Shown: positions 1 through 64,000 of the stretch, piece after piece | How the letters are laid out: every line of letters begins with the position of its first letter | Position numbering within the stretch: position 1 is the stretch's first letter | Notes under the pieces: model-generated | Seen by the model: only the letters and a program-made list of their open reading frames with translations | Database searches by the model: none | What the model was told of the DNA's origin: nothing | Origin: Castanea sativa | Taxonomy: Eukaryota; Streptophyta; Magnoliopsida; Fagales; Fagaceae | Direction of reading: 5' to 3' | Assembly (NCBI RefSeq): GCF_040712315.1 | Contig: NC_134023.1 | Location: forward strand, 31,427,088 to 31,491,087 | DNA: 64,000 nucleotides | Translations under genes and position numbers: made by a program

Positions 1-1240
1 GGGTTGTTTTTATGATAGGTTCAGTATTCTCTCAATCAAGATAATTTTTAAGCTAGTTGTCATCATCCCATTTTGATCTTCTCCAATTATTGCAAAATAT
101 TGATGCACTTGGGTATCAATGTCATATAACAATATCATTTCACCAAAAATTTCCCAGACCAAAAACAAGGTTTAATTAAAGATCCAACTGTCTTATTGGG
201 ATAAAAATGATTCATTTTCAAAATACATGAAACTCTCTTCGTTTTGACCATTTATTAACAAAAATGGGGCTTGAATCAAGTGAAATATCATAGAATTAGG
301 GAAATTACTCTATTTATGGTTTATTTTGAAAATTTTGTGGTTCTAATGCCTTTTTGGGTCTTTGTCAGGACACTTGTCATGATTCCCTTAAAAATTATGT
401 TAAGTAGTTTGTAGGATTAATTTATTCGAGTTTTTGTGAATTATGTGTTATTGTTGTATTGGGTCCAATTGCTCTTAAAACGCTTTTCATTTCTTATTCT
501 TATCAAGTTGTACTTGTAATTCTTCCTTAAAAAAAAATGCTGTACATGTAATTGATTTGGAAATCTAATCAACTTTTGTTATATTGTAGAAACATGTCAA
601 GATTTATTGCAGATCAAATTAACTGCTAATAAAATTCCATATTACAATCATGTCTTAAGTGCACTATAGTTTATGTTCTAATCCTAGCAAAGGTTAAAAT
701 TGAGGGACTCCATTGAAGCCACATGGCACGTCCAGATTATGCCACATGGCACCCACATGTACACATTCCAGGACTCTCCAAGTTGACCTCATTGTGGATG
801 TTATTCCTGATGCATCATTTTTGTCCTTTTCTCTAAATTGGGCAAGTTGGTAGCTCTTTATTGACCCGAATCAGCCCAACCTAGGCGAGTTTAGCAATTG
901 CGTAAACTCTCAAATCTTAACCAATAGAGCTTAAAATAATAGTCAATAGTTAAAATAATTTTTAAAAAAAAATACTAAAACTATTACAAGTTTTACTGCA
1001 TAAAAAATAAAAACTAATGTAACAATAAAGAAGAATGGTGGACCTCAACCATCTAATAAATACATATTTGAAATTTTTTTTTTTTTATTTATGATTAGTA
1101 AAATTTTCTTTAAGAAAAAAAAGATTGGTGACACGCCATTATATAATTAAATTGGTAGCAACTCCAGTATTACTAAAAAAAAAATCTCTTTTAGGGTTGT
1201 GCTCATATTTCATCTACTACTGCAAATAGAAATGAAATAT
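1..1240. other. AT-rich intergenic DNA, no gene seen
   Basis: I see no coding exon, RNA gene or bounded repeat here. The stretch is AT-rich with several short A and T runs, and its short ORFs show no family resemblance. Confidence 0.5.
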
Positions 1241-1244
1241 CTCA

Positions 1245-1360
1245 TGGGCTTCAGTTAGCTCAACTGGTAAAATCTCTGATGATTAAATAAGAGCTACACC
1301 GAAAATCGATTAATGTCTTATCATAAAAAATAGACGCCGTAAGTTAAAACTCTCACACAC
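1245..1360 (+). mobile_element. Au-like SINE, partial copy
   Basis: A tRNA-like box A (TTAGCTCAACTGG, near 1255) is followed by 'TCTCTGATG', an 'AATAAGAG' segment, 'ACACCGAAAATCGATT', 'GACGCC' and an 'AACTCTC' tail. This order matches the widespread plant Au SINE family as I know it. The box B part is shortened, so it is probably an old, internally deleted copy. A second copy lies at about 14296-14480. Confidence 0.6.
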
Positions 1361-1734
1361 AAAAATCTAATTAATGCAAAACTAAAAGACCAAATAATAA
1401 TAATAACAACAATAATAATAAAACTTGAACCTCAATTTTTGTGCGCTCGTTGGTGGAAACTTTGCCAATCTTTCTTTTTTTTTTTTTTTTTTTTTTGGAG
1501 ACAAAAACCAAGAAAATTTATTGATCAAGTTGCTAGAAAATCAGATAGCAAAAATTTAAAGGATTTTACTAATGTGTGCCCTAAGGACACATAATAATTA
1601 TTCATTTTTGGAAAAAAAATTTCGAAAATTAAAAAAATATTTACAATTTTTTCAGTTTCCGATAAAATTTTACTATAAATGAATGGCTTAGGGCACACAT
1701 TAACCAGACCCAAATTTAAATACTTCAGAAGGAA

Positions 1735-2141
1735 CATGTCCCATCCAAACTAAAAGTAGAAACGAAAATCTAACCCTCTTAGTTAAGGCATCTGCAACTA
1801 CATTACCTTGCCTATAAGTGTGAGAGAGACAAACTCCGAAAAGAGTTTACATAGAAGAGAATATTCTTAATCAAATGACCATGCATTGACCCAACATTTG
1901 TACCATATTTCAGGGAGTGTGTAACGAACTCAAAGTCACCTTCAAGTACCACATGGTGAAGCCCCATCTCGTGAGCAAAGAGAGTAGCTCGTCTGGCTGC
2001 CAGTAGCTCCAAGGCAATCACTGTGGTGGGTTTCTGAATCTTCTCAGCCAGGGAGACCACAATTTCGCCATGTACATTGCAAATAACAACCCCAATACCC
2101 GCCTCATCTACGTCATCAAAAATTGCCCCATCAAAGTTCAC
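1735..2141 (-). pseudogene. LINE RNase H domain, broken
   Basis: A 109-residue frame resembles the plant RNase H-like domain (RVT_3 type) found at the end of L1 ORF2 proteins. Visible catalytic residues are the Asp in 'NFDGA', the Glu in 'ALELLAARRA' and the Asp in 'LEGDFE'. The frame stops at about 1812 within a CT-rich run; one base away, the next frame continues with the expected 'YRQGN..ADALTK' C-terminal motif down to about 1735. This shows a frameshift by slippage. It belongs to the split LINE and is not a host gene. Confidence 0.8.
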
Positions 2142-2219
2142 TTTTACACAGCTGTTATCAGCTGGCTTCCATTTGATGTTGTGGGGTCTAGAAGTGTGCT
2201 TTCTTTGCTTAAAAACCTT

Positions 2220-2600
2220 CTAGTAGTCAGAATTGTATGCCCAGGCAGAATCAGCTTCAGTCTCAATAGGGATCACAGTCTCACCCACTCTGATCTTGTT
2301 TCTACGATTCCATAATTTCCAAGCTGTCACAGCAAAAATATTCAGCAGATGTGGCTCGGTTTTGACTATATCTAGCAGATCTGGGAAAGAATACACAGCA
2401 GCAGCAGTCCTCTCCACCCAACCGAAATATTTTTTCCACGCCACCTGGACTTCCTTGCAAGACCAGATGGCGTGCATCACTGTTTCAGGTTCCTTAGCAC
2501 AGTAAGAACATAGATCATCAGGAGTGATTTTGCGCCTGTGAAGATTACTCTTCATTGGCAGCGCATTAGATCAAGCTTTCCACATAAAGTGTTTTATTTT
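2220..2600 (-). pseudogene. LINE zf-RVT type domain fragment
   Basis: The minus-strand frame contains 'KSNLHRRKITPDDLCSYC' followed by 'ETVMHAIWSCKEVQVAWKK', the Cys/His pattern typical of the zinc-binding reverse transcriptase domain (zf-RVT) between RT and RNase H in plant L1 elements. It lies directly upstream, in LINE orientation, of the RNase H domain. The 2600-3585 interval continues upstream with reverse-transcriptase thumb-like pieces (for example 'KAVGGLRFRDL') in shifting frames. Confidence 0.75.
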
Positions 2601-3585
2601 CCCCGGGGCATTTAGCTTCCAAAGGCTCCTCCAAAACATGACAATGTAGTCATTATTTGAAGTAGATGCCGAATCACAGTCCTCTTTACACAATATTTTA
2701 TACCCCGTCTTAACTGTGTACTCCCCAGTTTTATCCCATGGCCAGCAAAGTCAATCCATCTGTCTCAAGGAGCATAAAGGGATTGCTTTTATTCTCCTTG
2801 CTTCAAAAGGTAAAAAGGTTTCCTCAATAAGTTGAAACTCCATGTTGCCAAGTCGCCATCAATAAGTGCATCCACCGTAGCATCTCTTGGAAGGTTAGAA
2901 CCTGGTGAAAAAAAATTTCCACCCCTTGCACCTAGCAACCAGCTTTCTTCAAAGATCTAGATGTTTGACCCATCTCCAATCCGACATCTAGCACCCATAG
3001 AAATAACCTTTCTAGCCCGTAGGATGCTTTTCCAAGCAAACAACCCCGACGAAGCTTTAGCATCAAATATAGAGCTGTTTGGAAAATAATTAGTATCGTT
3101 TATCAACCTCTAAACTTGTTTTGTAAGCATGGCATCATTGAACTTGCATAAGTCCCTAAATCTCAATCCACCCACTGCTTTTGCTTTGCACAAAGTCCCC
3201 CACTTCTTCCAATGGATTTTCAACGATCTCTTCTTTGCCCCCACCAAAACTTACGGATCATCATCTCAATGTCATGGCATAGACCAATAGGCAACTTAAA
3301 GCATGTCATAGCAAAGGTAGGTATGGCTTGCACAATGGCCTTTAATAGTACTTCTTTTCTTGCTTGTGATAGTAGTTTCTCTTTCCACCCTTGTAGTTTA
3401 TTTCAAACTCTATATTTTATATAGTTTAGGCTTTCCTTCTTATTTCTCCCCACAACCGCTGGTAATCCAAGGTATTTTTCATATTCCTTTATTTCCAGAA
3501 CCCCAAGCAAGAGCTTGATGGAATTCTTTGAAGCTACACATATTGATTTGCTGAAAAATAAGGTTGTTTTCTCCCTATTTATCTA

Positions 3586-4605
3586 CGATAGGCCAAAAAC
3601 GTATTAACCCTTTGTGATAGATTAAGTTGATTAATTAGTCAAATTATTAATTAATCAAATTTACATGCAAATTACGTGATAGCACAAACAAATCATCAAT
3701 TAAACTAACTATGCAGTAGAAAATAAATGACACGGTGATTTGTTTACAAATGGGGAAAACCTACATAGCAAAAACCCCACCGAGTGATTTTAAGGTCACC
3801 ACTCCTGAAATTCCACTATTATCACAACAAGCAGTTACAAGTAAAGGAATCCCAAGTACCTTACCAACCTAAAGTTGAACCCTTACCCAATACCCAATTG
3901 GACTTGTTCTATAATGACAATTTCTCTTTTCAATGCACAGCTCTCAAGTACGTGACTAACCAATTGCGCGGATCCCAGTACGCGACTTCAATCACCAACT
4001 AGAGAAAATTGTTGGCTGCAAAGTTCTTCAATTCATCCACACGATTAAGATCAAGAAGATGCTTGGTTACAAAACCCTACGGTGCAAAGACACAGCAACT
4101 TCTTCACAAGAGAGATGAACTAGGGCAAAAACTTCGTCTCAAGTCACAATTTGCATGAACAAGGATTTCTCAATGCTTGTGCAACTTGTGTCCCTTTGAC
4201 AGCCCTTAAAATAATCATTTTATATGTCTAGGTTTAGGAGAAAAGAAGGCCCAAAGACACATCCACGGATTAGAATCAAAACAGAACTCAAAATCTATTT
4301 TTCTTAAATCTCAACAGATAGAGGTATCGAGATGCTGTCGAGCAGCTGTCAAGCCACAGGCTGGAACAGCTCTTTAAACCTTGACACATGCTAGCTGTCG
4401 AGCTTTAACAAACTTGCACTTTTCAGCTTGTTTCTTAGACAGACTTGATGACTTCAACACTTGATCTTGAAACACAGTTTCTTGAAGTATAAAACTCATC
4501 CTAATTCTACCCAATTACAAATAAAATGCGTTTTGTCAAAGGATTAGTCAATTACATAAATGAATGACATATGTTCTAAATAAATGAAACACATATGTCC
4601 TAACA
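3586..4605 (-). repeat. 3' LTR of the gag-only retrotransposon
   Basis: This is a direct repeat of 11171-12192. The terminal base on the left is C (CGATAGG) where the other LTR has T (TGATAGG), a point change in the terminal CA. It holds copies of the short TGTCGAG motif at about 4335-4400 that also occurs in the element's interior. Confidence 0.9.
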
Positions 4606-4617
4606 ATCTCCCCCTTT
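4606..4617 (-). other. Polypurine tract
   Basis: On the minus strand AAAGGGGGAGAT lies directly before the TG start of the 3' LTR, the normal place and composition for the plus-strand DNA primer of an LTR retrotransposon. Confidence 0.85.
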
Positions 4618-5133
4618 GGCAATCCGTGACAAGACCACAACTAACAAATGAACATATGAGAAAAGTCATAAATCACTCAACTCGTATTCACTTGTTGAAT
4701 ACAATAAAATCTATCCTAACATAAACTATTGAAAAATTTTGCAAGAAAAGAGTTCATGACAAGTAGACTTTAACAACCTGTATTTCTAAAACACTTTAAA
4801 CAAAACTCATCAAGGTATCTTAGTGTAAAACAAAAATAATAGATTGCATACAAATAAAGAATCATGTGTATAAAGAGAGAAAAGAAACAACACATGTAGA
4901 GATAGGTGAAAGAAACATACATCATCACATATATAACAAATATAAGCACAATGTATGTAAAAATGGTCATAAGACCTAGGTACAAGAAGAAAATGTATCT
5001 AAAGTGGAGAAAAGAAAAAGATACAAGTAATCCTCACTACATCCCTCAACACTCAACACTCCCCCTAAGTATGACTACTCTCATAACCCAAAACTACTCT
5101 CCCTTTTTGTCACGAGTGACAAAGGGTAGAGTG

Positions 5134-6363
5134 TCAAGTAGACATCTCATCGGTAGAGCTAGCATCTCCATCAGCATCATCCAAAGCATCATCGTCGTCA
5201 CCATCATTATCCTCAGACACAAAAGCCATAGGAGGTGGTGGAGGAGAAACCTCGAGAGCAAAACCACCCATGGTCGCCTGTCGCCGAGCAATGCGACCAA
5301 CACGAACATTCACCTGATACAACTCTGTAGAGAGTGTATCCAAGCGAGCATCCATGTGCTGAAGCTGCGCCATGATGTCTCCTAATGACACATCGCTCGT
5401 AAAAGAGGAGGGAGCGGATGAGACACGAGCAGATCTAAATAGAGCGGAACGGGAGGAAGGAGCTGCTGAACCTATCTGTCGCGACCTCAACTGCACCTCA
5501 CTACGTTTTACGGTAGCGGCGTCTATGGTAACCATGACATGAAAAGAGTCGGAGACAGGAAAAAGGATGGAAAAGTGGCGTAAAATCCTCGTGATAGCGG
5601 AAGGAAAGATGAGCTTATCATGGGTAGCCGTATCCTTATACACATCTATGATAGAAAAGATGAAATGTGAAGGAAAGTCAATGGTGAGATCCTCAAGAAG
5701 AGACAACAAAAAACAAGCACGAGGTTCTATGATAGAATTGTAATGAGAGAGAGGATACAAAACAAAAGTCATCACCATGTTTAAGAAATGAGGACCTTTA
5801 GCAAAAGGTCGACATGACGTAAACTGGTACTCACCCTAATCAGAATGACGCTCACAAAATGCAGAAATCATTTCGTCATTGGACACAGTCCGTAGACGCT
5901 CACAACCGGGGTAGTTAGGATGCGTAACCCTCGGTACCTGGAGCACATCGGATACCAACTTCGGTGTGACAACTATGCGCGTACCTCGAACGCAAGTGAA
6001 AAAGAAAGGTACTGAAGAATCAAATCCATGCATGTTGGAGTAAAACTCCTGGATCAGCACGGAAGGACAAGTGACCAGGACGTCATACAGTGATTCCCAT
6101 TCCTGTTTATGAAAGACATCGGGAAGGTCAGTGTCGGCAAAGTCTGCCAGAACAACTTGGCGTTCTGAATAAACACCTCGTTTAGAGAAGTTCTCCGAGA
6201 AGTCCTGACGGGCTTTCTCATCATGGAACCGAATAGAAAGAGGAGTGGAATCAGAAGATGAAGAGGCCCTAGAACGAAAAAGGTTCTGGGTCGGAATAGA
6301 CTTACGTTTTGGTGTCATAAACACTACTAACGTAAACAGACAGAGAGGGGGAAAAAGAACCAC
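5134..6363 (-). pseudogene. Passenger ORF of 'putative plant transposon protein' type, one in-frame stop
   Basis: Two ORFs (175 and 214 aa) are in the same frame and are separated by a single TAG at about 5836; read through, they form about 410 codons. The N-terminal half has 'IRFHDEKARQDFSENF', then a conserved-looking core around 'RGTRIVVTPKLVSDVLQVPR', followed past the stop by 'GPHFLNMVMTFVLYPLSHYNSI', and a C-terminal acidic, low-complexity tail with a D/E-rich stretch. This resembles the uncharacterised domain often annotated as 'putative plant transposon protein' (PF20167 as I recall it), which is common in plant LTR elements. Its function is unknown. It occupies the place where pol would be, downstream of gag on the same strand. 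Confidence 0.65.
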
Positions 6364-6869
6364 TCAGAAAAATCCCAAAATAGTTCAAATATAACAAGTA
6401 TATTGAAAAGAGAGAACGTATGCATGGGAAATACATGAACATGTGATATGCAAAATAAAAACATCATGGGCTCAGCCCAATCCAATCCTACCAACACACA
6501 AACATTTCGCACACATCTAAATGCCTGAGAATACAGTTAGAATGCTAATGTGATGCAATGCATGGAGTTGTTAAGATCAAATCTACAAAACCCATCCCAA
6601 AAATTGCAATAATTACTCATCAATTTTGAAAAACCCCAAAATTTTTCAAAAACCCCTAAAACTAGATTTTAAAACATGAAATGCATGTAAATGAGAAAGA
6701 TGAAATTCTTACCAAGTGAAGAAAAACTTGAATAAGCGTGAGGAAACCTTGGGTAGAGGTTTGGAGTGAGAGAAAAAGGTTTGGGAGATGAAGAGACAGA
6801 GCTATCGAGAGAGAGATCAAGAGAATTGAAGAACCGGATCGCACAGAATCTATATATAGATCCTCAGTA

Positions 6870-7160
6870 AATCTTGATAGCTACGGGTGTCGAGAGGTGT
6901 CGAGACATCTGTCGAGGGAGGTGTCGAGAAAAACAACTTCGATAGATAAAGCTATCGAGAAGGTGTCGAGGAAGTAGACAAAGACACAAAAACAAAAGCT
7001 CGATCGATCCATCAGGTGTCGAGAAGCTATCGAGGAGGTCAGAAGGTTTCTCGATCGATCCAGAAGGTGTCGAGAAGCTGTTGAGATTGCGATAAGAAAA
7101 AGTTAAGTAGCTCGACAGACAACCAGGTGTCGAGGAGGTATCGAGGAGGTGTCTAGCCAG
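6870..7160. repeat. Array of short TGTCGAG/TATCGAG motifs
   Basis: The motif (G)GTGTCGAG or CTATCGAG recurs about a dozen times with irregular spacing of roughly 12-40 bases, sometimes next to CTCGATCGATC. It also recurs within both LTRs of the same element. The array lies upstream of the passenger ORF in element orientation, which hints at a regulatory or structural role in the element RNA. A scanty ORF across it (6864-7196) is probably not a gene. Confidence 0.6.
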
Positions 7161-7199
7161 CTTTTCAAAACAGTTAAAAGGGAAAAACACACACATGAA

Positions 7200-9190
7200 T
7201 GCAATCTTGCATGCAACTCAACCAGAGATCCAAACACTGATAAGACTCTCAAAATCATCTCTCAACAACAATGAGATAAGCATTTAGCTCCCAAAAAGAA
7301 AACACACTCACACACTAAACACGTCTAATCAATTTTATATTTCAAAAACAAGTCAAGACAGTTTAGTGAGTATACATGATGCGAATCTCAATCGACACGC
7401 TTTGAGACCCAACAAACAATATTGGAATATTTGCCCAAAAAAACTAAAATTCAAATTTTTGATAGAAACCCTGACCCAACGTTTATAATCGAAACACGAA
7501 CCAAAGGTATAAGTATGACCTTGACCCAATGATTATAATGAAGCACGAATCAAAGGTATAAAATTTGAACGCCACAAGGAAGAATCCTTGATAAGTTCAC
7601 AGTTCTTGAAGAATCAAAAGAAGAGCAAAGCATCACATTTTCTGATTTTTATTCAATAATATAACTGAAAAACGTTTACAGACTTAAGGGCCTATTTAAG
7701 GGCTTCATAAAACTTGACAAAAAGAAAATATATTCTAAAATAACTCCTAATTGATACCTTACCATATCAGGAATCAAATTTGACCTAAAAAGCATTAAAT
7801 GCACCTAAAAACAAGGAAAATAAATCACCTAAATTAAAAATTAAAAAAAAAAAAAAAAAACGTACTAAATAATAAAACCCTAAATAAAAGTTGATTTTGT
7901 CTGAAATTAGCAGATCCAAAATAGGAAAATTGCTAAAAAACGTTCTAAATAATAAAAACCCTAAATCCAGGTAAATTTTGTCTGAAATAGCAGCTCTAGA
8001 ATAGGAAAAAATCTTCATTAACTGATATAGAGCTAAAAAGTCAATCAGTCATTAATCTACGCCATAAATCACTCCCAATTAAGCCAGATCAACCCTCAAT
8101 GGCTTGGATTAAATTTATTACGTCTTCATCATCCTTTGGGCCAAGCTTGGAATGTCCTGCGTTAGAATCAGCTCAAATCTCTTGAATTAGCCCATTAAGT
8201 GCTTCTTTAATCTTCTTGGATCTTGATCTTGTAATAGGCCCAACTGGAACATGCAATGGATCCTTGAATGCTTGTTGATTCTCATCAATACATCAACACA
8301 TATAAACCTTGTGATGGCCAAATCACATTGTACCTGCACATGTATCAAGAGTAGCAAAGAATATTGCATGTTGTGTGTGTAAAACATCGCAAGATTGCAT
8401 AAATGTTTCTATATTATGACGATTTGAGATATGAGAAAATCACTTTAACTCACACACAATCATAATTGTTTGATGGGGACTATCACCTTCGAGGTACATC
8501 CTATAACTCCCACATCTTCTAGAAAACACACTTGCAATCATATTTAAAGCATTTTTGTTCTTTTTGCTTTTATTTCTTTGCATACTTTCTTTTTATTAAG
8601 CAAACCATTCATAGGTATACAAAGGAGAGAAAAGATATATCCAATTATGTTAAGCTTTTGACATTGCACTTTTACTATGCCGAAGCATACAGATGTCATT
8701 GACATTGCACTTTTGTTATGTCGAAGCATACAGATGTCATATCATAATTGGTGGGTAACAGTGGTGAGATGGTTATTAATGCCTTTCTCTTAGGATTTTC
8801 TAGTCCTACTCGTCAAAAAGAGTGATACGAGTGTTAAGTACAAGAGATCACTTAACCTTACTCATCACAAACAAAGAGTCACAAAGCTCACTTGCTTAGT
8901 TGTGCATAGGAATGCTCATCTAAGCTACAAGAGATACAAAGTTTGGAAAACTCTGTTTCAAATGCCATTTTAAGGTTCACAAGAACCGATGTACACATAC
9001 ACACACTGTTTTTGTATTTTTCAAATTTTTTTTATCTGAAAAACAGAATAAAACACAAACTAAAAGTAAGCAAACAAAAATATGTTAATCAAAGCAAAAC
9101 AATGCATAAAACTAGACTGACTCAAAACATTAAAGCAAAACACACAAGTAATGCATAAACAACAACAAGAAGGAGAGAGAAAGAAGAAGT
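7200..9190 (-). other. Internal non-coding region of the gag-only element
   Basis: Between gag and the passenger ORF lie about 2 kb of AT-rich DNA without a convincing ORF. It contains local duplications, for example 'AACGTTCTAAATAATAAAAACCC' type units (near 7860 and 7940) and a repeated 'GACATTGCACTTTT..TATG' unit near 8660 and 8700. In an autonomous Copia element pol would be expected here. Confidence 0.55.
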
Positions 9191-9197
9191 GAATAAA

Positions 9198-11100
9198 TCA
9201 CTTGGAACCCTTTTCCTTCCACACTTTGGAAGAACATTTCGTTTTAGCAAACCCTTGAAACGGTGATGAGGGGGAAGGATTGAAACCGTTCAAGTTCGAA
9301 AGGAATATGAGGGCTTTGAGAAGATTTCCAAGAGAAGCAAGAGAGATTTGAAACTGATTCTGGTTCCAAGATGCTATCATGTCATTGTTCTGTTGAGTGG
9401 CTATCCACTTATAGCAATTTGGTCGAGTATGACCGGCAATACCACAATGATGACAGAGATGCTACTTCTTCTATTTAGGCTTTTGAGAGTTAGCCTTCTT
9501 AGTCCTAGGGTTTTTAGTTTCCTTCTTCTCAAGCTTAGGGGGTGCTCCTAAGATGGACTTACCCTTGTCTAGGTTCCCACGGGCTAATTCAATTTTAACA
9601 TTATTGTTCTCAAAATTAAGGTTATTAGCAAGAGGAACAAAAATAGTAGTACTAGCAGAAGTAGTATTAGAGGAAGAGAATTCATACCCCAATCCTGTTC
9701 GATCAGAAGCAGATTTCTGAATGCTGAGCATCTCATCTAGCTTCGCACTTGATGTCCTTTCCAATTGAGCTCTTACTTGAAACAGTTCCGCTTCAAGTTT
9801 CTTTGTCTTCTCAGCCAAGAGATTGTTCTCAAATCTCAGTGCTCTAATAATCTGATTAGTTTCATCAAACTTAGTGGAAAGCTCTTCACGGTCAAGTTCC
9901 ACATCACTTAGCTTCTTGGTGGCTAGCCTATAGATTTTCTCATGCTTCTCAGAAAGCTTGTACAGTTTTTTATAGGCTGTATGAATATCATCTTGATCAT
10001 CCATCTTTTCAAACTTGGATTCCACCAGTTACTCTTCTTCATCCACATCTTCAGCAATCCCTTCAGTAAGATTGATAGTGGTAGTGAAGGTATTCAAAAT
10101 TTCGTCATCCTCATTGTCGGAATCATCCTCAGGCTTAGTGTTGCTCAAAGTAGCAGCAAGTGCCTTATTCTTCTCAATGCTCTTGAGATATGTGGGACAC
10201 TCCTGTTTCATGTGACCGAAGTCCTGACACCCGAAGCACTCAGGTCCTGCGGGAACAGTGTATTGACTGCCATCCCTAGCATTCTTCTTCCCTTTTATCT
10301 TGGCTCTTAAACTGAGAAGAACTGGATTGCCTACAGTCCTTGTCGAAGCCTTTTCCATTGGCATTTTTCATGAATTTCTTGAATTGCCTGGTGATGTAAG
10401 ACTTCATCTTAGAATCTTCATCATCTGAAGACTCATCTGCCTCACTGATCTTGGCCTTCAGTGCCATGCTCTTTCCTTTATCTAACTTGCCAATTCTTGT
10501 CAACCCTAACTCGTAGGTTTGTAGATTACCAACCAGCCCAGTTAAAGGAATCTTGTCAATATCTTTTGATTCCTCTATTGCCGTGATCTTGGCATGGAAT
10601 CTCTCGGGCAGAGATCTGAGCACTTTCCTCACAATCTTGGGTCCAGGAATGGTTTCCCCAAGATTGCAGGCTAAGTTCATTATGTCCTTGAGCTTGGCAT
10701 AGAACTCATCGAACGACTCATCCTCCTCCATCTTAATTTCTTCAAAGCTTGTAGTGAGCCTCTGTAGCTTTGAATCTTTTACAGCCTTTGTTCCCTCGTA
10801 GGTTGTTTAGAGGATGGTCCATGCTTCCTTAGCAGTTTCAGTGGAGAATATCTTCTTGAACTCCTCATTAGCGACCGTACTGAATAAGGCATTCAATGCT
10901 CTGCTGTTGAAGTTTGCCGCCTCGATCTTAGCTTCATCCCAATCGAACGGCGCTTCTTAAGGCTTGGTCTAGCCTATCTCCACAGCTTGCCACACCTTCT
11001 TATCTAGTGACTGCAAGAAAGCTCTCATGTGTACTTTTCAGTATGCATAGTTAGTACCATCAAACAATGGAGGTATAATAAGAGACTGACCTCTATCCAT
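9198..11100 (-). pseudogene. Copia-like gag polyprotein, broken
   Basis: The minus-strand start at 11100 gives 'MDRGQSLIIPPLFDGTNY', the usual beginning of plant Copia gag (UBN2 region). It is followed by pieces matching 'EFKKIFSTETAKEAWTIL' and 'FDEFYAKLKDIMN' in the gag core. Two zinc knuckles are visible: CFGCQDFGHMKQEC near 10180-10230 and CHHCGIAGHTRPNC near 9415-9460. Between them is a coiled-coil-like region (about 9700-10000). At least five stops (for example Trp codons changed to TGA or TAG near 11040 and 10970, and TAA near 9471) and a frameshift near 10300 break it, so it cannot make an intact Gag. It starts just after the primer site. Confidence 0.85.
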
Positions 11101-11156
11101 GACAAACAGGGGTCAATGGATCACACACAAAGATTAACTCTAATCAGAGTCTGCCC

Positions 11157-11168
11157 GCTCTGATACCA
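11157..11168 (-). other. Primer binding site (tRNA-Met initiator type)
   Basis: On the minus strand TGGTATCAGAGC lies 2 bases downstream of the 5' LTR end. This is the standard complement of the 3' end of initiator tRNA-Met used by plant Copia elements. Confidence 0.88.
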
Positions 11169-11170
11169 CT

Positions 11171-12192
11171 TGATAGGCCAAAAACGTATTGACCCCTTGT
11201 GATAGATTAAGTTGATTAATTAGTCAAATTATTAATTAATCAAATTAACATGCAAATTACGTGGTAGCACAAACAAATCACCAATTAAACTAAGTATACA
11301 GCGGAAAATAAATGGCACGGTGATTTATTTATGAATAGGAAAAACCTACATGGCAAAAACCCCACCGGGTGATTTTAAGATCACCACTCCCGAAAATTCC
11401 ACTATTATCACAACAATCGGTTATAAGTAAAGGAATCCTAAGTACCTTACCAACCTACAGTTGAACCCTTACCCCAATACCCAATTAGACTTGTTCTATA
11501 GTGACAATTTCTCCTTTCAATGCACGACTCCCAAGTACGTGACTAACCAATTGCACGGATCCCAGTACGCGACTTCAATCACCAACTAGAGAAGATTGTT
11601 GGCTACAAAGTTCTTCAATTCATCCACACGATGAAGATCAAGAAGATGCTTGGTTACAAAACCCTACGATGCAAAGACACAGCAACTTCTTCACAAAAGA
11701 GATGAACTAGGGCAAGAACTTCATCTCAAGTCACAATTTGCAAGAACAAGGATTTCTCAATACTTGTGCAACTTATGTCCCTTTGACGGCCCTTAAAATA
11801 ATCATTTTATATGTCTAGGTTTAGGAGAAAAGAAGGCCCAAAGACACATCCACGGATTAGAATCAAAATAGAACTCAGAATCTGTTTTTCTTAAATCTCA
11901 ATAGATAGAGGTATCGGGATGGTGTCGAGCAACTGTCGAGCCATGGGCTGGAACAGCTCTTTAAACCTCGACACATGCTAGCTGTCGAGCTTTAATGAAC
12001 TTGCACTTTTCAGCTTGTTTCTTGGACAGACTTGTTGACTTCAACACTTGATCTTGAAACACAGTTTCTTGAAGTATAAAACTCATCCTAATTCTACCCA
12101 ATTACAAGTAAAGTGTGTTTTGTCAAAGGATTAGCCAATTACATAAATGAATGACATATGTTCTAAACAAGCGAAACACATATGTCCTAACA
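11171..12192 (-). repeat. 5' LTR of the gag-only retrotransposon
   Basis: This is a direct repeat of 3586-4605, with intact TG...CA ends on the minus strand. It is immediately followed on the right by the ATCTA target duplication and then by the interrupted LINE. Confidence 0.9.
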
Positions 12193-12380
12193 ATCTACTA
12201 ACTGGATGCAGCATCATAGCATTTCAATATTTCTTGAATAACATGGATATCCTCCAATTTAGCTCGGCAAAATAGTACACTATCATCGACAAAAAATAGA
12301 TGGGATATTTTTGGGCCATTCTTGCACAAAGAGAAAGCACCAATTCGGCCTAAAGAAACTGGTTGGTTGAGTAGTTGCTT
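12193..12380 (-). pseudogene. LINE reverse transcriptase fragment with FVDD motif
   Basis: A 65-codon frame contains 'PKISHLFFVDDSVLFCRA', the YADD-type catalytic motif of plant L1 reverse transcriptases in its F-V-D-D form, followed by 'IQEILKCYDAASS'. It continues on the other side of the LTR element at 3585. Upstream of about 12380 the LINE resemblance ends in a T-rich tract, so the LINE is 5'-truncated. Confidence 0.85.
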
Positions 12381-12453
12381 TTTTTTTTTAAACATAAAAT
12401 GTGATTTTTTTTTTTCCTTAAGCTTCTTTTGTAGCTGCTTTAACTTTACTTTA

Positions 12454-12905
12454 CCTTAGACCCGACCTTTAGACTTCAAGATTGCCTCTTAAGAGCATCG
12501 GCAGTGGGCCTACCATATGCCAAATGTAAGGTACATTTGGCATTCAAGCCCAAAACATGCTCAACAACTAGAAGGCCAAAATTGGAAAAGGCTAAATTTT
12601 TTTGGCATAGTGCTATAGTACCATCTTAAATGTAAGATGGTACTATAGCTGAATGAGATAAAAAAAAAAATTAATACTCTCCCTCCTTAGACCCGACCTT
12701 TAGACTTCAAGATTGCCTCTTAAGAGCATCGGCAGTGGGCCTACCATATGCCAAATGTAAGGTACATTTGGCATTCAAGCCCAAAACATGCTCAGCAACT
12801 AGAAGGCCAAAATTGGGAAAGGCTAAATTTTTTTGGCATAGTGCTAAAGTACCATCTTAAATGTAAGATGGTACTATAGCTGAATGGGATTAAAAAAAAA
12901 TTAAT
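12454..12905. repeat. Tandem duplication, period 231 bp
   Basis: The segment starting CCTTAGACCCGACC at 12454 recurs at 12685 with only a few differences. Each unit contains an AGAGCATCGGCA end and a short palindromic 'ATCTTAAATGTAAGAT' type stem. The duplication therefore copies the left end of the repeat element described in the next entry. Confidence 0.85.
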
Positions 12906-13696
12906 ACTCTCCCTCCTCCTTTTTAACCCCGAAATTTCTCTCTCCTCTCTCATTATTTTTCTTCTTTTCTCTCTCTTCCTTCTCTCTTTCTCATCTGCTC
13001 TCTGCTCTCTGCTCTCTTCAAACCCAAGACCCCGTGCTCTCTCGGATGACCCTCTCTCTCTGATAAGTTAGATGCTTGCATGTTTAAAATTTGAAAGGCT
13101 ATCCGATTAAGTACTTCCGAGAAGCTGAGATCAGGGTCGGCATGGGTTTTGACAACGGTGGAGATCGTGGGTTTTGATGATAGTGGGTCGGTGGGCTAGG
13201 TTTGGATCAACGTGAGGGCTCCGATAGGTTTAAATGGGTTTGAATCAGAGCTCTGATGGCTCCAATAGTAATTCCGATGAGGCATCGGCGATGGGTTTCT
13301 TTAGAGGTGTGGTGGCTATTGTTGGCTCCGATTGGTTTGATGGTTTGTGTGTGTGTGGCTTAGTTGATGGTTTGATGGTCTGTGTGGCTCTGTGTGTGTG
13401 GTGACGGGTTTGGATAGGTGGATCGGTGTATCATGGGTCTGTGTGTGTGTGTGTGGCTCTGTGTGTTGAAACCGGTGCTAGAGGTTGAGGGAGAAAGAAA
13501 GGAAAATGAATAGAAAAAGAGAAATAGTAAAAAAAAAGGAAAAAAAAATAGAATATTTAAATAAAATGGAAAAAAAATAGAATTTTGGAATGTTAGGTAT
13601 GTTGTAAAATTGTAAAATTGTATTGTATAATTAATAAAATAACTTTTTGGAATGGTAAAATAAGATGGGATAGCATTTCCTGATGCTGATGCTCTA
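12494..13696. mobile_element. Non-autonomous DNA-transposon-like element with AGAGCATC inverted ends
   Basis: AGAGCATCGGCA at 12494 and 12725 faces TGCTGATGCTCT at about 13684-13695, an inverted pair of about 12 bases. The interior holds a pyrimidine-rich tract (12900-13060) and a GT-rich stretch (13140-13480) but no transposase. Because flanking bases are themselves palindromic, I could not fix the target duplication or superfamily. Confidence 0.5.
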
Positions 13697-14295
13697 AGAC
13701 TAACTTGTGTTAAGCGTCTCTTATATACTTTGTCATGTCCGCATAAAAAGCTAGCTTAATACTTTCTTTATGTTCGTGTAAGCCTCGCTCACAAAAGCCA
13801 CATAAAAATAGCAACATAAATCTTTGTTTTTATCCGAGTAAAATGGAGTGTGAACCACTTTTATCTGGTCCACACTTAGAAAAAACTAACACCCCCTTTG
13901 CCATATCGCCTCTGTTGCTATAGAAAGAGATGCGTGGAATGTGATAAAGCCTTTGCAAAATCATTGGAGCATCAAAGTTATAGTTGAGGATATTCTTAAT
14001 TTAGCCAAAATCTTTGTAAATATAAATATCCCTTTTTATGTATAAAGAAGGCAACTGCCCATCTTTTAGCACAATGGGCTGCCCTTTTGTTCTAGGCTGG
14101 TCCAATGCCCATCTCTTCCCTATCACCTTGAAATTATCCAGACTTTTGATAAAGACGGACTCAAGCCTAGAACTCTTAACTGTTCTCTATTTTTGCTTGG
14201 TCAATAAAGTATTTATTCAGCAAAAAAAAACCTTTTTTTTTTTTCATTTGGAAACAAATAGTAGTAATACTATGATATATGTTTTATAAAAAATA

Positions 14296-14480
14296 GTGTG
14301 TTCTAGTTAGTTCAGTTAGAAAAATCTTTAATGGCTGAATAAGAGATATAGGAGTTCAATCTCATAGGTTGAAATTATCATCAGGAGTAGTATAAAATTA
14401 TATGGGTTCAATTGGTGTCTTGGTTTAGTATAAAATTATCATCAGGTGTAGTACTCATCAGTTGAAACTCTCTAAAAAAA
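14296..14480 (+). mobile_element. Au-like SINE copy
   Basis: The order is 'GTGTTCTAGTTAG', a box A-like region, 'GGCTGAATAAGAGAT', a box B-like 'GAGTTCAATCTC' at about 14354, 'ATTGGTGTCTTGG', 'ATCATCAGG' and 'GTTGAAACTCTCT' with a following A run. This matches the Au SINE layout, with an internal duplicated ATCATCAGG unit. Confidence 0.7.
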
Positions 14481-15222
14481 AATTTTATCAAAAATAAAAA
14501 TAAAAATAAAATAAAAGTATTTAGCCTTTTTTTTTTAAGGTAAAATATTATTTAAGAAGGTCTAAGGGGAACCCAATTGGTAGCTGGCCCATCACTAGCA
14601 GACAAACCTAAAATGGAATGTATGAGATGGGATAGGGGTCATCAAAAAGAACAAAAGAAGGCCCAACAAGCAAGGGAATGAGCTAGAGGCTCTAGGACAA
14701 AATAAGAAAGAAAAAATTAGAAGAAGTAAGCGCGATGGACAAAATGTCGGTGACCTTTTTGATTTGTCAACCTTTACACACGCACCTACCAGTTAACAAG
14801 AATATTAAGTTTAAAAAAAAAGTCAAATAAATAACTAATTCCTATAATCAGGAGCGGAAACTCTCTCTCAAAAAAAAAATATAATCAAAATTTAAATAAT
14901 TTCACAATTTCATTTAGTTGGATTGTGTACTGTTATCCAATTCATTGAGTAATGTAATAAATCCATATTGAGACTATCAAATAATTTAATAGTTAAGTGG
15001 AGCTATAATAGTATATAACTATATATTATAAATTAATGGATCATGAATTGTATATGGAAAAGAAATTTTTAGTAATGTTTTAATGTAGGTATATGAAAAA
15101 AAATTAATCAAATAACTTGATTTTAATAAAGTTGAACATGTTCAACCAAAAAAAAAATCAAATATAAACATGTAAATATTGTTTGATGATAAAAACTCGG
15201 CTTATGTTTTAAATAAAATTAA

Positions 15223-15480
15223 GGGTCCGTTTGGATAGAACTTATTGCTGAAAACTGAAAACACTGTAGCAAAATAATTTTTAAATGTGTGAATAGTGCC
15301 GTGGGACCCATTTTTAATGAAAAAGTTGCTGAAAAGTGAAATTTGTGGGTCCATAAACAGTGCACGGATGCACTGTTCATGGGGAATTAGTCAACAACTA
15401 CGGCTGAAGAAAAAAAAAAAAAAAAGCTCTAAATGCTGAAACGCAAAACGCAACCCTGATAAGTTGAATCCAAACGCCTC
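15223..15480. mobile_element. Tourist-like (PIF/Harbinger) MITE, 258 bp
   Basis: Inverted ends GGGTCCGTTTGGAT and (reverse complement of the right end) GAGGCGTTTGGATT are flanked by TAA on both sides (15220-15222, 15481-15483), the 3-bp duplication typical of PIF/Harbinger MITEs. It has no coding capacity. Confidence 0.8.
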
Positions 15481-15733
15481 TAAACCAATAAACTTGAATT
15501 TTAATACTTAGTTCGACTTATTTACAACCTAACTTAATTTGACAAAAATTTGAAATAATTTGGATCTTGAGAAACGTTGTAATCTGAAAGTATTTTGATA
15601 TTCAAAAATTAATTAACACAGAATTGTTTTTTCTTTTCTTTTTTTGGTTGGTGAGATATGAATTTACAATTATCAGTTGAGCAATTATTGTCTGTGCTAC
15701 TGGGCGTAATAATTGGAGAGATTACACGATTGT

Positions 15734-16194
15734 GTGGTGAAAATAGGTCTTTGCCCTTTTCGCGAAAAAAATCAGCATGTTGCTCCCTTTCCTAAACTAA
15801 TTAGGAAAATGCCCCTCTTTTGAAACTCGATTTTCTCAAAATTGAGTTAAGCCCTATAGCGGCGTTTTAAGGAGCCTATAGTGACGTTTTAAGGAGCCTA
15901 TAGTGGCGTTTTGGAACTCGATCTTCATGCAATCGAGTTATAGGTAAAAAAAAAAAAAAACTTGCATGGAACTCAAGTTCATAGAGCTCAAGTTCTAAAA
16001 TGCCACTATAGGTCCTTAAAACATCACTATAGACTCCTTAAAATGCCACTATAGGGCTCTAGAAATTTTTTTTTTAACTCAATTTTGAGAAAATCAAGTT
16101 TCAAAAGAGGGGCATTTCCCTAATTAGTTTGGAAAAGGGGGCAACACGTTGATTTTTTTTCGCGAAAAGGGCAAAAGCCCATTTTCCCCACAAT
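15734..16194. mobile_element. Foldback element with arms of about 215 bp
   Basis: The left arm (about 15734-15945) and right arm (about 15960-16194) are near-perfect reverse complements around a poly(A) centre. Outer arms share 'TTTGCCCTTTTCGCGAAAA'; inner arms each carry three copies of a CTATAG-TGGCGTTTT type unit about 20 bases apart. The flanks 'ACGATTGTG' and 'ACAATTGTA' could be a decayed 9-bp target duplication, suggesting a Mutator-like foldback, but this is weak. Confidence 0.75.
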
Positions 16195-16240
16195 TGTATT
16201 GATAAACTCGAACAATTATTGGCTTGGCATACACGCACGC

Positions 16241-16930
16241 TAAGAGCACTCACATTAGTGGACATAAAATTGTGCAAAATTAAAAAAAAAGATGTAAAAT
16301 TTACACAATATTTCCTAAATTTGCTCCACATCAATCCGGCTATTGTTGTGTAAATATACACACATTTGCTACAATAACCGTGCAAATATGCACGGTTATC
16401 GTAGATGTGTATATTACTATTTTATTAATTTTTTTCTCTCACATCTGCTCTCATCAGTCTCTCTTTCCCCACACTCTCAACACTGCCTAGCCACCACTCA
16501 ATCACCACCACCACAACCCATGATATTCCAATCACAAAATCAACCAAAAACAAAGAAAAATCAAACCAAAAATCAATCCAAACCCAAAATCAAACTTTCA
16601 ACAAAAAACCCATTAACCCAAACCCAAACTCAAATCGAAACCTCCGTCACCACTGCAATGGAGAGCTTGCTGCTTTCTTTGCTCGTGAAGAGCTTGCTGC
16701 TACCATTAGAGAAGAGAGAAACAAGTGCAAGACAGCTACAACAAAGAAAAAGATCAAAAAATAAAAAATGAAGGGAAAGGAACGTAGGAGAAGAAGTAGA
16801 GAAAAGTGGGATTTTGTGAGATTAAAAAAATAAATAAATAAAAAGGGTAGATTAGTGGTGGGGTTAAAAGTGTTTTAGTGGTGGGGGTTAAAAGTGAGGG
16901 GAAAGGAAGCTTCAAGCCTCCTTACTTGTA
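16241..16930. repeat. Possible truncated MITE-like repeat
   Basis: 'TAAGAGCACTCACATTAGTGG' type sequence resembles the end of a common plant inverted-repeat element, and a strong internal palindrome (CCGTGCAAATATGCACGG, 16379-16396) follows. I do not see the matching right end. The 142-codon ORF inside (16343-16771) is repetitive Pro/Gln/Lys-rich and I do not call it a gene. Confidence 0.3.
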
Positions 16931-17092
16931 AATATCTCTACAATATAATTTAATCATAAAAGAATTATAATTGAGTTTTTTTTTTTAAATAAAGCATGAT
17001 TTTATTTGGAATTTTATTAAAGTCTATATTACAATTTTTAATTCAAATTAGTGCCTTTTTTTAAAAAACTAAAGTCATACTAATTGTAAATA

Positions 17093-17095
<3 letters not shown>

Positions 17096-17129
<34 letters not shown>
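17096..17129. repeat. (CT)n microsatellite
   Basis: This is an uninterrupted CT run of about 17 units. No gene is attached to it; the nearest is the last exon of the LEA14-type gene about 0.6 kb to the right, transcribed toward it. Confidence 0.95.
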
Positions 17130-17131
<2 letters not shown>

Positions 17132-17704
17132 ATGCATAATCCTGAAACAACACATCGAAATATTTCATTGATGATAGAATGATGGTCGAAGACACCGATT
17201 TGCCGGCTGTCGCCGAAGCCATTATTTTGATGGTCTAGGCACCCGTGCTAGCGGCACGGTGGACAGAGACACTATTTCGGTGGTTCAATCATTGGACCTC
17301 CACCACAAGCGGCTTCATTGGCTGAACCACCGATGTTGGTAGTTTACTTAAAATATAAGCTTAAATTTAAAAAGTATGACCATTAGGGAAAATTTTTAAA
17401 AAAATTGATGAAAAATGAATATTTTATTGAAATATCTTGTAAAATAGATAAACTGATATAAATGTTTTGTAAAAGTAATAATGTAAAATAAAAAAAAGTA
17501 AGTTTTTTGAATAAAATATACGAAATCTTTAAGAAGGGTTGATGCGGTTGCTCTTAAGGAAAATTCCGGTAAATATATATGCAACTAAAATTGAAGATAT
17601 GAATAGAATACGAGTAGTTGTTATTCATCATCCAACAAAAAGATGCTAAAACAAAAGCAGTATTAAGAGTGAGTATCATATTCCACAACCGTTGAAACTT
17701 AAAG

Positions 17705-17954
17705 TTAAAACATGTCAGAGAGGGTAGGTAGCTTGACCTCTCCCTTGGTAGAAAGGGGAATGGTGAAGTTTCCAATGATGGGAAGGTCAATAATGAGACC
17801 CAAATCCAATTCATAGTCTATGTCCCAATCTGCACAGACATCCTTTGCCAAGCTCACCAATATACTGTGTGCCACCTTCACTGGAACCTCTAGCAATGTT
17901 ATATCACTCGCCTTCAGGGACCCTGGGTCTGGTATTGTCCCTGATGCAATCACC
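17705..17954 (-). CDS. LEA14: LEA14-type desiccation protectant, exon 2 (last)
   Basis: The second coding exon of a two-exon gene gives 'VIASGTIPDPGSLKASD' through 'LPIIGNFTIPLSTKGEVKLP' to 'LSDMF' and a TAA stop at 17705-17707. The acceptor is ...GGTCAG|GGTGA; it joins phase 2 to the first exon to make an Arg codon. Together the exons encode 151 residues, the usual size for LEA14 (atypical group 2/LEA_2 domain). Members of this family fold as a beta-sandwich, are generally cytosolic and accumulate under drought, cold and abscisic acid. No signal peptide or membrane segment is seen. No frame damage is visible, so the gene looks functional. Confidence 0.9.
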
Positions 17955-18694
17955 CTGACCCACACATACATACAATTACCATAAATTATTGTACTTTTAA
18001 TTTTGATTTTATCAATCCATATCTTTTACATAAAAAAAAAAAATTTAAGTAATTATAATTTACATCGAGATCAAAAAGAAAAAGAATTTTAAATTTGATC
18101 ACCTCGTCTGTATTGTAAATATGCATTTACAAATAATCAAGTCAAAATAATAAGAATTAGACCTAAGACAATTTCAATTAGAAAAACTTCAATTATTTCA
18201 ATTTCAATTTGTTTGAGAGAGAAAAAGGAGTGTTTATCACAAATAGTCTAAATAGCTTTGAATGAGTTTTATATTTGTTTGAATTCTTAGTATTAAGCAT
18301 TAAGATGATGGAATATCCTTGATCCATATCTATTCACACTAACATAACTAACATATCTTATGAGCAACACATTTCCCTTTTATCTCTTGATATGTGAACA
18401 ATCATAAACATGAAAGGAACCTATGAGAGTATTTTGCCTCCTTAATCAAATAACCGAAGAGGCAAAGGAAACATCATGGTTTCTCGAAGAATTGATCATT
18501 GTAGCTTTTTAACCCTTGGAAACCATAATAACTTTGATAAAGTATGTATAGTTGTATATCAAAGATAAAAAGTGTCGATCAAATATCGTCCAGTCAGAAC
18601 TTCATCTTTTGAGCATATGCCCGCGGTAGATTCTTCAAAGCAATTTTTAGATGTTTAATAAAGCAAAAAAGATGTGGTATTGTGGAAGCTCTAA

Positions 18695-19079
18695 TGGCCT
18701 GTTTGGGAGTTTAAAGAGGGGAGGGGAGTAGTGGGGAGGAGAGTAGAGGAGAATGATTACCCTCCACCTTGTTTGGATGTTTTTATAATTAGTAAAGGGG
18801 AAGGGAGTAATTAGCCCTTCCCCTTGTTTTTAACATTGTAATTTTATAAATATAATAAAGGTAAATTAGGTAATTTATTTTATCAATAATTTTATGTGCT
18901 CTACTCTCCCTCCAAATCTCTCCAATTTGGGGGAATTAAAAATGAGAGGATTGGAGGTAGTTGAAACCCCTTCAAACCCCTCCCCCTCCTTCCTTAAAAA
19001 ACTCCCAAACAAGGTAATTGAATTACTCCCATTCCCTCTACTCTACTCCCCCTCCTTTTTTAAACATCCAAACAGGCCA
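18695..19079. mobile_element. Tourist-like MITE, 385 bp, in the LEA14 intron
   Basis: Ends TGGCCTGTTTGGGAGTTTAAA and (reverse complement of right end) TGGCCTGTTTGGATGTTTAAA are inverted repeats, flanked by TAA at 18692-18694 and 19080-19082. The inverted similarity extends inward through GGAGGGG-type and CCCCTCC-type tracts. This fits a PIF/Harbinger MITE. Confidence 0.85.
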
Positions 19080-20170
19080 TAAATTCCCTTCAAAGAACAC
19101 CACCGAGCATATGCTTAAATTGTTTTTTTTTTTTCTTTTTTTCCTCTTTAAAAATGCTTTAAGATCGAAGCCACAAGCAAAAAGAGATCACACTCTTTGA
19201 AACTGCTATAAGGCACCACGTACTGAAGAATTGTAACTAGATTAAAATGAACAAAGTTGGAGTAATGTCCATCTTCCATGGTGCAAATGAAAAACATATA
19301 AAGAATTGTAAAATTAATTCACCCTAATTTAATTTGGAAATTTAGTCTGCAAAAGTAAAGTATGAGCCACAATGAATAAATGTCATTGAATTCGGTATTA
19401 TCCCATGATTATTATTATTATTATTATATAACCAAAATCTTTGAACCTCCCATAATTTTCTACATAATCACTATTTTCTTTTTCTTTTTATTTTAGATTC
19501 TTTTTATTTTAAATTTTATATCTTATATATTTATTATTATCAAGTATTACAATAGTTTAGTTTAAGTAAAACTCTATTAAATCTATGTTTCATGAGCTTG
19601 AAAATTCTACTTCAACTAAAATTCTATAACAAAAATAACCCCCAATGCAAATTAGACTTTTAGCCAAATACAATAATACTCTCCCACTGCCTCTACTCTG
19701 TCCTATTTAAGCACTGCTTGTGTAGAAGACCTAAAACCCAAAAACTATTTGCGAAAAAGATAATGTTTAAGGACCCTCACCGCGAAGTGAATATTAAAAC
19801 TGACATATTTTTATAAAGATTGGTTAATATCTTATATTTATATGTGTGACCGTTTTCTGTTAAGTTATTGTTTAGCTACATTGTATTGTCAACGGAAAAT
19901 ATACAAAGCTATGGAGGGGTAGTTCTTCCTCTTACTGAAATCCATCTTTTGCTGGACTCTTTGAGTTTTGACATATCAAACATTAATTTCAAGATTCTTA
20001 TTAATACAAATAAGTTGAAGGTGCTTTCGTCGTATGGTTTTGTTTTTAGCTAATAAACTAATTTCATTAGCTGAAAACACAATGGCTCAAAAGCTCTTTG
20101 AGGTGAAAGGTTCAAAAGCTCTTTGTGGAATCATGCTATAATATCTAAAACAATTTGGCAGATTTTAACT

Positions 20171-20327
20171 GTTATAACCATAGATCCTTCTCCTAAAGAT
20201 AAGACACTTTCTCTTATGCTTTTCTATTGTGTAGTCACATATATTTTGTTATAACCATAAATCATTCTCTTGAAGATAAGACACTTTCTCTTATGTTTCT
20301 CTATTGTGTAGTCACATATATATTTTG
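20171..20327. repeat. Tandem duplication, period 77 bp
   Basis: The unit starting GTTATAACCATA at 20171 recurs at 20248, ending in 'GTGTAGTCACATATATTTTG' in the first copy. Differences are few. It lies within the LEA14 intron. Confidence 0.85.
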
Positions 20328-20948
20328 TTTTGTTTCAATAATTTTTAGGTAGTGAATTTTTTTATTCTTTAATATTTTTTGGCATTTTGAAAGTTTTTAT
20401 ATTTGAATTTTCTTTTTCTTTTTTTTTACAATATCTGAAAACATCTAGCAAATTTTTTACAAGTCATTGTACATTGAAGCAAGGGATTCTTTATCAAATT
20501 TAAAGATAAAAGACTGGAGTAATTTATGTAATAGTATAGTTTCATAATCAAGTTAAGATGTTATAAAAATTATTTTAGTCTGCTACATAAATAAGTAGGT
20601 TCCCGTGCGTAACATGAGTTTGTAACTAGTTATTAGATAAAGAGAGAGTTATCACATGAATTGGAATCCTCTTTTCCCACATATATGGGATCTGATGTAT
20701 ATATGTACACTTCCTATGAAATTTACAGATCGAATAAACAGAAAGAAATCAAACAAAAAACACACAAAAATAAAAAATAAAAAATCCATCCATACAAAAC
20801 GGCATGCATGCGCTCGATCGTTTTAGATCAAAACTAAATATTCATGACTCTGCAATAACATCATCGATCACATAAAATGAGGAAAAAATTCAAAAGCAAA
20901 GCGAAGATCATGATATAGCAACGAGATAAAAAAGAAAAAAGAAGCTAC

Positions 20949-21154
20949 CTGCCAGCACTCTTGAGAGTGTAAGAGATCTCGCAAATGGGTATGGGATGTC
21001 CATAAGGGTTGGTCACAGAGACCTTAGCGAGGTACTCCACAGAATCACGGCTCACACGCTTGAAATCAACATCATTGATACTAGCCTCTGGCTTCTTTAT
21101 GTTGGCCACCTTCTCCGCCACGAAGTTCTTAGCTTTGTCCAACAACTGCGACAT
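20949..21154 (-). CDS. LEA14: LEA14-type desiccation protectant, exon 1
   Basis: The first coding exon gives 68 codons plus two bases from the ATG at 21154: 'MSQLLDKAKNFVAEKV' followed by 'KPEASINDVDFKRV' and 'VTNPYGHPIPICEISYTLK'. These are hallmark LEA14/LEA_2 stretches. The donor is GGCAG|GTAGCT. I chose this start because family members begin just before the LLDKAKNFVAEKVA stretch; the frame is open upstream to 21214, but those residues look like 5' UTR. The exon is intact and joins exon 2 at 17954. Confidence 0.9.
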
Positions 21155-21340
21155 TTTGGTCGAAGAGATCGAGAGCTTTAGAGAAATAGTTAGGCCCAGA
21201 ATGGGCGGTGACAACCTTTATGTATTTTTGATAGGGACAACCTTTATGTTTTTCACACGTATATATGGCTCAAATCAGGTGGCGGTGACACCTCATACTC
21301 ATATTATGATCTTACGCGTAACACGTTTTTCCGCGTTTAT
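21155..21340 (-). promoter_or_regulatory. Likely LEA14 promoter with ABRE-like ACGTG cores
   Basis: On the minus strand upstream of the ATG, ACGTGTG (21254-21260) follows a TATA-like ATATATA, and a second ACGTGTTA with a nearby ACGCGT lies at about 21315-21326 beside a CTATAAA-like box. ACGTG is the core of abscisic acid response elements, which fits the known stress response of the LEA14 family. No transcription start is proven here. Confidence 0.4.
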
Positions 21341-21486
21341 AGATCTAGATCTGATTTTTCTTTCCTTTAATTAACAGGATTTGAGCAAGGATTATGACTT
21401 TCCGGAATTTCTACCTTTGGAATGAAACTGTATATATACGTTCACTCTAACGCGAAACTCGTTCGCACAAAGAAAGAAAAGAAAAA

Positions 21487-21585
21487 GAAGAGGACTTTTA
21501 CAGGCATAAAACTCATTTTTACGTAAAAAAAAAAAAAAAAAAAAAAGAGGACTTTTACAGACGTAAAACTCATTTTTATGTGAAA
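21487..21585. repeat. Short tandem duplication around a poly(A) run
   Basis: 'GAGGACTTTTACAG.CGTAAAACTCATTTTTA' type units at about 21490 and 21547 flank a run of about 22 A residues. The unit resembles the 5' neighbourhood of the LEA14 gene only; I see no gene in it. Confidence 0.7.
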
Positions 21586-21639
21586 AGGAACAAATATATT
21601 TTTTCACTCTAAATTTCATCTGGATGAAGCAGCGCATTC

Positions 21640-23205
21640 AAAATAGGTGCGCGATTAATCCCTTATAATTATAACTTTTCAACACTTAACTTTTTGCCGT
21701 TTATTTTGAGGTTATTTAGTATTAAAAAATCAATTTACCCCTTTCTAAAATAAACATTGGTTTTTTTAATGCTATATTCTGTTAAACTCAACTGAAAAAG
21801 TGATAGGAGGATCTAAGGTATTAAATGAGTTTTAGTTTATGGGGGTTAATCATGCATTTTTGTAGTTTACAAAATAAATGTAAGTATAGTTTAGGTTGAA
21901 AAAAATGTAATTTCTTGGGTGTAAAAAAATGGTTTCATTTACCTTTTCTTTTTCTTTTTCTTTTCTTCTTTTATTTTTCAGATTTGTCATTGTCTTTTTA
22001 ATATGTTGATTTGACAAATTTGGTTACATATATACCTGTTACATTCATATATTCTCCTACATTAAGCGCAAGACAACCTAAAAAGAATATTCTAATCCTT
22101 AAGATAGCTTGCATAAGATATTCTTTTGTCTCTTTTTCTAAACTTGGGGTAAAGTTGTAAGCCTGAAATAGTCAGTTTAATCTTTTATCCTCCAAAAGAA
22201 AAATAATTGAAAAATTATACCTTATCCTCTTAAATTATACCTTCATTTATTCTTATCCTCTAAACTATGTGAAATAGAGAAAGCACACTTATCCCCTAAA
22301 TTTTCAACAAAAAAACTAATATGTTTTAATATTGAACAAAAGCTTACGTTAAGACTAATCAAAGAAGCATAGTAAGATATAAGGTTTCTAGCCTGGTCCT
22401 AGTGCCTTAACAAATAGTAATTCTCGTTCATTTCTGAAGATTAGCAAGCATTAGAAATGCAGAGAAAAATAATTGAAAGAGAGCTGAGGAAAACTGACCT
22501 CCATTGATAATAGCTGTGTTTAAACCTTGAGTAGAAAAAGGAGAAAGAGACCTGAGAATCTGAAGAGGTACAGCCTTAGAGATGACACATTTACGTCTTA
22601 GAAATCTATCTTTTACATAACGAAAGCTATTATCTATTGAGTATTATGCAACTTTTATTGCTTATAAAGCTGTCTAATGAGATAGAGTAGGAAACATTTT
22701 TGCACATAATTGCTCTCCAAATAGCAATTACAATTTTCTCGCAACAGCTTTTACCGTTTCAAACTTCTTCTACTTATTATATTTACTAATAGCCTAGTCT
22801 TTTTCTTTCTTTTTTGATGAATTATAGCCTACTGTTTTGTGGCATCCAACCACTTGTCTAATACATTTGTCATTCTGTCTTCAAGTTTCAGTGTTATCAT
22901 CTAGTGGTCAATTCCTATTAAAAAAAAAAATGTAATGGTTAATTAATTTAGTACATCGCTAGTCCTTTCAGGTCAAGAATAAGCTAGCATTTTATATATA
23001 TATATATATATATAATGAATAGTACTTACGAAATTTCCTTAATTTGGAACAAATTAATAATTAGAAGAACTGAAAATATATGAAGAAAGTCTTCATACAA
23101 CAAAATCTTACATGATTTGTTTCTCAAAAAAAAAAAAAAAAATCTTACATGATTTTCACAACCACCTTAATATAAACTTTAGTATGATTTTTCGATAAAA
23201 TAAAA
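21640..23205. other. AT-rich intergenic DNA, no gene seen
   Basis: There are no convincing exons or bounded elements. There is a (TA)n run near 22995-23013 and a poly(A) near 23126-23141, the latter flanked by repeated 'AAAATCTTACATGAT'. Confidence 0.5.
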
Positions 23206-23211
23206 GGTGTG

Positions 23212-24273
23212 TGTAGACACCAAAATTTTGATCTTATTGGGTGACCCACTTGATCCCAATGTCTTTCTTAGGAGTTTGTATTGACAATGTGTGATGATGT
23301 TCGTGCAATGTGACATTAGGGTAAGGCGTGTGTAGACCTATACCCGAGGTCCCTACCTCAATGACAAGAAATCAAGTCGTTACCAAAATGATTAGCACCT
23401 TGCGTGAACCCAATGAGCCAATTAATCCAGAAATGGCTCAACAAAACCAAACTCAAACCCAAGTGTGACCCAAAAGCTTAGCCTACAAGCCCATGTTTGG
23501 CCTAATCTGCCTAAGGTTTACAAAAGGTGCGTATGCCGAGTATAAGATGCGTATGCATCCATTTTGTGGTGTACGCAACTTTTGGACAGAAACATCAAAT
23601 CACTCCATTTCTATTTTGGTGAGAATCTAGGGTGACCAGCCTAATCAACCCGCTACTCAAATGTCCCACCTAACCCTAGAACCCACTCCTATAAATATCT
23701 TTGTTTTCACCATCCAAAGGGTCTAGAGATTTTGCCTACCGAAACTCTGTTGAAATGCCATCAAAAAACCAAGTTTTTGAGTTGTAGGTTAGAAAGGCAT
23801 GTTAGATAGTAGTCTCTCACTCACTTGAATTCCAACTTCAAGTTTGTGCCAAAGTTGTAGTATAGCCATTTAGGGTTTATCCAAAACACCCTAGTTAAGT
23901 CATTCCAAGTTGTTGATTCACTCTCAAAGTTGTGGTAAGCAATTTCAACTGAGGGACCGATCATCAACATCACTGTAAATGTTATAAGGTGGAGATATGG
24001 ATCTTTTCAATGATCCATTTCTCCCCCTTGACTTCTATCAATTTTTATGTTTATATGTTATTTCAATTCACTAATATGATATTTTGAGTGCAATAACATG
24101 ATGCATGACCTATGTTTAATCTTTTTTCTATAATTCTGCCTAAGGATGCTGAATACTTAGATTAAGCCTTTTTTTTTTTCTTTTATGGTCATGTATACTT
24201 AGAACACTGACTAGAGAGTTAGTATGTTTGTATCTCTAGCCACATGATAAATTTTCACAGGGTGAATAAAAAC
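23212..24273 (+). repeat. LTR-like fragment starting TGTAGACACC
   Basis: The sequence starts TGTAGACACC, contains a TATA-like CTATAAATA at about 23691 and shares clusters of GCGTATGC with other LTR-like segments in this window. This suggests the 5' part of an LTR of a Tat/Ogre-like retrotransposon, plus strand. It is interrupted at 24274 by a small hAT element and I cannot find its end. Confidence 0.45.
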
Positions 24274-25093
24274 TAGGGCTGAGAAACAAACCGACAAAGC
24301 AACTGAAACTCCTTAATAGAATCCAATTTTTCATTTTTTTTCTCGATCCAGTTCGGTTTGGTTTCAGTTTGAATTTTTGAAAAACCAAAATTTTCAGTTC
24401 AGTCTTGAATTCATAAAATAAAAATCCGACACAAACCAAAACCAACCGATATGTATCAAATATTACTATTTACAAATTTATACCAAGATAGTACCACTAG
24501 CTTAGTCGTAAGACGTGTGTTTGACAATATATATTTTCCCAAATTCAAACCATACCAAAAACATTTTAATTTTTTCTCTCCTTATAGCACAAAACTATGT
24601 CATTTTATAGATTTAATTAAAACAAAAAAATTCTACTCTCTACACTTCTCACTTTGACCGCCACTCATTCTTTTACTTTTTTCTCTGAGTTCCATGCCTC
24701 TATCTTCTCTCTTCTTCTCTCTATCACACCGCTCTTCAGCGCTGCTCCATGCCTCCCTTGTTCTTGCTTTTGAATATGTACTTTTTTAAAGTTCTTCATC
24801 AACTCTCTCATGGGTATGTTCTTTTGTGTTAAAGTTTGAGCTGTTTGTTTGATTTGGTTTGATTTTTGTGTTGTTTGTTTGCTGAAAAAGTGAAAATACA
24901 TGATTGGGGGTTTTTCTTTTTCTTTGATCTATTTGGTTGATAAGAAAATAGAAGAAACCGAAATGTAGTCTGTTCGGTTCAGTGTTCCTTCCCTATGGTT
25001 CGATGTTTGTGCCAAATATGGCAAAACCAAAAATTTTAATTCGACTAAAAAATTGTCATTCACACCAACCAAAATCGACCACTTGAACCCCTA
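24274..25093. mobile_element. Non-autonomous hAT element, 820 bp
   Basis: The ends TAGGGCTGAG and ...TTGAACCCCTA are short imperfect inverted repeats. They are flanked by perfect 8-bp direct repeats ATAAAAAC (24266-24273, 25094-25101), the duplication size of the hAT superfamily. There is no transposase inside. Confidence 0.8.
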
Positions 25094-25571
25094 ATAAAAA
25101 CTCAATCATACAACTATATATAAAACAAGGACTAAATCACACATTCGTCTATCACACATTCGTCTATCACACATTCAGTACCAAGAAAATATATAGCCAC
25201 ATATTAACCAGCAACATAAACATGAATCTATCAATTCATAGTTGCGTATATCAAGGCATATACAATATAACTTCACATATACATATTACTTTAAGGGTAG
25301 AGAAATTAATAAAGTGTTTATACAAGCAAAAATGACTCTAGGCAGAACTACCATCATTCAAGTATTTAGCTACCTCATACTCATCATTATATAAGCACAC
25401 CAACATGCATTCCAAGCTAAATCAACTAACACATGCATACTGTAATGAGAAAGAGACTAGTTACATACTTAAATCAACTTAAATCAACTTGTTTGTGCTC
25501 AAAATCATCTAATAAGTCATATAAAGAAACATTGAGGTATATATCTAGAGAATAACAAATGGGTATGCATA

Positions 25572-27148
25572 CACTACAAAAAACGCGGGCTATAGCCGCG
25601 TTTTTTTGGCCGCGTTTATAAAAAAACGCGGCTATAGTTGATCTATAGCTGCGTTTTTAAGAAACGCAGCTATAGACATGACCTATAGCCGCGTTTTTGG
25701 AAAACGCGGCTATAGGTCCCCCTCTAGCTGCATTTTCAAATGCAGCTCCAGCCGAATAATTTTTTTTTAAAGTGAGGCCTGGAGCTACGTTTGAAAACAC
25801 AGCTAGAGGGGGACCTAGAGCTGCGTTTTTAAAAACGCGGCTATAGGTCCTCCTCTGGCTGCATTCTGAAACGCAGCTCCAACCGAATAAATTTTTTTAA
25901 AAAGAGGGGCTTGGAGCTGCGCTTAGAAGAGCAACCATAGGGTGACCTATAGCCGCGTTTTAAAAACGCGACTATAGGTCCCCCTCAGCTGAATAAATTT
26001 TCTTAAAAGAAAGACCTGGAGTTTGCAGCCAGAGGGGGACCTATAGCCGCGTTTTCCAAAAACGCGGCTATAGGTCCTCCTCTGGCTGTGTTTCTAGAAA
26101 CACGGCTCAAAAAAAAAAAACTTAAACTTCCCACGTGCCCCCCCCCCTTTCCCACCTACATCCTCACCTACCCCCACTTTCAGTATAAGTTCTTCTCTTT
26201 TTTTTTTTCTTTTTTTCTTTTTTTTCTTTCTTCATTCTTCACTCAAAGCTTCAGGTTCTTCTCTCTTTCCTTCTTCTTCCTTTTTTTTTTTTTTTCCCAT
26301 TTCTTTCTTCCTTCTTCACTAAATCTTCAGGTTGTTTTTTTTTTTTCCTTTTTGTTTCTTCCTTCTTCACTAACTCTTCAGGTTCTTCTTCTTCTTTTTT
26401 TCCTTTTTCTTTCTTCCTTCCTTTTTCCAACGTAACTTTTTTTTTCTTTGTTTCTTTGGAGTTCCTGCATCTTTTTTCTTTCTTTCTTTTTTTGCTCCTT
26501 TCTTCTACAAGTCATGACATTTTTTTTGTGCTATTGTGTCCCTAATATTGTGCTTATGTTTAAATGGGTTTGTGTTCTTGAGCTTGTTCTTTTGTGTTTT
26601 TGAGTTTGTACTTGTGTTCCTTGAATGGATTTAGTGTTAGATTTGGGTTGGCTTTATTGAAGGAGAGGAGATTCATGGGTTTGTGTTCTTATATTTTGGA
26701 GCAAGTTGTGGTTGTATTGTTAGTATGTATGTTGTGTTTGATTTTGAATTTTTTGGGTGTGTTTGTATTGTGAGTATGTTGTGTTTGATTTTGAAATTTT
26801 TGGGTTTGAATTTTCTGGGTTTGCGTTTAATTTTGAATTTCTTGGGGGAAAAAAAACACCCAGAAATTTTTTTTTTTTTTTTTTAATAAAAAAAACCTAT
26901 AGCCGCGTTTTTGAAAAACGCGGCTATAGGTCTCAGACTATAGCCGTGGTTAAACAACGCGGCTTTAGGTCCAATCTTTAGCCACGGTTGTAAAAAAACG
27001 GCTACAAACCCACAGGGGCTATTGCTGCGCCGCTTAGGCCGGGTTTGTAAACGCGGCTCTAGAAAACGCGGCTATAGGCTATAGCCGCGTTTTTGGGGTC
27101 TATAGTCGTGTTTTTGAAACGCGGCTTTAGACCCCGTTTTTTGTAGTG
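25572..27148. mobile_element. Non-autonomous CACTA (En/Spm) element, 1,577 bp
   Basis: The perfect inverted ends CACTACAAAAAACG and CGTTTTTTGTAGTG are flanked by ATA on both sides (25569-25571, 27149-27151), a 3-bp duplication. Both subterminal zones are packed with copies of GCTATAGCCGCGTTTTT and its complement, often paired as hairpins (25590-26100 and 26895-27135), typical of CACTA transposase-binding regions. The interior (26100-26890) is a pyrimidine-rich then T/G-rich stretch without a transposase; ORFs there are low complexity. Confidence 0.92.
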
Positions 27149-27800
27149 ATAGGTTTGCATATGTAAAGGTATAGGCATATATAGAAGCATGTAATTAAGC
27201 ATATATGAAAAATAAGCTTGTAATTAACACATCAATCCAAGAGTTAAATTATGAAAATATCATGTTAATCACATACTTATTGTCGATGTCTCAAAGCTTA
27301 CAAATACCTTAAATGGCGACGCATGCTCTCTACACGTACGGATAGGGGGAAAAGGAAGTGGGCATGTGCCCCCCCCCCCCCTCTATTCCCTTTTTAAGAA
27401 TGATGCATAATTCTGATATGAACTATGACTATGAGTCATTTTTAATTAAGGTTCAAGAGTCACCACCTATCATTAGGTTTTTCTAGGTCTAATTGGTCAC
27501 CTAACTTTATTTTAATTTTATTACCAATCCTAGGTTAAGAAAAAGTTGATTTTTTCATAATCTAAATGGATGATAAAAAAATCTCAATTTTTGGATTCAA
27601 AACTTTGGTTACTTGTGGGAAAGGCGTTAGGCACCCCACAACCCCTGTCGTGAGACAATCCTTTATTTTGATTAACTCTTAATTTTTGGTCATTGGTGGA
27701 TAAAATCAAGCTATTGGCTATATGTGGGCACAAGCGCCTGCAACATGGTGTCATCCCCCTTTCATGGAAAGCATGTCTTGGCCTAAGGTGGACCATGACG
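27149..27800 (-). repeat. LTR retrotransposon remnant with degenerate primer site
   Basis: On the minus strand TGGTGACTC at about 27449-27457 resembles the TGGCGACTC primer-site motif seen at 27805-27826, 34922-34940 and 38186-38200. The segment therefore seems to be another decayed LTR end of the same lineage. A poly(C) run lies at 27369-27382. No gene is seen. Confidence 0.4.
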
Positions 27801-29285
27801 GAGGGTGTAAATGGAGTCGCTACCTAGTTTAGGTCTAGGAACCATAAATATAGTGTCCTTTGTAAAAAGACTGATCTTTACCAGAGCACGTGTCCGAGTT
27901 TAGGTATGGGGATGAGAAGTTGTTAGGCACCCAACCCCACCCAACTGGTGGGTTGGCTTCCACTCATTATGTTCCAAGTCTTAATCTCATTAAAGGAAAA
28001 TTTAACATGTTATTCTAACTCACATACACTAGCATGCATCTAAAGCAAGCAAACATGGCATTATTATCCCCAAGCCTAGCATTCATCTATCATTGCATTT
28101 AAGCATATATTATGAAGAGCAGAATCATCACAAGGCAGATTCAAACAAACATGTCAAGATACCTAAACATCAACACAAGGGGATTCCATGAAGCATATCG
28201 TGTTCATCAATCAAAACTTATTCATGTTCATATGATTATGCATGACTTACCTCACTACATCATAACACATATGCATCAATGCATGGTCATGGCATATGCA
28301 TGTTCATGGTATTAAAACAAACAAAACCCTAATGATCATCATAGGGATAAAACAAAATAGAGAGGCGGAGGCGTAAAGATACATAAACTAGGTAGGAGCG
28401 ATTTAGGGTTTCTAGGCAAGAGTGCGTGTGCATCCGAACTATATGCGTATGCAGCATACGCATGCATGAAGCATACGCACACATACACACTCTAAACCCT
28501 AACCCGAAAACACGAAACAAAAAAGAAACTAGAAACAAGAAATCTAGCAACTTAACATGCTTTAAACATAAACCTTTTAAAAAAATGTTATGAACACTTA
28601 AAGCATATATACAAACACAAAAACAAAAGAAAAGCAAAGAGAAAATAAGGAGCCAAAGTTAGAAACTTTACCTTAACACTAGAACTCTTTAGAGCTTGGT
28701 TTCGATCATTCCCCTTAGTCAATTTATTCACAATCAAATCAAAGATGGATTAGTAAACTTAGAACTCGAAGATCGAGACCAGATTAGGTCCTAATCAAAC
28801 AAAATTTGAATTGAGGATGTTTTGTTAAAAACTCCCTCTTTGATTCACTATTTTCTTGTGAATTTTGTGTGTTTTACCACTATTTTCGTCCTCTCTTGAA
28901 AAAGTGTCTTTTATGACTTTATATAGTCGAAAAATAGGGGTTTAGGGTAGCTCCCAGACGATGTGGGATTCGATCCAAACCAAGTTTAATGCATAAAAAG
29001 ATTTCCTTTCATAGTTTCTAGAACCCTAGCTGTGTACGCATGCCCGTGCATGTGTGTGCATGCAATAAGCATGTGTACGCTTGGCTTAAGTGTACGTGCG
29101 CACACAGGGTTTCCTGCAGCCTTTCTTTTGCAAAAATAGTTTTATTTTTCCAAAAATAAAGTTATGTTTTTTACAAACACTTTTCTTAAGTCAATTTTCA
29201 TCTGATTAGGCCCTCAACCAACATTGGGCTTTAAAGTACTATCATCGTTGGGGAACAGGGGCCTGAGTCGTAAAAGGTACAATTT
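27800..29285 (-). repeat. Minus-strand LTR, left arm of a large inverted repeat
   Basis: Reverse-complemented, this region aligns by eye with 29983-30280 joined to 34003-34935: shared blocks include 'GATTCACTATTTTCT.GTGAAT', 'CTAG.TTTAGGTAT', 'CTAGCTGTGTACG' and 'GGGGCCT.AGTCGTAA'. A TATA-like CTATATAAAG lies at about 28918 on the minus strand, and a primer-site-like TAGCGACTCC at 27805-27826 lies at its minus-strand 3' end. This identifies it as an LTR of the Tat/Ogre-like group lacking its terminal TGTAGACAC. Confidence 0.65.
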
Positions 29286-29982
29286 TCAAACTCTTTCATC
29301 TTCTCCAATGGCACCTAAGACCAAGAAGACCTCTTACTTGATTTTCAGAGAAGTTTTCAACCTCACCAACTGGGTTGGAGCCACAAGAATAATTGAGCGC
29401 CTTCCATTGATCTATAGGCCACAAAATCATCTTTTATACAATGCATGGACTGGATTGGTAAGTTTTTCAAACTTTTCTCATTTTTAAGTTGTGCTCTGAT
29501 CTTCCATTTTAATCTATTTTTAGACTTTTAAATGCTTGGATTTTGATGTGGGATGGCTTTTAATGAAAACCTGATGATGAGTTTTGATCAATGGTAGGCT
29601 GAAAATGTCGAGGAACCCATTCTGTCTACGTTCATGCGTCCTTCATGCTTGTGTGGCCAGGTTGTATATGTACGCATTCCAGCTTCATTCATACGCATTG
29701 ATGTTCATAAGTTCATAAGGAGGCATGCCTCAGCATGCATAAACATACATGGGCCATGTGTACACATACACAAGCTTGATGCTCAAAACTCTATTTTAAT
29801 TTTTTTTTTTGTCCAATTTGATTTCTTCACCTTTTTTTTTATATCCAACATGACTATTATACTCTCGTTATTGTCTTCTACATGGTTTACTGCCTTTCAC
29901 AAGTAGGGGTAGTACCAGTCATCTGTTTGCATGGTACCAGACTTTGACGGGCAAGACAAAGGCCTTGGTAAACATGGTCAGC
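29286..29982. other. Spacer between two inverted LTRs
   Basis: About 700 bp lie between the facing LTRs. A plus-strand frame around 29308-29487 reads 'MAPKTKKTSYLIFREVFNL' then 'RPQNHLLYNAWTGL', and a TACGCATTC/GCATGC-rich tract follows. I do not recognise a gene; it may be an internal remnant of a retroelement. Confidence 0.4.
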
Positions 29983-30279
29983 TATAGACACCGCATTTTG
30001 TATCCCTTACGACTTAGGCCCCTATTCCCCAATGATGCTCAAACTCTAAAGCCTAAGACCAGTTTAGAGTCCAATCAAATATTAAATTGACTTGAGTAGT
30101 ATTAAAATGGAAAATATAACCTTTTAAATAAGCAAAAAATCTTTTTTTAGAAATAAAATGACCAAAGTGGCCCATGGCCTACTGACATGGGTCTCGGCCT
30201 ACATACGTGGGTCTATGCTTGCGTACGCGAGCCAAAGCATGCGTACATAGACACATTCTTGCGTATGCACACGACTGAG

Positions 30280-33200
30280 CTGTTGTTGGACCTTGGGGGG
30301 TAGTGCCCCCCCCCCCCCCAGGAGTAAACACTTTTCAATATAGGAATTGGTATCTAATAAATTCAAAGATTCCGGCATAAATGAAAGAAAAAGGAAAAAA
30401 GCGATGAAGAAAAAAAATAGTATATATATAATATATTAGTTTTAGCAATTTGTTTCAATAAAATTACACTTTGCCCCATTTAACAATATTATTGATATTT
30501 TTAAAAGCTATGAAAAAAATATTAGCCTAACAACAAAAATTAAGCCCAAACAGCACTCCAAAACAAAATAAAAAATAAAAAATAAAAAAAATAAAGCCGA
30601 TTCTAACTAGATATCTAACTAGCCTAGGAGTAGGAAACACCCAACTTACCTCACACATATAATAAAAGGGAAAAAAGAAGGGGATATCTAAGCCATTAAA
30701 AAAAAAAAAAGGAAAACCTAACTTACGACTGAACACAGAGGAGTTCGACAGCGAGTGACACTGCAGTCTACAGGTCTACAGAAGCAAAGGTATCCCTCTC
30801 ATATTGAATCCTTGTTTGGTTAACTCAGATTTAATCATGTGTTGATACTTAACATTGTTGTGACTTGTAAAGAAAACTTAAAGAGAGCACAGAGCATGAG
30901 AGTAAGGACGTAGAGACTCAAAGACATAGAAATATAGAATAAACTAGAAGAAACTACAAACTAGAGAGAAAGAGTCAAAGAGAGAGGTAAAAATCAGACC
31001 CATCTTTGTCTTTCTCTCTTTAATATAGCCCATAATTTATTTTCTTTTATAAAAAAAAAAAATTGTCATCTCTTGTGACAAACACAACAAAACACGTCAA
31101 CTCCTATTGCCATAGCCCTGTGATGTTTATCATGTTTTGTGATTTATTTGTAGCTTTGTCTTTAGTGTTTTTTTATATTAGTTTAGTGTCTTTTAAAACA
31201 TTAAAGAAATTTTGTTTTGGGTAAATAATTAAAGAGATTATTTGCAACTTTAAAATTTATTGGCTAGTTGTTGAATGCTTGTGTGCATAGTGCTTGTCTA
31301 TTGTTTAATGATTGTAGATTATTAATTATATAATGACATAATAATTTCAAATTATATTTTATTTGTAGATTATGAAAAATTCAACTAACATATTTGATTT
31401 TTTCAAAAAAAAAAAAAAGCTTCAAATGATTTAGAAGCTAATACTAGTGGTGCAACATTGCCAACCACTAATGTTAAGGAAAATCCTGATGTCCCAATTG
31501 AGGAAAATCCTGATGAACCTATTGAGGAAAATCTTAATGTCCCTATTGAGGAAAATTCTCAAACAAAATTTCAAAAGGTTGATATGAGTTCGTTGCAATT
31601 AGAACTTGATCCTAGATTGCGTAGACAAATATATACTTATCATGTTGATCAACGAGATGAGATCTGGCGACGTTACATTAAGTTGGGTCCATACCAACCT
31701 CGTTTTAAAAAAATTTAAAAATTTTAGAAAGGTCAAAGCTTTCAAGGTTCTTGGTATGAAGATGATCACTTTAAGTCATGGCTTGAATATTCTCTTAAAA
31801 AAGATGCTATTTTTTGGCTGCCATGCTTTCTCATAAGCCAACTGGGCATGACGGACAAAATGCATTCACAGTTAACGGATTTAAGAGTTGGAAGAAAGTT
31901 AGAAATGGCGAAAGTTGTTCTTTTAGTCTTCATATGGGGAAAGATTTGAACTCCACTCATAGATTTGCCCATAAAGCATGTCAAGATTTGATGAACCAGT
32001 CTCAACACATAGACACAGTAGTAGGCAATTTTACTTCAGAACAAATTGCAAATAATCGACTAATATTGAAGGCTTCAATTGATGCTGTTCGACATCTTGC
32101 CTTGCAAGCTATTTCTTTTAGAGGTCAAGATGAAAGCTCTACTTTAACCAATCGGGGAAACTTTCTTATGACATTGGATTTGATGGTGGGCTATAATAAT
32201 AATGTTGTTGAAATAATGGCAAAAGCTCCAAAAAATGCCACCTACATATGACCTCAGATTCAAAAATAAATTCTTCATGTTATTTCAACCAAAGTGAAGA
32301 AGGAAATTAGGGAAGAAATTGGTGATGCAAAGTTTCTCATATTGGTTGATGAAGGTCGTGATGAGTCCATGAAAGAGCAAATGGCTGTGGATATGTTGAT
32401 ACAGATGGCTTTGTGCGAGAACAATTTTATGGGATTGTTCATGTTGTTGACACTGTGGCATTGACCCTTAAGAAGGATATACATTATTAATTTTTCAATC
32501 ATTGCTTAGATATCCAAAACATTCGGGGGCAAGGATATGATGGTGCAAGCAACATGCAAGGTGAGTGGAATGGAGTATAAGTTTTGATTTTGAATGATTG
32601 TCCATATGCTTACTACATTCATTGTTTTGCACATCGCTTACAATTGGCATTAGTAGGAGCATCAAAAGCAGTTGTCCCTCTTAATAGATTTTTCACTAAA
32701 TTGATTTTAGTTATCAATAATATCTGTGCTTCATGCAAACGTATTGAGCAATTAAAAATTGCTAGAGCTTCTAACATTGCATATTTGATTGATATTGAAG
32801 AGCTTGAGACTAGGAAAGGACTTAATCAGATGGTCACTTTACAACGACCTGGAGATACTCGTTAGGGTTCGCATTATAAATCGGTTTCTAACTTGATAAA
32901 GTTATTCAGTCCAACATGTGAAGTTCTACTGAAAATCAAGGATGAAGGAAATTCTTCACAAAAAGTAGAAGCAGAGTCCACTTATGAGGTATTAATTTCA
33001 TTTGAATTTGTCTTCATCTTGCATTTTGTTAATGAAACTATGGGGATCACTAATAAACTTTTTCAAGCTTTGCAAAACCAATCGCAAGACATTTTAAATG
33101 TTATGCATTTAGTTTCATCCACTAAAAAACTTATCCAACAATTTAGAGATGAGAAATGGAATGACTTATTAGCTACTGTGATATCATTTTGTAAGGAACG

Positions 33201-34002
33201 TGGTATAGATGTCCCTGATATGAATGCTTGTTATGTTGCAAGATTTGGTCAAGCTCGTCATCAACAAGAGGACTTTAGAAATGAGCATTATTATAAAGTA
33301 GATATTTTTAATGCAGGAATAGATTCTCAATTGCAAGAGCTAAATCATCTGTTTAGTGAGCACGCCATAGAGTTACTTACGCTTAGCACAGCTCTAAACC
33401 CTCGAGAGGCATATGAATCTTTTCGAGTCAGTGATATTTATTCATTGATAGATAATTTTTATCCAATAGACTGCACAGATGATGAAAAAAATGATTTGAA
33501 AAAGGAACTTAATCTTTATAAGTATGATGTAGTTCAGCATTCAGGGTTCAAGAATTTGAAAAATATTTCTGAATTATGCCAATGGATGGTGAGAACTAGA
33601 AAATCATAATACTATTTGCTTATTTATAGAGTGGTCAAGCTTGTGCTTATTCTTCTTGTTTCTACTACAACTATAGAGCGAGTATTTTCAGCTATGAATA
33701 TCATCAAAACTAACCTTCGCAACAAAATGGAAAATAAGTTTTTGTCAGACGCTATGATGTTATGCATTAAAAGGGACATTATTGTGACAATTAATACGGA
33801 TTCAATCATAGATGATTTTGAAGATTTAAAAAGACGACGAGTTCCATTTTCATAAATAATTGCATTGTAATATCTAAGAAACAATAATTTTGTGTATTTT
33901 TCTTTGTTGATGGTTTATTAAATGAATATTTATTTGGAGTTTCAAAATTTGTTTTTGTTTATACTTTTGTCCCCCTAACTCCAAGTCCTGGCTTCGTCTC
34001 TA
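30280..34002 (+). mobile_element. Decayed autonomous hAT transposon
   Basis: A transposase of the TTF-finger/DUF4371/hAT-dimerisation family, in five or more broken pieces, lies inside an LTR. The right end '..CCAAGTCCTGGCTTCGTCTCTA' (33981-34002) has a partly matching left end 'TGGACCTTGGGGGG' near 30286-30300. I could not see a clean 8-bp duplication. The LTR arms match on both sides of the element, which confirms that it is an insertion. Confidence 0.75.
31372..33855 (+). pseudogene. hAT transposase (DUF4371 and hAT dimerisation type), broken
   Basis: The start at 31372 gives 'MKNSTNIFDFFKKKK', then a frameshift in a poly(A) run. Next comes a fourfold imperfect octad 'ENPDVPIE' (about 31474-31555), then 'SWYEDDHFKSWLEYS' and 'DAIFWLPCFL' in shifted frames, 'RGQGYDGASNMQGEWNG' (near 32525-32575) and 'YYIHCFAHRLQLALV' (near 32612), both hallmarks of the DUF4371 transposase family. 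The C-terminal dimerisation domain 'VSTTTIERVFSAMNIIKT' lies near 33656-33710. Stops occur at about 31719, 32252, 32578, 32866 and 33607, plus frameshifts. It is probably inactive. Confidence 0.85.
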
Positions 34003-34921
34003 CGTACACAGCTAGAGTTTCAGAAGCATAAGAAAGACAAATTTTCTACAATAATGGCTGAGGTTTGAAACAAATCTCACATTGTATGGGAGCCATTTCA
34101 AACCCCATTTTTTCAACTATAAAAAGCCATACATGTTACATTTTCAAAACACACAGAAACCCCACGGGAAAAACCTAAGATTCACTAGAAAATAGTGAAT
34201 CAAAAGGGAGTTTTTCACAAAACACCCTCAAGTCATTTTTATTTGATTGGGACATTTTCTGGCCCCAATCCTTCGAGTTTAAGATTTCTAATCACTAATT
34301 TATTGAATTGTGATAAATTTGACTGAAGGAAACGGTCAAAAAACAAGCCTAGGAGCTTTTGCTTTAAGGTATTCTTTTAAACTTTTCTCTTTCTTTTCTG
34401 TCTTTAATCTTTTTTTAATCTATTTCTTTTGTTTATTTTATGCTTTCACATGTCTATTTAGGTTGGTTTTAGGTTTTCTTCATGTCTTTAAGTATATGGC
34501 TTCTAAATTTTACGTTTTTCATCTTGTTTGGCCTCTACTCTATTTCTATGTTAACAATTTGTTTCAATGTGTTAACATTTTGTTTTCGATATGTATTTTT
34601 TGACAATATGCTTGCCTCCATATTTAAACTGCTGCTTTGTTTCAAATGTATGATAGGGTTTTCATATGTTAGATGAGTGTTAGGGTTTCTTCAATATGTT
34701 TGGCTCCCTTTTGTTTGGATAGATGGATAGTATTTAAATAGTTTTTAATAGGGTTAAGGTATAGGACACAATGATTGGAGGCCAACCTTATGGTTGGGCG
34801 ATCTTGGATGCCTAACCTTCCCAAGAGTATACCTAAACTCCGAACCCAAACTCTGGTAGTAAGATCAAAGGTCTTTCCTCGAAATGAAGCTATATTCATG
34901 GTTCCCAGACCATATGACTAG

Positions 34922-34940
34922 GTGGCGACTCCCCATATCC
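34922..34940 (+). other. Primer-binding-site-like TGGCGACTC (tRNA-Arg type)
   Basis: TGGCGACTCC follows the LTR-like sequence. TGGCGACTC followed by further matches to the tRNA-Arg 3' end is the primer site of Tat/Ogre-type elements as I know them; here the downstream bases have decayed. The same motif recurs in reverse at 27805-27826 and 38186-38200. Confidence 0.5.
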
Positions 34941-35529
34941 TTTTCCTTGTGCCTACACTGACTTCGAGCCAATCATGCGTTTACTTCCTAAGGGTATTGC
35001 CAGTAGCATTCTAGTGCAGGCACTTGCTGAGAGATGGTGGGACACTACCTACACCTTTCACAATGCTAGGAAGGAGATGACTATGACTCCTCATGACTTC
35101 CACTAGATGACCGGCTTGAGATGTAATGAGCCTATCATCAACTTGGAGGGTGAGTCGGGCATTCAATTTGGTTCGAACTTACTAGGGCATAACTACCCCA
35201 CTGAGCACATCCGTTACTTTGATTTGGAGAGGGACTACAAGCCTCTTTTTCATGTGACTCTAGATGGTCGTGCCTAAATGGCTAATGCATTTCTGCTATA
35301 CCTAATAAAGGCATATCTCTTTGCCAATAGAGGTCAAACGATATCCTTGAGGTGGCTAGCTCCCTTCTAAGATTTTAAGCAAGCTTAGGATGTGAACTGG
35401 AGCCATGCTTGCCTCACCTAACTCTACTCAGTCATGGATACACTGAGCCGAGGGACTTTTTGTCAGCTAGAGGAGCCTTGGAAGCTGCTAGAGGATAGAC
35501 TCTTTCCCTTTTCTCATATAGTTTCACAA

Positions 35530-35845
35530 ATTGTACTTCATGTTATTGCAAAATGTATTGGTTTCACATGTTATCTAGGTTTACAAATTGCATTTCATAT
35601 TCTTGCAAATTGTACCCTACTTTCTTGCAAATTGTCATCTTGCAAACTATACCTTACTTTCTTGCAAACTGTATCTGCTTGCCCTATCTTGCAAACTATC
35701 ATCCTGCAAATTGTATCTTACTTTCTTGCAAATTGTTCCCATGCTCTTTCTTGCAAATTATCATCTTGAAAACTATCATCATGCTCTTTTCTTGCAAACT
35801 ATTAGCTTGCAAACTATGTCTGTGTTCTCTTCTTGCAATGTTGGG
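35530..35845. repeat. Array of degenerate CTTGCAAATTGT repeats
   Basis: CTTGCAAA(T/C)T(G/A)T or close variants occur about 14 times with spacing of 11-30 bases, often preceded by TACTTT or CATG. It sits between two PMD-coding blocks, in a probable intron or insertion. ORFs across all three frames there are by-products of the repeat. Confidence 0.8.
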
Positions 35846-36753
35846 CATTGTCTCATGGCCTTATCTCTCATGGTGTCGATATGGACCTAAGGGTCTTCTC
35901 TTCAGTCCAAGCTCATCTAAACAGCCTTCTTTCCTCCAACTTGATGAATAAAAAGAAATCCTCTTGTTTGGTCATCATTGCATGTTTCAAAGTCTCTTTC
36001 TAATCATATGTATCCTTGCAAATTTTTTGGGGACCATGGGTGGGTGTTCCTCCCATTGTTGTCCCAGATCTAGAGGCGACTGCCATTATCTCTTCTGGGA
36101 CTTCCCAACTCTTTGAGGGTGCAGGCTTGAAGGCCTTATACCTATCGAGCGAACTTGCTACTAGCTGGTGGGTGAGGATGCGCCTTAGGCTCCTATGGAT
36201 CCTCCTGAGTTCATGCTTGCCCCACTCTCAATGATTGACGCTAAGTACCAAATGTGGAAGGACGGCATTGCCTATGCTAAGCGGCTTTTAGGTGATCTCG
36301 ACTATGATGACTTCAATAAGGGTCGCCTCATGTCTCCTTTTCCCATTGGGGTATGTGTCTTCTCTTTTCTTTCTTCTCTTTCTCCTTATCTTACATATCC
36401 TATATACGGTGATATTTAAATGTGGTAATCATTTCAGGGTGCGGCTAGTCCAACCGCTGGTGGCCCTACTGATCTTCCTTGCTTGCCTTGGTCGGTCTAC
36501 ATCTATGGTCCTGACGGGTTTGCTCGGGAGCGCCCGTGGCGTAACTCAGGTTTCATGGGTTATCCTTTTCCTCAAGGCACATGAGCTATGAGTTCTCTTT
36601 ATCCTTATCCTTAGGCTTGTAATAACATTATCTATTTTCAAATTCAGCCCACTATAGTGGAGCATGAGGAGTTGGTTTGGCTTGCTGGGAACCTCAAGTT
36701 GGAGGTGCTGAGTATTCTAGGCAGATCTATGGGCCTAATGGGTATGCTCAGCT

Positions 36754-36792
<39 letters not shown>

Positions 36793-36793
36793 C
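36754..36793. repeat. (GAT)n trinucleotide run, poly-Asp in the PMD frame
   Basis: About 13 GAT/GAC units encode aspartate in the PMD-gene frame and are followed by the basic segment 'WPRKRHYW'. It probably expanded by slippage. Confidence 0.85.
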
Positions 36794-37231
36794 CTAGAGG
36801 CGACCCCGAGTTCTTGGCCGAGGAAGAGGCATTACTGGTGGTGATCCCTACAGTAGACAGACAGACATAGACATATAGCTAGTTTCTTTTCTTTTTCTTT
36901 TTCTTGTTTAGCATATCTTCTGCACTTTTATTTAAGACATTGTGTTGTATTTAAGAATATCTTTATTTTTCTACTTTTATTTTAGGACATGTACTTATTT
37001 ACAACTCATGGGATATGTATGCATTTTATATTCCTTTTGTCTTGCTTTTCTTCTTTTGATGGATGAAATTCTAAGTTCAAATCTGTCTTAAGCAATCCCT
37101 AAGGCTATAGGAATCATGAGAGAAGCCTTGGTGTAGAAATCACAATCCAAATAGGAACGGGAATCTAAAACCCTAATGAGCATGCGGACGCATACACGAG
37201 TATGTGTGTGTGGGCTTTGACCGTGCGTACA

Positions 37232-38100
37232 TGTAGATACCATATTTTGTTCGACCTCAAATTTGGTTGGGAACCCAAGTTTTAAATTAAGGATCTTGGG
37301 GGTTTATTTTGACGTGACACTAAGCATATTGGAATTCTCTTCATTTTAATATCCAAACGCAAAATCAAGCTTGAGTTGATTGAATTGTTGTGGAAATGAG
37401 AAATTCACCAATTAATGGTTTGCCATTAAAATGTGCTTTATATAAAGTTGTGATTTATAACTATGTTTTATGTTGACCTTTATCCTATGTCAATTTTGAT
37501 TGTATTTTGTTCAATTATTTCCCTATATGTTTGTGGGATTTAATGTAAGGGTTAAGTGTGTGAGTTTGGTGAAGAATTGTGAAGACAATGAAGTTCGCGA
37601 CTGGCTTGCAAGTGGACAACCCGCGAAAGGCCACGTGAGAAGCACATGCAAGAATCTGAATAGTCTTTTGCTAGGCTGTATTTTACGAGTCACTTCGCGA
37701 CTCAGGCCAAGTCATGAGTGACTCGTGAAACTCTCTGCCTAAAACTTTTAAAAGTGTGCTTTTCTCATTTCTTTACAAACACTATATAAGCCCACATTAC
37801 CCACAAAATTGTAAGGAGACTTTTAGAGAGAAAACCCTAGCAATACACTTGAAAGTTAGAGTTTGTAAACCCACAATCATCTACACACTATTTCTTAATT
37901 TTCCTCTACCCCTACCTCTCCAATTTCAAATTCTTGAGAGGTTCTTAGCCCAAACACTTATTGTCACCCAATCTGAGTGTTAAGTTACCTAATTAACTAA
38001 ATTAATTTTTAAGGGTTTATTAATTAAGGTAAACCAAAAGTCAAGAACCAAAAATCTTGGATTCGGAATTTTGATTACATGTGGGAAAGGTGTGAAGTAC
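37232..38100 (+). repeat. LTR-like fragment starting TGTAGATACC
   Basis: It begins TGTAGATACCATATTTTG, close to the starts at 23212 and 29983, and has a TATA-like ACTATATAAGCCC at about 37781 and a nearby CT-rich leader. The ORF 37500-37721 within it shows no family resemblance. The 3' end is not seen; a minus-strand LTR follows. Confidence 0.5.
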
Positions 38101-38185
38101 CTGTAAGAGACCGTGAAACTTGAGTGCTCTCAAAAAAGAGATTTGAGTGCTTTTAAGGGCACCACTCTTTTTTGATAAGTGATGT

Positions 38186-40146
38186 AGAGTCGCCACTTAT
38201 TTTTTATACAAAAAAATAAGAAAAAATAAATACAAAATACATATTCAGAATACTTTGAATGTCATTGATTGAATAGAGAAAAAAATACAATTTTGGTAAA
38301 TTAAACCTTACAAGGCTTTGGGTCCTAGTTATAATCTACCAAAAAAAAAAAAAGACACTAATCTACCTATCCAAAAATCCTAAGCTCGGGAGCTAAATTA
38401 CGGAATGGGAAGTAATTAGGCACCCATTCCGCCCAGAAAAAGTCTGGTCTTCTAGACTCTAATGACCAATATACCATTTTTTGCATGATGTTAAATGATA
38501 CGTTGAATTCACATGACTGACACTTGACAAGAATTAATCTAAATTAAATTTGCCTCATTAATATGTCCTCTTTTTTAAAAAGAAAAATTCAGATCTGTTT
38601 TAAGGGTAAAAGAAATAAGACTTGGTTTGTAAAAAAAAAGATCTATTTTCGTAAAAGATAAAAAGAAATATTTTATTAAAAAAAATCAAATATATTTTTG
38701 TAAAGTAAAAAAAAAAAAAAGATTTTTGAAAGAGGATTCACATTCATGAGATAAATTCATTATGCATGCATCACACATTTTAAAAAAAAAATCAACCTAA
38801 CTTTCAATCATTTCTTTTAAATTTCAAAATCTGAAATTTTGTAACAAAAAAAACCTTTTTCTAAAAAAAATCAAATATGTATTTAATGAAAATACAGATC
38901 AGTTTTGTGTCTTAAAAAAATCAGATTTGAAAATTTCAGATCAATTTTTGAATTTTTTTTTTTTAAATCTTTGGTATTCATTGGCAAATTTTGAAACTTT
39001 CAAAAAAAATAATCACAATAAACAATCATCTAAGAACATGTTAAAGAAAAGTCTAACAAAGCATAATAATGACATTAGGAACAAAACATAATAAATCATG
39101 TCAAAACACAATCATGCATCAAACAATAAAAACTAATGGAGAAAAGAAAGAAAGAAGAAAAATAATATAATACCTCTTACATGAGCGTGCTCTTGTAGTG
39201 AAAGAATATTATAGAATTCAAAGAAATTTGTTCACCTCTTTGAAGCCTAAAATACTTTACTTACAAAAAAAAATTCTTAAAGCAAAAGCTTCCAAAACGT
39301 CTTTAACGTAAGGGGAATTGAAAAGTCAGAAGAGAAGAGCCCGAAAGAGGGGGGGGGGGGGTCAGAAAAGTGTCTTGAATTTTGAGAGGCATCCCCTATT
39401 TATAGAGGTTGGAATGCTTCGAAAAATTAGCTAAATGATTAGATACGAATTGAGACGCGTCCTTATCTCTACAAAATCGAAAAAGATAGGCCTTATCTCA
39501 ATCGAGGAGTCCTCGAGCGGAGCCTCGAGTTTGTGCCAATCGACACTTGAGAAGTGCTGACCAGCACTCCAAGGTGTCGAATGGCCCTCTTAGATGCCGA
39601 ACCCACGTTTGAATTTGATCCAATTTGGACTCCTTTTTTGAGGTTTTTTGAGCTGGGAATTGCACTTAGACTCGTTTTTAATCTGTATTCTAAAAATCAA
39701 TCCCATTTTCTAGATATTCAGGTAGTGATAATTATCTTGTACATAAACATTCCAAAAAGTCTTGATTATCCACAACTTATTTGTTATCTGATTATCCACT
39801 TTATTCCCATGCAAGCAAGTCTATTTTTGACACTAATTAACAACTAATCACAAAATTATTTAATTAATTTTAATTGTCTAACCAATTAAATTAATCATGT
39901 ATGGTCGGATCCATCCAAACACAATGCATGCAGATCGTGCAAACTTGATCATGTGATATCTTTCAATCCGATGGTCCAATTTGGAAATCGGACATACCGT
40001 CGTGACTGCCAAAACCTCAAAATCAATTTTATAATATGCAATGAATGAATTGACGCAGGTAATGCAATTTTAAATTTTGGGTATATGAATGGTCATTCTA
40101 GTCATCTTCCAAGATTAAATTATGGGTGCAAAATCGAGTGTCTACA
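38186..40146 (-). repeat. Minus-strand LTR with adjoining primer site
   Basis: On the minus strand it starts TGTAGACACTCGATTTTGC (40146) and ends before TGGCGACTCTAC (38186-38200), the primer-site motif. The interior is AT-rich with poly(A/T) tracts and a poly(G) run (39350-39361), plus a cluster of TCGAG motifs near 39490-39590. It is about 1.95 kb. No internal coding region is found beside it. Confidence 0.5.
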
Positions 40147-40393
40147 ATACCCCACAATGTCTATTCAAAAGATAGTACGGCATTTTTATTTATTTCTAAC
40201 ATTATCCTTTTAGTGAAAAAATAAGATAGTTCGAATTTTGATTTTTTTAAAGCTTTGTGCAAACAATATACATATATAGCCTATCGAAAGAATAGTACCT
40301 CATTTTAATTTATTTCTAACATTATCTTTATATTGAAAAAATAAGATACTTGGAATTTTGATTTTTTTTAAAAGCTTTGTGCAAACAATTTAT

Positions 40394-40409
40394 ACATATA
40401 CATATACAT

Positions 40410-40453
<44 letters not shown>
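40394..40453. repeat. (TACATA)/(CA)n microsatellite
   Basis: A TACATA-rich stretch passes into an uninterrupted CA run of about 17 units. Confidence 0.95.
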
Positions 40454-40457
<4 letters not shown>

Positions 40458-40518
40458 GAGTATTTATTTATCTATAAATACCATGTGAATGTTTAAGTCA
40501 AAGAATATTTACAATCAA

Positions 40519-40955
40519 GAGAAAATTACAACTTACCCACCTATGGTTTAGCTGAAATTTAAATTGACTATCTGTGATTTAAAGTTTAACACTTTACTCA
40601 CCTGAAGTTTGACCAAAATTTAAGTTACCTACCTATAGTTTGAAAGCCCATTATGCAAGTGTTATGCTGGATTCTTTTTTATCATACTTAATCTTGTATT
40701 TGTATGTTTTTTGTGTTTTTGGAGAAGAGAGACATAAAAGTAGAGCAAAATTATATATTTAGCATGTTTTTAATAAAGTTGGGTTAAAAAAATCTAACTG
40801 AGCTAACCTCGGATAGGTAAAGTGTTAAATTTCAAACTACGGGTAGACAACTTAAATTTTGGTCAAATCACAGATGGGTAAATGTCAAATTTCAAACTAC
40901 AGGTAGACAACTTGAATTTTGGTCAAATCACAGGTGGGTAAGTTGTAATTTTCCC
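40519..40955. mobile_element. Mutator-like MITE, 437 bp
   Basis: Inverted ends GAGAAAATTACAACTTACCC and GGGAAAATTACAACTTACCC (reverse complement of the right end) continue inward as long imperfect arms. Perfect 9-bp direct repeats TACAATCAA flank it (40510-40518 and 40956-40964), as expected for Mutator-like elements. The right arm has an internal duplication of the 'TCAAACTAC.GGTAGACAACTT' unit. Confidence 0.85.
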
Positions 40956-40964
40956 TACAATCAA

Positions 40965-42540
40965 AGTATATGAGATATTTACATAAATAACATGTGAAGG
41001 ATATTTACTACGTAACTAGTATGTGAATATTAAATATTATACAAGAATAAATTACAGCGTAAAAATAAAAGAAGATGGTTGGAAGGAAAGCACCAACTCG
41101 TCATCCACCCTATTTCCTCATTTTTACCATGCAAAAAAAGATGACAATGGAAATATATTAGTTCCAACAAAGAAAAAAAAGGAAAAGTTTTAAATAACAA
41201 TGCATGGGCAAGTTTTAAAATGTTAAATTTATTTTATTTTTGATAGGAAAGTTTTGGAAAAAAAACACATTATTTTTTGAAGAAGAATTTCATCATTTTC
41301 AAAAGAAAAAGAATTCTTTTGAACAGGAAAAGTTTGTAATGAGAAATAATTTTTCATTTTCTTTGAAAAGAAAATATTTTTAGAAAATGTCATATATATA
41401 TTTATATAGGGGAACCTGAAAATTTAGAGGGGGGACTTGTAGTTTTAAAAAAAAAAAATCACTTTAGCAAAAACATTAGTATGAAAAAGTTTTGAAGAAA
41501 AGATGCATGGGTCCATTTTTTTAGCAAAAGAGGTTTGGATTTTTAAAAAGTCCCATGATTTTATTTGAGAAAACCATTTGAAGAAAAGAGCTTCATTTTG
41601 AAAAACACATTTTTTTATATGAAATAGTAGATAAGTCCTTAAAAGGAAGAAAAGCTTTTTTTTTTTTGAAAAGTTTCATGGGTTTTTCTTTTGAAAAGAT
41701 TTGTACCAAAAAATAATTCCATGATTTCTGTAAAATACTTATGTTGAAAATATTTTTGGTAAGAAAAAGGATTTTGAAAGAAAAAGTTCATGGGTTTTAT
41801 ATATTTTAAAGTTTGGGTTCCAAAAATCCTATGTTTTTTAAGAAAATAAATATTCCTTTTGAAACTTTTCTCATTGAAAAGATTTCTTTTATTTTATTTT
41901 TTAAAAGAAAATCCAATGTGGTAAAAGAAAAAAAAATTTTAGAAAATACTTCATTTTTTGGATTTCTTAAAAAAAGAGAAAAAATATATTTTTTTTTTAA
42001 GAAAGAACATTTTGAAAGAAAAAGAAAGGATTTTTTTGAAAGAACACACATTTTTTTAGGGTAAAAGCGGAGGGTTCTTAAAGAAAAGGGTTTATTTTTT
42101 AAAAACAACTTTTGAAAAGGGGAATAAAACATTCTTCTTGAAAACCATTTCCTTGGAAAAACATACTAAGGAATTGTTTACCCAAGCAATCAATTTATGG
42201 AAACATTATTAATGAGAAAAATAAAGAGTAACAATAGTATATGAGTGCTATGAATTTAAAGACAAGTAATTAAGTACAAGAAATAAAGCAAGTAAATAAA
42301 ATTGCTAGAAAACTAGATGACAAGAAACGTAAAGTGTTGAAATTTAAATGACAACAAAAGTAAAGGGTTTGAATTTAAATGACAATAAAAGTAAAGATTC
42401 ATTAAAAAGGTTTTTTTAGAGATCCCTCGTAACTAAGCTTTAATATATTTCAAGCCTTATAGGTGCTTTGTCAAAAAGAAATGGGAGTTCTAAGCCATCA
42501 ACCATTTTTAAGACAACATTATCATATTCTTAAGTGAGTA
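40965..42540. other. Low-complexity GAAAAG/TTTT-rich region, no gene
   Basis: From about 41215 to 42150 the sequence is built of irregular GAAAAG, TTTTGAAA and TTTAAAAA blocks on both strands. The ORFs on either strand (41806-42132 and 41813-42064) are Lys/Phe/Ser-rich by-products. It may be a decayed retroelement untranslated region. Confidence 0.5.
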
Positions 42541-42547
42541 GATAATA

Positions 42548-42548
<1 letters not shown>

Positions 42549-42612
<64 letters not shown>
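42549..42612. repeat. Compound (TA)n(TG)n microsatellite
   Basis: A TA run passes directly into a TG run; together they make about 64 bases. Confidence 0.95.
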
Positions 42613-42614
<2 letters not shown>

Positions 42615-42839
42615 CAAGATAAATAAAAAGTGCCATAAATAAAGGGGAGTGGGGATTAGCAAAAATTAAATGGGATGACATTTTTTTAATATATAAGATA
42701 GAATTTTTATTCTAGCATAATCTAAGTGTATATGTGTGTGAAGCTCCCTTATGGAGACTTGAACCCCGGCCCTTACCCCCCATACCCCACAAGCACTTAT
42801 ACTTATAGAGTGACCACCACACCAAGTATAACATTAAAG

Positions 42840-42975
42840 TAAAGGAGATGGGGGAATAACATTAAAATAAAATGGATATCATTAAAGTAAATAGGATGGA
42901 GGAATAACATTAAAATAAATAGGTGACAATATAGTAAAGAGGATGGGGGAATAGCATTAAAATAAATGGGTAACA
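42840..42975. repeat. Short tandem repeat of an 'ATAACATTAAAATAAA' unit
   Basis: Units of about 35-45 bases with 'GG(G/A)GGAATA(A/G)CATTAAAATAAA' and 'GTAAA.AGGATGG' recur about three to four times with small differences. Confidence 0.65.
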
Positions 42976-43229
42976 AAATATGCGCAAGAATTTTAAAAAA
43001 AGAAAAAAAAAAGAGGGGGTTCCTAAATGCCTAAAAGAAATGGGATTTCTTCCCCCCTAAGGGTACTTCCCATATTTGGTCTAGGAGTGGTTCAATACCC
43101 ATCTAGGAACATAGCCACAATATCACAATCAACAACAAATGATATGAGCATAAAGGAAAAGAGAGATAGATACACAATCACAAAAATAGTGCTAGGAAAG
43201 CAAAGAAACAAAGTAAATAAATAGAACTT

Positions 43230-43232
<3 letters not shown>

Positions 43233-43287
<55 letters not shown>
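43233..43287. repeat. (AT)n microsatellite
   Basis: This is an uninterrupted AT run of about 27 units. Confidence 0.95.
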
Positions 43288-43290
<3 letters not shown>

Positions 43291-43531
43291 GGATGATGTT
43301 TACAAGAGATGAAGTAGAGAGAAATGGGATGGGTATAGTTATTAGGAAAACTATCCCTTCCCTACATCTTGCCCACAAAGATTACAAATAAAATGAGAGA
43401 GGCTGAATTTTTGTGGTGGGTTTCCTAAAGAGAGGAGAGAGGAAAAAATTTTCAGAATTTTTTAAGATTTTTTTCTAGTATTTTTTCTCTCCAATTTTCC
43501 TATCTTTTTCTCCCAATAACTTCATATTTTA

Positions 43532-43571
<40 letters not shown>

Positions 43572-44439
43572 GGGGGTTATTTATAGAGAAGCCAAAAAAG
43601 TGGGAGGCTATGTGATGGTGTACCAAACCACCATCACATAGCAACCCAACTCTAGTCCAATCTTTATGCGACTGTTTGGAGGCCTTTTCAAGATTCGTTT
43701 TCTTCAATATTTATATCCCTGGAAAGCTCTAGATGTCTAGTTTCCATAGATTCTGACTTTGTGAGATTTGGAACTACAGTTGTCAAGATATTGGGTCCAT
43801 AAGGGAGGTAACGTAGTGTATGAAATTCTGTGACGTGTTTCCTTAAAAAATTTATTCCTTCCAATCTATGGCAGATATCATCGAGCCCTTTTCCTAGGGG
43901 TGGTTGAGACCTCATACTTCAAGCTAGTTTAGCTGGATCACTCCAATTATTGCCCAATCGGTATAGTTTTTTGCATTAAGCTGGTCAAAAAACGGCCTGT
44001 TTAAAATTTTTTTTATTTATTTAAAAAAGTGAAGTTTTTAATTAAGGTTTTGGTGTTTTATTGATATCTCATCCATTCTAACTTCGATTTTGGCTCGTGA
44101 ACTATCATTTTGAAAGGAAAAATATGACATACGAGACAGTCTAAAATTCAACTCGATCGAATGGTCGGATCAAAAAATCAATTTTTTGATCATACCCAAT
44201 TAGGGTTTTGATCTTAATTGCTTTCAAAGGGGCTTTTGGAATGTTGCAACCCTTTGATCCACTATCCGATCATGTTGCATTTATTTGTTGCCTTTTTTTG
44301 GCTTTAAGACTTGTAATTTGCACCTTTTTTGTATTTTTTCAGATTTTGGCATTTGTTTTGACGTTTGAATCAAGGTCAAACAAAATACAGTATCGACATC
44401 CATCATCTTCGTTAAGATCATTTTTCACATTTTTCTTAG

Positions 44440-44890
44440 TTGCCTCGACTGCACCATTCATCTAAGGATGTTAAGGAACTGAGTTTTAGTGCTCAATCTC
44501 GAATTGCTAGCAAATTTGGTTAATCATCTTCCCATTTAGATTCTTCGCATTATTGGTAACAAGTTCTCTTGGCAAGCCATAGCTGTAAATGATATTCTAT
44601 TTCACAAACCGAGCTACTATAGCCTAGGTAACGCTCTTGTAGGAAGCGGCTTCCACCCATTTGGTAAAGTAGTCGATAGCCACTAAGATGTATTCATACT
44701 TGTTCGAACCTTTCGAAACTATAGGGTCAATGACGTCCATACCCCATGCAAAGAAAGGAAAAGGTTCCACTAGAGAGTGCAGAGGTTGAGGAAGATCATT
44801 CTTCCTGCCTTGATAAAAATTTAATACATATTTAGTTATACTTATTTGTAAATGTTTCTCAAGCATGTACATGGGATTACAAATATGCAT
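44440..44890 (-). pseudogene. Ty3/gypsy integrase core fragment (Tat/Ogre-like)
   Basis: The minus-strand frame from about 44890 reads 'PFPFFAWGMDVIDPI' and 'YEYILVAIDYFTKWVEAASY', the start of a retroviral-type integrase core with the first catalytic Asp in 'GMDV' and the second region in 'DYFTKW'. Beyond a stop at about 44624, pieces matching 'YGLPRELVTN' and 'NGKMINQ' continue in the same direction with stops and one-base shifts. Residue choice is close to plant Tat/Ogre-type integrases. No reverse transcriptase or protease is found nearby. Confidence 0.8.
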
Positions 44891-45251
44891 TTATTTATAC
44901 TTATTTATAAATGTATCATACGCATAGAGTTACAAGCTAATTTTTTATTAGGTTGGAGAACCACTGGACATTGATGACATAGTCCTCCAAGCACTCACTA
45001 ATTTCTCAAAGAGAAGAAAGAGAGGGAATTTAATTTTGATGGTGCAATAAATAAAATAGTTTAACCATAGAATTAATGAAAAAAAATCATTCTATAAAGC
45101 TATGAGCACAACAAAAATTCACAATAATTTTACCACGCCCAATTTATATATCATCTCACACACGAACCAATAAAATAAAATAAATTGCAATAGTGGTGGG
45201 CATAGGAATGAGGTGATAGACAAATTAAGTAGTGCTATGAAATTATTATGA
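44891..45251. other. AT-rich DNA, no gene seen
   Basis: There are no coding or repeat features I can name. It lies between the integrase fragment and the repeat array. Confidence 0.5.
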
Positions 45252-46267
45252 ACTAGCATGAAACTCCTGCAAACGCATGGATATATTTAAAATTAAACAC
45301 AATTTTTATCATAAAAATATAAATAATTAGTCAAATTATTTTTTATTAAAAGTAAACATAATTAGTCACATATTAAAACTATTATGTAAATTTAATACAA
45401 CGTATGATCATTTTTTTTCTAATTTTTAATAAGATGGAATGTGTTGTGAGTTTTATTGTGTGGTGATTTTAATCGAGTATATGTGATTGTTTTTTTTTTT
45501 TTTAATTATAATTCATTAATATTAGATTCTTCGTATTTTGCTCTCATTAACTCACTTGACACAAAAATTAAAAAATTAAAGTGGATAATTATGGTGTGGT
45601 CCCCACATAAATTTAGACACATGGTGCAAAATTGGATTATAATTTCAAATTCTAATTGAAATTTCTCTAAACTTTATCTATAAATATATACTAGCATATA
45701 ACTCCATGCAAACGCATGGATGTATTTAAAATTAAACAAAATTTTTATTATAAAAATATAAATAATTAGTCAAATTAATTTTTTTAAAAGCATGTAACAC
45801 ATGCATTTATGCATACATACAGATACATTTAAAATTAAACACAATTTCTATCATAAAATATAGATAATTAGTCAAATTATTATTTTTAAAGTAAACGTAA
45901 TTAGTTACATATTAAAATTCTTACCTAAATTTAATACTATTTATGATAATTTCTTTTCTAATTTTTAATAAGATAGAACATGCAGTGATCATTGTTATGT
46001 GGTGATTTTTATTTTATTTATTTTTTGAGAAACATGTGGTGATTTTTATTGAGTATATGTGATTGTTTTTTTTAAAATTTTTATAGTTCATTAATATTAG
46101 ATTCTTAGTTTTTTGTACTCATTAGACACAAAGATTAAAAACGCAAGTAGACACATGGCACAAGTTTAAGTGGATAATTATGGTGTAGTTCCCACATAAA
46201 TTTAGATACATGGCGCAAAATTGAATTATAATTTCAAATTATAAATCAATTTTCTCTAAACTTTACC

Positions 46268-46317
<50 letters not shown>

Positions 46318-46610
46318 TGACTTATAAATTTGATTTTTTTTTAGTTATATGATTATGTTTTTATGGTTTATTATATTGAACTCCTCATTTTCTACACTAA
46401 ATTAACTAATTTAGCACAAAAAATTATAATTAAAATTAGATGGGACACGTAGCGCAAAATTAAACTCTAATTGAAATTCAATTTTTATACTAAATTAACC
46501 CACTTGGCACAAAATTTTAAAATTTAGATTTGATATGATACATAGCATAAAATTATACTTTAATTGAACTCCAATTTGAAATTTAATTGGATTTTTTCTC
46601 TCCTTTACCT
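45252..46610. repeat. Array of related AT-rich repeat units
   Basis: A unit of about 438 bp starting ACTAGCAT and 'CAAACGCATGGATGTATTT' (45252) recurs at 45690, with a partial extra start at about 45796. 'TGGATAATTATGGTGT.GT.CCCACATAAATTTAGA' occurs near 45580 and 46172, and weaker copies of the tail ('GGCACAAAATT', 'CTTTACCTATTA') run to 46610. An (AT)n run lies at 46274-46316. The pararetrovirus locus starts right after a copy of 'CTTTACCTATTA', so it seems to have inserted within a unit. Confidence 0.7.
46274..46316. repeat. (AT)n microsatellite
   Basis: This is an AT run of about 21 units within the repeat array. Confidence 0.95.
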
Positions 46611-46831
46611 ATTACTAAAATACTATAGAAAATAACAACAAAATATGGAATAGAACATAGAACAAGATACAACAAACTGAAGGATATTATTAGATTGAAC
46701 AAGTTTTTTACAGGACTGGAAGACATAAACTGGAAAATATTACACAAGTGGTTAACTCTCTATTTCTCTCTAATTTTCTAACTCTCGAATTTTTTCAAGT
46801 CTCTTAAGTCTGCCGAACTATGGAAACAAGA

Positions 46832-46846
46832 GGCCTATTTATAGGC
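46832..46846 (-). promoter_or_regulatory. Pararetrovirus copy A promoter-like TATA box
   Basis: On the minus strand GCCTATAAATAGGCC lies downstream of the last coding remnants and about 220 bases before the copy's end. This is the expected place of the pregenomic RNA promoter. The matching box of copy B is at 57830-57843. Direction is leftward out of the locus. Confidence 0.65.
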
Positions 46847-47224
46847 AATATTTTACAAAAGACAAAAATATTTTACAGTCAGGAGATAAACTTGAAGATG
46901 TAAGTGCCGACTTTTTCTTGACAGTTGTCCAAAATGTGTGAGACTCCTGGAACCGGAGTGACATTTGTCTTCTGGATGTAAGGATTGTAGTGCAGAAAAT
47001 ATTCGCTTCCAGATTCATTGCTGACAAAAGATATAATGAAACTGAGAAAAAGAACGAAGCCATCATGCAATGCAATGCAATAGTTGGTAGCTTAAAAAAA
47101 GTGTGACGGCAATAGAGAAAGGAAAAAACAAAAGAGGAGCTTTGAAAAGTCAAAAGTGGCTCCTAGCAACTTTTTTTTTTGCATATATCTTTTATACATA
47201 TCTATCTTTTAGTCATCCCATCTG

Positions 47225-47967
47225 TCTCTACCTTAAAACCATTCTTCATCAATATCTGCTTCTGGGTCATGGTTATGGTAGTAAGGATCATCAAAGCCAA
47301 ATAAGGGATTAGACATTTCCCAATGGTCTTCATGTGGCCATTGCTGTCTGCAAACATCTAGGTCGGCTAGTACTATGTCTGGGAAGATTCCCTGATTGAG
47401 AGATTCTGTCATTGTGAGTGAATAGTGACAAGATATCCAAGACACGTCCATGTGTGTGTGAAAAGTACCATTAGCATTAGTTACCTAATGTATATCTGGA
47501 GGGTGAAAAATTCCTTCTGCGTGAACATTATTTTTGGAGTTTAGCTTAGCTACTATACATGCAGAAGTAATTTTGCGACCAAAACGGGGGTGATCTATTC
47601 TGAGATACTTAAACTATTGACCATCATCAGCATCATTTTTCAAAATTTCACGCCAGAATTTGTAAAAATACTTATTCTCTCGAGGAAAAATGTGCGAGTA
47701 GAATTCTGGTTCAAAATGGAGGCACAAGTAGTACTCATTGAGTAAGTACCACATGTAAAGGTAATGTACAACAGTCCAGTTTGATATCCAAAATGCAAAT
47801 GGAGTTTTCCATGGTTGCTTAATTTCTGGGTAAAGGGCAAGGAAATGGCGTTGGTGTTGTTTAAGGTAATCATGGAGGACTCGAATGATTCTTTTGGATC
47901 TGGCTTGAAGGGTTAGGGTCTTTATTTGGTCTTTTATTTCTGGGAGAAGTGTTTCTATCATGTTCAT
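47225..47967 (-). pseudogene. Pararetrovirus copy A, C-terminal ORF of unknown function
   Basis: After RNase H, frames from 47967 down to about 47225 contain 'ETLLPEIKDQIKTLTLQARS', 'WTVVHYLYMWYLLNEYYLC', 'GRKITSACIVAKLNSKNN' and an acidic, Tyr/His-rich end. Stops at about 47611 and 47490 and frame changes break it. Copy B carries the matching region (56993-57470) in better condition. I do not recognise a known domain; it could correspond to the small second ORF or the polyprotein end found in some endogenous pararetroviruses. Confidence 0.6.
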
Positions 47968-48047
47968 GATATCATTAGGGGCTGAAGTAGAAGGGCCAAA
48001 GGATGAGGATGGATCTGTTATTGGGTATACACATAAGGGTGGAGGAA

Positions 48048-49260
48048 TTATGCAGTATGAAGGACTAGAGGCTTTCTAGAAAGGTAATCAGTGATAAGGT
48101 TATATGTACCTTTGATGTGTCTAACTTGGAAGGACCATTGTGAAAACCAATTTGACCATTTGAGTAACTGAGGATGGGGGAGCATTTTTCTTTTGAATTG
48201 GAGCATTTTTGGAAAAGAAGACATGTCCATTTCGACAAGAAAATTGTGACCAAGGAGGTGAAATTGGAACTATTCAATGCCATGTTTGACTGCTAGGATT
48301 TCTTTGAAAGTAGAATGGTAATGGAGTTCTGAAGGCTTGAATGCACCACTTTTATATCCACAAATGTTTCTTTTGCTATCAATTTCTTCAAAGAGAGCTG
48401 CTGCTGCCCAATACTTATCACTTGCATCTGTCTGTAGAATTCTTTTGCCAGTTCCCGAAATCTGCAAGGGGGGAAGTTTTGCTGCTAATTTTTTCAATTG
48501 TTGAACTGCTTCTATATGAACTGAATTCCATTTTGGGGGAGATTTTTTCAACAATTTAGACAAACAATCCCTGTGTTTGGAGATTTTTGGGATGAAATCT
48601 GACATGTAGTTAACAATTCCAAGAAACTGTTGGATCTGTTTGGTGCTGGTGAGCGTATCTAGAAATTCACTAAGAGAGACTGCTATGTGAGGCTGCAGAG
48701 TATACTTTCCATCTGAAATGTTTACGCCCAAGAAGTTAATAGAAGATAATCCTATGACCATTTTCTTTTCTGAAAGTATTATCCCTTGAGCTTTTACTAA
48801 ATTGTAGAATTCAGTAAGCAATTGTTCATGGGATTCTGCATCTTTTGAGAATAGGAGGATGTCATCTACATAAATCAATGCATTTGACAACAGTAGTTGG
48901 AACAGCATTACCATTGCCTTTTGGAATTGAGATGAAGCATTTTTTAGGCCAAAAGGCATTACAGTCCATTGATAATGGTGGTCTGGGATGCAAAATGCTG
49001 TCTTGTATCTTTCTTCTGGATGGATTCCTAATTGCCAGAATCTTGCTTTGAGATCAAACTTTGAAAATACTTTGGCATTGGAGAGATGTTGGAAAATGGC
49101 ACTTTTATTTGGCAAAGGGAACTTGTCATCAGCAATGAAATGATTAAGATCTTGGTAATTGATTACCAATCTAAGCTTTCCTCGGACTTGTTCTGCATGC
49201 TTGTTAACATAGAAAGCTTCACACGCCCATGGAGAAGTTGTGGGTTCAATAAGGTTCTGG
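48048..49260 (-). pseudogene. Pararetrovirus copy A reverse transcriptase and RNase H
   Basis: One frame from about 49260 to 48048 is interrupted only by a TAG at 48270. The RT part has 'QVRGKLRLVINYQDLN', then 'KFDLKARFWQ' (family consensus has a small residue pair where Ala-Arg is seen here, a likely damaging change), 'VMPFGLKNASSQFQ' and the catalytic 'YVDD' at about 48861-48872. RNase H follows with 'LQTDASDKYWAA', a 'TFKEILA' Glu block, the TAG stop, 'EMDMSSF' and 'DYLSRKP'. Family order and motifs match Caulimoviridae polymerases. A frameshift separates it from the protease upstream. Inactive as it stands. Confidence 0.88.
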
Positions 49261-49968
49261 GTTAGCTAGGGACAAGTGTTTTGGGTTCATACCTCTATGA
49301 CTAGCTTTTATGGGATTAACATCTTCATTCTTTTTTAAGGAAAGGGTTATGAAAAAGGCTGGGTTTTTCCACAAAGGATTTGGATTTTTAAGGAGGAATT
49401 CAGAGTGAGTGGTTGCACAACATTCATTGATGATCTGGAATCTCAAGGAGTCAAAAGGTTTTATTGAGAACAAATGTGGTACCTGGGTCCAGGTGAGAAT
49501 GTGTTGTTTATGCAAAAGTCCTTTTGAGGACCATCTGAGGCTAGGTATCTGGTGAAGGAGGTCAAATTCTATGAGAAGGTCTCTGCCTGTGAGGGGGGAT
49601 CCAAGGACTTGGTGTCTAATGGTAAGGGTTGGAAAGATTCGAATGTGAATGGGCTTACTTTTCTGGGTAATTAGAAATATTTCTCCATTGGCTGCTTTGA
49701 ACATCTGATGATAAGGTAGCCAAAAGTATTCTGGTAAAATCTTAGGATGGAGGATTGTTGCTGCTGCTCTTGTGTCAAACAAGGCTATTACCGGGATGGG
49801 TCTGGAATAAGTATCAAGGACGATGTGAACTTGAGCTATTGGTATGGGGCCAGTTATTGGGGCTATAAGAGACTGAGATGTGTATATGGTTTGGATTTCT
49901 GGGTCTGAATCATCAGTATTGTTTGAATCTGACTCATCTTCTGAGGTTGAATAAGCCATGACTGCCAA
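49246..49968 (-). pseudogene. Pararetrovirus copy A aspartic protease region
   Basis: A 240-codon frame with 'IPVIALFDTRAAATILHP' corresponds to the retropepsin active site, where D-T-G-A/S is the consensus; here the Gly is Arg (DTRA), which should abolish activity. 'GSPLTGRDLLIEFDLL' downstream fits the flap-to-helix end of caulimovirid proteases. It is in frame with the coat-protein ORF upstream, separated by one TAA (49972-49974), and ends by a frameshift just before the RT motifs. Confidence 0.85.
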
Positions 49969-49971
49969 GGC

Positions 49972-50740
49972 TTAGGGAGAATAATCGTCGTCCAAGGAAA
50001 AGAGTGATTCAACATCTGAAAATGGGGTGTCATCTGCTTGAATTTGGGCTTGTTCCAAAAGCTTTACTGCTTTTTCTCTTTTTGGACAATTTTTTGCAAA
50101 ATGACCGGGCTTTCTGCATACAAAACAAACTTTTGAAGTTTTGCTTTTGAACTGCTTTCTTCTGAGAAACTTCCATTTCTTTTTTCTGAAAAACTTCTTC
50201 TTTGGATGAGAATGTTTCTTCTTCCAAGAGTACTTTTTGTAATGATCTCTTCTCTTGGTTGGACAAGCACAAGTTTTGTCATAACACTTAATCTGCAAAT
50301 CTTTCCTTTTACAATTGTCTTTAAGCTTGCTGTGGAGCTTGTCAATCTCTGAAAGAAACTTTCTTTGATTGCAGAGTTTTTCCAAGGCAATGAGGACATG
50401 CTGATAAATCTCTCCTAAAGAGGCATGCTGCAGTGTGATTTTTTGAAGATTCATCATGCGAAGAGTCTCATCACCTAGTGGTTCGGGGAATGAATTCAGG
50501 AAAGTGTGCTTGGAATTGACATCATCCATTCCATTAAAGGCGTAGTACCTGCTTGACATTCAGTCAAAATGTTTTTCCAAATCTTTTCTTTTAAAAGAGC
50601 AACATTTCATCAGTAAGAATTCATCTTTCGCTACTTCAGTGTAATGGGCTAATGAACGAAGGAATTCATTTTGGAGGATTGTGAAAAAATCCTCTAGAGT
50701 GTTACACTGGGCTGCCTGTCTTTGCCTGTATTCTCCAAGG
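49972..50740 (-). pseudogene. Pararetrovirus copy A coat protein, C-terminal part with zinc knuckle
   Basis: The frame 50559-49972 has 'SRYYAFNGMDDVNSKHTFL' and 'HASLGEIYQHVLIALEKLC', then a Lys/Arg-rich stretch and CFVCRKPGHFAKNCPKR, the CCHC knuckle typical of caulimovirid coat proteins, followed by an acidic end. Upstream (to about 50740) the same protein continues past a TGA ('LEDFFTILQNEFLRSL'). Nucleic-acid binding in the virion is the family role. Confidence 0.82.
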
Positions 50741-50748
50741 TTAATCCA

Positions 50749-51330
50749 CTATTGTCGCAATCTTCCTGTAAGTCTTGCGACAAACTTTGCAATAATCTGG
50801 GCAACTGTATTGTTTGGGGCTTGAAGTTTAGCTGTACACCATGAATACATATTGAAAATCTCCTCATGCCATTTTGAAGGAGGACTGTTATCAATGGTAA
50901 ACAAGTACTTTGAATCTGTGGTTGATGAGTAGGTTAATCTTGTGTGGTGATCAAGGATGAAAGGTGGTGTAGGAAATAATGGTAATGGTGGTGGTGGTGG
51001 AGGTTGTTTAGGGCGAAGGACTTCATCTTCCTCTTCTACTTTTAGATCTGTCATGAATACTTCATCTAAGTCAAGGCCAGACAAGTCTAGATCTGTGTGA
51101 TCAATGACTGGGAAAACAAAAGGTTATGTTGGTTCTTGAAGAGTTAAAGTTCTCAGAAATGATGAAATCGGGTTTGGAGGATCAGAATTTATGGCCAACA
51201 TGTTCAAATCTGGGGGTCTGGAAGAAGCACCAATAATTGGATCTTGTGGTTGGTATAATGGTTCTTTGTCTTTTTTGATGAAAGGAGGGTCATTTTGTGG
51301 TTTAGTTTGAGGGTCTGGCCTGGGTTGAGA
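50749..51330 (-). pseudogene. Pararetrovirus copy A coat protein, N-terminal acidic/Pro-rich part
   Basis: The frame 51084-50749 contains 'LDLDEVFMTDLKVEEEDE', a proline run, and 'PPSKWHEEIFNMYSWCTAKL', which in caulimovirids begins the structured coat-protein core. A TAG at about 51126 separates it from the upstream linker. Copy B's inverted segment carries an intact version of this part. Confidence 0.7.
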
Positions 51331-51336
51331 TTCTAG

Positions 51337-52350
51337 TTAGAATGGTGGTGTTGGGTTTGTTATGCTAGGAAAAATTCCACTTGGTTTAAAAGGATTTTGA
51401 GCAGGATGTGTCATGTTTAGTGGTTGGAGGTTCTGGTAAGGGGAAACTGGGGAGAATGGTGAGGGTACAGGTATGGACAGATCTTTATACAATGATTGAC
51501 GAGGTTGATAAGGTATGTAGACTTGCATAGGAAAAGCTTGGGTAGCTGCCTTTTGTGAGTTCTCTATAGACTGGAGTTGCATTAATAACTGCTTTCTTTC
51601 TTTTTCTTTTTGCCCAATGAGGGGAAAGGAAACAGACAAATCTTTTACTGTGGAGGCAATCGTTTCTAATTCTTGTTCAACTGACTGTATTTTTTTCTTC
51701 AAATCTTCAATGAGAGAATTTGAAGATGAGAAGGTATGAGTTACTACTTCAGTTATTTTTTGTTGATTGTCAAGAATCTTTGAAAGGACCTGGTTTTGTG
51801 CAATAGCATTTTCTGCCTGCCAATTGAGAGCTGCTTCAATTGAGGAGACTTGTTTTTTGGTTCCATCTGGATTGGTTCCAACAGGGTTTTTAATTTTCCA
51901 AACATGTTTAACATTGGCTTGGGGATGGTCAAAACTTTCAAGAAGAGGAAAATTTTGTGAATAGGAGGGTGATGCATGGTCAAACATATAACAAGGTAAA
52001 GTCTTTTGTGTGTGGGTTTGACGAGGAGGCTTAGGTTGACATTTTTGTACTTGGGGAAGGACATTCTGGTAATATGGAATTAGTGGTGGTTTCTGGTTTT
52101 GTTGGTTTTGATCATGACTTTCTTTGCATGGGGAAAGGGATGGAGGTTTTTGCTTTCTGGATCTGGGATAGAGGACATATTAGTCAAACTTTCCAGAAGG
52201 TTCTCCAAGGAAGTCAACTTCTGGATCTCCTGCTTTATATCTTTCTTTAAGAAGCTACTGTGAAGACTTTTTCTTTCGTCTTTTCTGCTTCTCTTCAACA
52301 AATTCTTCTTCTTGGCAATCTGTACAGTCACAAACGTCCCACCATATATG
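51337..52350 (-). pseudogene. Pararetrovirus copy A coiled-coil linker region
   Basis: The frame 51987-51337 holds 'SLIEDLKKKIQSVEQELETI' and following heptad-like Leu/Ile repeats (coiled coil), then 'QKEKERKQLLMQLQS' and a Pro/Gln-rich end; upstream pieces in another frame (52430-52080) are Lys-rich. Such a coiled coil between movement and coat proteins recalls the virion-associated protein position, but identity is inferred. Confidence 0.6.
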
Positions 52351-52392
52351 GCCAGTGGATGATTTTCCTTCATAGCAAGGTTTTCCATCTTC

Positions 52393-53383
52393 TCAAAATG
52401 CTTTGATCTGAAGACCTTCAAGACCTTCATATGAGACTGGTTGGATCATAGCCATAGGAAAGACTGTCACTTCTTCCTTTTCTAGTGTGGCTGCCATAAA
52501 TCTAACTTCAACGTCACTATTTTGGTTTCTGATGAAGAAAGGAGTGTTGGATTGGATTGGCTGGGCTGCCTGATGAAGAGTCTCATATTTTGTGATCCAT
52601 GATTCTGGAAAGAATTTTGTCATCTGCTCTTTGTTCAACTGTCTTGGAACAAATGTGCACATAGGCGTCATGCCCGGGTCAACTTGAATTAAAAGAGCAT
52701 CATTAGACTAGGTTATTTCTGGTATAGCTATATCAAAAGCATGATTTTGGAGTCTGTAGGCAAGCTGATAATGAAGTGTGGCTGCAAAAGTATCATGTAC
52801 TTGAGAAGCTCCTGTGATCTGAACTTGGACTTTAAGAGCATCACAAAGGTGAGGGTCTTTGAGAGACATGTTGAAATTGGGGAAAAGGGTGACAAAGACT
52901 GTTCCCGCATTGAGGGTGGTTTGGACAGTTCCTATAACTACATTATGGTATTCCAAAAATCTGGAATCAAGAAGAGAAATTCTAGAAGTTATAGGGAGTC
53001 CTTTTCTGCCATGAAAAGTGAGTGCGAGTCTTACTGCACCAAATTGGAGGTGAGTGTAACCTCGTTTTTTCCATGGAATTACAAACTCTCTAGGAAGGGC
53101 AAGAGTGATAAAACTTTCTTTTTCACTAGCTGGAATATTGAACTGATCAAACTTAGAAGCTTGGACATATTCTTTGACACTAGAAGGATGAGAAGGATCT
53201 AAAAACTTTTTTATGGATTTTTTGAAGGTATTTTGAGGTTTATCAAAGACAGTATAAGGATTTACAATAGGAAAATCAGTAATAGAAATTTTACTATTTT
53301 CAAGGACATGGGATATTTCATACAAGTAGTCTAGTCTATTTGCAGTGGATTTAAGAAGGGAAAGATCACACGTAGTTGTAATT
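52393..53383 (-). pseudogene. Pararetrovirus copy A movement protein
   Basis: The frame 53325-52708 (205 codons) has 'LYEISHVLE'-type start, 'KSIKKFLDPSHPSSVKEYVQ', 'LALPREFVIPWKKRGYTHL' and 'LDSRFLEYHNVVIGTVQTTL', resembling the 30K-superfamily movement proteins of Caulimoviridae, which modify plasmodesmata. A TAG at about 52708 ends it where copy B has a sense codon; the same frame then continues to 52393. The N-terminal portion is missing because the copy is cut at the junction with copy B. Confidence 0.82.
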
Positions 53384-53696
53384 GGTATCAGAGCCTTGCA
53401 ACTTGCTACACATAACTGCTAGTGCCTTGCAACCAGTTTCACTCTCCTTTGATTAGTATACTTTGATTATGGTCTTGATTAGTATGCTCTGTGATTTACA
53501 GTTGCCACAATAAGTGGATCCTCTGTATTTATCACATCAGAATACTGGATTTGATAATCAAGTAGAACACTAAGGGGTTGCTTTTAAAAGTGTCAAAGAA
53601 CCTATTTTCCTAAGTCATCTTGTGGATATGAGCATAGGAGTGGTGTTTTAGTCCTGTCAGACCTTAGGAAAACAGTTCTTCATTTTAGAAACTATC
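53383..53696 (+). other. Pararetrovirus copy B leader with tRNA-Met primer site
   Basis: TGGTATCAGAGC at 53383-53394 is the standard complement of the initiator tRNA-Met 3' end, used by Caulimoviridae to start minus-strand DNA synthesis. About 300 bases follow before the first ATG (53697), with short unproductive frames, as in a viral leader. The junction with copy A falls in or at this site; both sides share a short ATACCA-type match. Confidence 0.75.
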
Positions 53697-54420
53697 ATGG
53701 CTAGTTCATCATCCTCAGCAGTTACATCCTCAACAGTTACAGATACCATTACAGCTACGTGTGATCCTTCCCTTCATAAATCCACTGCAAATAGACTACA
53801 CTACTTGTATGAAATATCCCATGTCCCTGAAGATAATAAAATTCCTATTACTGATTTTCCTATTGTAAATCCTTATACTATCTTTGATAAACCTCAAAAT
53901 ACCTTCAAAAAATCCATAAAAAAGTTTTTAGGTCCTTCTCATCCTTCTAGTGTCAAAGAATATGTCCAAGCTTCTAAGTTTGATCAGTTCAACATTCCAG
54001 CTAGTGAAAAAGAAAATTTTATCACTCTTACCCTTCCCAAAGAGTTTGTAATTCCATGACAAAAACAAGGTTACACTCACCTCCATTTTGGTGCAGTAAG
54101 ACTCGCACTCACTTTTCATGGCAGAAAAGGACTCCCTATAACTTCTAGAATTACTCTTCTTGATTCCAGATTTTTGAAATACCATAATGCAGTTATAGGA
54201 ATTGTCCAAACCACCCTCAATGTGGGAACAGTCTTTGTCACCCTTTTCCCCAATTTCAACATGTCTCTCAAAGACCTTCACCTTTGTGATGCTCTTAAAG
54301 TCCAAGTTCAGATCACAAGAGCTTCTTAAGTACATGATACTTTTGCAGCCACACTTCATTATCAGCTTGCCTACAGACTCCAAAACCATGCTTTTGACAT
54401 AGCTATACCAGAAATAGCCC
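53697..54420 (+). pseudogene. Pararetrovirus copy B movement protein
   Basis: The start at 53697 gives a Ser/Thr-rich N terminus 'MASSSSSAVTSST', followed by the same movement-protein blocks as copy A. A TGA at 54057-54059 replaces a Trp codon of copy A's 'VIPWKK', and a later TAA near 54327 occurs within the conserved C-terminal part. It preserves the N terminus that copy A lacks. Inactive. Confidence 0.82.
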
Positions 54421-55398
54421 AGTTTAATGATGCTTTTTTAATTCAAGTCAACCTAGGCATGACGCCTATGTGCACATTTGTACCATGACAGTTGAACAAA
54501 GAGCAGATGACAAAACTCTTTCCAGAATCATAGATCACAAAATATGAGGCTCTTCATCAGGCAGCCTAGCCAATCCAGTCCAACACTCCTTTCTTCATCA
54601 GAAACCAAAATGGTGACGTTGAAGTTAGGTTTATGGCAGCCACACCAGAAAAGGAAGAAGTGACAGTCTTTCCTACAGCTATGATCCAACCAATCTCATA
54701 TGAAGGTCTTAAAGGTCTTCAAATCAAAGCATTTCGAGAAGATAGAAAACCTTGCTATGAAGGAAAATCATCCACTGGCCATATATGGTGGGATGTTTGT
54801 GACTGTGCAGAATGCCAAGAAGAAGAAGTATTTGAAGAGAAGCAGAAAAGACGAAAGAAAAAGTCTTCACAGCAGCTTCTTAAAGAAAGATATGAAGCAG
54901 AAGATCCAGAAGTTAACCTCCTTGAATAACCCTCTGGAAAGTTTGACTACTATGTCCTCTATCCCAGATCCAGAAAGCAAAAACCTCCATCCCTTTCCCC
55001 ATGCAAAGAAAGTCATGATCAAAACCAATAAAACCAGAAACCACCACTAATTCCATATTACCAGAAAGTCCTTCCCCAAGTACAAAAATGTCAACCCAAG
55101 CCTCCCAGTCAAACCCACACACAAAAGACCTTACCTTGTTATATGTTTGACCATGCATCACCCTCCTATTCACAAAATTTTCCTCCTCTTGAAAATTTTG
55201 ACCATCCACAAGCCAACGTTAAACATGTTTGGAAAATCAAAAACCCTGTTAGAACCAATCCAGATGGAACCAAAAAACAAGTCTCCTCAGCTGAAGCAGC
55301 TCTCAGTTGGCAGGCAGAAAATGCTGTTGCACAAAACCAGGTCCTTTCAAAGATTCTTGACAATCAACAAAAAATGACTGAAGCAGTAACTCATACCT
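54421..55398 (+). pseudogene. Pararetrovirus copy B linker region, cut by a rearrangement
   Basis: Frames 54633-54929 and 55143-55523 hold 'TPEKEEVTVFPTAMIQPISY', a Lys/Glu-rich basic stretch, 'SSTGHIWWDVCDCAECQEE' and 'VFDHASPSYSQNF'-like blocks matching copy A 52671-51740. At about 55398, within the codons for 'TEAVTHT', the copy stops and a minus-strand segment begins. Confidence 0.7.
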
Positions 55399-56990
55399 TG
55401 GCAACGAAAAAATCCTTTAGAGTGTTACACTGGGCTGCCTGTCTTTGCCTGTATTCTCCAAGGTTAATCCACCATTGTCGCAGTCTTCCTGTAAGTCTTG
55501 CGACAAACTTGGCAATAATCTAGGCAACTGTATTGTTTGGGGCTTGAAGTTCAGCTGTACACCATGAATACATATTGAAAATCTCTTCATGCCATTTTGA
55601 AGGAGGACTGTTATCAATGGTAAACAAGTGTTTTGAATCTGTGGTTGATGAGTAGGTTAATCTTGTGTGGTGATCAGGGATGAAAGGTGGTGTAGGAAAT
55701 ATTGGTGGTGGTGGTGGAGGTTGTTTAGGGTGGACATCATCTTCCTCTTCTACTTTTGGATCTGTCATGAATACTTCATCTAAGTCAAGGCCAGACAAGT
55801 TTAGATCTGTGTCATCAATGACTGGGAGAACAAAAGGTTCTGTTGGTTCTTGAAGAGTTAAAGTCCTCAAAAATGATGAAATCGGGTTTGGAGGATCAGA
55901 ATTTATGGCCAACATGTTCATATCTGGGGGTCTGGAAGAAGCACCAATAATTGGATCTGGTGGTTGATATAATGGTTCTTTGTCTTTTTTGATGAGAGGA
56001 GGGTCATTTTGTGGTTTAGTTTGAGGGTCTAGTTTGGGTTGAGATTCTAGTTGGAGTGGTGGTGTTGGGTTTGTTATGTTAGGAAAAATTCCACTTGGTT
56101 TAAAAGGAGTTTGAGCAGGATATGTCATGTTTAGTGGTTGGAGGTTCTGGTAGGGGGAAACTAGGGAGAATGGTGAAGGTACAGGTATGGACAGATCTTT
56201 ATACAATGATTGACGAGGTTGATAAGGCATGTAAACTTGCATAGGAAAAGCTTGGGTAGCTGCCTTTTGTGAGTTCTCCATAGACTGGAGTTGCATTAAC
56301 AACTGCTTTCTTTCTTTTTCTTTTTGCCCAATGAGGGGAAAGGAGACAGACAAATCTTTTACTGTGGAGGCAATCGTTTCCAATTCTTGTTCAACTGACT
56401 GTATTTTTTTCTTCAAATCTTCAATGAGAGAATTTGAACATGAGAAGGTATGAGTTACTACTTCAATAATTTTTTGTTGATTGTCAAGAATCTTTGAAAG
56501 GACCTGGTTTTGTGCAACAGCATTTTCTGCCTGCCAATTGAGAGCTGCTTCAACTGAGGAGACTTGTTTTTTGGTTCCATCTAGATTGGTTCCAACACGG
56601 TTTTTGATTTTCCAAACATGTTTAACGTTGGCTTGTGGATGGTCAAAATTTTCAAGAGGAGGAAAATTTTGTGAATAGGAGGGTGAAGCATGGTCAAACA
56701 TATAACAAGGTAAGGTCTTTTGTGTGTGGGTTTGACTGGGAAGCTTGGGTTGACATTTTTGTACTTGGGGAAGGACTTTCTGGTAATATGGAATTAGTGG
56801 TGGTTTCTGGTTTTGTTGGTTTTGATCATGACTTTCTTTGCATGGGGAAAGGGATGGAGTTTTTTGCTTTCTGGATCTGGGATAGAGGACATAGTAGTCA
56901 AACTTTTCAGAGGGTTTTCCAAGGAGGTTAACTTCTAGATCTCCTGCTTCATATCTTTCTTTAAGATGCTGCTGTGAAGACTTTTTCCTC
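55399..56990 (-). pseudogene. Inverted third pararetrovirus segment with a long open chimeric ORF
   Basis: Minus-strand sequence matching copy A 52270-50683 is inserted in copy B. It is open for 520 codons (57082-55520), the longest frame in the window. The first about 30 residues are read from the antisense of the adjoining C-terminal segment and so are not viral protein. The rest has the linker, coiled coil ('SLIEDLKKKIQSVEQELETI'), acidic/Pro-rich part and 'PPSKWHEEIFNMYSWCTAEL' of the coat-protein N-terminal half, ending at a stop before the core and zinc knuckle. Part of this region (equivalent to 52270-51740) also exists in plus orientation just left of it, so this is an added piece rather than a simple inversion. 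Confidence 0.75.
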
Positions 56991-57470
56991 GCGAGAATAA
57001 GTATTTTTACAAATTTTGGCGTGAAATTTTGAAAAATGATGCTTATGATGGTCAATGGTTCAAGTATCTCAGAATAGATCACCCCCGTTTTGGTCGCAAA
57101 ATTACTTCTGCATGTATAGTAGCTAAGCTAAACTCCAAAAATAATGTTCACGCAGAAGGAATTTTTCACCCTTCAGATATACATTGGGTAACTAATACTG
57201 ATGGTACTCTTCACACATACATGGACGTGTCTTGGATATCTTATCACTATTCACTCACAATGGCAGAATCTCTCAATTAGGGAATCTTCCCAGACATAGT
57301 ACTAGCTGACCTAGATGTTTGCAGACAGCAATGGCTACATGAAGACCATTGGGAAATGCCTAATCCCTTATTTGGCTTTGATGATCCTTACTACCACAAC
57401 CATGACTCAAATGCAGATATTGATGAAGAATGGTTTCAAGGTAGAGACAGATGGGATGACTAAAAGATAG
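56991..57470 (+). pseudogene. Pararetrovirus copy B C-terminal ORF remnant
   Basis: Plus-strand frame from about 57000 reads 'FYKFWREILKN'-like start, 'FGRKITSACIVAKLNSKNN', 'GTLHTYMDVSWISYHYSLT', a TAG at about 57280, then 'FPDIVLADLDVCRQQW', 'NPLFGFDDPYYHNHD' and an acidic end, with TAA at about 57462. It matches copy A 47690-47215 in reverse. Only one stop interrupts about 155 codons. Function unknown. Confidence 0.6.
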
Positions 57471-57829
57471 ATATGTATAAAAGATATATGCAAAAAAAAA
57501 AAAAAAAAAAGTTGCTAGGAGCCACTTTTGACTTTTCAAAGCTCCTCTTTTGTTTTTCCTTTCTCTATTGCCGTCATACTTTTTTTAAGCTACTAACTAT
57601 TGCATTGCATGATGGCTTCGTCCTTTTCCTCAGTTTCATTATATCTATTGTCCACAATGAATCTGGAAGCGAATATTTTTCGCACTACAATCCTTACATC
57701 CAGAAGACAAATGTCACTCCGGTTCCAGGACTCTCACACATTTTGGACAACTGTCAAGAAAAAGTCGGCACTTATATCTTCAAGTTTATCTCCTGACTGT
57801 AAAATATTTTTGTCTTTTTGTAAAATATT

Positions 57830-57843
57830 GCCTATAAATAGGC
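57830..57843 (+). promoter_or_regulatory. Pararetrovirus copy B promoter-like TATA box
   Basis: GCCTATAAATAGGCC lies 220-230 bases before the right end, mirroring the copy A box at 46832-46846. It points to the right, toward the PIAL-like gene, whose ATG is about 1.6 kb downstream on the same strand. Confidence 0.65.
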
Positions 57844-58066
57844 CTCTTGTTTCCATAGTTCGGCAGACTTGAGAGACTTGAAAAAAATTCGAGAGTTAGA
57901 AAATTAGAGAGAAATAGAGAGTTAGCCACTTGTGTAATATTTCCCAGTTTATGTCTTTCAATCCTGTAAAAAACTTGTTCAATCTAATAATATCCCACAG
58001 TTTGTTGTATCTTATTCTATGTTCTATTCCATATTTTGCTGTTATTTTCTATAGTATTTTAGTAAT

Positions 58067-59437
58067 ATATGCCATTAATAAGCTTCCATGATCTTCTTAC
58101 ACTCCTATTGTCCAGACAATTTGTCCGTCTTTTAGTTATTACTAATAGTTTGCGTGTCTTCGTCCTTATTCTCTTTCATTTTCCCGTAGCTTCCTTCTTA
58201 GTCTTTTAGTTCTTGCTAGTCTTTTAGCTCCTTCTTTGTCCTTTAGTTTAGTTTGCTCTTCGTCCTTTAGTTTGTTCGTCACTTTCTCCCATATATATAT
58301 ATATATAGGAACTTGGGGTAGTTTTGGTTGTGTAGATGAGAGATAGTGGGAAGTTTTATAGAATAAGGGGTAGTTTTATAAACATGGATAGGTTTTAATT
58401 TTTAATTTTTGTCAATTCACGATTTTAACCTCATTTTTATGTTTAACGAAAAAAATAATTATATTAAAGGTATTTTTAGAAATAAAAAAATAATAATTAA
58501 TTTTATGAATCTCTAACTTTTATAAAAATATATAGATATAATAATTAATTTTATAAATATATATATATAGATATATATATAAATTTTTGTAATGATCTCT
58601 AACTTTATTACTTTTAATATTTTAAATTTGAACTTCAAAGGGATTTGGTATTTTGTGTCGAATTTGCAATTACTTAGATTGTTCAACCACACAACTAATT
58701 TTAAATTGAAATCTCAAGTTTTCTCTTTGGATTTGGAAATTGTTAGGCACCAAAATCTGGCTCTTTAAATACTGAATTCCAACATGAGAAAGCTAGTAGC
58801 TCACTTGGCAATTTGAGTGCCACATGAACAAGTTGTGCCACGTAGAATTGAGCACTCTGAAAGAGATTCTTTTTCTTTGATATACTTATTAAGTTAACCA
58901 TTTGGATTACTCAGTATATGGTTAAGTAATTATGTTAGTACCATAATTTTGTCATTATTTATTCAAGTGAAGAGTTGTGAATGACAGAATTATAAAACCA
59001 TTATTATTAAGTACTCACTTATGAATAAGTTGTGACTTTAATTTTGATATTAGCACTTATTTTTTTGGATAGGGTATTAGCATTTTTGGTGGCGAAGACG
59101 TAGCAATTAGTTTAATCACCGAGTTGAACGTCACGCCCTTCTAAGCCAAGAAATAGCGCGTTCTCTTTGATTAATAATGAGCGTTTTTAAAACACTTGGC
59201 AAAATTCAATTTCACCCCTACGCTCTTCCTGTATTTACTGAACCTCACATTCCCCGAGTCCCGTAATTAAACCCGGAAACTAAACCATTTTAGTTAATCT
59301 CAAAACCCCGTAATGTAGTACCGTACCAAACAACAACGTTCCGTATTCCTAAATCTTAAGTAGTAAAACTCAACAACATAAAAACCTTAAGCTCCAAGAA
59401 ACGTACATAGATACACACACTTTAGACTCAGAAAATA
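58067..59437. other. Intergenic DNA upstream of the PIAL-like gene
   Basis: It contains a T-rich tract at 58125-58280 with several 'CGTCC(T)TTTAGTT' type repeats, a (TA)n run near 58290-58305 and AT-rich DNA near 58480-58600. The 59100-59437 part is less AT-rich and probably includes the promoter and 5' UTR of the PIAL-like gene; I cannot assign a TATA box. Confidence 0.45.
58125..58280. repeat. Degenerate (CGTC)CTTTTAGTT repeats
   Basis: 'GTC(C)TTTTAGTT' or 'GTCTTTTAGCTCC' variants occur about seven times with spacing of 15-35 bases. Confidence 0.6.
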
Positions 59438-59568
59438 ATGACTAGTGGTACACAAAGTGAGCCTCGCTTGACGTCGTCGTTTTTGGTAGATATGGTAGCT
59501 GACGCACTTCATTCTGGTCACCTCACTGACCCATCTGAACTCTCCGATCTTTGCTTCTCTCTGGCCAG
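59438..59568 (+). CDS. PIAL1/2: PIAL-like E4 SUMO ligase, exon 1 (start)
   Basis: The ATG at 59438 opens a 43-codon-plus-2 exon: 'MTSGTQSEPRLTSSFLVDMV' then 'DPSELSDLCFSLA', ending ...GCCAG|GTTTCT (phase 2). Spliced to the next exons it gives 'SLARGIDHAIANKEV', recalling the N-terminal part of Arabidopsis PIAL1/PIAL2 (proteins with an SP-RING domain further on that promote SUMO chain formation; PIAL proteins also act with the MOM1 silencing complex). The domain that would prove this lies outside the window, so the call rests on the N-terminal pattern. No frame damage is seen. Confidence 0.65.
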
Positions 59569-61051
59569 GTTTCTTCGCCACCTTTTGTTTTTTTCACCTT
59601 CAAATCCCATAAATAAATTCTGGGTCTTGCCTATTTTTCATGTTTGAATATTATTCCTAGCTAAGCTAAGCTAAAGCTTATTTTATAGTTGATTAAGATT
59701 TTTTTTCTTTTTCTCTTTTTGGCCCAAACTAAATATATCAATAATTTATAATATCTTTATTCTTTAACCTATTTATTATAATACATATATATAATTTTAA
59801 AACAAATATTTTTTTTTGGATAAGTCATGTATCATGTATAATTATCCTTTGAATTATGTTATTTATTTTTCTTTAAACATGTTTTTTTAGATACAATTGT
59901 ATTCCAAATGTAAATTGTTCTCTTCATGATAAGCGAAATATAATAATAACAATATTAAATTAAAGACTTTTTTTTTTTTTTAATGGACGACAAAGTAGTA
60001 CATGTCCCAAACTTTTAGTCTTAAAAATTGTAGTATCTTTTCTTATACAGATGAGTTATGCCTATAATATTTTCAAAACAAATTATGAAATTATGAGAAA
60101 TGATATGTCCATGAGATTTTCACAATATTTTTACAACAAATTTTAAGTTGCAGGTTGTTACTGGTTGTTATTGTTGAAGCAAAATAGTAATCTTAGTGTT
60201 AGATTCAAATTGAACCAATAACAATTAACTATTTATGATTTGTTGTGAAAATATTATAAAAATGTTGTAAACATTACACTTCTCACAAATTATAGGTGGA
60301 TAGTTATTATTGGTTTTAATTTGAACCCACTATTGAAATTACTTTTTTGCCCTATTAATAATAACCTGTAATAACTTTTCACTTAGAATTTGTTGTAAAA
60401 GTGTTGCGAAGATATTGGGATATACCATTTCTCTTTCTTTTAAGGGAAAAACTATATCTATGCATTCATGTATCTTTATATCTCTAAATACAAAATGTAA
60501 AAGAGTTAATTTTTGGAAAATAAAAGGAGTTTTTATTAAAGAGATTTACTTATATATTTTTGGATATTATAATATTTGTCAATGATCATTCTCTAGAATC
60601 CTTCCCCCCCCCCCCCCCCCCCCAAAAAAAAGGACAAAAAATTGCCTACGTCAGTATATAGGGAAGCGTTTATATGTTTTGCATATCTTTTGATCAAGAA
60701 TTTTACAATTAAATTGATAGTTGTCAAGTTTCATGCTGAAGTTGTATGTTATTGCCTGCGTCTGTGACCAAAATAAAAACTAAAAAAAGAAAAAAGAAAA
60801 AAAAAAGTAGTTTGCCATGCTAGGAACCTTGGCATCTTGACTTGAAGCAGAGTCAAGGGAATTATCAACTTGTTTTTGTAGTACATGCATATGAACTCTG
60901 GTTTTATTTTAATACACACTTTTGGTTACATTAATATTATGGAAATGTCAGATGACATTCTGGTTTTAGCTCTTTTATTCTAGTAACTGCTAATTGTCTC
61001 AATTTATGTTTATAAACATGGCTTTTGGTTAAGCTTTCTTGACTAATACAG
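59569..61051 (+). other. Intron 1 of the PIAL-like gene
   Basis: It starts GTTTCT (59569) and ends ATACAG (61051); about 1.5 kb. It contains a poly(C) run at 60604-60623 and an imperfect repeat of 'TTTACAACAAATT' type sequence with inverted copies (60060-60420), which may be a decayed MITE. No other gene is seen. Confidence 0.75.
60604..60623. repeat. Poly(C) run in PIAL-like intron 1
   Basis: About 20 C residues are followed by an A run. Confidence 0.95.
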
Positions 61052-61124
61052 AGGCATTGATCATGCAATTGCAAATAAGGAGGTTCTGCTAAAAGCAAAG
61101 GATTTGCCTGTGTTGGTTAAACAG
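61052..61124 (+). CDS. PIAL1/2: PIAL-like gene, exon 2
   Basis: This 73-nt exon, read with the two leftover bases of exon 1, gives 'RGIDHAIANKEVLLKAKDL' then 'PVLVKQ'. The acceptor is ATACAG|AGGC and the donor ACAG|GTAACT. It ends in phase 0. Confidence 0.75.
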
Positions 61125-61823
61125 GTAACTTGTTGCTTATGTGCATGTTTGTGCATGTGTCTGAGTTTGTGATGGCAACTCATTTCTATTCTTAATTGCA
61201 TTGTATCATGTGAGATTATGACACATTTGCTTGAAAATGAGCTTTTGAGACTTGTTTTTAAGAGCTGACACACGTAATAACACCATATGATTCAGAAACA
61301 TTCCCACAATCACATCAATGATGGTTTTAAATGTTTTCCTATGGTAAAGGGTTCACCACACAATTCAAAATCATAGCTCTATTAATTAATCGGATCAATC
61401 TGGCCCTAAATTATGGGTTTTTCTTCAATCACATGAACATTCCTGAAAATTGAACACAGTACTTTGAACCATTAATTTTATTTACAGTTAAACTGGTATT
61501 GGTTTCCTTTTCCATTCTATCCCATACCCTTATAATTTATCGCATGCAAATGCAGATCTTACAAGCATTTGCACATCATGTAATAATGATATTAATTCTT
61601 TTCGTTGACTGGTTCATCGTGATATATCAGATTCCTATATGTTAATGCACATAAATGCATATCTTCCCAATTTTCACACAGTTGCTTTTTTTTTTTTTTT
61701 TGTAACTTTTTCTTAATTCATCATGAGATATATTAAGTGAATATGAAAACCGTTTGCAAGTTTTGCTACTTAAATTATATTTTGAAAGGAGCTATATCCT
61801 TGAGTTCGTCTTATGCCATGTAG

Positions 61824-61889
61824 GTATATAAGTGCATTACTGATTGTTCACTTCAAGCAGCTGCAATGACGCTTATGATTTCGGTCAAG
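61824..61889 (+). CDS. PIAL1/2: PIAL-like gene, exon 3
   Basis: A 66-nt exon encodes 'VYKCITDCSLQAAAMTLMIS' plus 'VK'. 'AxMTLMISVK' closely resembles the 'ALMISVKSAC' block of Arabidopsis PIAL proteins (from memory). The acceptor is TGTAG|GTAT and the donor is CAAG|GTATAC. The intervening intron 2 (61125-61823) has no gene. Confidence 0.75.
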
Positions 61890-63022
61890 GTATACACAGT
61901 CACTTGTATTGTTTAACTGGATCTATTGTGGCTCTTAGCAATTATCATCTTAAATTAATTGCTAAAGATTGACTGTTGATAGTAACACAATAATTTCTTT
62001 CTTAGTATTGTCAAGAAAGCTAAACAAGTGCATTGCCAAGTGAAGTTATGAAAAATATATGTGCTCCTTCAGAGAAATGTTGAGTACCCCTTGAAATTTG
62101 TTAAGTTTGGTGCTTCGTGATGATCAATTAATCATGCATGCAACTTGTGTTGCTCCAAAAAAAACCTAATCATCAAAAGTGATAAGTACACTTACACAAC
62201 TCACATCACAATAGTTGAATCCCCTTGTTTATCTTTTTTTCCCCTGGTTCTTCTGAAATAGGGGGTGGTGTAAACAATCGCATAGTGAACTTTTATCAAC
62301 TCACCATGCGTGTCAGGCTCCTTTGGCCTTGTTTCAATATGAGCTTTCTACAAAGCCACATTTCACAAGAACAAGGGCCACCATCTTCCTGTTTCTGAAC
62401 CAATATATTCAACAATCCTTATATACTTCAGTTACTTTACCATTCTATCCTGTTATGAGAGGATTTGAAACTATAGAGGGAACATGTGAGTTTTTATTGG
62501 TACCTGGTGGTTATAACAAAAATAATAGGTTATTCATAAAACATTGAGAAACCTCTTGGTGTATTCAAATACTCACTAGAGGTTCTGTCAAAAAAAAAAG
62601 GGTAATTTGTAGAAAGATTAATGCAAAAGGACAATTGACTCAGTGTTGGGTGTCTGATTGGTTGCTATAGCTTAGTCAAGAACCAAAGCGTGTAGTTAAG
62701 GACCTTGCCTTACCCACCTGTCAACTAGGATTGTCTCTTTGTTTTGTGAAAGCCCTAAGCTACTGCACAAACATATTTGAAGGACATGTTCTGAAACTGA
62801 GTTCAAGAATAGGTCAGAATGTTTGAGAGGAATCTGAAAATTATAACACTGTGGAGTTCTTATGATAATTTGGTTTTAAATAATCATCAATTATTCAAGG
62901 TAAAAAGTTATATATTGAGTTAGAATATTTGCGTTTAAGTCTATAATTCCTAGATGATATTTTTCCATTTTGCAAAGAATTTCCAACTAATGTTTGATTT
63001 GATATATTGATGTCTGAATTAG
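61890..63022 (+). other. Intron 3 of the PIAL-like gene
   Basis: It starts GTATAC and ends AATTAG; about 1.1 kb. Sequence is AT-rich. The 74-codon ORF at 62323-62547 shows no family resemblance and is not called. Confidence 0.75.
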
Positions 63023-63088
63023 AATGCTTGTATGGTTGGATGGTTTCAAATTGAAGATATAGTTGATCTTCTTACTTTGGCTGAGGAG
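63023..63088 (+). CDS. PIAL1/2: PIAL-like gene, exon 4
   Basis: A 66-nt exon encodes 'NACMVGWFQIEDIVDLLTLA' plus 'EE', continuing the conserved block with exon 3 (MISVK-NACMVGWF). The acceptor is ATTAG|AATG and the donor is GGAG|GTTAGT. Phase 0. Confidence 0.78.
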
Positions 63089-63228
63089 GTTAGTAAAATT
63101 TATCTTTATTATTTTTTTGGTCCTTTCTGGTTGATTTAATTGTTTTTCTTTTCCTTTTTTTTATCCATCTTCTTTTTGGCTTTAATTTTTTGGACCTATC
63201 ACTTACACATGTTTTTGTGCATAATTAG

Positions 63229-63311
63229 ATAGGTAAAAATTTCAGTAATACTGAGGATATTAACATTGAACCAAGCTATGCTCTCCCCAGTATTTCAAAA
63301 ATCATTTCTAG
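63229..63311 (+). CDS. PIAL1/2: PIAL-like gene, exon 5
   Basis: An 83-nt exon encodes 'IGKNFSNTEDINIEPSYALP' then 'SISKIIS' and two further bases, in line with the 'LISQVIERFYP' part of PIAL proteins. The acceptor is ATTAG|ATAG and the donor is TCTAG|GTATAA. Further exons, including the SP-RING zinc-binding domain, would lie beyond the right edge. Confidence 0.72.
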
Positions 63312-64000
63312 GTATAAACTTCTCCATACTTTGCTCATCTGGCACAGTCTTCAGTGTTTAATTAATTCAGTTCTATGCAGGATCCAGAATGTTGATCTGC
63401 TTATAAGCTGCTATACATCTGTAGTTTTCGGGAAAGAAGTCAAATTCAATTCTACTCTAAATAGATACTATGTTTACATATGGATCCCTACGTCGTTACA
63501 TTCCATTTAGGATTAGGAATAGGCGTAATCGGACCTGCTTTTTACATCTCTCTCGTTATTTGGGACCCTATTCATCTCTTTGGGCTTCTATTGAATCGAT
63601 AAATAGGTTTGATTGTCTATCTTTTTGATATAAGGCATCCTCCGGATAATTCAAATCGAAGCAATTGGATGCCCAACTCGAGCCTATATGACTTATCTGA
63701 ACTTGTTGACTTTTAGCCCAAGTAAATGACTTCCTCAGTCTGGCAGATTCCAAGTAATATATTATTTGAATATTTATGGACCTGTTTAAAATAGAATTCA
63801 GTTGTAATGAGCTGAAGCCTGGTTCACCATTGTTATCAGCCAACTTACACATGCCATGGTTATTGTCTAACTTGAAATTAAAGATTATTTAAGAATGAGG
63901 GTTCTTCACACCCCCCCCCCCCCCCCCCCACCCCCTCTCCCAACCAGAAGGACCTATAGAAGTTCAAGGTTTACTAAAATAAAAACAATGAGACTTTTTT
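63312..64000 (+). other. Intron 5 of the PIAL-like gene (to the window edge), with a possible organelle-like insert
   Basis: Starting GTATAA at 63312, it runs to the window edge. The 63420-63760 stretch is less AT-rich than its surroundings and reads 'HLGLGIGVIGPAFYISLVIW' in one plus frame without being a recognisable exon; it may be inserted organelle DNA, but I could not identify the source. A poly(C) run is at 63911-63929. Confidence 0.5.

What the first reader, a model, noticed from the sequence alone, without database searches (positions are those of the whole stretch)
53383..58066. Two endogenous pararetrovirus copies joined head to head at the primer-binding site
Copy A (minus) and copy B (plus) meet at the tRNA-Met primer site (53383-53394); movement-protein and linker arms of about 1.6 kb (53383 down to about 51740, and about 53750 to 55398) are reverse complements separated by only about 370 bp of leader. 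Outer arms of about 1.07 kb (46611-47682 and 56993-58066) also pair. Transcription across the locus would yield a long hairpin, a natural source of small RNAs against related viruses or elements. Junction at exactly the site where minus-strand synthesis starts suggests it formed from replication intermediates.
Basis: partly seen in the sequence, partly recalled or inferred. Interest (0 to 1): 0.8.

Follow-up and report, generated by a model that had tools for sequence, protein, structure and literature searches.

The report
Rearranged plant virus fossil, inverted repeat
Pieces of a plant DNA virus were glued together back to back in a chromosome long ago; the arrangement is real and could form a hairpin RNA if transcribed, but similar arrangements are already known and others occur in the same genome.

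Summary
The inverted repeat is real. Four caulimovirid segments in alternating orientation lie side by side: A (-, 53382 to 46610), B (+, 53383 to 55399), C (-, 56987 to 55406), D (+, 56982 to 58293). B starts at the tRNA-Met primer site, and D ends about 3 nt before where that site should lie. A does not: it breaks about 365 nt inside the virus unit, where TAAT plus a displaced GGTATC match the primer-site sequence. So the join looks like repair between a natural virus-DNA end and a broken end, not two copies meeting at their primer sites. The A/B arms are 1,652 bp, 94.7% identical. The segments are close kin, though one other copy (L015) is as close, and their differences show no codon bias, so most arose after integration. 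The A/B joint matched whole only once among 40 scored matches, but opposite-strand neighbours occur at 8 of 17 other places fetched (not a random sample), one with longer arms. Both predicted virus promoters point outward and A's arm shows no extra methylation-type mutation, so nothing here supports an active hairpin; RNA data were not available. Precedents: head-to-head copies in cotton, inverted-repeat siRNA loci in tomato. Ordinary in kind.

The parts
46610..53382 (-). Segment A: one long virus piece, unit positions about 365 to 7136, truncated at both ends, reading frames broken
53383..55399 (+). Segment B: starts at the primer-binding site, leader, start codon at 53697, movement protein and linker, unit positions 0 to about 2016
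55400..55405 (.). 6-nt filler at the B/C joint that matches neither partner
55406..56987 (-). Segment C: unit positions about 1473 to 3063
56982..58293 (+). Segment D: unit positions about 6056 to 7362, ending about 3 nt before the expected primer site; 56982-56987 is a 6-nt microhomology shared with C
53379..53389 (.). A/B joint: TAAT microhomology (53379-53382), then the primer site; the A-side virus sequence has GGTATC displaced by one base
53383..53394 (+). tRNA-Met primer-binding site TGGTATCAGAGC (name of the tRNA recalled, and given in the finding)
51731..53382 (-). left arm of the inner inverted repeat
53748..55399 (+). right arm of the inner inverted repeat
52708..53418 (-). movement-protein reading frame of A (PF01107), stop to stop; its first 36 bases lie beyond A, antisense to B's leader
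49972..50559 (-). reading frame of A with a CCHC zinc knuckle
48270..49265 (-). reading frame of A with reverse transcriptase and start of RNase H
46834..46844 (-). TATA-box motif of A, pointing away from the hairpin
57832..57842 (+). TATA-box motif of D, pointing away from the hairpin
46610..46614 (.). host/A joint: TATTA microhomology with the host repeat
58292..58307 (.). (TA)n at the right edge
46273..46315 (.). (AT)n into which the sister unit of the interrupted host repeat continues, about 300 nt left of A

Best explanation
A decayed endogenous caulimovirid locus. During infection of the germ line, two or more related virus DNA molecules or fragments were joined in alternating orientation and captured at a TA-rich chromosome break. 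Shown: four segments on alternating strands; virus ends at the primer site for B and about 3 nt from it for D; 4-6 nt microhomology at three joints and a 6-nt filler at the fourth resolvable one; (TA)n at the right edge and, on the left, a host repeat whose sister unit runs into (AT)n; close kinship of the segments; neutral decay since. Inferred: the primer-site ends are open ends of reverse-transcribed virus DNA, the joining was microhomology-mediated or ordinary end joining, and it happened in one event. The inverted repeat is a by-product with no demonstrated function.
For: Segment map. Joint alignments: A/B TAAT, C/D TTTTTC, host/A TATTA, B/C 6-nt filler; 200,000 random joints within A give at least 4, 5, 6 nt in 2.1%, 0.65%, 0.20%. 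D matches the leader of the C8 copy (L009) to 58293, 3 nt before that copy's primer site. Trees: A with B 93/91 (16 rows), A with C 98/97 (11 rows), A with D 100/100 (4 rows only); copies within L011, L016/L017 and L012/L013 also pair (100/98, 100/99, 99/97). A/B differences by codon position 37, 24, 26 of 87, p 0.18. A/B 5.3%, A/C 4.5%, A/D 3.9%, B/C 3.3%, against 6.3% between LTRs of a copia element in the window. (TA)6 or longer within 500 nt of 7 of 24 outer ends (5 of 22 without the window's own two) against 4.6% of random 500-nt stretches of this window. Literature: TA bias and replication-linked ends in PMC4241990 and PMC526188 (passages, one section).
Against: TAAT alone is not a strong microhomology (2.1% by chance). 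The A/B pairing (93/91) is under the tree tool's own mark of 95/80, and by distance another copy, L015, is nearer to A and to B than they are to each other; L015 does not reach through the A/C region, so the A/C support lacks its closest rival. In the 543 bp shared by A, B and C, A differs from B and C by 27 and 29, these from each other by 18. The leader is repetitive: of six leader stretches compared with D, only that of L009 aligns to 58293; four others stop at 58243-58285, 9-12 nt before their own primer sites, and one (L010 plus) matches only on the opposite strand. The empty site could not be examined, so one event is inferred from the flanks.
Confidence: 0.8

Rival explanations
1. The head-to-head A/B part arose inside one replicating molecule: the 3' end of the minus strand at the primer site folded back on a look-alike (TGGTATC on the minus strand, about 359-365 nt into the unit) and reverse transcriptase copied the strand onto itself, giving a hairpin DNA that later integrated.
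For: The A-side virus sequence at the joint carries TAATGGTATC against TAATTGGTATC at the primer site, the same but for one base. A and B pair in the tree (93/91).
Against: Predicts A and B to be the closest pair, but B and C are closer in the shared stretch and L015 is nearer to both. Predicts A to run to the end of the unit; it stops about 225 nt short. Needs a one-base bulge.
Confidence: 0.12
2. The copies integrated separately at the same place, or the locus was inverted and duplicated later by chromosome rearrangement.
For: Virus copies cluster in this genome; A differs somewhat more from B and C; L015 is as close to A and B as they are to each other.
Against: No host DNA lies between segments; the three inner joints are virus to virus with microhomology or a 6-nt filler; the two flanks do not match each other.
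Confidence: 0.12
3. The inverted repeat is a working natural hairpin gene giving 22-nt siRNA against the virus family, like the tomato inverted-repeat loci.
For: Strong fold, -2893 kcal/mol for 3,669 nt; 468 of 1,631 positions give perfectly paired 22-mers; 1,455 of 2,824 distinct arm 22-mers occur exactly in L011-L025 (arms taken 15 bp too long).
Against: TATA boxes point outward; arms 5.3% apart; no excess of methylation-context transitions in the arm over the body of A (CHH 0.123 against 0.135; among four other copies 0.114 against 0.121). B has no body to compare; its arm reads 0.136.
Confidence: 0.1
4. The joint is an assembly artefact.
For: Inverted repeats of high-copy families can be mis-joined; no long reads were available.
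Against: Segments differ by 3-6%, which long reads resolve; the joints have repair signatures; similar structures stand at other places of the genome.
Confidence: 0.03

Closest known systems
Cotton endogenous pararetroviral elements eCPRVE on chromosome A04 (PMC10458927; three passages seen, one of them from the abstract)
   Same: Two caulimovirid copies head to head on opposite strands at one locus of about 15 kb
   Different: The cotton copies are called full size and are 98.98% identical; here the arms are 94.7% identical and truncated, with two further segments
Tomato transcriptionally competent siRNA areas of Valli et al. (seen only through the review PMC10377300, section 16)
   Same: Rearranged endogenous caulimovirids in inverted-repeat form
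   Different: Tomato loci have 22-nt siRNA data; none could be had here, and the TATA boxes here point outward
[quoted passage not shown] passages and section 11)
   Same: Many virus ends near replication discontinuities, 93% of ends flanked by AT repeats
   Different: Related to a tungrovirus; kinship with the present virus not tested
Endogenous florendoviruses (PMC4241990; passages)
   Same: Frequent TA-repeat edges, a bias the authors link to double-strand-break repair
   Different: Genus of the present virus was not established
Infectious banana streak virus integrants (through PMC10377300, passages)
   Different: Those can release virus; the arms here hold in-frame stops

Membership tests
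Caulimoviridae, endogenous | Viral movement protein with reverse transcriptase and RNase H | tested here: met
   PF01107, PF00078, PF17919 and PF17917 in A
Caulimoviridae, endogenous | tRNA-Met primer-binding site in the leader | tested here: met
   53383-53394 and 12 distinct sites in other copies
Caulimoviridae, endogenous | No integrase | tested here: inconclusive
   none in nine of the ten frames of 150 aa or more in the locus; the tenth and shorter pieces not scanned
Caulimoviridae, endogenous | Aspartic protease | tested here: inconclusive
   no D-S/T-G motif in the three frames looked at, no Pfam protease match; other frames not looked at for the motif
Caulimoviridae, endogenous | Unit length 7.1-9.8 kbp (range from a passage of PMC10377300) | tested here: met
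Florendovirus or Petuvirus | Genus-level placement and ORF plan | not tested
   no named reference was held; reading frames are broken and were not mended
Tomato-type inverted-repeat siRNA locus | Rearranged endogenous caulimovirid with inverted repeat | tested here: met
Tomato-type inverted-repeat siRNA locus | Transcribed, 22-nt DCL2-dependent siRNA | not testable with these tools
   no RNA data; sequence clues against

The most novel reading that the evidence does not exclude
Head-to-head endogenous pararetroviruses form by self-priming: the minus-strand 3' end at the primer site folds back on primer-site look-alikes within the virus, so that the virus itself makes inverted dimers before integration and seeds natural hairpin loci.
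Probability: 0.1. Interest if true: 0.5.

Novelty: new member of a known kind. Interest (0 to 1): 0.2.

Why it matters
It shows joint by joint how virus DNA was captured: natural replication ends, microhomology, filler and a TA-rich site in one locus. Opposite-strand capture appears to be a repeated outcome in this genome, so the supply of hairpin-capable loci could be measured. No new mechanism or gene is shown.

Tried and rejected
Rejected: a 9-nt microhomology at the B/C joint (the overlap suggested it and my first notebook entry, says so; one search showed a chance extension and a 6-nt filler instead). Rejected: that A and D share a natural end at unit position 7136; D runs on as virus leader. 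Considered and dropped: a recurrent break near unit position 360 (window A, L027, L013); L013 begins further upstream, and close breaks are expected by chance among many (the expectation is my estimate). Doubted: a tRNA-Trp gene at 25661-25734, which lies in palindromic repeats. No caulimovirid was found in viral contigs with the RT fragment. Papers not held: PMC8389469, PMC7721327. Searches for print on such loci in oak relatives: Caulimoviridae + Quercus + endogenous gave three papers, none about such loci by title and start of abstract; endogenous caulimovirid / inverted repeat / Fagaceae, any two, gave 221, of which the 10 listed are chloroplast papers.

Not achieved: the B/C and C/D joints, both flanks and the shared 543-bp stretch were not searched in the whole genome, because the genome search was answered once only. 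L026-L030 were fetched after the trees and are not in them. Inverted repeats were computed for L011, L013, L014, L016, L017 and L019 only; for L026, L027 and L030 the map alone was used.

Full report
What is there. The window lies on contig C11 of a 716-Mb genome in 13 contigs. Between 46610 and 58293 lie four pieces of one caulimovirid kind, in alternating orientation: A minus, B plus, C minus, D plus. Unit positions are counted from the first base of the primer site at 53383 and are good to about one base. A covers about 365-7136, B 0-2016, C 1473-3063, D 6056-7362. The full unit is about 7.37 kb. Frames of A hold a movement protein, zinc knuckle, reverse transcriptase and RNase H. In the frame of B's start codon the arms hold 4 stops in A and 7 in B, so neither arm codes for an intact protein.

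The joints. The A/B joint has TAAT shared by the leader end of other copies (TAAT stands before the primer site in 12 of 12 distinct sites, CATAAT in 9 of them) and by the antisense of the movement-protein start in A; just beyond, GGTATC is also common to both with one base inserted. B therefore begins at the primer site or at most 4 nt before it. The B/C joint has a 6-nt filler, the C/D joint a 6-nt microhomology, the left host joint a 5-nt one. In 200,000 random joints within A, at least 4, 5 and 6 nt occur in 2.1%, 0.65% and 0.20%; the host joint is richer in AT, so for it the figure is too favourable. D matches the leader of a copy on C8 (L009) up to 3 nt before that copy's primer site and then meets (TA)n. 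The leader is repetitive, and the other five leader stretches compared do not confirm the exact base: four stop at 58243-58285 (9-12 nt before their own primer sites), one matches only on the opposite strand. On the left, the host repeat unit that A interrupts has a sister unit that continues into (AT)n. Across L011-L030 and the window, 7 of 24 outer ends examined have (TA)6 or longer within 500 nt (5 of 22 without the window), against 4.6% of random 500-nt stretches of this window.

Relatedness and age. With other copies from the genome, A and B pair at 93/91 (16 rows), A and C at 98/97 (11 rows), A and D at 100/100 (4 rows). The A/B pairing falls under the tool's mark of 95/80, and by path length L015 is nearer to A (0.051) and to B (0.056) than they are to each other (0.061). 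L015 is not in the A/C tree. On the 543 bp shared by all three, B and C pair at 89/90 and A stands beside them unresolved (15 rows). The copies of L011, of L016/L017 and of L012/L013 pair at 100/98, 100/99 and 99/97. A/B differences fall on codon positions 37, 24, 26 (87 in all, p 0.18), without the third-position excess expected of virus evolution, so most arose after integration. A/B 5.3%, A/C 4.5%, A/D 3.9%, B/C 3.3%; LTRs of a copia element in the same window differ by 6.3%. If the segments were identical at integration, the locus is of about the same age as that element or somewhat younger; no absolute date is claimed.

How special is it. A 201-bp probe over the A/B joint matched whole only here; the other 39 of 40 scored matches (337 candidates of the first look) cover about one half. 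But the arrangement as such is common: at 8 of 17 other places fetched (20 regions of 10 kb; three places seen through two regions each), virus segments lie on opposite strands (L011, L012/L013, L014/L015, L016/L017, L019, L026, L027, L030; not at L018, L020-L025, L028, L029). The 17 places were not a random sample: several were picked because two probe hits lay close together. Of the five fetched last, in list order, three have it. At five of the 17 (L011, L012/L013, L016/L017, L026, L030) opposite segments share unit positions, so hairpins are possible. L011 has arms in six gapped blocks over about 4.4 kb, longer than here; its plus copy also starts within about 10 nt of a primer site.

Hairpin and function. 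A transcript of 51731-55399 folds with 1,586 of 1,652 arm bases in register, -2893 kcal/mol; 468 of 1,631 positions give perfectly paired 22-mers. But the TATA boxes of A (46834-46844, minus) and D (57832-57842, plus) both point out of the locus, and B lacks upstream virus sequence. No promoter search of the flanks was made. Between A and B, transitions are concentrated at CG (7 of 22 sites) and CHG (20 of 109) over CHH (44 of 544), the mark of methylated DNA; the same order is seen in the other copies compared. The arm of A (two 700-base pieces) shows no excess over its body (up to four pieces): CG 0.357 and 0.357, CHG 0.236 and 0.187, CHH 0.123 and 0.135, against 0.330 and 0.351, 0.221 and 0.187, 0.114 and 0.121 among four other copies (pooled pairs, not independent); B's arm reads 0.393, 0.208, 0.136 and has no body to compare. 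This argues, not strongly, against long-lasting hairpin-directed methylation.

What is known. Head-to-head endogenous caulimovirids are described in cotton (PMC10458927, passages). Inverted-repeat endogenous caulimovirids that give 22-nt siRNA are described in tomato and soybean (from the review PMC10377300, section 16; the original papers were not read). Frequent multicopy rearrangement and TA-repeat edges are reviewed there too (section 12), and TA bias and replication-linked ends are reported in PMC4241990 and PMC526188 (passages and one section). The locus is a further example, with unusually readable joints.

Noticed in passing
window 3587-12196: A copia-type LTR retrotransposon on the minus strand: LTRs 3587-4609 and 11172-12196 (about 6.3% apart), primer site 11157-11168, gag fragment 10276-10806.
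   Followed up: partly
window 25647-25991: Palindromic repeats with GCCGCGTTTTTAAAAACGCGGC units; ARAGORN calls a tRNA-Trp here that is probably false.
   Followed up: partly
window 45242-46577: Diverged direct repeats of the host next to the virus insertion, one of whose units is interrupted by it.
   Followed up: partly
window 5134-6363, 31799-32251, 32866-33609: Transposon-like frames: Transposase_32 below cut-off (two frames), DUF4371, and a weak dUTPase_2 match below cut-off.
   Followed up: no
L011 1-9901: A second head-to-head pair, on C3, with longer arms than the window's; its plus copy also begins near a primer site.
   Followed up: partly
L027 4994-6535: Minus copy broken near unit position 358 beside two successive plus-strand leader copies of unit positions about 6570-7362.
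   Followed up: no
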